Positions 1 to 64,000 of a DNA stretch of 64,000 nucleotides are shown here, piece by piece. The DNA comes from Papaver somniferum (taxonomy: Eukaryota; Streptophyta; Magnoliopsida; Ranunculales; Papaveraceae), in NCBI RefSeq assembly GCF_003573695.1, contig NC_039359.1, positions 117,497,849 through 117,561,848 on the forward strand, written 5' to 3'. The translations under genes and the position numbers were made by a program. Positions within the stretch are counted from its first letter, which is position 1; each line of letters opens with the position of its first letter. The notes below the pieces were generated by a model. That model did not search any database and had not been told where the DNA came from. It worked only from the letters and a program-made list of their open reading frames with translations.

Positions 1-1065
1 TCATCATTCCAGATTCCAACCTCAATAATTTTACGACGGACTCATGATCATTAATTTTATTAATTATGCTCGGTTCAACGACCGGTATTCTAATTAATAT
101 TTTTGGTGCGCTGCCAATAATCCATCAGATGAGCAACACATGCTCATACGATCAAATATTCAACAATTCATCACATGAGCAGCACTTGCTCAGATGAGGA
201 ATATTTTCTCAATATTGGTTCAACAATCAATATTCAACGATCCATCGAATGAGCAATACTTGCTCACTTCATCGTAAGCACTATACCTCTGTCTCATGAC
301 ATGTTCAATTCATGAGTTTCAGAACATCATGTTCAACTCAACGACTACATGGACTCATCGTCCCATCAAACCACGAAGTCATCAATTGACTAACAAACCA
401 CGAGACGTCAATGGTGTCACTTGGGGGGATATTACTTAAGGTTTTGGTCTGGAGGTCTACGGCACGTGTGTTCAAACACACGATGGAATGTGAGCAAGTC
501 GTGCAATCCGTTGAAGGAATTCACGAGGTAGTGGGTGGAAAATTGACCAAGTCTCCACACGTTGAGAAACTGGTTTCAAACACGATCTCCACTTCCCCAC
601 TCCTTGATTCCATCAACTGTCACACTTCATGGAATCATGGTGTCTACAATTCCAGCAATATAAATAAGTCTCTGAATCATGATTGAATAAGCATCATCAG
701 TATCATCAATCTCACGTCTCATCGACAACACGAGATCATCAACTCATCAATTGAGCAACTACTCTCAATTGAGAAATTTCAATCACTCAGAGCTTATCGT
801 ATTCGGAAGTCACACACCCACAATCTTTGATTACCATTGATTCCGCACATTTCTCAGCTTCCCTCCTACAGATCAACCCATCCTCTCTTGTGACCGAATT
901 TACTCTGGAACGGTCATTGTCTTGATTTAGGCCAGAGTACTACAGATTGATCTCTCGAATCTAAAGCACCCCCTTTGCAGCGATGCATCTGTGTGAGGTT
1001 TAACATTTCGCTCGGTTCGAGGAGTCTCCTCTGTACGGTTGTCTCCTCAATTCCTTAAAAACCAG
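1..1065 (+). repeat. Probable LTR fragment of an LTR retrotransposon
   Basis: No credible coding frame is present. The stretch is rich in short repeated words, contains three related imperfect palindromes (see 129-266) and has a purine-rich block near 420-435. Its texture is that of a long plant LTR, and it ends where copia pol sequence begins abruptly at about 1066. No termini or target-site duplication can be seen, because the left end lies outside the window. The assignment rests on texture only; it could be other intergenic repeat. Confidence 0.35.
129..266. repeat. Three spaced palindromes TGAGCA-N5-TGCTCA
   Basis: The palindrome occurs at 130-146, 176-192 and 250-266, each with arms TGAGCA and TGCTCA and a 5-nt spacer (ACACA, GCACT, ATACT). 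The surrounding 60-70 bp are partly conserved (CATC-A-ATGAGCA), so this is a degenerate tandem array. Such arms could form small hairpins or bind a dimeric factor; function is unknown. Confidence 0.6.
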
Positions 1066-1107
1066 CAAATCGTTTTTCCCCATCTACACAAGTATTCACT
1101 CAACATC

Positions 1108-2884
1108 CACAGTTTATACTACAGATGCTTCTTCCATTGTGGATACTTCATCTACTACTTCAGCTTCTGTTGACATTCCTCCATCATCACCACCATCATT
1201 ATTGTCAAAAGTTCCAGTCATCAATGCTCATTCAATGACTACAAGGGGTAAAGAGGTATTTTTAAACCAAAACCACCAAAAGATTTATTTTTATCCAAAT
1301 ATCATGTACCTGCTTGTTTACTTGCTTCTACAGAAGATTTTGTTCCCAAATCAGTTGCTCAAGCAAAAAGTCATCCCAAATGGCTCAACTCTTTAGTCAC
1401 ATAATGCACAACTCTCAAAAATGATGGTACTTGGTGTCTTGAACCACCTCATCCTTCACAAAACCTAGTTGGATGCAAGTAGGTGTTCAAAATAAAACAT
1501 AATCCTGATGGTACTGTTGATAGAATTAAATCCAGGCTTGTTGCAAAAAGATATCATCAACAAGAGGGTATAGACTATGAAGAAACCTTTAGTCCAGTTG
1601 CAAAACCAACTACTATTATACTTGCTCTTGCTTTTGTTGTTCATAATAACTTTGCATGTTAAACAGCTTTACATTAGCAATGCCTTTCTTCATGGAGATC
1701 TCAAAGAAGTTGTCTACATGACTCAGCCTCCAGGTTTTGAAGATCCTGAAAAACCAGATTATGTATGTAGACTTCATAAATCCATTTATTGTTTAAAACA
1801 AGCTCCAAGAGCTTGGTATGAAAAACTCATGGAGTCTCTTATTTCTCTTGGATTTGAAGCTTCTCAGGCAGATATTTCCCTATTTACCTTCAAACATGGA
1901 TCTGTTATTATCATCATTCTTATCTATGTTGATGATATTATCATCACTAGATCTTCAACAACTACTTGTGATCAGGTTATATCTCAACTATCTACATCTT
2001 TTCCAGTTAAAGACTTAGGCCCTATTCACTATTTTTTGGGCTTAGAGATTAAAAGAAATGACATAGCAATGCATCTCTCTCAGACAAAGTATATCCTTGA
2101 TGTTTCAAAAAGAACAAATATGTTAGATGTTAAGCCTTGTTCTTCACCAGCTATTGCTGACACTAAAATGAGCAAACATGATGGTGAACCCCTAGTTGAT
2201 GCCTCTGATTATAAATTTCTTGTTGGTGCCTTACAATATGTGACATGGACTAGGACAAAGATTTTTTATGCTGTGAATCAGGTTTGTCAGCACATGAATT
2301 ATCCCACTACTGTACATCTTGTAGCAGCTAAGAGAATCCTAAGGTATCTCAAAGCAACTCTAGATTATGGTATTGTCCTTCAAGAAGGTTTAACAGCCTT
2401 GTCTTCATACTCTGATTCAGACTAGGCTGGTAACCCTAATGATAGACGCTCTACTAGTGGCTTTTGTGTGTTTTTTGATGGTTCTCCTATTTCTTGGTCA
2501 TCTAAATAGCAACCTACTGTTGCTCGGAGTTCAACAGAAGCAAAGTATCGTTCCTTGGCTCATACAGCAGCTGAAGTTCTCTGGGTTTGTCAGCTGCTCA
2601 AAGACTTTAATGTTTTTCTCTCCTCTTCACCAACTCTTGGGTGTGACAATAAAAGCTCTATTTCAGTGGCTTCCAATCCAACAATGCATAGTCGTATGAA
2701 GCATGTTGCTATTGACTTTCACTTCATCAGAGAGATAGTTCAGTCTAAAGTGCTTCGTCTTCACTATGTTCCGACTGATCATCTGGCTGTTGATGTTTTC
2801 ACAAAAGGTCTTTCAGCTGCAAGATTTGAATTTCTGCGTCACAAGCTGCGTGTTCATCCACTGCCACAACTTGAGGGGGGATAG
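1108..2884 (+). pseudogene. Copia pol pseudogene: reverse transcriptase and RNase H
   Basis: In an intact copia element this region encodes the polymerase and RNase H that copy the element RNA into DNA. The frame at 1577-2425 shows NAFLHGDL, PPGFEDP and the catalytic YVDDIII box (about 1924-1944), then the SPVK.LGPIHYFLGLEI and LVGALQY.T.TR blocks. RNase H resumes in the same frame at 2555-2884 (EVLWVCQLL, DNKSS, KHVAIDFHFIRE, DVFTKGL). Breaks: a frameshift near 1255, a TAG at 1480-1482 where the conserved GCKW tryptophan should be, a frameshift near 1655, a TAG at 2423-2425 at the conserved SDW position, and a further TAG near 2508. The catalytic YVDD is intact, so the decay is by scattered point changes. 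Confidence 0.88.
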
Positions 2885-3134
2885 CACGAGTGTGTTATTC
2901 ACTCTGTGTCTGTTGTTATCATTTTTTTGTATGCCTTTACTTTTGTTTACCTGAAATAGGTATTACCGTTTGTATCCGTACAGTTCTTGCTTGTCTGTCA
3001 ATCAAATCCATCTGTCTTTGACAGTCTGTCCTGTAACCAATTATCTCAGCCTCTTATATAAGGCTAGAGTCTCTGTTGTTTGTTTGTGTGATGAATAGAT
3101 TATTCTCATCCACTCCTTTCTCCAATAATTTCAT
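2885..3134 (+). repeat. 3' LTR of the truncated copia element
   Basis: It begins just after the purine tract that follows the RNase H stop and ends about 3134 at AATTTCA. A TATATAAG box lies at 3055-3062, with the expected downstream R/U5-like T-rich stretch. There is no partner LTR in the window to define the ends, so they are approximate. The first bases (TAGCACGAGTG) do not form a clean TG terminus, suggesting mutation or a start at the later TGTG. Confidence 0.6.
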
Positions 3135-4016
3135 TGTTTTTGCAAGATATTAGCATTTTGTGAATAACATTTTAATTTCCTTGGCAACTTCTTATTCAGT
3201 TGTGTTAGTGCAGCGGGAAAAATGATTATTGTTTTCCTGTTTGCATACTTTTTGAGGTAGAATTTGACATTTGTACTCCATAGGGAATCTGGATACTGAT
3301 ATTTTGCAACAGCTTGTTGTGTCACTTTTTTGGAGAAAAACCAAATCAGTTAAGAATGTATTAGGGGTAGTTTTCCAGTTCTTGAATGCAGTAATCCGAA
3401 TTTCTGCATGGCGTAAGATGGGAAGGATTCCTGCCAGCATTTCGTGTCTACTATTGAAGTACATGTACATTTTCCGCATATAAAAAAACATTGAAGGTTG
3501 TTTTCAACCTCGTCTCCTGGAGAACTAACTATCTTCCAGCTGATTATCCCAACTAGCTCCCGTTAACGGAGTAGCTTTGAAATTGGAATTCGGTGGCCCT
3601 CAAACTCTCCTTCAACTTTATGACAGTTTAATGCTCTTTGCCAGGTTGTAAACTCAGACAAGAAATGATTTAAAATAGGAAAATATGCTTCTCTTAAACC
3701 ACAAAGTTTCTAGTGGCTTAGAGAGATAATCGCAAACATCATATGTGCAAAGAATAAAATCACTAATTAGTTGTTGTAACAAAATTTTAAATTCTTCTTC
3801 AGTCCTAGAACTTTTTATTCCTTCCCGGAAAAGTAAAAAAAGTTTCCAAGGCAGAAGAATTTCGTGGAGTAACTTGCCCATTTCAGGTGCACAATCTCAC
3901 ATTGTTTTTATTTTTATATTTTCAACATTTCTCTTCATTTGATTTTTTTATTTCTCATTTCTCTTTTAAACATTGAATTTTTGAAATAATTTTGATGAGA
4001 TTTTATATATTTTTCA
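3135..4016. other. No gene recognised; probable upstream/intron sequence of the serine-rich gene
   Basis: Short frames on both strands look like chance. The last part ends in a good 3' splice acceptor (pyrimidine-rich, TTTTTCAG at 4010-4017) just before the next gene. An almost identical acceptor precedes the second, broken copy at about 5242, so this is probably intron or 5'-leader sequence of a duplicated unit. Confidence 0.4.
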
Positions 4017-4048
4017 GACAATATATACAACCAACTGGTGTAAAATCA

Positions 4049-4369
4049 ATGGACGAAAAGCATGGTAACATAGCAAAACTCCGGGTACCACCACAACTTG
4101 AACTTGATATGCATGCCATCAAAAATCATGAGCACGCGTCGCTGTTGATAATGTCACCCGCAAATCACCGAAACAACCATCATCAAAAGGAGAACGTACT
4201 TCAAAGCGCGAGAGTGAATTGCCTTTGTTCCCCTACAACTCATGTTGGTTCATTTAGGTGCCGGCACCACCGTAATTCCCCTCGACCTCGTGGCAGTGAC
4301 TCCATTGGTTCAAACCTCTCCGAGCTAGGTGCTAAATCGGGTGGAGTGAGTGATACAGTGCAAGTTTAA
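4049..4369 (+). CDS. Serine-rich protein-like small plant protein (CSPTxHxGSFRC family)
   Basis: This predicts a 106-residue protein. The recognisable part is NCLCSPTTHVGSFRCRHHR at residues 57-75; the CxCSPTxHPGSFRC core is the signature of a plant-only family annotated in Arabidopsis as 'serine-rich protein-like', whose molecular function is unknown. The rest is basic, His- and Ser-rich and probably disordered; there is no signal peptide or membrane segment. I chose the ATG at 4049 because an upstream in-frame ATG (3992) lies before a splice acceptor ending at 4017, so the leader is probably spliced. The family is typically about 90-180 residues, so this may be complete. A degraded second copy lies 1.2 kb downstream. 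In this copy the usual Pro after His is Val. Expression was not testable. Confidence 0.68.
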   Translation: MDEKHGNIAKLRVPPQLELDMHAIKNHEHASLLIMSPANHRNNHHQKENVLQSARVNCLCSPTTHVGSFRCRHHRNSPRPRGSDSIGSNLSELGAKSGGVSDTVQV

Positions 4370-4454
4370 TGGAAATTTTCATTGTGTATGTAATTTGGTT
4401 GGAAATTTACAATTACACACATAATTTATTTTAACCCGATTACAACATTTACTT

Positions 4455-4456
<2 letters not shown>

Positions 4457-4488
<32 letters not shown>
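4457..4488. repeat. Poly(T) tract, 32 nt
   Basis: An uninterrupted T run lies about 90 bp after the serine-rich gene stop. It could be the tail of a minus-strand retroposon or a simple slippage tract. No retroposon body or target duplication was recognised beside it. Confidence 0.9.
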
Positions 4489-4489
<1 letters not shown>

Positions 4490-5226
4490 GCTTTCTTGTG
4501 TTTTCTTTTTCTTTTCATTTGGCATCCAATTAATTCAAACACCTTTCGCATTTCTGAAGAATTTTAAGTTGAAGGCATACAAAATAATTGATCAAGGCTA
4601 GATAATTGATAGGGTATTGTACCAGATAGACGGTTCGACAAGTCAAGTTTATTCAAATACTTACAATTAGCTAAATGTAAAGGTATTTCATCGGAAATGC
4701 CATTTTCAGAAATATCCAAGTATACAAGATAAGTTAATCAGATATAAATTTGAAAAAAAATTATGCCTGAAACCATATTATTTGAGAGATCTAAAGTTTG
4801 AAGACTTGCACAGAATTGTAAAGAATCAGAAATTTATCCAGAAGTTCAATACTAACCAAACTATTTTCATACTTGCTACTACAACATCAGAAATCATAAG
4901 AATGAAAACAAAAATTAGAATTATAAGATTAAAATGAAAATACTTGGTTCCATATTTTGATGTTGCTGCTAGTAATGATCTTTACTTTCTGTGTTAGTAA
5001 TCTGTTCTAACTTCTACTGCTCCCTGGATTTAGCAAGTTGGAAGTGACAGCTGAAAGTTAATATATAAAGGTTTCGGAAAAGTTGGTCAAAAGAATATAA
5101 GGCTTAATTTCATTTGGTCAACCGGATGGTGTGGCCTTTGAAACTTAGCAAGATTGTAAGAGTATCTCTAATAGTTAAGCTTAATTATTGCAGATCATCA
5201 TAATTTTAATTACTTTTGATCAAATT
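4489..5226. other. No gene recognised between the two serine-rich copies
   Basis: The sequence is AT-rich with no frame of interest. The segment near 4640-4810 has a faint minus-strand look of leucine-rich-repeat coding sequence (spaced Leu/Asn-type codons) but is too broken to call. Confidence 0.3.
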
Positions 5227-5520
5227 TTATGTATTTTTCAGATAATCACTCTGGGTACCACCACCCACCACAACTTCATGCATTCAATCGAAAATCATGA
5301 GCATGCGTCATTGCTGATAATGCCACCCCGCGGATAACCGAAACAGCCATCATCAAAAAGAGATTGTATTTCGAAGCGCAAGGGTGAATTACTTATGTTT
5401 CCTTTTACAACCCATGTTGGTTCTTTTAGGTGTCGGGAGTCGGGACCATCGTAATTCCCTAGTGCTGACTCCATTGGTTCCAACCTCTTCGAGTCAGCTG
5501 CTAAATTGAGTGAGTGTGCA
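5227..5520 (+). pseudogene. Broken tandem copy of the serine-rich-protein-like gene
   Basis: The segment aligns with 4000-4360 along its length: the upstream acceptor TTTTTCAG, the HAIKNHEHASLLIM segment (here HSIENHEHASLLIM), and the FTTHVGSFRCR signature followed by the DSIGSNL tail. It lacks the start codon (the ATG position is lost in a short deletion), has a TAA inside the Asn/His-rich part (about 5334-5336) and a TAG after the signature. The first Cys residues of the motif are also replaced. It cannot encode the family protein, so it is a pseudogene from local duplication that included the preceding intron end. Confidence 0.8.
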
Positions 5521-5540
5521 ACGGGTATGATCTCAGGTAC

Positions 5541-5687
5541 CAGTGACGGATCCAGGAAGGATAATTTTCCTTCTAAAACCCGGGCTAGAAATTTTGGACG
5601 AGTAGTAATTTTTTTTTTTTTGGCTTGTGGACTGGAAAAACTACCCGGGCTATAGCCCCCTTTAGCCCAGTTGTTGGTCCGTCCCTG
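5541..5687. mobile_element. 147-bp hAT-type MITE with 8-bp TSD
   Basis: The left end CAGTGACGGATCC and the reverse complement of the right end (CAGGGACGGACC) form imperfect terminal inverted repeats. Immediate flanks are TCAGGTAC at 5533-5540 and the same 8 bp at 5688-5695. An 8-bp duplication with CA-G ends is the hallmark of the hAT superfamily. The element is non-autonomous, with inner inverted words (CCCGGGCTA) and a T run. It sits just past the serine-rich pseudogene. Confidence 0.88.
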
Positions 5688-5853
5688 TCAGGTACCATAT
5701 GATTATACGTTATCCGAAGGTATTTTGTTTACTTTCTATTCATGCTTTCAAGCGCTAAATTCTTACTTATCCTAATTGATTAGTGATTCTTTCCGGTAAA
5801 GCTGCTACATGGATGCCACTGGGTACCAAGTTTACCGGGGAGATTACCAAGAC

Positions 5854-5892
5854 CCATATAAGACAAACTAGAAAGTTAGTTGTCTTATATGG
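5854..5892. repeat. Perfect 13-bp inverted repeat (hairpin)
   Basis: CCATATAAGACAA at 5854-5866 is the exact reverse complement of 5880-5892, with a 13-nt loop. It may be a tiny transposon relic or a structured RNA element. No coding context is seen. Confidence 0.75.
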
Positions 5893-6041
5893 ATTTTAGT
5901 ACGTAATCTGACACCCACATTAGCAATGTTGAATTTTTCCTACTTTAAGTCTATGTTCATAGATATAGAGGAGCAAAATCGATGTAAAGTTGGTAAACAA
6001 AATTTTTTACTCAATTATGTCGTTCAATACTAAGTTTCTAC

Positions 6042-6248
6042 CTTTAGAAGATATCTCTTATATGCTTATTGGGTTGTTTTATCATTCTTATTTTGTCAGT
6101 CTGTTAGTCATCTTGTTAGCCTTGCATTATCTTTGTTTTATTCTGCTAGGTTTCTGTGAAACCCAATCTTGAGTATATGATATAAATGTTCAGATGTGTC
6201 TGTAATAACTTAAGACAACCAATCCATTTAATGAAATAGTTTCTTTCA
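6042..6248 (+). repeat. 5' LTR of the 4.4-kb copia element
   Basis: It aligns with 10232-10423 throughout (AGATATCTCTTATAT, GGTTTCTGTGAAACCCAATC, CTTAAGACAAC). It ends TTTCTTTCA immediately before the primer-binding site. It is about 15 bp longer than the 3' LTR because of small indels. Confidence 0.9.
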
Positions 6249-6260
6249 TGGTATCAAGAC
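6249..6260 (+). other. Primer-binding site (initiator tRNA-Met type)
   Basis: TGGTATCAAGAC follows the LTR end with no gap. The intact plant initiator-Met form is TGGTATCAGAGC, so the 3' part carries a small change. Confidence 0.85.
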
Positions 6261-6438
6261 TTTAGGTTTAGATCCATTCAACGACCGCCACCATTACCAA
6301 TCTCTTACCAACTACAAGGCGATATTAGTTTTCATGGCAATATCATCACCATTCTTCATCTGAGGAAGAAACAATCAATCCCCCACGATCTAAGTACAAC
6401 TTTCCCACATCAAATACCATTTACAAATATCTCTAACC

Positions 6439-7195
6439 ATGTCTCTGAGAAACTAGATGATTCAAACTATTTGGTCTAGAAGTTTCAGATGAAGTCTATT
6501 ATTATCAGTACAAATCTTTACCGCTTCATTGATGGTTCCATTCCTCTACCAAGCGCTACTATCACAACTCCAACAGGTATACAACCAAATCCTAACTTTG
6601 ATTTGTTGCGAAAATGGGACAGATTTGTTATTAGTTGTTTGAGTGCTACTTTTATTTGATTTGTATCAAAATATATTTTGGGTTCAAACACTTATCAGCA
6701 GATTTGGGATTATCTAGCCACTAGCTTCTCAAATCAGTTTGTAGCTAGAAAATCTATGCTTAGAAATCATCTATTTAATATGAAAAAAAAGGTCTGATTC
6801 AATTCTTGTTTATCTTTAAAGGATTTAGGAAATTGCTGACTCTTTATCTGCTATTGGAGAAAAATCAGTGACTCAGATTTAGTGATTCACGCGTTAACTG
6901 GCTTGACCCGCGAGTTTGACAATTTTGTAGTTTTAGTTCAGATTCGAGATATGAGTCTTACCTTCAATGAACTGAAATCTATACTTATCTAGCATGACCG
7001 ACGGCTATAAAACCAATCTCATGAGACTACTTTGGTTGTTGACAATATCACGTCTTCCACATTCTTCACTAAGAAAACATTTAATTTACAACCAACAATT
7101 CTAGTACTTCAAACACCACACACAATGCTAGACCAGACTACAATGACTATGTATGTCAGATTTGCAAGAAAGATTGACACACAACTTATAGGTGT
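6439..7195 (+). pseudogene. Copia gag pseudogene
   Basis: Gag would form the virus-like particle. Conceptual reading gives SEKLDDSNYLV-KFQMKS, LYRFIDGS, WDRFVISCLSAT and IWDYLATSFSNQFVARKSML, the UBN2-type gag block of copia elements. A TAG at 6477-6479 replaces the conserved tryptophan before KFQM. Further frameshifts follow near 6790-6850. The zinc knuckle (CQICKKD.HTTYRC, about 7150-7196) keeps its C-C-H-C spacing but has a TGA inside. It is non-functional. Confidence 0.8.
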
Positions 7196-7196
7196 A

Positions 7197-10100
7197 TTTT
7201 AGATATGGAAAACCAAATGGGAAGAAACACCAAGTCAACACCATAATTCAAGTACCCTCAACTTCCACTCATGTGCAATGGTTATCTGACTCAGCAGTAA
7301 CCAGTCATTTGACCAATTTAACATCCATTTTACAAAACCCACATCCTTATACTGGCTTTGACAAAGTGTTAGTGGGAAATGGTAAATTGTTTGACATTCA
7401 TATGGTAGGTGACTTTGTGTACACTACAAACTCAATCATTGCTCTGAAGGATTTTTTTTGTGTTCCTTATTTGAAACAAAATCTTGTTTCCATTGGCAAG
7501 CTCACAAGATACAACTTCTGTTTTGTTGAGTTTACACCATGCGAGTCAAGTGTTAAAGATCTAATGCTCAGCAACTTATTTCATAAGGTCCCAATGATGG
7601 TAATCTCTATCCAATTTTTCTTCTATTTCTTGTTCATCACATGCTAATGTTACTACTCAGTTCGGTTTTACACTCTGGAACCAGAGACTTGGGCATCCAA
7701 CTAATATGATTCTTTAAAATCTAGCATCTATATCTCTAATTCAATTGGCTAATGCTCCTTCAGCCTCTCTTTGTCATTCCTGACAGATAGGCAAAAGTAA
7801 ACGCTTACCTTTTCAACCTTCAGGTAGAGTCTATACTGCTCCACTACAAATTTTCCACTGTGACGTTTGGGGTCCATCCCATGTTATCTCTAATATGGGT
7901 TTCAGGTATTACAACTATTTATTGATGATTTTAAAAAGCATGTATATATCCTATGAAAACTAGAGATGAGAGTGTCACTTCTTTCAACATTCTAGTTCAA
8001 TGGCTGCGAATGTTTTCACGACCACTATTAAATACTTTCAATGTAATGGGACTCATGAGTTAGTAAAGGGAGTATTTAGACGTTTACTTGATCAACTGGC
8101 ATCATCTTGTGCTCTTCTTGATCTAGCACACCTCAACAAAATGAAGTTGTTGTATGCAAGATAAGATATATAACGGAAGTTGGGAATACAATCTCATTTG
8201 TTGCCTATATGCCTAAGAGTTTTTGTCTGGACACCTTCTTCACTGCAACATTTCTTATCAACAAGACTCCCTCCAAACTACTTGCTTTTAAAACACCATA
8301 TGAAGTACTCTTTCAGAATGCTCCTGATTTATCTATTTTGACAGTATATGGATGTGCATGTTTTCCTTTTCTTGGACACTCTAGAAAGGACATACTTAGT
8401 CCCAAATCATCACCATGCACATTCATTGGATGCCGTCATCTTCATAAGGGGTATAGATGTTATGAAATGTCAAGTAATAAATTATTTATCTCCATACATG
8501 TCATATTTGATGAACTATGTTTTTCTTTTTGTACTTGCACATCATCTGTCACTCCTTCACCTACTTCTACAATGACTCTTCCCATTCCTATCTTTCATTA
8601 ACCCTCCCACCACCCTACAGTCATAATTGAGGAACTTGATCCATCTCTCCACAATCTCCAATACTCACAGATAAATCAAGTTCAGAGTCTCCTTGTCCAC
8701 CAGAACTAACTATCCTAGCACCTCAACACCCTATGACAATAAGGTCTCAACATGGTGTCCATAAACAAAAATACTTGCCTGAGTATCTCTCTTATTATTC
8801 AAATCTTCACTTCTTTTATCCTCAGTCACCAAGAACCAAAATCTGATAAGAATGTCATTAAGGACCCAAAATGGGTTACTGTTATGAAGAACGAGAATAT
8901 AGCTCTCAGCAACAACAATACATGGACTAAAGTTCCTTATCATCCATTAATGAACGTGTTAGGTTGTAAATGGGTGTATAAAGTCAAGTTGAGGTCATAT
9001 GGGTCTGTTGGGAGTTACAAATCTCGGTTAGCAGCTAAGGGATACCATCAACTAGATGGCATTGACTACACAGAGAATTTCAGTCTTTTAGTCAAGTTCA
9101 CTACTATAAGGGTAATTCTTACTATTGCTCTCTTTAATGGATGGATAATGCGCCAACTTGACGTCTCTAATGCATTCTGGCATGGAGCCCTTCATGAGAC
9201 TGTTTACATGGAGCAACCAAAGGGTTTTTTTTGATCCAGACAACCCCACACATGTGTGTAAACTTAATAAGGCTTTTTATGGGCTCAATCAAGCACCTTG
9301 TATATGGTTTCAAACATTCAGCAAGTAGAGTACAAATTTTTCTATGAAACATCTTGGAGAATTGCACTATTTTTTTGGTATGAAAGTTACTCATGTCTCT
9401 GCAAAAAATTCTATACTTCTTACACAATCCAAGTATACACTTGAGCTACTTCAGAGAGCAGATATGCTAGATTTCAAGCCATGCACCATACCTGTAACAC
9501 ATGGTCCTCGTGTTTCAGTCTATGATGGTGAACTCCTGCCATGCCCTCAAGAATATAGAAGCTTAGTTGGAGCCTTGCAGTATCTCCCTATGACTCGTCC
9601 TGATATTACCTTTGGAGTCAACTACACCTCTCAGTTCATGTATGCTCCAAGGACATCTCACATGCTGCTGGTCAAAAGGATTTTGCGTTACTTGAAATCC
9701 TCTCTGGGTTCTGGTACCACTTTTTCACCAAGTGATATCACTTTCTTATCTGGCTTCTCCGACCCAGATTAGGCCGACATCCCTGATTCGCGCAAATCAA
9801 CAACATGATATTGTGTGTTTTTGGGCTCTTCACTCATATCATGACAATCTAAAAAGCATCCTACAGTTTCTAAATCCATCACTGAGGCCGAGTACAAAGA
9901 TCTCTCTTTACTTGTTTTCGAGGTGATGTGGCTTTCCACTTTACTTACCGAACTATATCTTTCTCTCACAATACCTTTTACCCTTTATTGTGACAATGAT
10001 GGTGCTCGTGCACTCGCTACCAATCTTTTTTTCCATGGTCGCATAAAACACATTGAGGTGGACTATCACTTTGTACGTGATATACTTGAAGCTAATTTAG

Positions 10101-10225
10101 TTGCATTTGCTTACATTCCTTCCTCTAAACATCTAGCTGACATTCTGACTAAGGGTCTCAATTATCCTATCTTCTCTGCTCTACGTGACAATGTGATGCA
10201 CTTTTTTACACCTGCATCAGCTTGA
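7197..10225 (+). pseudogene. Copia pol pseudogene (protease, integrase, RT, RNase H)
   Basis: Protease is at 7270-7400 (WLSDSAVTSHLT; the canonical DSGA has become DSAV). The GAG-pre-integrase HHCC region runs about 7660-7800, and the integrase core is shortened and frameshifted (7800-8200). The integrase C-terminal half is in an open frame at 8209-8601 (TFLINKTPS, YGCACFPFL, CTFIGC). RT starts at about 8890 (GCKWVYKVK, RLAAKGYHQ, LDVSNAF-HG), shifts frame at about 9230, and then loses the YVDD catalytic block by deletion near 9325-9335. It resumes as LGELHYFFGMKV (9350) and runs to a TAG at 9770-9772 at the conserved SDxDW position. RNase H ends at 10225 (DNDGARALA, KHIEVDYHFVRD, ADILTKGL). 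Missing catalytic residues mean it cannot mobilise itself. Confidence 0.9.
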
Positions 10226-10423
10226 GGGGGTTGTTAGAAGATATCTCTTATATTCTTATTGGGTTGTTTTATCATTCCTCTTTAGCCAGTCTGTTAGTTA
10301 ATTGTCTTTGTTTTATTTTCTTAGGTTTCTGTGAAACCCAATCCTGAGTATCTAATATAAATGCAAGGTGTATTCTGTAATAACTTAAGACAACAAATCC
10401 ATTTAATAAAATCATTTCTTTCA
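10222..10423 (+). repeat. Polypurine tract and 3' LTR of the copia element
   Basis: The plus-strand primer tract TTGAGGGGG (10222-10231) leads directly into TGTTAGAAGATATCTC at 10232. The LTR ends TTTCTTTCA at 10423, matching the 5' LTR end. Confidence 0.9.
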
Positions 10424-11357
10424 AGTTCATGTAAAGTACACTCCTATGATATGCTACTTATCATATTTTGTGTTTTTTAACGCATGTCTGCAACTGCTTG
10501 GAAATGAAGTCGGAAGAATTGAACTCCTTTTGACTAAAACTATGTTAGATTAGTTTGAATGTAGTCAGTAATCATTACTTTTTTGATACTTTTGTAAATG
10601 GATCGATGGATTTCGATTACTACATATTTCTATATTGTATATGTTTATTCCTTCCAAATGTTGTGTTAAACTTTTTTCTGATGGTGAAACTGTCGGTTTT
10701 CGAAAACCTAGAGTTTGGAACCAACCAAGATCATTTGATTCATCATCGAGTTGTATATTAAATTGTGTGGGACAGTTTAAAATCAGAGGAACTGAGTCTC
10801 ATGGTTTCCATTTAGGTTCTGGTTTGGTTTAGTAGAATACTGAACCAAACTGCATCATGTACAATTGTAACCTTCTTTCGAAAAATTGGCAAATTGCGTC
10901 CGCTATGACTTAGAAAATTAATAAACTTAGTTGTAGAACTAGAAAATTTGCTAGTTTGAGAATCACGACAAAGTATCTACTGATCAGTAAAGAAGATGCC
11001 ACCGGGTAACAGCAATTTTTACCGCTCGACAATCATCAAGGCGCTAACGGCTAGTTGATCCAACCGTACTTATTTAAACTCCTATACATGTATCATCTAA
11101 ATTCATTTAAAATCACACCTTTACCCCTCAATTCTCACACAAAATTCTTCAAATATCACTAATTTCATACTAATATAGCTTCTACTTCCCAACCTTCTCA
11201 AACTAACAATAAAATTCGGAGTTCAAAGTTTCTTATACAACAAGATGAATGAAATTGCAGAAATTAGGTACATTTTGTACACGATTTTATCAATGGTGCA
11301 TAACGATAAGGACTTAGCTTTGGGGAAAAGTTTTTTTTTTTAAATGCAGTGAAGGTA
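10424..11357. other. No gene recognised
   Basis: The sequence is AT-rich with two overlapping short frames near 10555-10832 that match nothing I recognise and lack a coding texture. The words GATGCCAC-GGGTA occur here (10996) and also upstream of the copia element (5813), which may be residual repeat homology. Confidence 0.35.
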
Positions 11358-12655
11358 TGTTAGAGGAGTGTGTGGTCAAACTCACAAGTTTTTGGATGAC
11401 AATATTGTTTTCAAATTTAGTTGATCAAAATTGTATCTTGATTTATAATCTACAAAAGTCAGTCTCGGACTAGGAATAGAGCATGGTTATTGAGTATCAG
11501 AATTCACCAATCGACATTAAAGAATGAAGACTGAAACAGAAACATCTACGAGAACTTTATCAACAAAGGCATGTGATGACTGGCTATCCTATTTACTCAT
11601 ATTTCTACTGAAACAGTATCATATGACTTTAATACCATGATAAAATTGCAAATAAAAATTTTATAGTTCAAGCTAGTACCTGATAAGTCTCGAAATATAT
11701 TTCAAGTTGTAGAAGTTCTAAAAGAACTTATTGCATATAGGTTGAGAACAATTTAGTTCAAGCTAGTACTGATAAATCTCGATTTATATTTCAAGCAAAT
11801 GAAGTTCTAAAAGAACTTATCGCATAATAGGTTGAGAATATTTTTTTGTTCAACATATCGTAAGTGTGCATACAATAAGTTCGTAAGAGACATCAAGTTA
11901 TATTCACGTTTACAAGCTGGTTTGGTAAGTACATGGACATTGAGCTTATTGATAGTATACTTGATGAATTAAGTATCTTATTAACTCACATACACGAATA
12001 GGCTTGGTAAGTTCGCGAACTGGTTGATTTTGAGATGTTCCTGAATACTTTTATATCCCCAAGTACAGGAACGTATTTGGTCAACATGTGAAATGGTTGA
12101 TTTTAAGAGGTTCCTGGATATTTTTTGTAACTTGAGTACACAACATGATTTGGACAGTTTGCGAACTTATAGATATAAAAAGTTCCTGAACTCCGAGAGA
12201 CAGTTTGTTCACAAACTATTTTGAGTAGTTCACGGAAAGATTTAATATTTCAGATTTATTCAACTTCATGGTTTCTTGACAGTTCACGGAAAACTAACCA
12301 TTGTTTTTGGGCTAACCGCTTAGTACATAAAGCTTATATCTATAAAACGCGGGTGCACATTCTTCTTTGTAATTCAAGGAAAACTTCTCAAATGATTACA
12401 TGATCAATCTATATTCAAAAGTTCAGCTTACTTGGTGCCAAAGTAATTCATAAATATGGAAACTAGTTAGTTCACAAATTCAGCTTTGATTATAAGCTAC
12501 TTAGCCTTGTTCATGGCTTTGAACCATGACTATTATCAAGTGAATATCAAGTTGTCGAATTGTCTCGACTTTGTCCATAAACGATCACGCTTGGTATCGG
12601 ACTCATAGGTTGAAATGAAAATATTGTGGTGTATTTGGGTACCCTCGTCTTTTCA
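11358..12655 (+). repeat. Degenerate Sirevirus-like LTR (copy C)
   Basis: The start TGTTAGAGGAGTGTGTGGTCAA aligns with the starts of the LTRs at 12966 and 25923, including the following GATCAAAA-TGTA-CTTGATTT and AGTCTCGGACTAG words. The end TTGTGGTGTATTTGGGTACCC...TTTTCA aligns with the end of the LTR at 28487-28520. At 1.3 kb it is about half the length of the copy at 25923, so it has a large internal loss. The middle holds GCGAACTGG-type repeat words, as in the related LTRs. No matching 5-bp duplication is seen. It is an old solo LTR or fragment. Confidence 0.7.
11664..11840 (+). repeat. 90-bp tandem duplication inside LTR copy C
   Basis: 11664-11753 and 11754-11840 are direct repeats beginning TAGTTCAAGCTAGTAC and ending AGGTTGAGAA, with a few substitutions and small indels. 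This is a duplication private to this copy as far as I can see. Confidence 0.85.
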
Positions 12656-12960
12656 CTCGCTATATGACCAATGTGATTTCTGATTCCAAGCCATTTACGA
12701 TTTTTAGCGATTAAGGCGACTGATTTTGCCGATTTAGACAGATTTCGGAGCAAAACGAGTTGGCGATTTTTCCAAGTTGGCCTTGCATGCACCAAAGTCA
12801 GACAAAGAAATTCTTTTGTAACCCCTGAGGTGGATGTTATCAAATGTAGAAACCTTTAAAATCATGATTAATATGTTCAATATGACAATGTTAAACACTT
12901 AATTATATGATAGTGTTAAAATTTTAATTTTAGTTAGGTATAAGTCATGACTCATGAGTA
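12656..12960. other. No gene recognised
   Basis: This is a short spacer between LTR copy C and the next element. A minus-strand frame of about 98 codons covers part of it but also runs into the LTR and is not convincing. Confidence 0.4.
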
Positions 12961-12965
12961 GAAAT

Positions 12966-14926
12966 TGTTAGAGCACTGCTCGGTCAAACTCGCATGCGTT
13001 GCTATCTCAAGCATGTTTGTCAATGTTAGTGATCAAAAATATAAGTCTTGATTTCTAGTCTCTTATAGCTAAGTCTCAGACTAGGATAGTAAGTGTAGTT
13101 GAGCTCAAGGACTTCATGGAGATTCATCATACAAGTAGAAGATCTACTCAAGGAACCGGTGGAACTTCTCGACAAAAAGGTATGTGGAGATTTGAACTTA
13201 TCTATCACTCAAAAGTCTATTTATTCTATCTCTTACTCTTTGAGACAAAAGTCATATGCTATATATATAGACTAGATCATACACATTTGGTATTTCGAGC
13301 CGAGCATACCTCGCCTATCTATATCTCGAAATATGTGTTGGTAAGCTTTTCGCTTCGACCAAGTTTATCTTTACCTAGTGACGAAAGTCAAGAATGTTTC
13401 AATCACTTTGAAAATTGCTTTGACGAGAAATAGTGTAACAACTATATAATGTCCTCTAAGAATGTTTCAATGATTGGAATGGAAGTTTAGATTACATAAC
13501 CAATGGATTCCTTGAACCGAAGTTTTCGAACTTTGTTGATCAAGAGAACCGGAAGTATGGCAAGTGCCAAGTCCGCGACTATTGTTGAACCAACAATGTA
13601 CACGTTTGGGTGCGGTTAACAAACCTAAAAGCGTACAGTCATTTGTGTATGACAAGCTAAGTTTTCGATCTAACGGTTGAGAAATATTAGCTTGAATCTA
13701 ATTCAGGTTTTCATATAACGGTGAATATTGATTGCTTTGTAACTAAGGCAAAACCCTGATTTGAAAGGCTATATAAAGGAGACATCTAGTATTGTGCAAA
13801 ACTAATCCCCACACCTTATGTGTGATACTACTTTGCGTGCTAGAGTCGTTTCTCCTTTAACCTTTGGTTTTCTTCTTCTAAAACCAGGTTAACGACTTAA
13901 AGACTTCATTGGGAATGTGAAGCCAGACCGATACTACTTTTATCGTAGTTGTGTGATCTGATCTTGCATCTTCTATCATAACAGTACAATCATATTGATT
14001 GGCTTGAGATCGTGAGAGTTCTCTGATAGGCAAGATATAAAAAGTAATCACAAACACCTTCGTCTCATCATTTGTGATTCCACGACATCTTGTTTCGCTA
14101 CCATACGATTAAGATTGTTGTGAGGTGATTGATTAATCTAGGCTGTTCTTCGGGAATATAAGACCGGATTATCAATTGGTTCCTGTTGACCTTGATTATT
14201 ATCAAAATACGGAAAAAAAAAAACTTTTAGGGTTTTTCTGTGGGAGACAAATTGATCCTTTGATAGACTAGTCTGTGTGAGACAGATTTGTTTATTGTTA
14301 AAGCCTGCGATTTTGGATCGTAGCAACTCTTAGTTGTGGGTGAGATCAGCTAAGGGATTCAAGTGCGCAGTATCCTGCTGGGATCAGAGGCGTAGGGAGT
14401 ACAACTGTACCTTGGATCAGTTGGAGACTGATTGGGGTTCAACTATAGTCCAGTCTGAAGTTAGCTTGGAGTAGGCTAGTGTCTGTAGCGGCTTAATACA
14501 GTGTGTATTCAAACTGGACTAGGTCCCAGGGTTTTTCTGCATTTGCGGTTTCCTCGTTAACAAAATTCTGGTGTCTGTGTTATTTCTATTTCCGCATTAT
14601 ATTTGTATATATAATTGAAATAATACATGTTGTGCGTTTGAATCAATCAATTGGAAATCCGACCTTTGGTTGTTGATTGATATTGATTGATCCTTGGACA
14701 TTGGTCTTTGGTACCGTCCAAGTTATTCCTTGTGTTTGATTATAGATTCGTTGATTTCTATTAGCATGAGTGAATCAAAACAAGAGAGATATATTAACTC
14801 CTTGAGATACTTTTATCTATATTGAGTCTGAATGTCTAGTTGATTCTCTAATAAGTGTTTCGGAGTCAGTCCATACAGATTGCTAATCGAAATATTGGGT
14901 GGTGTTATTAGACCCCCGCTTTTTCA
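12966..14926 (+). repeat. 5' LTR of the Sirevirus-like element
   Basis: It aligns with 18624-21015 almost base for base, except that about 440 bp present in the 3' LTR (19238-19676) are missing here at the CCGCGAC junction near 13575. A TATATAAA box lies at 13770-13777, followed by the presumed transcription start and R region. Confidence 0.92.
13770..13777 (+). promoter_or_regulatory. LTR TATA box
   Basis: TATATAAA in the context GGCTATATAAAGGAGAC. The same box is at 19869-19876 in the 3' LTR, and a related TATATAAG is at 27431-27438 in the solo LTR, so the position is conserved across family members. Confidence 0.75.
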
Positions 14927-14928
14927 AT

Positions 14929-14940
14929 TGGTATCAGAGC
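14929..14940 (+). other. Primer-binding site (initiator tRNA-Met)
   Basis: TGGTATCAGAGC starts two bases after the 5' LTR terminus. It is a perfect match to the usual plant initiator-Met primer site. Confidence 0.92.
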
Positions 14941-14992
14941 AGGCAAACACGTTCAAGACCTTACAAGTCTGTGTTTGTAGCAATCTGACTCT

Positions 14993-16069
14993 ATGGACAG
15001 AGGTGCTATCTCTATTAACGTACCACCAGTCTTCGATGGCTCTAATTACTTATGGTGGAAAATTGTTATGCAAGCTTTTCTTCAAGCACGTGATTTTCAA
15101 TCATGGGTATATGTTGTTAATGGCTATGATGCTCCCGTTGTGGCAGTTGGAGATGTAAACGTTCCCAAAAATATTGGTGAATACATCCCTGCCGAGATAC
15201 TTGCTGCAAAGCAAAACTCCGACGGTTTGAATGCCATCATACATGCCATTATCCTAAATCTTCAGCACCATGTGACTAATTGCACTAGGTCTAAAGATGT
15301 TTGGGATATCTTAGAAACCGTATTTGAAGGTAACTCCAGTGAAAAAGAATCCAGGCTTCAAAACCTTAATTCTGATTAGGAGAACCTTCGTATGGAAGAT
15401 GAAGATACATTTGATGAGTTTAATCACAAAGTGTCTAAAATTGTTAATGCATCTTTTGCATTAGGTAAGACTATTCCTGAAAAGGACATTGTGATGAAAA
15501 TTCTCAGATCGCTGCCATCTAGATATGAGTCTAAGAAGCATGCCATCGTTGAGGGAAATAACCTTTATAATCTTTCCAGAAATACATTGGTTGGAAATCT
15601 AAAGATCTTTGATCATGAGCATACATCCAAAGTCGGAAAGGATGTTGTCTTTAAAGCACAGAAGAACACTAAATTACTTGATAAGAGTAAAAGTGTTTAT
15701 GTCTCTAAGGATGATTAGTCTGAGGGTGATTTTTCAGATGAAGATCTTGACAAATCAGTCTCCTTGATCACAAGACAGTTTAGGGATCTTCTATTGAAGA
15801 GAAGTAAACGGTTTTCAAGAGACAAACCTAGGTCATCGGATAAACCTCACAATCGCATTCCTCCTAAAAACAGGGATGCTGACGAGGCTGATGACGAGGA
15901 TATGCCACAGTGCTTTAAGTGTAAAGGTTTTGGTCATTTTGCAAACGAGTGCCCAAATCGTAGAAAATACACTGGGAACAAAGGTCTTGCTGTAACACTT
16001 GATGAGATGTCTGAGATCTATGATTCTGATGAAGATAGGAAATCAAGTGTCAGTCGGTCTTCTATGTGA
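14993..16069 (+). pseudogene. Gag of the Sirevirus-like element, two in-frame stops
   Basis: A single frame of about 358 codons starts at the first ATG after the PBS (MDRGAISINVPPVFDGSNYL). It has the copia gag block (WWKIVMQAFL, WDILETVFEG, ILRSLPSRYE) and a zinc knuckle CFKCKGFGHFANEC at about 15911-15952, which would bind genomic RNA. The frame is interrupted only by TAG at 15377-15379 and TAG at 15716-15718; both replace what could have been CAG (Gln) and fit C-to-T deamination. Near 16040 the homologous reading slips to another frame (see 16043-16559). Product in life: capsid/nucleocapsid. Confidence 0.85.
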
Positions 16070-16559
16070 AAACATTGATTTTGATAACTGTAGCAATACA
16101 TATATCAATATTGATGGTTTCGGTGAACATAAGAAGCCAATCATGCTGGAAGAATCAATTGACCCAACCTTTGGAAACCCTTTCTGTAATGTTTCAGGAT
16201 CTACCGTGTGTTTAGATGTTGTTGCACCACAGATGACTGATTATTATCCAAGATTGACGTGCTCTTTTTGTTCTCAGAAGGGTCATGAACTATCAATATG
16301 TTACAAGTACAAACATCAATTGAGGTACGCCAACAAACTTCAACGAAGAGCAAATCATTTAGCAAGGAAGCTTAAACTTGCTCAGAAGACCGCTGAGGTA
16401 TGTAGGATTTTATCTTCGTCTAAGAAGTTAGTTTCCAAAGACAAAACAAGACCATTTGAGAAGAAAGTATGGTCAAATCGCTTTGATAGACAGAAGTCAG
16501 AGGATTCCTCTCATGAGGTAATTGGTGGACAAATCATTGTTCACCACAGCTCAAATTAA
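16043..16559 (+). pseudogene. Gag continuation with second zinc knuckle
   Basis: The frame shifted relative to gag reads VGLLCENIDFDN and then, about residue 85 onward, LTCSFCSQKGHELSICYKYK: a second CX2CX4HX4C knuckle, followed by an Arg/Lys-rich helical stretch (about 16330-16420) and a basic tail. The overlap with gag at 16040 suggests one ancestral Gag with a +1 slip here. Alternatively, it is the truncated start of a Gag-Pol or a separate small protein. Two knuckles in one element product is uncommon for copia. Confidence 0.55.
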
Positions 16560-16744
16560 TTGTGTTGTTTGGTAAATCTTGTCTCATGTGCCAGTTCAAA
16601 AGAGACAAGGTTGTGAACGCACAGGCTTTAGGAAAAGTTTTCTTAGGTTTATTCTTTTCTTAGGTTTATCCAATCACAAAAATCAGTTGTTTATAGTTGT
16701 TCTCATAAGCATCATGTCTTTGGATGGAAAGGATGTAAACATGA

Positions 16745-17053
16745 TTGTTAAGCCATAAATCAAGGAAAAAAAAATCTCCAGTAGTTCCGTCCTTGAAAAG
16801 AAAAAGGAGGAATACAAGAAAGCCAAGGGATGTCCCTTCTAACTCTCAGAAATTTTCCGATGTTCTTGATGAGTTGAAGGAGGTAAGAAAGGAGATTCGT
16901 GATATAAAATCTTGGGTTTTAAGATCTTTGGAAATTCAGAAAGCCCTGGTTCGACATCATCAGCCAAGACGGTTTGCTGATATTAACTCATATCTTCACG
17001 AACCTTATGTACCAATGGCTGTTGACGACAAGGAGTTCGGGAATGATAAATAA
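16745..17053 (+). CDS. Basic/coiled-coil frame in the element's 3' region
   Basis: The frame has 102 codons. Residues 4-30 are extremely basic (KSRKKKSPVV, LKRKRRNTRKPR), a nuclear-localisation or nucleic-acid-binding type stretch. Residues about 38-70 form a heptad-like segment (FSDVLDELKEVRKEIRDIK). It is in the same phase as gag but separated by stops. Autonomous Sireviruses often carry an extra, envelope-like frame with a coiled coil between pol and the 3' LTR; this could be a remnant of it. No membrane segment is seen. Function is unproven and it may not be translated. Confidence 0.45.
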   Translation: MLSHKSRKKKSPVVPSLKRKRRNTRKPRDVPSNSQKFSDVLDELKEVRKEIRDIKSWVLRSLEIQKALVRHHQPRRFADINSYLHEPYVPMAVDDKEFGNDK

Positions 17054-18611
17054 TTTCTCAAAGACATTGTTTCCTAGTAAGTCTTCTTTTTGTTTTAGTT
17101 GGAAGAATAACTAGTGCTTTGAATAGCGATGATTGTGACTACACATAGCTATTATTTTCATCTTCTTGTTTTTAGGTTTTTTGGTTTAAAATTCTAAAAC
17201 TATTTGGAGGATGATGTTTTGCAATATTTTTGATTTTGTTATATTGAAACTTGTTATGGGATATTTGTGTTTACGTCTGTGAACTATGTTGTCCCATATT
17301 TTGTCAAAAGTAAAGTCGTTCATGATCGGTATTCGTTTATTGATTTAAGAATGAATAGACTTTTGACAAATACAAAAGTTAAGTCTATATTTTCAATCTT
17401 TGACGGAAGATAGGTTAAAATCTTTTGTATCCAAAGATTATTGCTATTGTATATGCTTGTGCAAAAGAATGAATCCTTGTGTATTCCACGGTATTGATCT
17501 TCATTGATCCATGTTTTTGTATTACCGTAAGGCTCTGTGATGTGTCTTATGTTGAGCACGATACAACTAAGTTGATTATTCTTGATTAGCTTTGTTGGTT
17601 GTTCCGTAAGGTACATTATGTGGAGCATTTTAGAACTAAATTAATCATCTTGTTAGTTATTTAGTTATTACTCCACAACTTCTCTTGTGTTGAGTATGTG
17701 AACGATTAAGCCAATCACTCTCTTGTATGGTTAACTTAGTCGTTGTTCCGTAAGTTTACTTATGTTGAGCACAATGAATTAAATTGATCACTTTTGTGGT
17801 TAATTTGATTATGTTTTCCTATTAAATTAATCATGGGTTTACTTATGATTAATTTGATTGAGTGTTGGATATAAAAATCATTCTCATGGTTTTGGTGTCC
17901 AATAAAATCCTTCGTTTCTCTTGAAATTAAGGTCGCTCGTTGTTGTTCCCTTGGGAATGACATCTAATGGGGAAGAGTTATTTTGAACTCTTGCTTAATG
18001 TTCATATCTTGAGGGGTGTGCGGCTGTGGAATTTTAGAGGGGTTATCTTGTATCTTTAAACTCCTTGATGAGTGTTGTTAGCTTCGGCTATATGATTGCA
18101 TCTAAATAAGATGATGTGTGTTTCTTTCTCTCAGTCATGAAATGTCTCTTACGGAAATTTCATTATGATCCCGTTCTTGTACCCTTGCCAATTTTATTGA
18201 CAAAAAGGGAGAGAATTAATATGTAGTTCACACTACAAATACATATGGTTTTCGGATCATTGTGTAAGGGGGAATGGTTTTCATGTGAGATGGAGTATTG
18301 ACTAAGGGGGAGTGATACATATCACCATAGTATTATTGTTGAAGTTGTGATACAATTGGACTTTGACACTATGTAATAATACTATGACACTGTATAACAA
18401 TGATCGAGACCGATGCTTTCTCATTGTTATAGCTACGGATCTTCAACAACGGTGATGCTAAACTTACAACCTTTTAGATCATTGGAGTACTTGGAAGTGA
18501 CGAAGATTTCGAGGAATGTTGAAGATTAGACATGTGGAATAGGAGCTACTAAAGTTTCATTATCTTTTTTTGTATTCTATATGTATTGATAGTTTTGTCA
18601 CTAAAATTGAC
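17054..18611 (+). other. Non-coding 3' internal region of the element
   Basis: No long frame is present. It contains a degenerate 70-75-bp tandem repeat (17522-17870) and, nearer the LTR, repeated G-rich words (AAAAGGGAGAGA, TAAGGGGGAATGG, CTAAGGGGGAGTG) that resemble secondary polypurine tracts. Confidence 0.6.
17522..17870 (+). repeat. Degenerate 70-75-bp tandem repeat, about five units
   Basis: Units begin near 17522, 17601, 17669, 17741 and 17816. Shared words are GTTCCGTAAG, TTATGTTGAGCAC, AATTAAATTGATCA and GTGGTTA-TT. The third unit is the most diverged. It lies between the last frame and the polypurine tract. Confidence 0.7.
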
Positions 18612-18623
18612 AAAGGGGGGGAT
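18612..18623 (+). other. Polypurine tract
   Basis: AAAGGGGGGGAT lies directly before the TGTTAGAG start of the 3' LTR and is the expected plus-strand primer. Confidence 0.85.
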
Positions 18624-21015
18624 TGTTAGAGCACTGCTCAGTCAAACTCGCATGCGTTACTATCTCAAGCATGTTTGTCAATGCTAGTGATCAAAACTGT
18701 AAGTCTTGATTTCTAGTCTCTTATAGCTAAGTCTCGGACTAGGATAGTAAGTGTAGTTAAACTCAAGGACTTCATGGCGATTCATCATACAAGTAGAAGA
18801 TCTACTCAAGGAACCGGTGGAACTTCTCGAAAAAAAAGGTATGTGGAGACTTGAACTTATCTATCAATCAAAAGTATATATATTCTATCTCCTACTCTTT
18901 GAGACAAAAGTCGTATGCTATATATATAGACTATATCATACACATTTGATATTTCGAGCGGAGTATACCTCGCCTATATATATCTCGAAATATGTGTTGG
19001 TAAGCCTTTTGCTTCGACCAAGTTTATCATTACCTAGTGACGAAATTCATGAATGTTTCAATCACTTTGAAAATTGCTTTGACGAGAAATAGTGTAACAA
19101 CTATATAGCGTCCTCTAAGAATGTTTCAATGATTGGAATGAGAGTTTAGATTACATAACCAATGGATTCCTTGAACCGAAGTTTTCGAACTTTGTTGATC
19201 AAGAGAACCGGAAGTATGGAAAGTGCCACGTCCGCGAACTTAGTCCGCGAACTGTCGAAGTTCTCAAACCCGAGAATTTCTGCTGGAGTTGACAAACTAC
19301 TTGCGTGAGCCCAATCCGCGAACCGGCCTAGTTCTCGAACCCGAGAATTTCTACTGGAGTTTGTAAACTCTATCTGGTGTCTTAAGCCTGCGAACCTAGT
19401 CTGCGAACTTGAGAAGGTTATATATCTAAAGATGATTTCTGAACTTAATCTTAAAAGACTAAGGAATGCATTTGCAATCCGTGGCTATTAAAGTTCATGA
19501 ACCGATTCGAGTGAATCAAATCATCTTTGCTTCAATTGTGTCTTGTGTAGTTACATAAGATTTCCTTGCAATTGAATAACTCTCTTAACTAGTTCATTTG
19601 AGTCAATTGAACTAGTTATGGTGAAGAAGAACATGGTTTCTATGAAACGCTCAAATGGTTAACCTCTTTGGGTAGACTATTGTTGAACCAACAATGTACA
19701 TGTTTGGGTGCGGTTATCAAACCTAGAAGCGTACAGTCATTTGTGTATGACAAGCTAAGTTTTCGATCTAACGGTTGAGAAATATTAGCTTGAATCTAAA
19801 TAAGGTTTTCATCTAACAGTGAAATATTGATTGCTTTGTAACTAAGGCAAAACCCTGATTTGAAAGGCTATATAAAGGAGACGTCTAGTATTATGCAAAA
19901 CTAATCCCCACACCTTACGTGTGATACTAGTTTGCGTGCTAGAGTCGTTTCTCCTTTAACCTTTGGTTTTCTTCTTCTAAAACCAGGTTAACAACTTAAA
20001 AACTTCATTGAGATTGTGAAGCCATACCGATACTACTTTTATCGTAATTGTGTGATCTGATCTTGCATCTTCTATCGTAATAGTAGAATCATATTGATTG
20101 GCTTGAGATCGTGAGAGTTATCCGATAGGAAAGATATAAAAAGTAATCACAAACACCTTCGTCTCATCATTTGTGATTCCACGACATCTTGTTTCGCTAC
20201 CATACGATTAAGATTGTTGTGAGGTGATTGATTAATCTAGGCTGTTCTTCGGGAGTATAAGACTGGATTATCAATTGGTTCATGTTCACCTTGATTATTA
20301 TCAAAAGACGGAACAAAAACTTTTAGGGTTTTTCTATGGGAGACAGATTGATCCTTTGATAGACTTGTCTGTGTGAGACAGATTTTTTTATTGTTAAAGC
20401 CTGCGATTTTGGGTCGTAGAAAATCTTAGTTGTGGGCGAGATCATCTAAGGGAATTAAGTGCATAGTATCCTGCTGGGATCAGAGGCGTAGGGAGTAAAA
20501 CTGTACCTTGGATCAATGGGAGACTGATTGGGGTTCAACTATAGTCCAGTCTGAAGTTAGCTTGGAGTAGGCTAGTGTCTGTAGCGGCTTAATACAGTGT
20601 GTATTCAATCTGGACTAGGTCCCGGGGTTTTTCTGCATTTGCGGTTTCCTCGTTAACAAAATTCTGGTGTTTGTGTTATTTCTATTTCCGCATTATATTT
20701 TTTTATATAATTGAAATAATACAGGTTGTGCGTTTGAATCAATCAATTGGAAATCCGATCTTTGATTGTTGATTGATATTGATTGATCATTGGACATTGG
20801 TCTTTGGTACCGTCCAAGTTATTCCTTGTGTTTGATTATAAACTCGCTGATTTCTATTAGCTTGAGTGAATCAAAACAAGAGAGAGATATTAACTCCTTG
20901 AGATACTTTTATCTAGATTGAGTCTGACTGTCTAGTTGATTCTCTAGTAAGTATTTCGGAGTTAGTCCATACAGATTGTTAATCGAAATATTGGGTGGTG
21001 TTGTTAGACCCATGC

Positions 21016-23341
21016 TGTAGCACCCTGTATTTTTTGTTTTGAATTTCGGGACGAAATTCTTTTTAAGGGGTTAATTGTGTAAAACCCCGTAATTTTCTTA
21101 ACATGATTTTCGCGTTTAAAACCCTATATATCCATATTACTTATTCGGATTTTAATCTAAAGCTTAATTTTTAAAGAATAAATATTTAGTTATGAGTATG
21201 CTTCTGGTTGCAAAAAATAAATAAATTTAATGATAAATGTTTTGACTATGATGTATATCTTGAAAATATAAATCATCTTTTTATTTTGATTAATTTATTG
21301 ATTATGGCAACAATTGGTGCATGTTTGGTAGTGATGTATAATTAATTTAGATATTTTTCTTAATGTTAGTAAAAAGATTTATTATTATTATTGTCTAACT
21401 AATTATAGCATGAATTTTAAATACATAAGAAAAATGAAAATGGAAGATTTGATCTATTTTGGAAATTTAGCTATTTGTCTCTTATGAAAAATATGTGTGC
21501 ATATGGTAAGGTAAGAATATATATTTGCATCTAAGATAAATTAGTAAATTGATTTATTAATACTAATGCATGCACATGATAATACAAAATTAGAGGAGTT
21601 TTTCCTTATTTACGCGTCTAATCAATGTCAACAAAATTAAAAAGATTTTCTGTGATATATAAATGTGAAATTATGTTTAGATGTATGAAAGATATATTTG
21701 GATAAAAACAAGAACATCATTAATAACAATTTTAAGGAAATTCTTTGTGTTATGAAGTAAAGAATTATTTCACTCATAGCGTATTAAACAAGTTTCTTTA
21801 TTTTCTTTTATTAAGTTTTAATAAATAGCATGCATGGACTGCCACGTTATTATAGGAAATAAACTTTAAATCAGGAATTAAAATTTAAATCAATAGATTT
21901 AATTTGCATGCATGTGTTTGTTTGGTTAAAAATGTTGCCTAGGATAAATGAAAGTGTTGACATTATGAGTTTTATTGTCGAAATGTTTTAATGAACGTTA
22001 TTTATAACAAAACGTAAACAAAACAAAAGTTAAACATCACTTTCATCTCTTTTCTCTCTCTGATTTTTTATTTTCAAACAACAATAAGAGTACCTTCTTC
22101 TCGTAGTTTTATTCATGCAAGAAAACAAAAAAAATGAAGCATCGGTGTTTGTACTTACAACAAGATTTGTGGATTTCTATGTGAGGTAGGGGTTTCTACC
22201 TAATACAAAAATGAAAACCTATTTGAGCATTATATTTATATTTTTTTTGTTTTCCATTTTTATGCTAATAATCATGATGGTTGTTTTAAATTTATTAAGT
22301 TGTTTTGTTTGTATAAATTGATTTATTTATGAAATTTGCATATTGATTATTAACCATTATTATTAGATTATTCTAGATTTTTATTTTAACAATTGATCTA
22401 GACAAAAATGTTTTTTTTCTATTTGTTAAGGAAATTATATTAACGCATATAATTGAGTTTTGATTTGTGAAAGTGAATTTATTGAATTAGACTATTAGTT
22501 GTTGTAAATGAGTTTGGTGTTTGTACACGCGTAATTGTGTTGATTAGAAACGGATATATAAGTCTCTATGATGTTGAAATGTCAGGCCTTTATGGCATCC
22601 CACCACTGGTGGCGACCCTGAAAAGACTGTTCGGGAAACAATAATGGTTCTGTCAGGCCTTTATGGCATCCCACCACTGGTGGCTACCCTGGGAAGATTG
22701 TTCGGGGAACAATAGGTTTGTTTACCGGAATAACTCTGACAATTAGATTAAGAATCTAGAATTTTAGATTGAAGATTTGAGTAAGCTAGCTGGAAATTTG
22801 GAACTGCTGAGAATAGCGTAAGTATTATTGCGAGTAAGAAAATGTTGATTATCTGTGGATGAGAATAGTGTAAGTATTATTGCGAATTTTTATGCATGGT
22901 TTTAATTATAGTATCGTCTGCATGTGTTTGATTATCGATGCACTCTATTATTTTTGAAACTTCCTACTGGGATGTGGTTTGATCACCCCTTTTTCCTCCT
23001 TTTCACTGAGAATGGAGAAAAACTAGCCGTAAAAGAAATTATTATTATCATGGGGATTTGGGCTTTGCACATTTTGAATTAAACCATAGTGTTGGTTTGT
23101 TTTAATTTACTTTTATTTTGTAATTATTATTTTACAGTTTTGTAATTTTAAACGTAATATTTTATTTCATTTTATAAATTTCATTTGAGTTGATTTTTGT
23201 ATTTTATTAAAATGTTTTGGAACGGAAAATCTGGTCCTACATGAGTGGCGGTCCGGAAATTTGGACTTGCTAGCTGGATCGGACCCGACCCACAAGGTCG
23301 AATCCGTGTCCGCTGGAAGTCCGAAAATCCGGGTTGTCACA
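21016..23341 (+). mobile_element. Solo LTR, 2.3 kb, probable Ty3/gypsy (Tekay-like)
   Basis: The ends are TGTAGCACCCTGTATTTT and AAAATCCGGGTTGTCACA, which form the short inverted TG...CA termini of an LTR. The flanks CATGC (21011-21015) and CCTGC (23342-23346) are a 5-bp duplication with one mismatch. Near the start, AATTTCGGGACGAAATTC and AAGGGG are words I know from the pol-end/PPT junction of plant Tekay/Del chromoviruses, followed by a second LTR-start-like TGTGTAAAACCCCGTAATTTT. No internal domain is present. The element therefore inserted into the 3' LTR and later lost its body by LTR-LTR recombination. Its middle is distantly similar to the LTRs of the array at 51.6-60.8 kb read on the minus strand. 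Confidence 0.82.
22581..22714 (+). repeat. 71-bp direct tandem duplication in the solo LTR
   Basis: 22581-22651 and 22652-22714 share GTCAGGCCTTTATGGCATCC and CACCACTGGTGGC, the latter itself a near palindrome (CCACTGGTGG), and a GTTCGGG-AACAATA end. The related LTRs at 51.6-60.8 kb have a single counterpart of this block. Confidence 0.9.
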
Positions 23342-23499
23342 CCTGCTTTTTCAGAAATATATAAGTTTCGAGTATTAGGCCGAGTTTTTTGCGATTTCCA
23401 AGTCCGAACTTATTGCTTCTCGCTCAAGACTCCCTAACCGAGTAGGACCGAGGAGCGATTTCGACTACTTTGATTGATATTGTGTAGTAAAATTGATTA

Positions 23500-24120
23500 G
23501 GAATCTCTATAATATTTTAAAGAGAATAAGTTATCCCATGTTGAAGTTTGGTTGATGTCCTCTTTATCCTTAAATATCCTCATAAGAAACAGATCTCGTC
23601 AACTTAATTGTATATCTTTCTGAACAAAATTACAAGGATATCTGTTAAAGGCAGAATAATTAAACATCTTAATTACTGTTGAAGCAACTCTTAAGCCTGT
23701 AAAGGACTGACGCTGAATTGATTGAGGGGTCGATTCGATCTTAACTACATTCTATTCTAATGTATGATAGTAAGCTAGTGCTTGTAGCAGCTTAATATAG
23801 TGCAGTGTTCAAACTAGACTAGTTTTAGGGTAATTCTACTAGTCTCATTAATAAAATTTCTGATGTGTTGTGTTATTTCTTCTGCTCATTATATTTTATA
23901 TCTTTTTAATAAAAATATCATAAGTAGTACGCTAACCAACCTATTCAGTTTTTTAACTCACACTCTATAGAAAATATAAGACTTTCTCTTGTAAATTCGG
24001 GTGTTAAAGTACAGAGTACACTTGCTCTTGTTAGAATCCGGTTCGTGATTATACAAGGAATTGTCCATAAAGGTTTGGGAAGGAAAAATTTGGTTGTGTA
24101 CTAAGTACTCTAGATACACT
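23500..24120 (+). repeat. Diverged Sirevirus-like LTR 3' portion (copy D)
   Basis: 23760-23900 aligns with the 3' third of the related LTRs: AGTAAGCTAGTGCTTGTAGC, GTTCAAACTAGACTAG, a CTCATTAATAAAATTTCTG block, then TGTGTTATTTC and CTCATTATATTT. Later words (CTTGCTCTTGTTAGAATC) also match. There is no start or end terminus. It is an old fragment immediately downstream of the gag-only element. Confidence 0.55.
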
Positions 24121-24318
24121 AAACCTCAGAAGACATGAGCATACATGGTTGTCACGTCATTTCTATACAATCAATAAACATGTGGTCTTTTACAATCAAT
24201 AAAGAAGCCATTCGAGCCAGAAATAACAGTGAACTGATCTTGATGTGGTAAGATTAATTAGAAGTTTTGTCAGATTTTTAAAAATTTATTTTTTAATTGG
24301 GCTTGATCATTAATAGAA

Positions 24319-24528
24319 TTGTTTTTGCAAATGGCAGGAAAAAGTGTAAGGATTGGAAAAATACGACAAGATTTTCGCATACGAAAGTGGTTACAACATC
24401 TTATGTTGAGCAAATCTAATCCAGCTTTGTTGGATAGTCTGCAACAAGTACTATCTAAATCCCCATATTATCCTGGTACATCAGATTCTCAACCTGTTTT
24501 ACCATTCATCGTATTTAAACTCAAATGA
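24319..24528 (+). other. Unrecognised 69-codon frame
   Basis: The frame includes a basic amphipathic N-terminal part (AGKSVRIGKIRQDFRIRKW) and a Ser/Pro-rich end. A following frame (24695-24880) is Arg/Lys-rich. I do not recognise a family. Given the Harbinger transposase relic 0.7 kb downstream, it could be debris of that element's second protein, but there is no motif to support this. Confidence 0.2.
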
Positions 24529-25204
24529 ATTAGTGCATATTGACATACCTATTGGTTATCCTATCCAAATTCAAATTCAAACCTAAGTGCTGGTAAATAT
24601 GCAAAATTTAAAGGTATTGGGGTCAAAAAGAAGCAAAAAGATAGATAAAATAAGTCCAAGAAGGTTCTGTAAGTGATTTGACATCCCCTAGTTCATGTTA
24701 AAAGAAATTGCAACTGAAAAACAAAGATTAGTTTGTTGTGGTTTATGGGAAAACAACTTCAAAAAAGTTGTATTTTACAAGATCATGATTATTTTAATTG
24801 GAACAAGAATAGGATTCTTACAACGAACACTACAAACACGAACACGCAATAATATAGTCTTTGGCAAAAAGGAAATTTAACAAGTTATAGAACGTCACAA
24901 TTTGTTAACGTTGCCGACGAAGATAGTGAACTTGATGAAGTTGAGGAAGTTGCAAGTCTAAGTGTTAGTAAATGCAATAGTTAGTTTCAACTATTTGAAA
25001 AATAAATTTCAGTTAAATGTAACAGTTCTAGTTTATCGGGATTAGATTTAGTAATTTCAATGTAATAATTTCAGTCTAAATAGTGAATAATTGTTATAAC
25101 TATGTAACGGTTTGTTTCATATTAAGCCAAAGTTTATTATTAAGTGAAATTCATATTACATTTACAAAACTAGTTAAAACAAAGTAAAAATTCAAATGTT
25201 CAAA

Positions 25205-25735
25205 ATCATACTAGACTTCATATAGTCGCGCCATGGTTCCTTATTCAACCCAAAGATACGCAGTTAGATCATTTTTTAACCTCGCTTATGGATGTTGGCC
25301 TTGAATTATACTACTTGCGTGCTCTAATAACTTGCAGATACCCCATATAATGGATGAACATCATACCACAAATTTTCATCCGGATATCTGTCTAGTCCAA
25401 GAACTTTCGTGTCACGTTTCCTCAATGACCATGTTTTACAAAGTTATGCACCCGAGCATTATCCTATGCATTTCAACATGATCAAAAAAACGAACGAAAT
25501 CTCACACGAACTGATAGTGAGCTTATTATTCAAATTTCCAAATTCCCGTTCAACATCCTTCCTCAAATTAATTGTTTTCTTGTTAAAATACATTAGAGCA
25601 CGAGACTGAAGACCCTCGTCGGTCTGATTGTACACTTGAACTATCGTGGATATATTTCATCTTCCAGATGATACCCATGGATATAGTTATGGTTGTCGAT
25701 TGTAAAATTTACTTGGGGGGAGAATATCACACACA
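25205..25735 (-). pseudogene. PIF/Harbinger DDE transposase fragment
   Basis: Minus-strand reading gives VNFTIDNHNYIHGYHLEDE, then IYPR, then RKDVEREFGNLNNKL. These match the conserved FTINGN.Y.MGYYLADGIYP and RKDVERAFGVLQ.R blocks of plant PIF/Harbinger (DDE_4-type) transposases, which cut and paste DNA by a DDE mechanism. A TAG follows IYPR where a Trp is usual; other stops follow (about 25500 and lower). Only the C-terminal third is present and the terminal inverted repeats are not identified. It is non-functional. Confidence 0.75.
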
Positions 25736-25922
25736 GGCTTTAAAACATAGATGATTTGTTCAAAAAATTTATGTTATTTTGTGAACCCGGTGCATATTTC
25801 CTAAAAATATCATCACAATCCGTAGCTACCAATGAGAAGAGGTGGATGTGCAGTTAGGAGACAAAAGTAATATTTTAGTTGGCATGATTGGTGGCCCAAT
25901 AGTGAGGTTTCGAAGATGAAAT

Positions 25923-28520
25923 TGTTAGAGCATTGCTCGGTCACTCTCACAAGTGTTGCTATATCAAGCTTGTTGTCAAATTTAGTTGTCAAAACTATAT
26001 CTTGATTTCTAGTCTACAATTAGTTAAGTCTCGGTCTAGCATAGTGGAGTTGAGAAATAAGCCAATCATCATTTGCGTTCTACTGTTTGAAGGCGAAGAT
26101 CAACCGAAGCTTTTGGAGAACTTCATCAACAAATGGTAAGTTAAGACTGAACCACAAATTTCTAAACTTATATCACTTTTCTATCTTGAGACGATTGCCG
26201 CATAACTAATTAGACTAGCTTGTATAGACAAGAATTTCGAGTCGAGAACTAATCAATTAGTTTACGTTTTTCTCGAAATATAATGACTAAGCTTAATGAA
26301 CATTTGTTCATACTTGATCAAATTCGGTGGACAACAATTTATTGTTCGGAACCAAATCATGATCCAAGTTCATCATTCGAAAATAACCCGGAACAGTGAT
26401 AAGCGTCATTATTCTTACTCAGGATTGTTTCGAATTGATTTAGAGAAATGATATAGAATTACTATATTCGGAATACCAGACAGTGTTATCAGTCTTACAA
26501 ACTGAGAAAACGGTTATATGTCTGAAGTTGTATTACATGTATTCGTACACTTAACGAAGTAGCTATATATCGACTTACATATTTGTGTGATATGCATATT
26601 TGTATGTTCATCATATGGGAGAATCTGTTTGTTTCATGATCCGAATAGGTATGTATTCGTATACAAACAATTGTGGAATTGTGGTAAGGGAACCGGGTTA
26701 AACTAATCAAACCGGTATGCGAACCAAAACAATTCTATGTTCTAGACACAGTTTAGTACCCAAACCGGTACGCAAGCTGATGTTCTGTGAACTCCGGAAC
26801 CAGCAAAGGTCTAAGAGTTTGCAAACCGGTACATGAACTAAAAAGTTCTGTAGACTCCGGAACTTTGAGTTGGGTCAAAGTTTGCAAACCGGTACGTGAA
26901 CTGAAAAGTTTTGTAAGAGATCGGAACTTGGTAATTACATAAGTGTGAAAACCGTTTTATGATCTGAAAAGTTCTGTTGACTCCGGAACTCGTTAATTGC
27001 AAATGAGTTTGCAAACCGGTACGTGTACTGTGACTCAGCCGATTCACGAACGGTTCAGGTAATTGTAGCTTGTACATTTACAAACTATGTCGATCATGAT
27101 TCAATTGCGATTAAATTATTTATATGAAGTAATTTGTATTTGATCTTTTCTCTAATTAATATTAGACTCAATTGATCACATGATTGTGACTCAATTTAAC
27201 GTCTTAGTGAAGATGAAAATGAATGTTAATCTTTTAAGTTCAAATCGGCTAGTTTCGGCTAACCATGTTGAACATAGTTTTTATACACGTTTCGGTTACG
27301 GTTTACCTAACCATAGTGTATATCTTGTATATGTGATTAAGATTCAAAGCTTTCATTTGATGGTGGATATTGTTTGCTTGGTTCCAAAGATATCTTAGCT
27401 TAAACCTAAAGAAACCTATGGTTTGAAGTCTATATAAGGGGAACTCTTGGCAACTTGGATCTTTGAATCCCGACATTACTTTTTGGTGTGTCCTAGTTGT
27501 ATCTAGATTCGTCCTCTCCAGAAACCCTATTAGGGTTTAACGACTATAAAGACTTCATAGGGATTCATGAAGCCAGGTCCAGTTATCTTTTATCTTGATA
27601 ACTTGAGTATCCTGATCTTGATTGTTTGTAGAGCTTGCTCCAACGATCAAGATAAATAATAATCAACAAAGTCTCTTTGTCTCATACTTTGTTGATTCCG
27701 CAAGTTTTATAATTGAGAGGTGAATAATAATCTAGGTTTCACTTTGGGTTGCATAAGTCCGGATTTTGAGGATAGACAGACTTTTGTCTAAGTTGCTATC
27801 GATTTCCATCACCTGGATCTATTGTTTGATCTAATCATCCGTTTGAATCATAAATCAGGAAATCAAATATAGGCTTAATTTGTGGGAGGCATATTTGGTT
27901 TAAATTCTTCAATTGAGGTTGAAGCAAATCTTGGTTGTGGGTGACATCGGCTAAGGGAATCAATTGCGCATAGTCTTGCGAGATTCAAGAGGCGTAAGGA
28001 CCGCGACTGTACCTTAATCGGTATATTTCCTTTTAGCGATCAACTATATTCCAGACCGAAGTTAATTGATAGTAGGATAGTGTCTGTAGCGGTTTAATAC
28101 AGTATGGTGTTCAATCTGGACTAGGTCCCGGGGGTTTTCTGCATTTGCGGTATCCTCGTTAACAAAACTTTTGGTGTCTGTGTTATTTCTTTTTCCGCAT
28201 TATATTGTTTATCTTTATAATTGAAATATCACAGATTGTGCATTGATCAATCAAAATATCTAGGTCCAACCTTGTTAGTTGGAAAAGACTTGATTGATCC
28301 TTGGACATTGGACATTGGTCTTTGGTACCGTCCAAAAACTCTCTTTGTAGTTAGAATCACGAATTTAATTCTGTAAACGTTCTAACAACAAGAGAGAAAG
28401 ATATAACTCTAGGCACTTTCCTTGATTGAGTTTTTTTACTCTCGGAGTTGTGTTGAGTTTGTCTATACAGATTGGCTAAGAAAAAGTTGGTGGTGTATAT
28501 TGGCACCCCAATCGTTTTCA
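25923..28520 (+). mobile_element. Solo Sirevirus-like LTR (copy B), 2.6 kb
   Basis: It starts TGTTAGAGCATTGCTC and ends ACCCCAATCGTTTTCA, matching the ends of the LTRs at 12966 and 18624. The duplication GAAAT is exact at 25918-25922 and 28521-28525. The TATA box is TATATAAG at 27431-27438. The last 1.1 kb aligns well with the gag-only element LTR (CTAGGTCCCGGG, TTCTGCATTTGCGGT, CGTTAACAAAA), while the middle differs and holds its own minisatellite. No internal domain remains, so it is a solo LTR from recombination. Confidence 0.9.
26690..27060 (+). repeat. Minisatellite of about 65-80 bp in the solo LTR
   Basis: About five or six units share GTTTGCAAACCGGTACGTGA, ACTGAAAAGTTCTGT and ACTCCGGAACT. 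The GCAAACCGGT and CCGG cores are themselves short near-palindromes. It occupies the same LTR position as the GCGAAC-type repeats in the related LTRs. Confidence 0.8.
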
Positions 28521-28525
28521 GAAAT

Positions 28526-29351
28526 ATATACTCAAGACTGTACATAATTAGTTGTAGCAAAAACACTTATGTGAGGGATACATTTTATCATTCCCAATGG
28601 AAATTACACTTTAAAGGAGATCTTACTCCAGCTGAGATGACTGATATCCAGGAGCTCAAACACGAGTTAAGTGGTGGGCAATGTCATTTCCAGATTGAGG
28701 ATGAATTTATCGATAACTTAAAGGCATGTGAGTTCTGGTCAGAGATAATAACTCAACGGAGTTTATTCATAAGAAGTAAAATCCTATGATGACTCCTAGG
28801 GTCAGATTTTTCGGTTGGGCAGTTTTGCATAACTCAATTCCTACTATTAGTATGCTGCAACACAAGGAGTGGTTGTTGCTTCTACCACTTGCTTGTTGTG
28901 TAATATGGAGGAGGGTCAATATCACGTTTACCACATCATTATGATTTCGTTCACGACATCTGATGATATTTTGCTCAAACTTATGCACTGCATTGGGTGT
29001 GTTCTGGTGATGTTGAAGAACAGATAGAAGCTTGGAAAGTTATCAAATGAACGCGTTCCTTATTCCGTTTGTTGTTATGTGAGAAGTGTGGAAGGAGAGA
29101 AATAATAGGTTTCATGGTGCTAGATTCAAATCTGTGGAGGAGGTAAAAATTTTAGTTAAGCCATTTTTGATTTTTTTGGCTTATGTTTGAGAGAGTGTTT
29201 GAGAACTATTTGATATTTCAGTGTCTATTTCAGTGGGAGGAGATTATTTGATTGTAATCTTTTTTTTTATATTTTGAGAGATTGCAGTAGATCTTGTATC
29301 AATTATGTATTTTTTGTTTTTCAATTAACCATTTCTTTTCAAAAAAAAAAA
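28526..29351 (+). mobile_element. LINE 3' fragment with poly(A) end
   Basis: The plus-strand reading shows a pre-zinc-finger segment (WKLHFKGDLTPAEMTDIQEL), a broken zf-RVT region (FFGWAVLHNSIPTISMLQ, then CLLCNMEEG) and VWKERNNRFHGARFKSVEE, the characteristic C-terminal block of plant L1-type LINE ORF2. It ends in an A-rich tail at about 29340-29351. Several frameshifts are present. The solo LTR at 25923-28520 abuts its left side. Confidence 0.75.
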
Positions 29352-30648
29352 TAAGAAGAAGAAGACCTGTACGCCCCTAGATTTTGGGGTGCATAAATTT
29401 GGATTCCAAAATAATTCTCGTAGTTTTATTATTCATTTCGCGAATAACCAAGAACTAAATTAATATTTTATAACAACTCAGGCTTCCCAGAAGGCTTTAT
29501 TGTCTGTCCCGAGGCAAGCATTGTTTACCTTGTATTAGGGTCGACCTTGAACATGGATTTGATACCGCTAGATGACCGCTGCCAGGGTGGGGCGGCCGGC
29601 CGAAAAAATTGACGCAAAGCTAAATTTTGTACTCACATTTTAGTTCCGCCATAATGGTACGGAGTCGGACTTTTAAATTTGTAAAGTAAAATCGTAAAGC
29701 TCGTCTGGTTTACTGTTTTATCCCAACAGGTCCAAGTCTATCTGAGTCAGCTATCTGTAACAGTGAGTCAACTCGGCTAACTGAAATCCAGCCAAAGTTC
29801 TGTCTGTTTCTGGCATGTTCCCCGCCATTTCCAGCCATTCTTTCGTGCACACAGTTTACTCATTCAATCCTAACATACATTTAAGCTTTAACCATTGAAG
29901 CTACATCACATCAACTAACTCACTGCACATCGACTTCATTCTCCCATTCACTACCTCATATTATTTCCTTTGTACTAAGTTGCAGGCACCACCAATGCTG
30001 CAGCAACTCTGTATCTTCTCAGACCATCAATACCAGCTCTATATCTGCAACTCAACTCCCACCAACAAAACACCAGCTTCATCTCAAACACCTGCAATGA
30101 TTATTTACGTTCACACTGCACACAACACCACTACGGCTACAGACTCTCTCAAAACATTCTCATTATCAATAAAACCAAAACAGTCCTATTCCATCATGTA
30201 TTGCCTCAACAACTTATATTCACCAGACTATCGTCTTGCAAACCATCAACAAGAGCATCATCTCTACTCCCCTTCCTGTTCGTCTGAACTGCAATTAGTC
30301 CATAGCACCATCATACCCTCAATCCAACAGTAGCAGCATCTCCATTTACTTTAATTGAATTCCCGACCATCAACCAAACCCCAACTTCCACCATCAGGAA
30401 TTCGTCTTGGTTTCTTCATTTCAATGCTGCAAATCAAATCTGATGAGAACCCATGTCTTCTAATTCATTCAAGATTCTAATACTTCCACTGAATCTCTTC
30501 TATTCATCGCCATTTCGAGAATCTCACTTAACCCACTGAAATCCATGGCAGTAACAACTTCTCTTCTTCCCTGCTCAAATTCTTATCCACATGTCGTCTA
30601 TTTTTGACTGAGTTTCCTTGTTCTAACTCGCAGCTACATCTCACAGGC
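29352..30648. other. No gene recognised; C/T-rich stretch
   Basis: 29900-30600 is unusually rich in C and CA/CT words (CACCA, CATCA, CAACA) with a plus-strand frame at 29980-30333 of low complexity. It continues in the same style after the LINE at 31926. It looks like leader-type sequence or the 5' region of a retroelement; I cannot assign a gene. Confidence 0.3.
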
Positions 30649-31925
30649 TTTTTTTTTAATAGGAAAGATAAATTTTATTGAAGAATTAAATCATAACATC
30701 CAACTCTTCTCTCACAAGAGTTTTAAACCAACTGGGAAAAGAATTAAACATACTTGAGTTTGTTCTAGTTGTTCTGGCTTTTTTGGCCAGACAATTAGCA
30801 ACCTCATTTGACTCTCTATGCACATATGTGCATTTCCAAGACTGAAAATTCCTTAGAAGTGTTTTACAATCATGGATAATATTATTATTTGTCCATTTAA
30901 CATAGTCATTGGCCCCATTAATAGCTTTAACCACATTTGAGCTATCTCCTTCCAAGTGCAGGCATTGTACATTTGCTTCTTGCGCCATTTTTATTCCTTC
31001 CAATGCAGCAAGAGATTTCGCCTGCTCCTCATCTTGGCATATCCCAGCTGCTGCAACTGCACCTCCATATGATCTTGTTGCAGAAAACATAGTCAGACCA
31101 TTACCCATATGCTTAGTTTCCTTGACATAAGAACCATCAAAATTAATTTTAACAAACCCTTCTTCTGGCAGTTGCCAATGTGATCTATCTCTACCTGTCA
31201 TTGTATTAGGAGAGACAGTTCTAAGGTTCTGAGAATTACTTACCCAGTCAGAGATATCTCTATTGATGAGACTCACAGTATTCACAATATTAACACTTGC
31301 ATTATCAAAAACCACAAGACATCTAAGTTTCCAAATGTGCCATAAAGTAAAACTGACAAATCTGATGCATGTAGAGATTGTTGAACTTCCATTGTTATTA
31401 CTATCTAACCATCCAGTGAGCAATTCATTAATCTGTTTACCATTAAGTAGGCCTGCATAATTAGGATCAACAGCTATCCACAGATTTCTAGAAACAGGAC
31501 AATCAAATAACAAATGATTAACAATTTTAGCACAAGAATCACACAAAGGACAAGTATTAGTTCCATTGGAAGCATCCCTAGCTAGTTTGCTCCTAACAGC
31601 CATACAATTTTGGACACATTTCCTCAGAAAATGCTTGATTTTCTGTGGAATATCCATTCTCCAAAAAAAATTCCATGGAAAAAAAACAGTCTCATGACTA
31701 TAAAGATCATCCATAATGGCCTTATAGGCAGTTTTTACACTAAAAAGACCATTATAAGATGGTTTCCATCTTAAAATGTTTTTACCCTCATCTGGAATTC
31801 TTATGTAACAGATATCCTTGATAGTGGCATCATCAAATAACATCTTTAACATATCTTCGTTCCATTTACCTTCATCCTACAAGATAAGCTGATCAACAGT
31901 TTTCATATTTGTAGAAGAAAGGGAA
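30649..31925 (-). mobile_element. 5'-truncated LINE (minus strand)
   Basis: The 3' end is a short poly(T) on the plus strand (30649-30657), i.e. a poly(A) tail on the minus strand. The body is the C-terminal part of ORF2, and the left part of the ORF is absent, the usual 5' truncation of target-primed reverse transcription. The target duplication was not resolved. It splits a C/T-rich stretch. Confidence 0.85.
30686..31852 (-). CDS. LINE ORF2 C-terminus: zf-RVT and RNase H domains
   Basis: An uninterrupted frame of 388 codons. Residues about 35-130 give the zinc-binding region that follows LINE reverse transcriptase (SVKTAYKAIM, IPQKIKHFLRKCV, CPLCDSCAKIVNHLLFDCP). Residues about 230-365 are an RNase H fold of the plant RVT_3 type (VKINFDGSY, SLAALEGIKMA, LEGDSSNVVKAI, HRESNEVANCLAKKAR). 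Three acidic positions (D in FDGS, E in ALEG, D in EGDS) are seen; the fourth, usually D in VAD.LA, is N here (VANCLA), which may weaken activity. The ATG at 31852 is simply the first in the truncated frame, not a native start. The open frame implies a fairly recent insertion. Confidence 0.85.
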   Translation of the reverse strand: MLKMLFDDATIKDICYIRIPDEGKNILRWKPSYNGLFSVKTAYKAIMDDLYSHETVFFPWNFFWRMDIPQKIKHFLRKCVQNCMAVRSKLARDASNGTNTCPLCDSCAKIVNHLLFDCPVSRNLWIAVDPNYAGLLNGKQINELLTGWLDSNNNGSSTISTCIRFVSFTLWHIWKLRCLVVFDNASVNIVNTVSLINRDISDWVSNSQNLRTVSPNTMTGRDRSHWQLPEEGFVKINFDGSYVKETKHMGNGLTMFSATRSYGGAVAAAGICQDEEQAKSLAALEGIKMAQEANVQCLHLEGDSSNVVKAINGANDYVKWTNNNIIHDCKTLLRNFQSWKCTYVHRESNEVANCLAKKARTTRTNSSMFNSFPSWFKTLVREELDVMI

Positions 31926-32317
31926 GAATCAAGCAGATCAGTTCTATTTGGCACCCATCTATCTTTCCAAATCTGGATCTCAAATTCCATCTCTGTCTCT
32001 TCAATTTCTGTTATTAACGACCACCACCATCTTAATCTCAAATTCAAACAGTAACCTTCCGTTCAGAAACCTAATTTCTTCTCGATCTAACAGTAGTATC
32101 GATCTCTTCCATAATTTGTTCTTAATTATTCTTTTTATCACTCGAATTCACAGCAGCAACCGCTGCTTTTCTCGTCCCAGGATATACTAATTCCATTTTT
32201 CCCCTTGAGTTGTAATTATTTACGTCTGTTTAAGGGAGGAAAAAATCAAGGAGGGGCAGTGTCGTCCTTTCATCATTGAACCAAATCCAATCTTTTTGTG
32301 TCAAATTGGAAAAAAAA
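31926..32317. other. No gene recognised
   Basis: This continues the C/T-rich stretch interrupted by the LINE (CTTCTCGATCTAACAG, GCAGCAACCGCTGC). There is no supported frame. Confidence 0.35.
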
Positions 32318-33436
32318 TCATGCTTCACATTGACATAAAGTCACCATATATAGGATCCTCCCTCGCTTCGCTCGGTCGGCCCAAATAGTAACGACACGTA
32401 TACGAACCCTAACGGGTTATTAATCCATGAGGAGTACCCATATTCTCATCAACCAGTCTACAATTGTATATATAATTTGAGGACGAAATACTGGCTCCAG
32501 ATTGAAAGTTAGGCCAAAAGCTTGAATTCTAGAGCTCTTGGCCCCGGGCCAGTAAGAATCAAGAATTTTGCAATTTATTCGTAAAATTTTTCATGCGCAA
32601 CAAACACAAAATTCTGAAGGCTTTAACTATCCGATCTTTTCCAGTTCCACAAACATAAAAGCTAACTCGGATCCCTAATTCTCTTCGGTTCACTCCAATC
32701 TGTGGGGAAAAAAATGGTGAAAAAGCTTTGAATCCATCAAGTGTATTTTGTTCTAATTTTTGATTTTTTTTTCCTTTTCAATTTTGCAGCAACGATTTTT
32801 TTACTCGATCGAAAAGAAAAAAACAATAAAATCCTTACAGAAAGGTAATCACCCGTTTTATTTCTTTTCCCCTTTCTCTTCTGCCTCTCTTCGTGATTCA
32901 TTCACTGCTCGATATTGATAGTTGTTCATGTTATGCTTAATTAGGTTACCAAGTCAAAAAGATTATTGGTTTTTAATAATCTGGCAGCTTTCAAAACTAA
33001 TTATATGGAGCATCCGTTAAATGCATAGTAGCTGAGCGTTTATGAACAATGGTGGAAATTCACAGCAATGACAATTTTAATAGGCATGAGGTATTCTTAT
33101 TTTTTGTATTGAATGTATATCATGATGTTATCAGCTTCTTTAGCAACTAAATAAGATGTGAATATGGAAATTTTTTAGCATCTAATTAAGGTGAACATTA
33201 AGGATTATTTATGCAGTGCAAATGAATTGTATGCGTTGCTTCACTACCTTTTGAGACCTCCATTATAGGGATTTGGGAGTAAGGGAGTGAGTAATCCATT
33301 TCTATGATTAATTGTCAGATTGTGTTTTGGAAATACTGTGTTTATAGGGTGCTAGATCGATTTGATGGCACAAACAAATTGACAGTCTTTAATTTGTTCT
33401 CTTACGCATTCAGGCATAAACAACCTAAGATACAAA

Positions 33437-33649
33437 ATGAAGGTAAGCTGTTTATTTACTATCTCAATCTGTTTTTATAATTTGTCTTGATCATCAGTTC
33501 TATATATGCAAAGCATAATCTTAATTCTCATACTAAATAAATTATTTTTATACATGTGATGATTTTACAGCAAAAGATTGTCATCGAGGTACAGATGCAA
33601 TGCTCCAAGTGCAGATCCAAAGCTCTTAAACTCGCCACAACGGAAAACG
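33437..33649 (+). pseudogene. HMA-domain protein gene fragment (exons 1-2)
   Basis: Exon 1 is ATGAAG (33437-33442) before a GTAAGC donor. Exon 2 is 33571-33649, after a TTTTACAG acceptor and before GTATGT. Joined, they encode MKQKIVIEVQMQCSKCRSKA and the following KLATTENG. This is the N-terminus of plant heavy-metal-associated (HMA) domain proteins, with the M-x-C-x-x-C metal site at residues 11-16. The usual third exon with the rest of the HMA fold (VNSVALEG..., VVVIGEGVD) is not found in the following 2.6 kb. Splice sites are intact, so a chimeric transcript is possible. The short first exon of two codons is normal for this gene family. Confidence 0.75.
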
Positions 33650-35333
33650 GTATGTACACCATTCATATACCACGCATATAGAGTACTAGCGGCTATTCCA
33701 GCATGATATATGAAATCGGCCTCACAATATGAGTAATGCTCATTGGAAGAATTGTCGTCCTATGTACAAGAGAGAAAATAATCGAGGTGATGAATGACGG
33801 ATCTGGATACTATATTTATATCAATACTATTCACGATGACTAATTCACTGAGAAAAATTAATGATTGCTCCAGTAGGAGGTTATACTTTATTATATACAA
33901 TTGGAGTTTTTGATGCTTCATTTACCGTTCTTCATTTTCATTTTCACACAATTTGCAGATCCATTGAGCAATTAAATAGTTTTTTCGAACGAAGTCGAGA
34001 ATCAAGTAAACTCTTGGCAAGTACTTCATTCATACTGTGTCTACCTATATGATTTTTATATTGGTTGTTTAAATCTAACTAACTGAGATATTTTACGGAT
34101 ACCACCATTGTGACATGTCCTTTAAGATATATCGGCACAATGAAGGAATGGTCGGAGTCCTTAATCATGACTTTTAACGAAAGTGCTCTGAACTCATTTC
34201 TTATCTCATCTTTATTTTCCGTTAAATGTGTATAATATGCTATATCGACACAAGGTTGAGCATAGCTATTTAGGTAGCTCACTGATGGAATTAGGCATGG
34301 GATCTGACTAACTTTTAAAAATGTTGGTGATTTTCGTTTGATCTATGCTAATGTCATTACAGTGTTATCGTTGTACGCAGTTCTTTTGCTTAATCAACTG
34401 CAGTCTATGCAAATGAATCCAATGCCATATCCATTTCCTAGGGCCTCCTTGGGGATTCATATCTAACAATATCTTGCCAGTACGTGTTCCAGCTGCAGAC
34501 TCAGAGAAATACTAACTCATTATAAAAAACTGTAAGCGTTGACAAATAACGTGTGGACTGCTTAAAATTCCAAGGATCTGCAACTAATGTATGATTTATA
34601 GCATCGGTTATGGCAGAAGAAGCCGCCGCAACGGGTATTACTATACACGACACTGATGGCTCTTCAGCTATGGAATCAACAACTCTATAAAATGGTGATG
34701 CGAATCCACAAGATATATTAGTTAGGTAAAAATGGTACTGAGGATCGCACATGCTCTACATTTGCACATTGATAACGAAGATATTAGGTATTTTTTGTTC
34801 TAAAAGGAAGGTGCACTTGAAACTCTCAACTCGCATCCATTTTTTTTCATTTCATATATAAAGCACGAATATATAGTTTCTCCATCTAAAGATTTCTTCC
34901 TTAATACATGCTTCCTTTTTGTTTACTTCCTTTACAAGTACTCATGGTCGCATCATACTGGACTTCTGATTCAATTCTGTTTTATAAGGTAAAAATGATT
35001 ATCATGATACATGCTGATGGAATTATCTGGTAAATATCTGGTAAGGTACACTATGTACACTATAGACTCGGGATTATACTGTTGGGTTGATATGTGTGCC
35101 TGAAGCCGAGAATCAGGTAAAATCTTTTCTTGCTATGCTTATGACTTGCTCATGTGCTTAATTATCATTATATCAAATCCAATTAAATTAAGAAATGCTT
35201 CAAGATGTCTTAGCTAAAATTGAAGAGCACATGGTTCTCGACCATGCAATTGCTGATTAGCCATGCATTACGTAGATTTCGAAGTGACATGATTTGTGGC
35301 TCCAATTAACTGTAGAGCATATCTTTTATCCAG

Positions 35334-36090
35334 ATTCAGGGTACCAAGGGGTTAGAAGGAAGTCAACTGAAAGGACAGTGGGAAGAAGTCTTGGAAGCTT
35401 TCGAGATCATTGAGAATTCCGTGGTGTCCTCTTGGGTGACTCATCTATGCCACTCTTCTCTGTTGGTTCTAGCACATGGTACACATAAATAAAATACATT
35501 TTTTTCTACATAATTATGTTGGTTTCTTATATTTATAGTTTGATTAGTTTGTTCTTCATGATTGAGTATATTTTCATAAAACTTCCTTAACCTCAAGCCT
35601 TAACTATGAAGGTGTTGATGGTTTAGGTACTAATAGTGGCAAACGATTCGTTCATGACTTCTGCCAGCGTTTCCTTGACATAGTCGGTGGAAAAATTGAG
35701 ATTCCTGATAAAACTAATATATTTAGCTTACTGATTTTTGGTTTGCATACTCATTTTACCTATTTCTTATGTTTTGAGGGTATTAACCGACAAGTATGTT
35801 GCTCGCTTCACCAAACATATAACCTTCAATCCTACTTTAGTTTGCGTTATCTACTGTGTGATACTGTAATTTCTAAACCCTCTTATAATATTATTTAAAT
35901 TTAATGCTATTTAAATATCTTGGCTTACGTATGTTGTAGCTTTTCTTTTTCTTAAAACGAATCATACTACATCCAAAGTAAAAGAACACGTAAACCAACA
36001 GATAGCCCAGACTTCACAGGTAAAAAGACGGGCCGGGTGATCAAGCTGGAAACGATCAATGAACAATTGAGAAAAGAAAAGAAGACTTGA
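35334..36090 (+). pseudogene. Exons of an unidentified second captured gene
   Basis: Exon a, 35334-35478, reads cleanly (TKGLEGSQLKGQWEEVLEAF, then IIENSVVSSWVTHLCHSSLL), with an AG before and GT after. Exon b starts after TTTAG at 35627 and continues in matching phase (TNSGKRFVHDFCQRFLDIVG, then GKIEIPD). A last exon-like piece, 36020-36090, follows CACAG and reads KKTGRVIKLETINEQLRKEK to a TGA. The phase agreement across a and b supports real exons. I do not recognise the protein. It ends about 160 bp before the Helitron 3' hairpin. Confidence 0.5.
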
Positions 36091-36249
36091 ACATGTTTTT
36101 TTAGAGTATCAAGTCCAAACATGACCTGAACATGTGTCTACTATTAAGTTGTTTATTATCTTTCGCCAAGGGTTGTATTTCCTTTTATTTACGATTATCC
36201 AACTCAAGAAATCAATCCGCATGAATACATATAGGTCAAGCAATTTGAT

Positions 36250-36278
36250 CCCGTGCAACGCACGGGAAAGACACTAGT
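36250..36278 (+). other. Helitron 3' hairpin and CTAG terminus
   Basis: A 7-bp perfect stem CCCGTGC/GCACGGG has an AAC loop; the spacer AAAGACA leads to CTAG and host T at 36278. It serves as the terminator of rolling-circle transposition in this superfamily. Confidence 0.8.
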
Positions 36279-38400
36279 TTGTGGTTAGTTTTGATACACA
36301 CCCGATGGAATCCAATTCACACTGCATAGCAGTAGACACTATGTAGTACAAGTTTGTTTGTGTTATTCTTCATCAGTATTCAGTTGTTGCTTTAAGTTTG
36401 TCTGCCTTTGGCCTCTCAAGCAACCTATACAACTAGAAAGCAATATATATACAACTAGAAAGCAATATATTCTTATCTTCTCTTCCTTTCCTTTCCAATG
36501 TCTATTGTGTAGTTTCTTCCAATGAAAGACGAAAAAACTGGTGACCCGGCATCAAATTTTGTTGATGTATCAAATCCTTGTTGTCTCACAATAAACACGA
36601 GCAAACATCATGGCCGACAAGATGAGAAATTTTGTAGGGTAAGCGTTTGCAATTTTGTTTGCTTCACATATACTTTGTAATGTGAGTTAAAGTTAACAAA
36701 ACAAAACAACTCCACCACTCATCATCAACTACCAATGGTGATAAGGCGCTAATGCTAGCTGATAGTTTTAACTATACTCCAAACAGTAACCCACTAGCTC
36801 CACCGTAACTAGTGGTTTTCAACGTCAAAATTAGTTTTGCTGAAGAAAGAATTTGTTAGAACTGGCTCCTGCATGCACGTTGCATGTCATTAGAAAAGCT
36901 TTTGCCACTGATAAATCTTGGATATATAAATCTTCACCCACTCACTCAACTGAACCTTAATCATATATGTGGCTTCCGTGCCGCGTGACTCTATGGCACC
37001 AAACACTAGTGGTTGGTGGATTATTTGGGTTCTACTTTGGCTTAATTGCACTGTTTTGCATCAAATTGCAAAAGAACGTACGCAACATAATGGTGCGTAC
37101 CTGATGTCTAATACCCAAGAAAAGCAGCGGAATCTCCATAAAAAGGACACAACAACCACTAAAGAACACGACACGTGGTAGACAAGAGAATCCAAGAGGA
37201 AGCATTGAATTTTTTTCGAGAATATACCTCTCAAGTTAGTGGGGAGAAACATGATAGACGCAAACATGAAGATGGGGACTTTCTAGTAGTCCTCCTTCTT
37301 CCAAACTTCAAGTAGTAGGAGTAGTCTATCCCACTTGTATAAATTTCAAGATCGATCATATGACACCAAATACGATGCGAAGAGAAGGCTGGAGAAGGAG
37401 GAGAGAAAAAAAGGAAAAAGGTAGCGTTACTTATTCAAGAATCATGATTGTTTATGTATATATGGTACTAGTGATAATAAATGAGAGATGGAATATTGCA
37501 CTACTAAGTTGACTACTGCCAACAACAACAAAAGCAAAAGAAAAGGTTGATATTGATTTAAATATAATATATATTTAATTTATAATTGTCATGCAACACT
37601 GCATAAAAATAAAATCATTCACACTTGTACGTCAAACCTATGATCCAACCATTGAACCTCTAGATCATGTCCATAAAAGAGGCAGTGGTTGTGTCCTACA
37701 CATATTCTGTATATAGTTGATGTGTTGATTGATGATGATGACCCTACTTTACACTTCTTCTAGTCGATTTCTTGTACACATCAAGACCCATGGATCTTCT
37801 TCTTCTCCTTCGTCTTCTTCTTCTCTTCTCACAATATACTTTCTAAGTTGAAATCTATCTATCACACAGTATATAAGTTTCTTAATGGAAGTTCAAATGC
37901 GTATATCTTATTTGGTATAAGTTCCTCTTGTTTTACATCTTTGGTCGGGTATTCAGAGCACCCGAGTTGTATTTCTTGAGTGCTTAGTTTGAGTTCGAAG
38001 CTCGAGATTTCAGAATTTCGGTTGGCATTGCATGAATTTTCTGGTATGTTATATCTTTCTTTCCTCTTTTTTTAATTCTTTCTGATCGATAATATACAAT
38101 TAAAATCTTAGAATATTTTATTCATCACTTGTTTTTTCCTTTGATTAATTAAACAAATTATAACATGGATGAAAACACAAATTATTGGAGTAATTATGTA
38201 GTGACCGGAAAAAAATAATTGCTTTTGTCGTTGAATCAAGAATAGATTCCACGTTGAACCATTGATACTCTCAAGAATATTAAGATAACTAAACAAGCCA
38301 AATAATTTAATTTTGGTCAGAGGAAGACTGGGAGATTTAAAATGGTTTGGTATACAATAAGAACAACTAAAATTTGTGACAAACCACACCCACAACCTAC
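36279..38400. other. Intergenic; no gene recognised
   Basis: Short frames near 36530-36660 and 36969-37181 do not resemble known families. A 21-bp word (ACAACTAGAAAGCAATATAT) is directly repeated at 36429 and 36450. 37770-37830 is CTT-rich, like a plant 5' leader, but no coding exon follows. Confidence 0.35.
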
Positions 38401-38678
38401 CACTACAAAATAAGTAGTTTCTAGGGACAGGCTGTTTTTTCAAAACCGTCCCTAAAGAGGGTTATTTGGGACGCTCATGGAGTACTCGTCCCTATTAGTG
38501 ATCAAATTTTTAAATTACGGCAATAATATGACCGTCCCTAAAAGAAATGACGACCAAATAGTATTAGTGACGGTGGAACAGGAGACGGTCAGAAAAACGT
38601 CACTAATATCTTTTTGGGACGGATTTGGGCCTCTTGGGACGCTTTTTAGCCGTCCCAATAAGCCTTTGTTTTGTAGTG
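38401..38678. mobile_element. Non-autonomous CACTA (En/Spm) element, 278 bp
   Basis: The termini CACTACAAAATAAG and, reversed, CACTACAAAACAAA are perfect for 10 bp and are the CACTA signature. The 3-bp duplication TAC is exact at 38398-38400 and 38679-38681. The interior has repeated GGGACG/CGTCCC subterminal words in both directions, where a CACTA transposase normally binds. It lies inside the left target duplication of the LINE fragment that follows. Confidence 0.93.
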
Positions 38679-38694
38679 TACCATTCTTACAGAA

Positions 38695-39039
38695 GCTATG
38701 CAAATAGCAGCTTCAAATGGCTGGTCTAATGTCATATTTGAGACAGACAATCTGAGTATCAGTAACTTTTTACAGCATCAAACTAATCTTTATCAGTGAC
38801 AGTGTTTACCTATTCTTAGAAGTTGTGTGAATATATGTAATAGTTACCCTATGTGATCTTGTGAGTTTGTTTACAGGTCTTGTAATAAAGTTGCAGATGC
38901 TTTAGCAAAGACAGCTCGAAAACAGAATTTATGTGAGATATGGTGGGGTTATCCACCTAACTTAGTAATTCCTTACATAAATCATGATGTAAGTAATATG
39001 TTTATGTAATATAAAGTTTGGCTTTGGTTAAAAAAAAAA
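38695..39039 (+). mobile_element. Short LINE 3' fragment with poly(A) and long TSD
   Basis: It encodes a broken RNase H C-terminus (EAMQIAASNGWSNVIFETDN, RSCNKVADALAKTARKQ), then a 3' leader and a poly(A) at 39030-39039. The right flank ACCTACCATTCTTACAGAA (39039-39057) repeats the left flank once the CACTA element and its TAC are set aside. The 17-19-bp duplication and 5' truncation are the mark of target-primed reverse transcription. Two stops interrupt the frame. Confidence 0.9.
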
Positions 39040-39376
39040 CCTACCATTCTTACAGAAACTCTGTCATGCGCACACAAGAATATGTCATTATTCACTCGTC
39101 CCTCTGATATTAAAAAAGAAAAAAACTCCCGCTCCGCCACTGGTTTATATAAAGGTTTAAAGTTTTAACATCTCTTGGATATGATCATTAGGTAAATACC
39201 ATGCTTCTGTTGATATGACAAGCCACACCTAGATGGAATCTATGTATCCCTTTCTGAGGGGTGAAGAACATCTGGTCACTAGATCTCATCGTTTCGATTT
39301 TTACAATGGTTACACCGGTTTGATGATGAGCAGTAGATAACTCTAAGTCTTAAGTATGGCACACCGGTAACGATGC

Positions 39377-39392
39377 ATGAGTCATGACTCAT
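39377..39392. promoter_or_regulatory. Palindrome ATGAGTCATGACTCAT
   Basis: This is a perfect 16-bp palindrome made of two facing TGAGTCA/TGACTCA sites, the GCN4/AP-1-type core bound by bZIP factors. It is 1.46 kb upstream of the NPH3-like ATG. A regulatory role is inference only. Confidence 0.35.
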
Positions 39393-40108
39393 GACCATTG
39401 CTCCACGCGCTTGCGCGCCTTACATGCGCGTCAAGCCCAAGCCTAGTTTTGCTTGCACCTTACCCGTGTGGGCCTATCACATTTCCATTATTTTCCATTT
39501 TTCACTATCAAGTGCTTGATCTTTAACTAGTAATTTGATTCAGTCGCAAACTGATTCGAGTAAAATCAAAGTCTAAATTTCAATTCCTTGACAATAGCAT
39601 TGCATTGGTAGGTAGCTTGCTTGTGAGACCTACTCAAAATTGAGTTCCAAGGAATGGTGCTCAAATCCATTTTCTAACGTACATATCTTAGCTCGAGAAG
39701 AATCTACTTCAACTAAGACATTCTTGGTTTAGCCACCAAAACATCAACACTTTCATTATTTTGTCTTAGCTTTTCTACAAATGATTTGTCATCAGGATCC
39801 CTTGGTGTACATACAGAAATTACGTTTAAAATCATCACTCATTCGCTTCACGGCCCTCGTGCACCATTGGGTTGGTGGGTATAACTCTTGTAGTAAACGC
39901 GAGTACAACACTTGATGGTTGGTGTTTTACTTGAGTTTTCTTCCAATAAACCCTCGAATTTAATTGTAATCTTTGGTGAGATTCCCAAAGATCTAAATGG
40001 ACAGAAGTTTGCATGCTATGTCTACAAAACATTTAAAGCATATGCTCTCCCAGTCTCAGAGTCAGAGTACTCTTTCACTCTCTCTGGCCTCTGCAGTTGG
40101 CACTAGTA

Positions 40109-40129
40109 CCTCTCTCTCTCTCTCTCTCT
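40109..40129. repeat. (CT)n microsatellite
   Basis: About ten CT units, preceded by other CTCTCT words. It is likely to be in or near the NPH3-like promoter or 5' leader. Confidence 0.9.
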
Positions 40130-40853
40130 GGTCTCTAGTGTACGTCTCCTCTGCATGCTTACAAGAACCTTTCCAGGTATCAATGGAACCTGATCCTCTC
40201 TTGGAAATCTGGGTAAAAATAAAGGTATAAAGCTATTTTCTCATTATCTAATTCTTCTCTTTTGTGAACCATGAAACAAGGAAGATGCATGGGTTCTTCA
40301 ATGGTTGGTTGAGAAGAGAAGAAAGACCAGCAATCACAATATATTTCAGAAATTGTCAATTTGCTTTTGTGTTTTCACTAGACAGCATCTGTACTTCCAT
40401 CTTACGAACCCTGAAACTTCGATACCTTATTGTTTCTTTTCACCTGTGATCTTTCTCATATATGTTCTTTCCTTTACTCTAATTCTTACACCACGGCCGC
40501 AGGGTCATCCACAAGAGCAGTTAATGTATAATCAATTCTTTGATATCTTTCCCTGTTTGTAATAGATCTGACAGGACTTAGATATGACCAAGGTTCATGC
40601 ATCCAAAACTCTTTAGGCACTTGAAGTCTTACTATATTTACCCACCAATCCAACAAAACTTTCTTATGCATTAAAATATGCAATTTTGTAATAACTCTAT
40701 TTAAATTTCCACTTGAAAGAAATGTATCTGACATTGTATTTTCAGGAAATTGGGTTTGTTGGTAAAAGAACTGCCGGATCAGGTGATGGGCATTGAAGGA
40801 TAAAACATGCATACATGTTAAAGAATCAAACAAATAGAAGAAGGGGGGAAAAA

Positions 40854-43619
40854 ATGAAGTACATGAAAATTGGAACAAGACCAGACACTTTCTTTGCTGA
40901 AGAAGACACCAGGTACTAAGCATTTTTAGTAGAAAAAATAAAGAGGAGGTATTCATAAGTTGATTGTATTCATGGTTCTTGCGCAGGTCGGTGTTGTTTG
41001 ATTTACCAGTGGATCTCGTTATACAAATTAACAACACTAAATTTCTCCTTCATAAGGTAACGTATGCAGTACATGCTTCATTAGCCTTTAAAATCAACAG
41101 GTCACAGTTTAATTTTCTTTTCTATCTGAAGGATTTGAATTCGTCTGTTTCCCACCTAGAAGGTAGCATAAAATGAAATCGAAGATGGCATAAAAATGAA
41201 ATCTCAATTACAAGTAGGACTTACTTAAGAATCGGATGATATAGAGAATTTTCTGGCGAAATTTCAATTTCAGACAGTACTGGAGTTTTTAGGAACTTTA
41301 AGACCCAAGTAGGAAGTTCATGTAAAGAATGTCTAAAGAATCTAAAACAGAATGTCAATGATGATAAGAGTGACTGCCAGAATTTTAACCCAAATACAAC
41401 AGAAAAAAACAAAACAAAATCGAACTGCCACTGTTAAAATGAGGATGCTCGACAGCTTTCCAATAGACCTCAAAGAAATACTACCATGGCAGTTAGGATC
41501 TTACTGGTATTGTGCTGTTGAAACCATATAAACTAGTTATACAAATCCCAAAATCAGAATTCTGGGGTAAACCTAAGTTTCACCAGTTATCTATGATCGT
41601 TTCAAAGTTTTTATCTTCTAAGTTACCTCTGAATCACTTGCATCCATTTTTTGACACTCATTTTACTGCAGATTCAGTTACTACCAAAATGTGGTATCCT
41701 GCGGCAAATTTGTTCAGGTTCTGACGATTCTAACGAAACTGAAGTTGAGCTCCACGATATTCCTGGTGGTGAAGAAGCTTTCGAGCTCTGTGCAAAATTC
41801 TGCTACGGAGTTACTATCAATCTCAGTGCCCATAATCTTGTACCAGCGCTTTGTGCTGCAAAGTTCCTGAGGATGACAGAGTCAATCTGCAAAGCAAATT
41901 TCGCAGCAAAACTTGAAGCTTTCTTCTATTCATGCATTCTTGAAGGCTGGAAAGACTCCATTGTAACGTTACAAACCACTACAGAAGTACCAGACTGGTC
42001 AGAAAATTTAGGGATTACTCGACGGTGCATTGATTCAATTGTTGAGAAAATTCTCATACATACATCGAAGGTCAGTAAGCACTTTGTATTTCATAGTGAC
42101 GTTTCATTACCCCATTCAGTTTTTCTTGAAATTTCAAAGTTGTTTTTGTAGGTTACATGGTCTTTTAAGTACACTAGACCAGGTTATGCTGATAAACATC
42201 ACCACACAGTTCCGAGAGATTGGTGGACAGAGGACATATCTGACCTAGACATTGATCTTTTTCGATGCATAATTACGGCCATTCAATCAATAAATATACT
42301 CCCTTCAACACTTATAGGTGAAGCATTACATGTATATGCCTATAAATGGCTACCTAAAATTTCTTCAAAGAGTAGCATTTCAGAAAGTTCAGTATCTCAA
42401 ACAGAAGAAATGATTCAGAAACAACGTAAAGTTCTTGATTCAATTGTGAGCATGATTCCAACAGAACGTGGGTCGGTTTCAGTTGGGTTCTTGCTGAAGT
42501 TACTTAGACTGGCAAGTTTAGTTGGGGCACATCATTCGACAAAAGCAGAACTTATTAGAAAATCAAGTAGGCAACTCGAAGACGCTACAGTTGATGATTT
42601 ACTGATTCCACCTCACTCATCATTGGATCAGCATTTTTACGATATAAACTTGGTTGGGGTGCTATTGGAAAGTTTTTTGGCTCAATGGCGGAGACAGGGT
42701 TCACAGGTAGAAAGTGAATCTTTCATTTCCATAAGGAGAGTGGGAAAACTGATTGATTCTTACCTCCAAGTGGTTGCTAGGGATGGCAACATGCCAGTTT
42801 CAAAGATTCTCTCACTTGCCGAGTCTTTACCGGAAATTGCCCGTTTGGACCATGATGAATTATACAAAGCTATCAACATTTATCTAAAGGTAATGAGGTT
42901 CCTCTTAATAATTTAAGTTGTTTGAAACCTAGGGTCAATTTATCCTGTTAGTCAATACATCTAACATAACACAAACTTAAATCAGTACGACTCCAATACA
43001 ATAATTAGCAGGATAAGAATAATTCTACTGGCAGTATGCCTAAATCATATTTAAATTGTTAGAAATATGATGCTGTTCTAATAATCAATTTCTCTGTTAA
43101 CACCAGGAGCATACAGATATAAGCAAAGAAGATAAGAAACGACTCTGTAGAATTCTTGACTGTCAGAAATTGTCCCCGAAAGTGTGTGCTCATGTAGTAA
43201 AAAACGAACGTCTACCCTTAAGAACAGTAGTACAAGTCTTATTCTTTGATCAAGAGAGAAACCCAAAAGTAACAAGTAGGAAACCACAACCTACTGAGAC
43301 AATACTTGAAAATTTTGAACAACCAAAATTGATCCAAACTGAGTATAACAATAAGCCAGAAAAAGTTGCAGATAAACAAAATGGCCAAAGGACGTCAGAG
43401 GGAGAAGCAACTACATCAACAACTGAGATGAGAAGTCATCATCAGATTATGAGAAGGAAACATGACATTGGAGTTTTGCCAGGGTCAGAAATTACGAAGG
43501 CAATGAGGGAGATGGCAATTACTGAAGGAGCGTCTGTAAGTAAATTGGAGTCTAAGAAGGAAACAGTAAGGAGAAGCAAATCAGGAAATCACGGACCCAG
43601 TAAATCGGGAACTAAATAG
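40854..43619 (+). CDS. NPH3/RPT2-like (NRL) BTB/POZ protein, five exons
   Basis: The exons 40854-40912, 40987-41056, 41672-42070, 42152-42889 and 43107-43619 all have GT/AG borders and join without frame error to 592 codons. The start [14 protein letters not shown] matches one NRL subgroup. Residues about 26-110 are the BTB domain ([38 protein letters not shown]). Residues about 200-471 are the NPH3 domain ([79 protein letters not shown]). The C-terminal 120 residues are basic and disordered; RRSKS near residue 579 could be a phospho-site like those binding 14-3-3 in NPH3. Family members are plasma-membrane-associated adaptors of CUL3 ligases acting with phototropins or in auxin transport. 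Which paralog this is I cannot say. Length is normal and the gene looks intact. Confidence 0.93.
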
Positions 43620-44327
43620 TAAGACCAGAAAAGACCACTGTTTCTCTGCTTAATTCTATTTGTCTTAAGCTGTAACTGTAAGTGATATACAGTATATACA
43701 GGATTCGTGTTAAACAGCTGAAATCCAGTTAATAAATGTTGGGGGTACTGGTGCACCAACTTCTGGTGATAAGTCTTGCCGTAATAGCCTTAGAGCTGTT
43801 TATATTGAGTTCATAACTTCCGTTCAGTCTTACATCCCTTTTCTGTTTTTTTCTAAGAGCACATTCACAAAAAGTACACCCTAAAAGAAGGCTTGAGAAA
43901 ACATAATCCAATTTTGACTTAACATTCATGAATCATGTTTTCCACCCGACAAATAACAAATTGGATGGTGCTGAAGTTGTTTTCACTAGGCATAGTAGAT
44001 CAAGCTAAATCAAAAACTCAAGCTCATAAATAGAACTCAAAAGGCTTTCGTCATGAAGCAAAAGAAAACAACACATCTGTACATGAAAAGATTGATATCA
44101 AAATGCTAGGTTCGATACAACATAAGTATAAACTACACCCTATTTACGTGTAACCTTACGTACATACTAAGTACTGGATACAATACCTTCCCTGTACAGC
44201 ATTACCACTGTTACCACTAGTAGTACTATTACTAACACAAATATAACTGTACACTACTTCTCAATGATAATGAGTGGTATTGGAGTAAATACCTCCATCC
44301 AATGAGTCGAAATTCTGTTGATGAACT
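43620..44327. other. Convergent intergenic region (3' ends of both genes)
   Basis: About 0.7 kb lies between the NPH3-like stop and the stop of the minus-strand RING gene. It is AT-rich with AATAAA-like words (AATAAATG at 43731). It should contain both 3' UTRs, so antisense overlap is possible. Confidence 0.5.
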
Positions 44328-44786
44328 CTACCAAAGGCATGAAGTAGTCTCATCTGGAGGCATCAGCGGGGTTCTGCACAGAGGACAAGTGATGTTCCAG
44401 TAATCTAACCATTTCTCCAAACAGACCTTGTGATAAACATGACCGCAAGACAAGCGGTTTATTTCTGATTCGGGTTCAAACTGGTTAAGGCATACCAAGC
44501 AATCATGGTCATACTGTCTAGACTTACAAACTGAACCGAATTGAACTGTTGGAGTCCGGCTCCTGAATTCTTCCACAAATGTGCCTGATGGTGTAAGACA
44601 GAAATCAAATGGTTCTGATGGATTTTCAATGGAATCGAACTGCGACGACGATGATGATGTATTAATACCAACTATGTGAAGGATTGATCGAATAATGCCT
44701 TTGAAAATTGAGATTGATAGAGCTGTGTTAACAAGGATTACACAAAGTACTCCTTCTGATGGAGCTGGAAGGCTTGAAAGACCCAT
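44328..44786 (-). CDS. XERICO-like RING-H2 E3 ubiquitin ligase
   Basis: A single-exon coding region of 152 codons. The N-terminus MGLSSLPAPSEGVLCVILVN is the family signature, and residues 12-41 form a hydrophobic membrane segment. A Ser-rich linker (43-48) follows, then EEFRSRTPTVQF, then a RING-H2 finger with C96, C99, C114, H116, H119, C122, C134 and C137, all eight zinc ligands present, in DCLVCL...CGHVYHKVC...CPLC. It ends TSCLW. In Arabidopsis, XERICO is an ER-associated RING-H2 protein that raises abscisic acid level and drought tolerance; close relatives are short membrane-anchored E3s. Length and motifs match the family, so it is probably functional. A leader intron lies upstream (44857-45217). 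Orthology versus paralogy needs a tree. Confidence 0.93.
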   Translation of the reverse strand: MGLSSLPAPSEGVLCVILVNTALSISIFKGIIRSILHIVGINTSSSSSQFDSIENPSEPFDFCLTPSGTFVEEFRSRTPTVQFGSVCKSRQYDHDCLVCLNQFEPESEINRLSCGHVYHKVCLEKWLDYWNITCPLCRTPLMPPDETTSCLW

Positions 44787-44856
44787 CTTTAATGATATAT
44801 GATTTTAGAATTGGAGAGATTTCTGAAATGAAAGGAGTGATTCTTTCTTCTAATAT

Positions 44857-45217
44857 CTGAAATGAATCAAAAAGAAAATATAGTGAAAATTCAGAAGAAT
44901 ACACTTATAGATCTACACAAACATATATATACTGAAACTCCCATAAATAACAAGATAAGTAATCAGATCTTAATACAAATTCAATATCAAGATCTTGACT
45001 AACAGAGATAAGTTTAACTATCAAATTAACAATCAAAAAACAAACAAGCTCTATTCCAAAAAAATATAAAAAAAAAAATAGAAACAAGATAAGGTTTATG
45101 AATGAGTAATTAAACAAAACAAAAAAAAATCCAATAACAAATAGATAATTTCATACATCAACAATACAAGGATTCTTGTAGTACAGTGCAACTAAAGAGC
45201 AAGAGAGTCTCACTTAC
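44857..45217 (-). other. 5'-UTR intron of the XERICO-like gene
   Basis: On the minus strand a GTAAGTGAG donor (just below 45218) and a T-rich TTTTGATTCATTTCAG acceptor (ending 44857) bound a 361-bp intron, 70 bp before the ATG. Leader introns are common in plant RING-H2 genes and can raise expression. It is predicted from splice signals only. Confidence 0.6.
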
Positions 45218-45465
45218 ATGGTTTATGTTTGCAGGTTAAACTAGCTGAGCAAGGACTGATGTCTGGTCCTCAATCAAATAAACAAGAGATTCAAGGGGTT
45301 CTGTATTAGGCATTCATGGTGCTGATATGAAGATAAATAGATGATGTTGTTGATATAGACAGACACAAAAGAAGAAGAAGAATTGATAAGTCACTGACTA
45401 ACTGAAAGTCTTTTTTCTAGTTTCCTTCCTTTCTTTACTCTTTCACACAATCACAGATTCACACA

Positions 45466-45473
45466 TATTTATA
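45466..45473 (-). promoter_or_regulatory. TATA box of the XERICO-like gene
   Basis: On the minus strand the context is ACTATAAATATGTG. It lies 250 bp upstream of the predicted leader-intron donor. This places transcription start near 45435. Confidence 0.6.
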
Positions 45474-45499
45474 GTCCATAGAGACAGACCCCAGAGGCA

Positions 45500-47220
45500 G
45501 GCAAGGCAACCAACAATTCACTGCTACTGTAGGGGCATTTTAGGTATTCAACCCATCTGTGGTGTCTGACCATGATCTGGTAAATTATTGAACTATTCAT
45601 TACTTAATTTCCACTTGTGTCTTAATCAATTTTTTAATTTTTGATATCAGTTTTGATTTAATGTGGTAAAAATTGAGCTTGAGCCATTCTTGTCTGCTCA
45701 AGAAGCTAACCAAAAGAGGCAAGTCCTATTTTTGAGCATAAATCTCTACAAAAACCCTCTTCTTCTTTTTTTGATCTAGGACATTTAAGAACTGATATAC
45801 ATTTTGATGTAATCTCATCAAAGGTTATATATATCCTTGTTGACGTTTTAATGGAAACATATCAATGAGTGGAGCATGTTGATCACTGTATGAGGGGCAA
45901 ATTTGAGAATAAATAAATTTCATTTGGAAGCTTAAATGGTGTTGATTCCGCCAACATTTAGGATTTTTCTGCTATTACATGGCGGAGAAAATAAGAATTA
46001 AAAGGGAGTAACAGTTAAATCTCGATAAATTAACACAAGTATTTATATTTGAACAGAAATAACTTATTTGTGAGGCTGGTAAAATTTGTTAGTGTATCCA
46101 CATTATCAGTTTACCGAGTATATCAGTACTAATTTGATCATGAGATATGCATGTTGTAACTTTTGGTGGTTAATAACCTTGCTTTTGGTACATCGAATGC
46201 ATGTTCAGAAAGCTTTATGTGTATCCTGAAGATAAGAATTAGGTACACAGATTAGGTAAAACCGTTCACTAAGTTTGTCGTTATGGGTATAATAACAACG
46301 TGATTTTTTTTTTCTTGAATTAAACCGGAAAAGCTGACCAAATGACAAAACTTATGTGTTTGTATTCACAGTGGTGAAGTCAGTATTGTTGTTGTCGCCT
46401 GTTCATATTTCAGATATTTATCAGCGCCTGTCGTTTTTTTCAGCGTAAAAATTAACGAGCAGGTAGCATGCAATAAATGAAATTTGTGATGTAAGCACCA
46501 AAATTAATTTATGTATCCTTATATTGGAATAATATGAAAATACATATATTCCATACGCATATATGGTGGGATATTTATTATTTTGCTAACTCGTACCTTC
46601 AGTTCTAGCTCTGCTCCCGAATATAAAACTTATTTTAAGAACTCTACGTCAACAAAGAAATCAGCATTATGCTACCACAGAATTAAGTTTTTGTTTTGGA
46701 TAAGCCTCCCTTAATTGAGGCAATGGGACATTAGGTATTGTTAAATATCGATCAAAAATTATTCTTCAAAATAAGAATACTACACATTAAGAATGTATAA
46801 TCAGCAAGTAAGATAACATACCGTAAAATGTAAACCAAAATACCTAAAATATGCAAACTAAGGTTATGTTTGATAACACAAAAAAGAAACAATTCCATGG
46901 AATCAATTTCCTGGAAGAGGCAAGGAAAGACTTTGCATGAAATTAGAATTAAGTTTATAACATACTTTAGCCCATACTCTTTTTAAAATTCTGTAAAAAT
47001 AGATTGTTGATCAAACAACTGAAAACACATTATTTTCATGGAAACAATTGAAAACACAGACTTGTACAAAATTATTATAAGATAGAATTTCACTACCCTT
47101 TTACATCTAACTCTCGTTATTTTTCATTTGACAAAACAAGTTATACCAGCATACATGTTAGATTCATTAAACAATTTACAAAACACAAAATTGGTTAAAA
47201 AGATCAAAATTAACAATTCC
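45500..47220. other. Intergenic; no gene recognised
   Basis: AT-rich sequence with no supported frame. The upstream part would hold the XERICO-like promoter. Confidence 0.4.
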
Positions 47221-47392
47221 TGGGTGAAATGGACAGTTAGATCTTGATACTGTTTAAATGGACAAAAATGTAAAAATAGGCAGGATGTAACCAGTTTCAT
47301 CGTGTCCATTTTCAAATATTTTTTCTTATTTTTAATTTACACAGGATGAAACCACTTTCATCCTTACTATATTTTTTTGGCCATTTCACCCA
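47221..47392. repeat. Inverted-repeat element, 172 bp, with inner hairpin
   Basis: TGGGTGAAATGG at 47221-47232 is the exact reverse complement of 47381-47392. Inside is GGATGAAA-CCAC-TTTCATCC (47344-47363) and a related AACCAGTTTCATC word at 47296. It looks like a small MITE-type element; no clear target duplication was found (AATT is at both sides at slightly different distance). Confidence 0.55.
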
Positions 47393-47442
47393 AATTATTT
47401 TTTACTCGTCCATTTGAACCGTGATTTAGAAATATTCGGACA

Positions 47443-47482
47443 AATGACTCATTTTCCGTTTACAAAAACAAAATGAGTCATT
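47443..47482. repeat. Perfect 13-bp inverted repeat with TGACTCA core
   Basis: AATGACTCATTTT (47443-47455) is complementary to 47470-47482, with a 14-nt loop. The arms contain the bZIP-type TGACTCA word. Confidence 0.75.
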
Positions 47483-47603
47483 GGACGACAACACCGATGT
47501 ATTAAGTTCCAGATTGGTCGGCATAGAAAAAACATTACTAGTCTCTTACAACATTCTTGAAAGAAAAGACATTGTGCCAGCAACGGATTTCTTTAATCCA
47601 ATC

Positions 47604-48333
47604 TAGGGCTGCACAAAACCGACTCAACCCACACCCGCCTGAAATTACCTACATCCGACCCAACCCACCTAGGAGTGGGTCGACTATGTGTGACAACATT
47701 AAAACCCATAATATGGCGGGTCGACTGTGGGTGACGGCTTCCCTCACCCGACCCAACCCACCCACCCACCTAAATATTTGTAAGTTAATTCTAACCCTTA
47801 GATTACCTATCTTAGATTAACCACAACCGTTGAAGTAATGATATATGATTTTAGGCTTTAGTATAGTAGGAAATGGTAATGTACTCTTTTATCTTTTGAA
47901 CCTTGAACAGTTGAACTCATTTCTTGTTATTGTTAGCTTTATCACTTTGCATGCAGTTTCCAACTTTGTACCAACTTCTTACTTCTCTGGATTTTTATTT
48001 TGTAAACACTTTTAAGTAACTTCTTATGATGTTAATTGTGTCAGCTTTTTGATAAAAGCTATTACTTCCAATCTGTAAGAATCTTAGTTATTTGTATACA
48101 AGTAAGTTTAACAGTAAGACTGTAAGTCTGTAACTGTAATGTAATGTTTATTGTATTTTATGGTGGGTAATCCACCATCCATCCAATCCAACTCACCGTA
48201 ATATGGATCGGGTGAAAACCGATCCATTGTAATGTTGGGTTGGTTGCGCGTGACAACTTCTGTTACCCACCATCAGTGGGTTGGGTGGTGGGTGAGACCA
48301 AACCCGACCCAATCCAACCCATGTGCAGCCCTA
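47604..48333. mobile_element. Non-autonomous hAT element, 730 bp
   Basis: The ends TAGGGCTGCACA and (reversed) TAGGGCTGCACATGGG are terminal inverted repeats. ATCCAATC flanks both sides exactly (47596-47603 and 48334-48341), the 8-bp duplication of hAT. Both subterminal zones are built of ACCCGACCCAACCCAC-type repeats in opposite orientation, about 150 bp on each side, with an AT-rich centre. No transposase is present. Similar TAGGGCTGCAC elements are common in plant genomes. Confidence 0.93.
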
Positions 48334-48341
48334 ATCCAATC

Positions 48342-49900
48342 TTTTTATCTGTACCAGTAACCGATTACTTTCTTTAATCTAATCTTTTTATGGAAGAGAA
48401 TGCGATACAAATCTACTGCACCACTAACCAATTTCTTAAATCTAATCTAAACTTTTTGGTAGGCATCTCTGATCTCTCGTTTTAGGCTCTATCTTCAGCT
48501 TCCTCCTCATTGTGTGGATTGGTTCATGAACTAGAACTAGGCAGCACTCCTCTACTTTTGTGGGGCCCGACAAAAATTGTTGAACATACGTGTCATAAAG
48601 TGAGGTGGTATTAAAATAGGGACGTCATAACCCAACTTTCACTAGAACCAGGTGGCGACCAAGAAGAGACGTTTCAAATCTTTGCCATTTTCACGAAATC
48701 AAGCTTATGCAACACATGTACAAAGCCTCGTCTTTGTCAAATCACTCTAGAAGTGCCCCCTCCATTCTTGGAACCCTATCTGGATGATAATACAGTGTGG
48801 ATTTATTTTACTTTCTCCCGAAAGCTCTCGTACATGACAGATGGTCAGAAATTGGAGGAGCACCTAGGCGATTCAGAGGTCAGATTTCAATCAATTATGT
48901 GGTAGGCTGTCGTCTAAATTTGGAGCTGGCATTTGAGGGCCACCTTTTAAATTAGGGGAGCATTATTCACATTCTATCATCTTTTAGATCGATTTTATTT
49001 AAAGTGTCATGTTAATTTGTATACCCGTATACAGGTTAAGATTTATTTAAAAAAATTGAGAGATATATTTTAAATTTCAGTAGGATATTTTTGAGAAGCG
49101 TAAAAATGAACTAGTAAGTTCTTGAAACGCGAAAAAATTTAGATTAACATCGTTAGCATGTTAGTTCACGTAATTAAAGACTAAAAAATCTAACTCGGAA
49201 GGAATAAACTTAGTTCTTTGAACCAAACGGGAAAAATCAGCTTTGTCTAGTCATAATTCTTAATTTCTAGAAATCGATTCCCTCTAAAATAATAGATTTT
49301 AGTTACATTGGTCCAATAACGTAATAGAGTTGGATTCCGAAATAAAAGCAAAATATTAAAGTTTTGGATTTAAATTCAATTCCTTGCATTCAAATCCGAA
49401 CTTTGGATTACACCATAAATAAAGTTCTAGGATTTGAATCCTTCCAACCACACGAGGTGTTTATGTAATATTATATGTGAGCAGAAAGCTAAATTCCCTG
49501 GACCTTATATGAAAACCTTTGAGAGTAATTTCCATGGTTCCTAAGATTAAAATACTTTCCTACTTTCTTTTCCAAGTTGAGGACCAAGTAACAGTCCAAG
49601 TTAGGGTCATAACAAAGTAAAAAGATGTGACCTTTACATGTCCAAATTTTGGTATTTTCATAATAGTTTTTACTGTCTTTTTAAGTAAATATTACCTTAC
49701 AACGTTAATGGAAGATTTCAGCAAAGTTGAGAATGTTACCTTCCATCCTTGCATTTTGTTAGCTACTTTTCCACGATACTTGAATAAGTATTGACCTCAA
49801 TTCTGCCCATTGATTGGACAACCTAAAACACCACGAATTTTAGTACTGAATTTTCAATTTCATATCCTTTTTAAATATGTTTATCAATGTTTTTTCTTGA
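48342..49900. other. Intergenic; no gene recognised
   Basis: AT-rich sequence without a supported frame or clear terminal repeats. Confidence 0.35.
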
Positions 49901-51573
49901 CGGAAATGTTAATAATTATTATTAAAGAACACGTCTTGCTTATATAATGCTAGACTTACGAACTCGTTGTTGCAATGCATTGACATATATTGAAGAAACT
50001 TGATCCTTGCTTCCTTTGTCGTGGAGTCCACCGTTGTACTATGACTTCTGATATCCAACCTGAGCTTGAGGGTTTGTAGTACGTAGCTTCTGTAATTGTA
50101 TTATTTTGCACACCATGGAATGTCTGCACTATTTTTGCAGGTTATATCCGGTAGTAATTTGCAATCTGTCGCTATGAAGACACTTGATAATATGTTCTCA
50201 TTTAACTAGTCACTTGCTTTCAACAGAATTTTTGCTTCTGCACGAACGACCAAGAAGCCCGATTCTTAACCCACTGAAAGCATAAAAGCTTCTCGATCTA
50301 CTGATTAAAGGATGAAAATATATCCCATATATAAATCTTATTTATTAGACGATGCATCAATAAATATTATCTAATTGAGTTTAGGGAATACCGTGAAGGC
50401 TTAATTACTTTTTCTTTACGAATATGAGGAACCGTAAGCATGTTCTAGTAGGAGGAGAATGCATATATTTGTTAATCTGGTATATCAGGTTTGTTGGATC
50501 TAGACTAATTTTTTCAAAATTACTGAGCATGTATGTTTCTAAATGAACCAAAGGATGATAGCCATTTTCCTCCAAAAATCACGAGTATTCAAAGTCGAAT
50601 ATTCATTTTTTTTACCCATGTACTTATCTCATCTATGCAAATCTAGGAGTTAAATGAGTCTATCGAACAACCAACCAAATAGCTTTAGCAAAAGGACAGA
50701 ACTTGAAAAAGATGTTGCTCAGTCTCTCGAGCATGGGAATTGCAGATGAGACATTCTAGGGAGACAGTCGAAAATGATTTGCTAGTTGTTGGAGGTAAGG
50801 AGAGCTTTCTGCGTGAATTTCCAAATGACTTTAATTTTTCATATTTTTTTCAAGGAAAATAAATATTACGATTGTTCCTGGCATCTTGATTAATTATAAA
50901 ACTACAGATATTGTTTGCAGAGAAAGCTCCTAAAGGATGATGCTTCCATATAATTCTATCTGGATCCTTACTTTGAGGCAATATGGCAAGTATATTTCTT
51001 TTTTATTATGGTGTGAAAAATTAATTTAACTTCGAAATATCCCAAGTCCTTCAGAATTTATCAGTCCTTGTACCCTTTGCGGTAATAGTTTTTCTTTATC
51101 CAAAGGTTTGGGAATTATATCTGAGTAAGGTATCCACTTGTCCTCAATTTTTTTTGAAGTAGCTCCATTTTTCACTTACCAATCAATATTATCTTTGATT
51201 AGGTTTAATACTTTTTGTATACTTGTCTGAATCCAAGAAAGGTTAGAAGACCTAGTTGATTCCAGAGGATGAGAATTTAGAAAGTATTTTGCTTTAAGCA
51301 ATTGAGCCCATAACTGATCTTGTTCCGAGATTAATCGACTGGCTAGTTCTATTTGAAGAGCTATGTTAAATTGGTGGGGATGTTTAGTTCTTAGCCCTCA
51401 TCATGATCTAGGCTTGAAAATATCGACCCAAACTTCTATATAACCACTTTCGCCTTTTGATCCATTTTTATTCCACCAGAAATATCTTTGAGTATGATCC
51501 GAATGATCTAGTGTTTCTTTATGAAGGGAAAGAATATGCATTTGATATGTTGGGTATGCTTGAAGGATAAATT
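49900..51573 (-). pseudogene. Old LINE ORF2, downstream half (minus strand)
   Basis: On the minus strand, from 51573 downward: FWWNKNGSKGESGYI and a broken DIFKPRS; IALQIELASRLISEQDQLWA and QLLKAKYFLNSHPLE (51240-51380); a zf-RVT region with CNSHARETEQHLFFKFCPFA (50680-50770); and an RNase H core (VVRAEAKILLKAS, FIATDCKLL) at about 50140-50260. This is the order of a plant L1-type ORF2. Stops and frameshifts are frequent. It continues upstream on the far side of the LTR array, at 60785-61916. Confidence 0.8.
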
Positions 51574-51579
51574 GGATTA

Positions 51580-53744
51580 TGTAACACCCCGATTTTCGTG
51601 CGTGGATCCCATGTCCGAAAACCCGAAGTGCTACTTCGATACCATAGACGAAGCCTGGCTACTAAGCCCAAGCTCATTAAATAATTTATCCGGGCTTAGT
51701 TAAATTATGTTCAGTTTCGAAATTCTTTCGCAGCGGATACATAAAAATTCTTTTCGGAACATCTAACCGTTAATTTGACGTGATTCTTAATTTACATGAA
51801 CCCTAAAGAAATATACTTTATCAGAAAAATAAATTTCACCGTTAAAAGTTCCAGATAAAATCCAAAATAATTACGTTTTTAAGAAAGATTCATAAAACAG
51901 AAACTGACGCCAGGTCACTCAAATAATTTTACCGAGTCCAATACGAATCCATAAATTATTATGATTATATATTCTGAATCCTAACTTATCGCCTTTCCAG
52001 TAATAAAATTTCTAGGATTTTTAGTTTATCTTAAATACCTTTTGACCATAGTCAAACGAGTAGTTGACCAATACTGTAGAAACGCACAACAGTGATGATT
52101 CGTTTTAGAAAAAACATATCAATTCACTCACAACTTCAAATTTTCTTTGGTCGATCATTATGAAAAGATAAAAGAACCATCTTTGAGTTTTCAGTAGACT
52201 CTAAAGGCTAAAACATGATATAGAATATTTTAAAAAAAATAGACAACTTCAGTAAAATTGAATCTGACAGAAAACGTCTGATCCTTGTACAGTGAAAACA
52301 ATTGATTTAAAAATACTTCTGGAACTCAGAAAATTATGAAATTTTTATATGTACATATTGAGAGATTTTTACATGTAACATAAAAAAATGAGACAAAAAC
52401 GTATTATATAATAATTATGATAGACAGTCAAACTGACATGATCCAGAAATTTCCATTATTCAATCAAATAGAGTAGTCTAAACAAAGCATTGTTTTCTTT
52501 GATTATACATTAACCCAATAATCTTTAAAGCTTTAATAACCAATAAATAACTAATTAAATCATCTAAAAGAGTTGATGATATTTTATTACAATCCCAATC
52601 ATAAATCCTATGCAAACTACTAATAATAGCACCAAAACCGATCTCTACGCTTCTCCGCCATTAACTCCTTGTGGTGCCATAAAATCTGGAATTTTTTTGT
52701 CATTAAACGACGTGAGTTGTGACACCCAGTAGGAAAAGAAGCAACAAAACATTTTATCAAACGTTTTCAATTCTTTTTAAAACAACTAGCATGGTTAATA
52801 GCATCACAATACATGGAAACACCACATCCATAAGAACAATCAAATCAATCACATCAAATCCGCTCGCCCCAGGGAGCCCCACGTGGGTTTAGGGAACAAA
52901 ACCGTTCCCAAGGATATCTCGTATCCCATCATAATTGTTTTTAAGAATCACAATCTATGGACCGCAGCCCAACATACATAATCATACTCCAACATCGATT
53001 ATCATTCATATATGAATCAAAACTTACAAAATAAAATTAATTAAAAGAAACTTAAATAAAAAGAAGGTTTTTGATTGTGTTGCGCCTACCTCAAACGCTA
53101 GCGATAGGAATACGAAATCTCCAATCCATCCAGTGATAAAGAATCCCTTAACTATTCTAAAATTTATGCCAAAAGAAATCTTAAAACCTACTGTATTTTT
53201 TTTTCTCTTTTACAGGAACCTAAACACCAAACCGAAGAAATTATCCCTTCCTTGACCGACTAATGCAACTTTGATATTTATATTAAAATTGATTAAAACC
53301 CTAAATAACTATCAGCTAATAATGCCTTGACACTTGGCACTAGAGGCGAAAAATTGGTCGAAGTTTCCTTAGTCAACCAAGCCACAGTTTACACGAAATG
53401 CAAACGATTTACACCAAAGGATTCTATGCACCCCTATCAATTGATGACACGTGCAAGTACTAAACATGAATTCAAATTTCGTTTGTTCTTTCCACTAATC
53501 ATGTGAGTCTAACAGTAAGAATTTACATTCCAGCTAAATAAGAATTTTGTTAATTTAAAAACACTATAAACTTAATAACCAATACTAAAGCGACAAGTGT
53601 CAATTTTGATTTAACAAGTAAGATATAAATTTGACATGTCACGTGAACCATAATTTAAAAAACCAAAATACCCTCTTAAGTAAATACAAAAATACCCTTT
53701 TAGTAAAAGACAAAAATACCCTTGAAATTGGGATGGATATTACA
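51580..53744 (-). repeat. Array LTR 1 (2165 bp)
   Basis: It starts on the plus strand at TGTAACACCCCG, joined to LINE sequence through GGATTA. Its first 1.2 kb matches LTRs 3 and 4 at diagnostic sites (CCGAGTCC, CTGTAGAAACGC, CAGTGATG), while the last 0.9 kb matches LTR 2 (CATCCATAAG, CCTTGACC, AACTATCAG). The switch lies between about 52770 and 52830. Confidence 0.93.
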
Positions 53745-53920
53745 ACCTCACACACTTCAAGAAATTTAGTCCCTAAATTTAAAGTAACGCGACAAAAAAA
53801 AAATGCAAGCTAAAAAGAAAAACACAGAACCAAATTTATCGAAACACAATTAACATTTACTATTATTGTTTTCGCAACAACTAGCTCCGAAAGGATCTAA
53901 TTGCTGCTCTGATACCAAAC
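53745..53920 (-). other. Internal domain 1 with primer-binding site
   Basis: 176 bp, non-coding. The minus-strand TGGTATCAGAGC primer site is at 53906-53917, three bases from the LTR end. The other end, at 53745, carries the presumed polypurine tract. An A-rich middle is present. Confidence 0.9.
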
Positions 53921-56076
53921 TGTAACACCCCGATTTTCGTGCGTGGATCCCATGTCCGAAAACCCGAAGTGCTACTTCGATACCATAGACGAAGCCTGGC
54001 TACTAAGCCCAAGCTCATTAAATAATTTATCCGGGCTTAGTTAAATTATGTTCAGTTTCGAAATTCTTTCGCAGCGGATACATAAAAATTCTTTTCGGAA
54101 CATCTAACCGTTAATTTGACGTGATTCTTAATTTACATGAACCCTAAAGAAATACTTTATCAAAAATAAATTTCACCGTTAAAAGTTCCAGATAAATCCA
54201 AAATAATTACGTTTTTAAGAAAGATTCATAAAACAGAAACTGACGCCAGGTCACTCAAATAATTTTACTGAGTCCAATACGAATCCATAAATTATTATAA
54301 TTATATATTCTGAATCCAAACTTATCGCCTTTCCAGTAATAAAATTTCTAGGATTTTTAGTTTATCTTAAATACCTTTTGACCATAGTCAAACGAGTAGT
54401 TGACCATACTGCAGAAACACAACAGTGACGATTCGTTTTAGAAAAACATATCAATTCACTCACAACTTCAAATTTTCTTTGGTCGATCATTATGAAAAGA
54501 TAAAAGAACCATCTTTGAGTTTTCAGTAGACTCTAAAGGCTAAAACATGACATAGAATTTTAAAAAAATAGACAACTTCAGTAAAATTGAATCTGACAGA
54601 AAACGTCTGATCCTTGTACAGTGAAAACAATTGATTTAAAAATACTTCTGGAACTCAGAAAATTATGAAATTTTTATATGTACATATTGAGAGATTTTTA
54701 CATGTAACATAAAAAATGAGACAAAAACGTATTATATAATAATTATGATAGACAGTCAAACTGACATGATCCAGAAATTTCCATTATTCAATCAAATAGA
54801 GTAGTCTAAACAAAGCATTGTTTTCTTTGGTTATACATTAACCCAATAATCTTTAAAGCTTTAATACCAATAAATAACTAATTAAATCATCTAAAAGAGT
54901 TGATGATATTTTATTACAATCCCAATCATAAATCCTATGCAAACTACTAATAATAGCACCAAAACCGATCTCTACGCTTTTCCGCCATTAACTCCTTGTG
55001 GTGCCATAAAATCTGGAATTTTTTGTCATTAAACGACGTGAGTTGTGACACCCAGTAGGAAAAGAAGCAACAAAACATTTTATCAAACATTTTCAATTCT
55101 TTTTAAAACAACTAGCATGGTTAATATCATCACAATACATGGAAACACCACATCCATAAGAACAATCAAATCAATCACATCAAATCCGCTCGCCCCAGGG
55201 AGCCCCACGTGGGTTTAGGGAACAAAACCGTTCCCAAGGATATCTCGTATCCCATCATAATTGTTTTTAAGAATCACAATCTATGGACCGCAGCCCAACA
55301 TACATAATCATACTCCAACATCGATTATCATTCATATATGAATCAAAACTTACAAAATAAAATTAATTAAAAGAAACTTAAATAAAAAGAAGGTTTTTGA
55401 TTGTGTTGCGCCTACCTCAAACGCTAGCGATAGGAATACGAAATCTCCAATCCATCCAGTGATAAAGAATCCCTTAACTATTCTAAAAGATTTATGCCAA
55501 AAGAAATCTTAAAACCTACTGTATTTTTTTTTCTCTTTTACAGGAACCTAAACACCAAACCGAAGAAATTATCCCTTCCTTGACCGACTAATGCAACTTT
55601 GATATTTATATTAAAATTGATTAAAACCCTAAATAACTATCAGCTAATAATGCCTTGACACTTGGCACTAGAGGCGAAAATTGGTCGAAGTTTCCTTAGT
55701 CAACCAAGCCACAGTTTACACGAAATGCAAACAAGATTTACACCAAAGGATTCTATGCACCCCTATCAATTGATGACACGTGGCAAGTACTAAACATGAA
55801 TTCAAATTTCGTTTGTTCTTTCCACTAATCATGTGAGTCTAAACAGTAAAATTTACATTCCAGCTAAATAAGAATTTTGTTAATTTAAAAAAACCTATAA
55901 ACTAATAACCAATACTAAAGCGACAAGTGTCAATTTTAGATTTAACAAGTAAGATATAAATTTGACATGTCACTGAACCATAATTTAAAAAAAAACCAAA
56001 TACCCTCTTAAGTAAAATACAAAAATACCCTTTTAGTAAAAGACAAAAAACCCTTGAAATTGGGATGGATATTACA
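53921..56076 (-). repeat. Array LTR 2 (2156 bp)
   Basis: It is the most diverged copy in its first half (ACTGAGTCC, CTGCAGAAAC, CAGTGACG, GGTTATACAT, CTTTTCCGCC). It also has several single-base losses in homopolymers relative to the other copies, which may be real or may reflect consensus errors in near-identical repeats. Confidence 0.93.
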
Positions 56077-56250
56077 ACCTCACACACTTCAAGAAATTTA
56101 GTCCCTAAATTTAAAGTAACGCGACAAAAAAAAAATGCAAGCTAAAAAAGAAAAAACAGACCAAATTTATCGAAACACGATTAACATTTACTATTATTGT
56201 TTCGCAACAACTAGCTCCGAAAGGATCTAATTGCTGCTCTGATACCAAAC
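56077..56250 (-). other. Internal domain 2 with primer-binding site
   Basis: 174 bp, near-identical to internal domains 1 and 3, with the same primer site at 56236-56247. Confidence 0.9.
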
Positions 56251-58420
56251 TGTAACACCCCGATTTTCGTGCGTGGATCCCATGTCCGAAACCCGAAGTG
56301 CTACTTCGATACCATAGACGAAGCCTGGCTACTAAGCCCAAGCTCATTAAATAATTTATCCGGGCTTAGTTAAATTATGTTCAGTTTCGAAATTCTTTGC
56401 AGCGGATACATAAAAATTCTTTTCGGAACATCTAACCGTTAATTTGACGTGATTCTTAATTTACATGAACCCTAAAGAAATATACTTTATCAGAAAATAA
56501 ATTTCACCGTTAAAAGTTCCAGATAAATCCAAAATAATTACGTTTTTAAGAAGATTCATAAAACAGAAACTGACGCCAGGTCACTCAAATAATTTTACCG
56601 AGTCCAATACGAATCCATAAATTATATGATTATATATTCTGAATCCTAACTTATCGCCTTTCCAGTAATAAAATTTCTAGGATTTTTAGTTTATCTTAAA
56701 TACCTTTTGACCATAGTCAAACGAGTAGTTGACCAATACTGTAGAAACGCACAACAGTGATGATTCGTTTTAGAAAAAACATATCAATTCACTCACAACT
56801 TCAAATTTTCTTTGGTCGATCATTATGAAAAGATAAAAGAACCATCTTTGAGTTTTCAGTAGACTCTAAAGGCTAAAACATGATATAGAATATTTTAAAA
56901 AAAATAGACAACTTCAGTAAAATTGAATCTGACAGAAAACGTCTGATCCTTGTACAGTGAAAACAATTGATTTAAAAATACTTCTGGAACTCAGAAAATT
57001 ATGAAATTTTTATATGTACATATTGAGAGATTTTTACATGTAACATAAAAAAATGAGACAAAAACGTATTATATAATAATTATGATAGACAGTCAAACTG
57101 ACATGATCCAGAAATTTCCATTATTCAATCAAATAGAGTAGTCTAAACAAAGCATTGTTTTCTTTGATTACATTAACCCAATAATCTTTAAAGCTTTAAT
57201 ACCAATAAATAACTAATTAAATCATCTAAAGAGTTGATGATATTTTATTACAATCCCAATCATAAATCCTATGCAAACTACTAATAATAGCACCAAAACC
57301 GATCTCTACGCTTCTCGCCATTAACTCCTTGTGGTGCCATAAAATCTGGAATTTTTTTGTCATTAAACGACGTGAGTTGTGACACCCAGTAGGAAAAGAA
57401 GCAACAAAACATTTTATCAAACGTTTTCAATTCTTTTTAAAACAACTAGCATGGTTAATATCATCACAATTACATGGAAACACCACATACATAAGAACAA
57501 TCAAATCAATCACATCAAATCCGCTCGCCCCAGGGAGCCCCACGTGGGTTTAGGGAACAAAACCGTTCCCAAGGATATCTCGTATCCCATCATAATTGTT
57601 TTTAAGAATCACAATCTATGGACCGCAGCCCAACATACATAATCATACTCCCAACATCGATTATCATTCATATATGAATCAAAACTTACAAAATAAAATT
57701 AATTAAAAGAAACTTAAATAAAAAGAAGGTTTTTGATTGTGTTGCGCCTACCTCAAACGCTAGCGATAGGAATACGAAATCTCCAATCCATCCAGTGATA
57801 AAGAATCCCTTAACTATTCTAAAATATTTATGCCAAAAGAAATCTTAAAACCTACTGTATTTTTTTTTTCTCTTTTACAGGAACCTAAACACCAAACCGA
57901 AGAAATTATCCCTTCCGTGACCGACTAATGCAACTTTGATATTTATATTAAAATTGATTAAAACCCTAAATAATTATCAGCTAATAATGCCTTGACACTT
58001 GGCACTAGAGGCGAATAAATTGGTCGAAGTTTCCTTAGTCAACCAAGCCACAGTTTACACGAAATGCAAACACGATTTACACCAAAGGATTCTATGCACC
58101 CCTATCAATTGATGACACGTGACAAGTACTAAACATGAATTCAAATTTCGTTTGTTCTTTCCACTAATCATGTGAGTCTAACAGTAAGAATTTACATTCC
58201 AGCTAAATAAGAATTTTGTTAATTTAAAAAAACACTATAAACTTAATAACCAATACTAAAGCGACAAGTGTCAATTTTAGATTTAACAAGTAAGATATAA
58301 ATTTGACATGTCACGTGAACCATAATTTAAAAAAAAACCAAAATACCCTCTTAAGTAAAATACAAAAATACCCTTTTAGTAAAAGACAAAAATACCCTTG
58401 AAATTGGGATGGATATTACA
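56251..58420 (-). repeat. Array LTR 3 (2170 bp)
   Basis: Its second half is almost identical to LTR 4, sharing ACAATTACATGG, CATACATAAG, CCGTGACC, AATTATCAG and GCGAATAAATTGG. It has private single-base losses (CCGAAACCCG, TTTGCAGCGG, TTCTCGCC). Confidence 0.93.
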
Positions 58421-58597
58421 ACCTCACACACTTCAAGAAATTTAGTCCCTAAATTTAAAGTAACGCGACAAAAAAAAAAATGCAAGCTAAAAAGAAAAAC
58501 ACAGAACCAAATTTATCGAAACACGATTAACATTTACTATTATTGTTTTCGCAACAACTAGCTCCGAAAGGATCTAATTGCTGCTCTGATACCAAAC
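58421..58597 (-). other. Internal domain 3 with primer-binding site
   Basis: 177 bp, same structure as the others. The primer site TGGTATCAGAGC is on the minus strand at 58583-58594. Confidence 0.9.
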
Positions 58598-60778
58598 TGT
58601 AACACCCCGATTTTCGTGCGTGGATCCCATGTCCGAAAACCCGAAGTGCTACTTCGATACCATAGACGAAGCCTGGCTACTAAGCCCAAGCTCATTAAAT
58701 AATTTATCCGGGCTTAGTTAAATTATGTTCAGTTTCGAAATTCTTTCGCAGCGGATACATAAAAATTCTTTTCGGAACATCTAACCGTTAATTTGATGTG
58801 ATTCTTAATTTACATGAACCCTAAAGAAATATACTTTATCAGAAAAATAAATTTCACCGTTAAAAGTTCCAGATAAAATCCAAAATAATTACGTTTTTAA
58901 GAAAGATTCATAAAACAGAAACTGACGCCAGGTCACTCAAATAATTTTACCGAGTCCAATACGAATCCATAAATTATTATGATTATATATTCTGAATCCT
59001 AACTTATCGCCTTTCCAGTAATAAAATTTCTAGGATTTTTAGTTTATCTTAAATACCTTTTGACCATAGTCAAACGAGTAGTTGACCAATACTGTAGAAA
59101 CGCACAACAGTGATGATTCGTTTTAGAAAAAACATATCAATTCACTCACAACTTCAAATTTTCTTTGGTCGATCATTATGAAAAGATAAAAGAACCATCT
59201 TTGAGTTTTCAGTAGACTCTAAAGGCTAAAACATGATATAGAATATTTTAAAAAAAATAGACAACTTCAGTAAAATTGAATCTGACAGAAAACGTCTGAT
59301 CCTTGTACAGTGAAAACAATTGATTTAAAAATACTTCTGGAACTCAGAAAATTATGAAATTTTTATATGTACATATTGAGAGATTTTTACATGTAACATA
59401 AAAAAATGAGACAAAAACGTATTATATAATAATTATGATAGACAGTCAAACTGACATGATCCAGAAATTTCCATTATTCAATCAAATAGAGTAGTCTAAA
59501 CAAAGCATTGTTTTCTTTGATTATACATTAACCCAATAATCTTTAAAGCTTTAATAACCAATAAATAACTAATTAAATCATCTAAAAGAGTTGATGATAT
59601 TTTATTACAATCCCAATCATAAATCCTATGCAAACTACTAATAATAGCACCAAAACCGATCTCTACGCTTCTCCGCCATTAACTCCTTGTGGTGCCATAA
59701 AATCTGGAATTTTTTTGTCATTAAACGACGTGAGTTGTGACACCCAGTAGGAAAAGAAGCAACAAAACATTTTATCAAACGTTTTCAATTCTTTTTAAAA
59801 CAACTAGCATGGTTAATATCATCACAATTACATGGAAACACCACATACATAAGAACAATCAAATCAATCACATCAAATCCGCTCGCCCCAGGGAGCCCCA
59901 CGTGGGTTTAGGGAACAAAACCGTTCCCAAGGATATCTCGTATCCCATCATAATTGTTTTTAAGAATCACAATCTATGGACCGCAGCCCAACATACATAA
60001 TCATACTCCCAACATCGATTATCATTCATATATGAATCAAAACTTACAAAATAAAATTAATTAAAAGAAACTTAAATAAAAAGAAGGTTTTTGATTGTGT
60101 TGCGCCTACCTCAAACGCTAGCGATAGGAATACGAAATCTCCAATCCATCCAGTGATAAAGAATCCCTTAACTATTCTAAAATATTTATGCCAAAAGAAA
60201 TCTTAAAACCTACTGTATTTTTTTTTTCTCTTTTACAGGAACCTAAACACCAAACCGAAGAAATTATCCCTTCCGTGACCGACTAATGCAACCTTGATAT
60301 TTATATTAAAATTGATTAAAACCCTAAATAATTATCAGCTAATAATGCCTTGACACTTGGCACTAGAGGCGAATAAATTGGTCGAAGTTTCCTTAGTCAA
60401 CCAAGCCACAGTTTACACGAAATGCAAACACGATTTACACCAAAGGATTCTATGCACCCCTATCAATTGATGACACGTGACAAGTACTAAACATGAATTC
60501 AAATTTCGTTTGTTCTTTCCACTAATCATGTGAGTCTAACAGTAAGAATTTACATTCCAGCTAAATAAGAATTTTGTTAATTTAAAAAAACACTATAAAC
60601 TTAATAACCAATACTAAAGCGACAAGTGTCAATTTTAGATTTAACAAGTAAGATATAAATTTGACATGTCACGTGAACCATAATTTAAAAAAAAACCAAA
60701 ATACCCTCTTAAGTAAAATACAAAAATACCCTTTTAGTAAAAGACAAAAATACCCTTGAAATTGGGATGGATATTACA
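58598..60778 (-). repeat. Array LTR 4 (2181 bp)
   Basis: It ends GGATGGATATTACA, directly followed by the right GGATTA. It is nearly identical to LTR 1 in the first half and to LTR 3 in the second half, with private changes GATGTGATT (about 58794) and GCAACCTTG (about 60290). Confidence 0.93.
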
Positions 60779-60784
60779 GGATTA

Positions 60785-61916
60785 TCACTGTTTGACCTGC
60801 TTGAGAGAGAAGATTTCATTTCCAACCTTGTAGAGTTGTATAATATTTTGTTAACAAATGACTCAAAATTTTCCTTTATATTTTTATCAAAGAAGAGCGG
60901 AATGCCGAGATATTTATCTTTTTTTGTCATCAAGGGAACTGTAAGAACTTTTACTATGATTTTTCCATGTTTTGGACGAATCTTAGGGCTAAAGTAAGTT
61001 CCCTTTTTTTAGAGATTAACCATTATCTCATGTTCTCCTAAAAATAGATAAAATATCCATTACAATTTTTGCTTCTCCCAGATCCGCTCTTGTGAAAAGG
61101 AAACAATCATCATCAAAAAATATGTGAGATATATTTGGGGCGTGTTTATTGATTTCTAGCCCCGATATTTTTTTCAACAATAGTATTTTTTTAGGATAGT
61201 GAAAGTATCTTTATGCAGGTAAAAAACAGGATCGCCCTGTGGAATTCCCTTTGAATTAGGGAACATTGGACCTGGGAAACTATTTAGGAGAATGGAGAAA
61301 GAGGTAGTAGATATGCACCAGTAGAATAAGATTTGCCTGTTATTGCTGAAACCAAAAGAAATTAGGACCTTTTTAATAAAAGGTCATTCAACCAGATCAA
61401 CGGTTTTTGAAAGATTAAGTTTTAAAGTAAGTATCCCTTTTTTATTTTTGATATTTTCATAGAATGGAGGAGCTCATGAGCAATGATAATGTTATCAGTA
61501 ACTTTCCTTCCCTATATGAATGTCGATTGGTTGGGGAAAATTATTCTCTTAAATATAAGTTTTAACCTATTGAGAAGGATTTTGGAGATAAGCTTATAAA
61601 TTTTGTTGCTTAAACTAATGAGTCACAAATCATCAGGGGTTATGGGGCAATGATTTTTGGGATGAGAGTTAGGTAGTACTAATTGAATTCCGGATTCAGA
61701 ATCCATGTTTTGAAGAATTCTTGGATATATAATACAATATTGTGTCCTAGGATTTCCAAATTGGCTTTAAAAAACCCATTTGGGATCCATTTGGTCCAGT
61801 CGCACCCCGAGAATCCATGTTTGAGATAGTAGACAAGATTTCTTCCTTGGATGGGATTTCAATGAGAGTAAAATTTTCCATATCCGATATGCATGATTCC
61901 AGAGAGATCAATGTCG
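60785..61916 (-). pseudogene. Old LINE ORF2, upstream half (minus strand)
   Basis: Minus-strand reading includes a GIPQGDPVFYL-like segment (about 61225-61250), corresponding to the RQGDPLSP block of LINE reverse transcriptase, and KDKYLGIPLFFDKNIKENFE (60840-60915), the KYLG(I/V)PLFFGR block that follows RT. It stops at the array boundary within LSSRSNSDN and rejoins the 51573 side in the same frame. The catalytic YADD/FADD region is expected near 61080-61130, and an FDDDCFLFT-like reading is visible there. Decayed. Confidence 0.78.
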
Positions 61917-62453
61917 TAGTTACTAATTCAGACTGGAATATAATTAATCCCTAACCAATCTCACATTGATTAATGTACAGTCGCGTTCCTTACGCCTCTG
62001 AATCCCAGCAGGACTTTATGCACTTGATTCCGTTAGCTGATCTCACGCACAACTAAGAGTTGCTACGACCCGAAGTCGAAGAATTGATAAACAAATCTGT
62101 CTCACACAGAAAAGTCTATTAGAATAGATAAATTTGTCTCCCATAGAAATACCTACGAAGTTTTTGTTCCGTATTTTGATAAATTAAGGTGAACAGGAAC
62201 CAATTGATATACCGGACTTATATTCCCGAAGAACAACCTAGAAATATCAATCACCTCACAATAACTTAACTATATGGTAGTAGAAAAAGTTAATGTAAAA
62301 TCACAAATAATGAGACGAAGAGCTTTGTGATTACTTTTTATATCTTACCTATCAAAGATAATTCTCAAGCAAATCTTAGAGAAGAATAAGATAGAACAAA
62401 GTAAGATCATAACATGCAACTACAAAGAGAATAGTTTGGTCTGGCTTCAGAAT
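61917..62453 (-). repeat. Sirevirus-like LTR fragment (copy F), minus strand
   Basis: The reverse complement aligns with the middle-to-3' part of the LTR at 12966-14926: AGCCAGACC, GTAATCACAAA-C-CTTCGTC, TGTTCTTCGGGAATATAAG, GTGAGACAGATTTGTTTAT, CCTGCTGGGAT-CAGAGGCG. It abuts LINE sequence at 61917 and is cut at 62453 by the next LTR. Confidence 0.8.
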
Positions 62454-64000
62454 TGAAAAGCGGGGGTCTAACAACCACAATCAATATTTCGTTCGGCAAT
62501 CTGAATAGACAAACTCCAATATACTTTCAAGAGAATCAACTAGACAGTCAGACTCAATCTATAAAAAAGTATATCAAAGAGTTTATATCTCAATTATTCA
62601 ATTCAATCTGCAATCAGCAAATAGGAATTTGCGATCCCGATTGAATAAGAGAAATAATTTGGACGGTATCACAAACCAATATCCAAGTGTCAATTAATTC
62701 AGTCAACAACCTAAAGGTCGGATTCAAGAACTGATTAAACTTAACGCACAACCTGTGATATTTCTATTATATAACAAAATATAATGCGGAAAAGAAATAA
62801 CACAGACACCAGAATTTTGTTAACGAGGAAAACCGCAAATGCAGAAAAACCCCGGGACCTAGTCCAGGTTTGAACACCACACTGTATTAAGCCGCTACAA
62901 ACACTAGCCTACTAACAATGAACTTCGGACTGGAATGTGGTTGAGCCCTAATCAATCTCACACTGATCAGGGTACAGTTGCGCACCTTACGTCTCTGAAC
63001 CCTAGTAGGATACGCACTTGATTCCCTTAGCTGATCTCACCCAAAACCAAGAGTTTCTACGACCCAAAGTCGAAGACTTGATAAACAAATCTGTCTCACA
63101 CAGAAAAGTCTATTGGAATAGATAAATCTGTCTCCCACAGAAATACCTACGAGTTTTGTTCCGTCCTTTGATAAATCAAGGTGCACGGGAACCAATTGAT
63201 AAACTAGACTTATATTCCCGAAGAACAACCTAGTATAACCTCACAATAATCTTAATTGTATGGAAGCGAAACAAAATATTTTGGAATCACAAATGATGAG
63301 AAGAAGATGTTTGTGACTACTTTTTATCTTGCCTATCGGAGATTAAATCTCGAGCAAATCTTAGAGAAGATAGTACTCAATCACGATATAAAACAACAAG
63401 ATCAGAACACGCAACTACAGAGAAAATAGTTGGTTTCAAGTCGTTAACCTACAGGGTTTCGTGAAAAACCTAAGGTTAAAGGAGAACCGACTCTAGTCAC
63501 AACTAGTATCACAGATGAGGTGTGGGGATTAGGTTTCCCAGTTGCTAGAGTTCTCCCTTATATAGTTTTCAAATCAGGGTTTGCAATCTAAGTTACCTTG
63601 GTAACAAAGCATTCAATATCCACCGTTGGATGAAAACCTGATTAGATTCAAGCTAATATCTTTTAACCGTTAGATCGAACTTAGCTTGTTATACACAAAC
63701 GAAATGTACCTTCATTTAGGTTTGAGTAACCGTACCTAAACGTGTACACTAGGTTGGCTCAACAGTAGTTAACTGAAGTTAGCTGTATGAACAATATCAT
63801 ATAGACCTTATTCATCTTAACCACAACTAGTTCAAATGACTCAAATGAAACTAGTTATAGAGTTTCTCAATTGCTATATTCTCATAGAAGTATACAAGAA
63901 GAAAATTGAAGCAAAATCGGTTTGATTCACCCGAATCAATTCATGAACATTATAACCATGGTTTGCAAAGAATGCATTCCTTAATATATAAATGTATTAG
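62454..64000 (-). repeat. Sirevirus-like LTR (copy E), minus strand, runs off the window
   Basis: It begins on the plus strand with TGAAAAGCGGGGGTC, the reverse complement of the LTR 3' terminus of this family. It continues through CCCCGGGACCTAGTCCAG, AAGCCGCTAC, the LTR TATA region (about 63555) and AACCGTTAGATCGAACTTAG, with no end before 64000. It interrupts copy F, so it is younger. The rest of the element or its other end lies outside the window. Confidence 0.88.

Follow-up and report, generated by a model that had tools for sequence, protein, structure and literature searches.

How does an LTR retrotransposon come to display four LTRs and three internal domains within a single target-site duplication? 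The question is raised by a 64,000-nucleotide stretch of the Papaver somniferum genome (hereafter the window), in which a minus-strand element occupies positions 51574-60784. Between two copies of GGATTA (51574-51579 and 60779-60784) are found, from left to right, LTR 1 (51580-53744, 2165 bp; the 3' LTR in element orientation), internal domain 1 (53745-53920, 176 bp), LTR 2 (53921-56076, 2156 bp), internal domain 2 (56077-56250, 174 bp), LTR 3 (56251-58420, 2170 bp), internal domain 3 (58421-58597, 177 bp) and LTR 4 (58598-60778, 2181 bp; the 5' LTR in element orientation), all on the minus strand. Each LTR has the form TGTAACACCCCG...GGATATTACA, with TG...CA ends and in direct orientation. 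A sequence-only reading of this DNA had described a four-LTR array inside one target-site duplication, and the description was borne out: the LTRs measure 2156-2181 bp, the internal domains 174-177 bp, and GGATTA directly abuts the outer edges of LTR 1 and LTR 4. The flanks of the individual LTRs match over at most 2 bp; nested or side-by-side insertions are ruled out, as no individual LTR is flanked by its own duplication.

On the minus strand, internal domain 1 begins with GTTTGGTATCAGAGC right after an LTR ending in TGTTACA, and its primer-binding site, TGGTATCAGAGC at 53906-53917 of the minus strand, is what we take to be the usual plant initiator-tRNA primer site. The 12-base site recurs at the equivalent place in internal domains 2 and 3. 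Where a polypurine tract would be expected, before the 3' LTR, only GAAGTGTGTGAGGT is visible. No open frame of at least 120 codons occurs in 48000-64000, and the element is non-coding. With direct TG...CA LTRs, a primer-binding site adjoining the 5' LTR and a target-site duplication, it is an LTR retrotransposon; with alternating LTR/internal units, an LTR at both ends and one duplication, it is a tandem one.

The array interrupts a minus-strand LINE, whose upstream part was translated over 60785-62284 and whose downstream part over 50080-51579. When the array and one GGATTA are removed, the translated halves rejoin without a stop at the junction, in agreement with the in-frame continuity claimed in the sequence-only reading; the frame named there (SNSDN into YPSSIPN) was wrong, the LINE-like frame being minus frame 2. 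At the join this frame reads LLSQAGQTV/IIQFILQAYPTYQM, which in our judgment resembles a conserved stretch of LINE reverse transcriptases, and in the right flank it gives a weak RVT_1 match (E = 5.9e-5, under Pfam's curated cut-off). Pfam searches with six LINE pieces returned one LINE-like match and one chance-level match to Fic_N; with the junction piece itself no family was matched. The interrupted LINE is broken by many stops, and no uninterrupted relative across the junction was found in the window and the fetched loci. The empty site is reconstructed from the LINE frame together with the target-site duplication, and a single insertion into the LINE, with one duplication, is supported.

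Other features of the window include two host genes, one for an NPH3-family protein (42152-42913) and one for a RING-H2 protein like XERICO (44328-44801), the latter 98% identical over 44328-44789 to a protein cluster named for Papaver bracteatum. A further minus-strand LINE remnant (30686-31876) carries zf-RVT and RVT_3 domains within a single 396-codon open frame, and there are two Copia-like reverse transcriptase fragments, at 1574-2884 (RVT_2 found in 1574-2422) and at 8743-10225 (recognized by eye).

The LTR with its internal domain was searched for in the whole genome, a check that the sequence-only reading had proposed. The 30-base LTR/internal junction, with up to 3 mismatches allowed, has at least 91 matches (0 for the reversed control), which fall into 67 loci, 52 of them single and 15 with two or more junctions within 3.2 kb. 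One of the latter (C3:141.8), with two junctions 553 bp apart, was discounted as an array, so that tandem arrays, with up to six LTRs, account for 14 of the 67 loci. At five loci (C3:107.6, C32511, C1:26.08, C1:26.10 and C11:69.45) the tandem state was read from junction spacing, and C4:90.29 was too degraded for its boundaries to be read. Both ends were read in ten multi-LTR arrays: four with four LTRs (the window array, C7:110.46, C1:221.5 and C31294), one with six (C2007, 2646102-2660855), one with five (C10:113.3) and four with three (C11:79.22, C458, C5:10.65 and C10:89.58). C31294 and C10:89.58, whose internal domains are different, stand outside the 14. Nine of the ten arrays are enclosed as a whole by one perfect duplication, which measures 6 bp in the window and 5 bp in the other eight; for C5 there is none. 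A target-site duplication is also present around a two-LTR copy (C8:79.33) and around three of four stand-alone single LTRs examined, again of 5 bp. Because the other duplications in the family are 5 bp long, that of the window may be a 5-bp GATTA plus an adjacent chance G. In C2007 the last LTR ends in TATA. Many LTR copies share with the window LTR a core of about 1.4 kb (96-98% identity) beyond which their ends differ or are unmatched, as if subfamilies had arisen by recombination.

We regard it as probable that a non-autonomous element inserted once into the LINE and that the array grew afterwards by unequal crossing over within the LTR. According to this proposal a non-autonomous LTR retrotransposon, of Ty3/gypsy-like relation and with a tRNA-Met primer site, would have made a single insertion flanked by one target-site duplication; mispairing of its two LTRs, either on sister chromatids or on homologues, would have followed, and an unequal crossover inside the LTR would have added a whole LTR plus internal unit with the flanks untouched, leading eventually to four LTRs. 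In such an exchange A-int-B would become A-int-X-int-B, where X consists of the left part of B and the right part of A; old changes private to A would then have to fall on the left and those private to B on the right.

This mosaic signature is shown by three sister arrays. In C2007 the A-private changes lie at 58-764 and the B-private ones at 743-2318, while two mosaic types alternate along the middle LTRs, with twelve ABABAB sites at 629-1326; the same left/right polarity can be recognized in C10:113.3 and C1:221.5. In a position test whose direction was fixed by the crossover model, the p-values were 0.0004 for C2007, 0.00002 for C10:113.3 and 0.005 for C1:221.5, and when all ten arrays were pooled (including C31294, C10:89.58 and the C2007 end site) the observed order was reached by 1 in 100,000 shuffles. 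Seven of the ten arrays are individually non-significant, and with the three arrays named above left out the pooled figure is 9150 in 100,000; the window array gives no signal (1 versus 2 private sites, p = 0.67).

The internal domains were also compared with the LTRs. In seven arrays with short internal domains these domains carry 3 changes in all, whereas the divergence of the outer LTR pair would predict 17.5 if all units dated from the insertion (P = 2.7e-5); this count omits the window, C31294 and C10:89.58, and takes two of the three domains of C7, the third being cut to 17 bp. Internal domains are not frozen, because between loci they are 76-99% identical, a rough control. In C10:89.58, 8 of 957 positions distinguish the two internal domains and 25 of 1997 the outer LTRs; the middle LTR of this array has many small deletions and, save for one three-state site, no private substitution.

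Some of the patterns are more elaborate. In C2007 there are 0 substitutions among the five internal domains, and likewise between LTR 2 and LTR 4 and between LTR 3 and LTR 5; these LTR identities imply that a two-unit block was doubled, either in the plant itself or in the course of assembly. In C7 two sites unite LTR 1 with LTR 4 and set them apart from LTRs 2 and 3; LTRs 3-4 of C10:113.3 are without changes of either side. Both patterns are beyond one simple crossover, and C10:113.3 needs more than one step. Deletion-rich middle units are found in C2007, C10:113.3, C7, C1 and C10:89.58, and part of the mosaic pattern, including the doubled block of C2007, could be assembly noise; C458 and C5 have few small deletions, most of them in the last LTR.

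The sequence-only reading had left it undecided whether the insertion became a concatemer or arrived as one. The mosaics favour the former in three of the ten arrays, the window array not being among the three. Arrival as a concatemer, in which a multi-unit read-through or template-switched transcript was reverse-transcribed and integrated in one step, has been put forward in the sense that tandem transcripts are proposed for such arrays (PMC7215508, PMC11899658), and this origin, or a very early expansion, fits C11:79.22 and C31294. Both are star-like, with LTRs about equidistant (8, 12 and 14 private changes in C11:79.22); moreover, the internal domains of C31294 diverge by 41 of 4218 positions (domains 1-2), 28 of 4224 (1-3, in two pieces) and 24 of 4300 (2-3, in two pieces), on a par with its LTRs (21-29 of about 2490). 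A concatemer predicts, however, neither middle LTRs that carry last-LTR states on the left and first-LTR states on the right, nor an outer LTR pair that is older than the internal domains, and for the window array we consider this origin unlikely.

Growth by unequal crossing over can also be confronted with the window LTRs themselves. The insertion is young, for LTR 1 and LTR 4 are separated by 6 substitutions over 2165 positions; LTRs 3 and 4 differ by 2 in 2170, and LTR 3 has 0 private substitutions. LTR 2 differs from the others by 18-24 substitutions in about 2150 positions, six of which represent one shifted stretch (alignment columns 1943-1949). At column 1222 it agrees with LTRs 3-4 (the last-LTR state) and then, at 1231, 1250, 1411, 1621, 1678, 1735 and 1777, with LTR 1 (the first-LTR state); one last-LTR site on the left followed by first-LTR sites is the predicted order. 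Seven deletions of LTR 1 (columns 1585-2118) are absent from LTR 2 and are taken as later or spurious changes. LTR 2 also contains a divergent tract (columns 354-1184), in which ten substitutions separate it from LTRs 1 and 3 when columns 130-1190 are compared. Over these columns LTR 2 is closer than LTRs 1 and 4 to 38 of 38 other LTR copies, and closer than LTR 3 to 34 of the 38, with four ties; the tract derives from neither outer LTR. Over the same columns at most 11 sites distinguish the window LTRs from one another and 14 or more separate them from any of the 38 copies, and among the fetched copies there is no sign that the window array is a whole copy of another array moved to this place. 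LTR 2 can be described as a partial mosaic of the predicted kind to which a divergent tract is added, within a stretch rich in deletions.

Relative to LTR 4, 40 small deletions were counted between 52809 and 57315, and 36 of them fall in that stretch (53350-57330), which is likely a low-quality consensus; the ten in LTR 3 all lie before 57330, with none past 57315. It is conceivable, albeit somewhat less so than arrival as a concatemer, that positions from about 53350 to 57330 were patched with low-quality or paralogous long reads, the real number of LTRs at this allele being two or three. Small changes in internal domain 2 that are absent from the other 21 aligned internal domains point in that direction, and the proximity of LTR 2 to other copies over columns 130-1190 is as expected of a family-level consensus. 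On the other hand, the window has no N bases, the right-half states of LTR 2 are common to LTR 1 alone, and sister loci have the same architecture, in some cases (C11:79.22, C5) with few small deletions. A low-coverage or paralogous patch would account for both the tract and the deletions of LTR 2, whereas conversion or cDNA recombination would account for the tract only. At nine of the ten tract sites the state of LTR 2 recurs in one or more of seven other copies, and at five in all seven, as might be the case if the cDNA of another family member had later entered the resident element by recombination or had converted its sequence. PMC11899658 cites yeast cases of integration into elements already in place. 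No donor was found among the fetched copies, the closest of which differ at 14 of about 1045 sites, and the tract sits in the noisy stretch, so we give very little credence to this last explanation. The count of four LTRs is that of the assembly, and we infer it for the true allele; growth of the window array by unequal crossing over is likewise what we infer from its sisters.

A more speculative view, which we hold only tentatively, is that the combination of a 2.2-kb LTR with a 176-bp spacer causes these insertions to behave in a satellite-like manner, with about one fifth of the junction loci arrayed via repeated unequal crossing over, block doubling as in C2007 and ectopic conversion by other members of the family as in LTR 2. 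If this were true, one insertion could seed a growing tandem repeat, and the mosaics of its units could be used to date and order the steps.

Coding relatives place the element near the gypsy-like group. C31294 (390414-416458) is a four-LTR array of a gypsy-like coding element, 26 kb long, with one duplication, ACATA; one piece of it has integrase-type domains, the rve core being below cut-off. At C3:91.46 reverse transcriptase, RNase H and integrase-type domains occur in order, again with the rve core below cut-off. Columns 126-1523 of the window LTR are 96-97% identical to the LTR core of these two elements, and only 15 bases at the primer site match between the internal domain and those of its gypsy-like relatives. 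In C31294 the third internal domain exceeds the second by about 2.9 kb. The three-LTR array C10:89.58 (C10:89577360-89585300), in which the internal domains measure about 960 bp and the duplication is TTTGT, shows by eye a gag-like open frame. The window element is probably a non-coding passenger of the gypsy-like group, judging from these sequence relations; being non-coding, it does not have the reverse transcriptase followed by integrase that would make it a Ty3/gypsy element in its own right. The name LARD is used for elements with a long non-coding internal domain, and that of the window element is 176 bp. It resembles TRIMs in having no coding capacity and an internal domain within 100-300 bp (174-177 bp), but not in its LTRs of 2156-2181 bp, as the TRIM dimensions quoted in PMC4528315 are LTRs of 100-250 bp and elements below 540 bp. 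It fits neither class, its LTRs being too long for a TRIM and its internal domain too short for a LARD. Identity with Cassandra is ruled out, since the LTR has no 5S RNA (0 Rfam matches in 51000-61500). We know of no paper dedicated to the poppy LTR family of the window, from which nothing follows.

Chains of this type had been called rarely described, a statement that does not hold: tandem chains of three to twelve LTRs have been published (PMC4528315, PMC4717578, PMC7215508, PMC11899658). As described in PMC4528315, the 89 intact elements of maize Wukong include eight with three LTRs, five with four and two with six and seven; like the poppy element Wukong is non-autonomous and multi-LTR, with recombination proposed, whereas it is described as a TRIM and in a grass, and the poppy LTRs measure 2.2 kb. 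Arrayed TRIMs are reported from 35 of 43 plant genomes (PMC4717578) and Cassandra arrays with at least 12 LTRs (PMC7215508). According to these two papers both share with the window array the alternation of LTR and short internal domain and, for the maize examples, one duplication; they differ in their short LTRs and, for Cassandra, in the 5S RNA of the LTR. In the account of PMC11899658, tandem LTR retrotransposons are known from rice, Arabidopsis, almond and cotton, with gypsy elements enriched in rice and Arabidopsis and 266 potential cases in a rice pangenome. They share with the poppy arrays LTRs common to adjoining units and 5-bp duplications; the search in that paper required internal regions of at least 500 bp and the 28 inspected rice arrays were all coding, unlike the 176-bp non-coding domain of the window element. 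A coding four-LTR relative does exist at C31294. The mechanism of formation is left open there between recombination and complex insertion, both of which seem possible (PMC11899658). In the poppy family, slightly diverged outer LTRs allow the two routes to be distinguished from one assembly: the marks of crossing over are middle LTRs with last-LTR states on the left and first-LTR states on the right, together with internal domains of more recent origin than the outer LTRs. These marks are seen in three arrays, the window array being a weaker example, and the copy numbers of arrays in patched assemblies need checking. Compared with the known systems, the chains themselves are a familiar structure, and the useful part of the poppy arrays is the mosaic evidence that they bring to an undecided mechanism.
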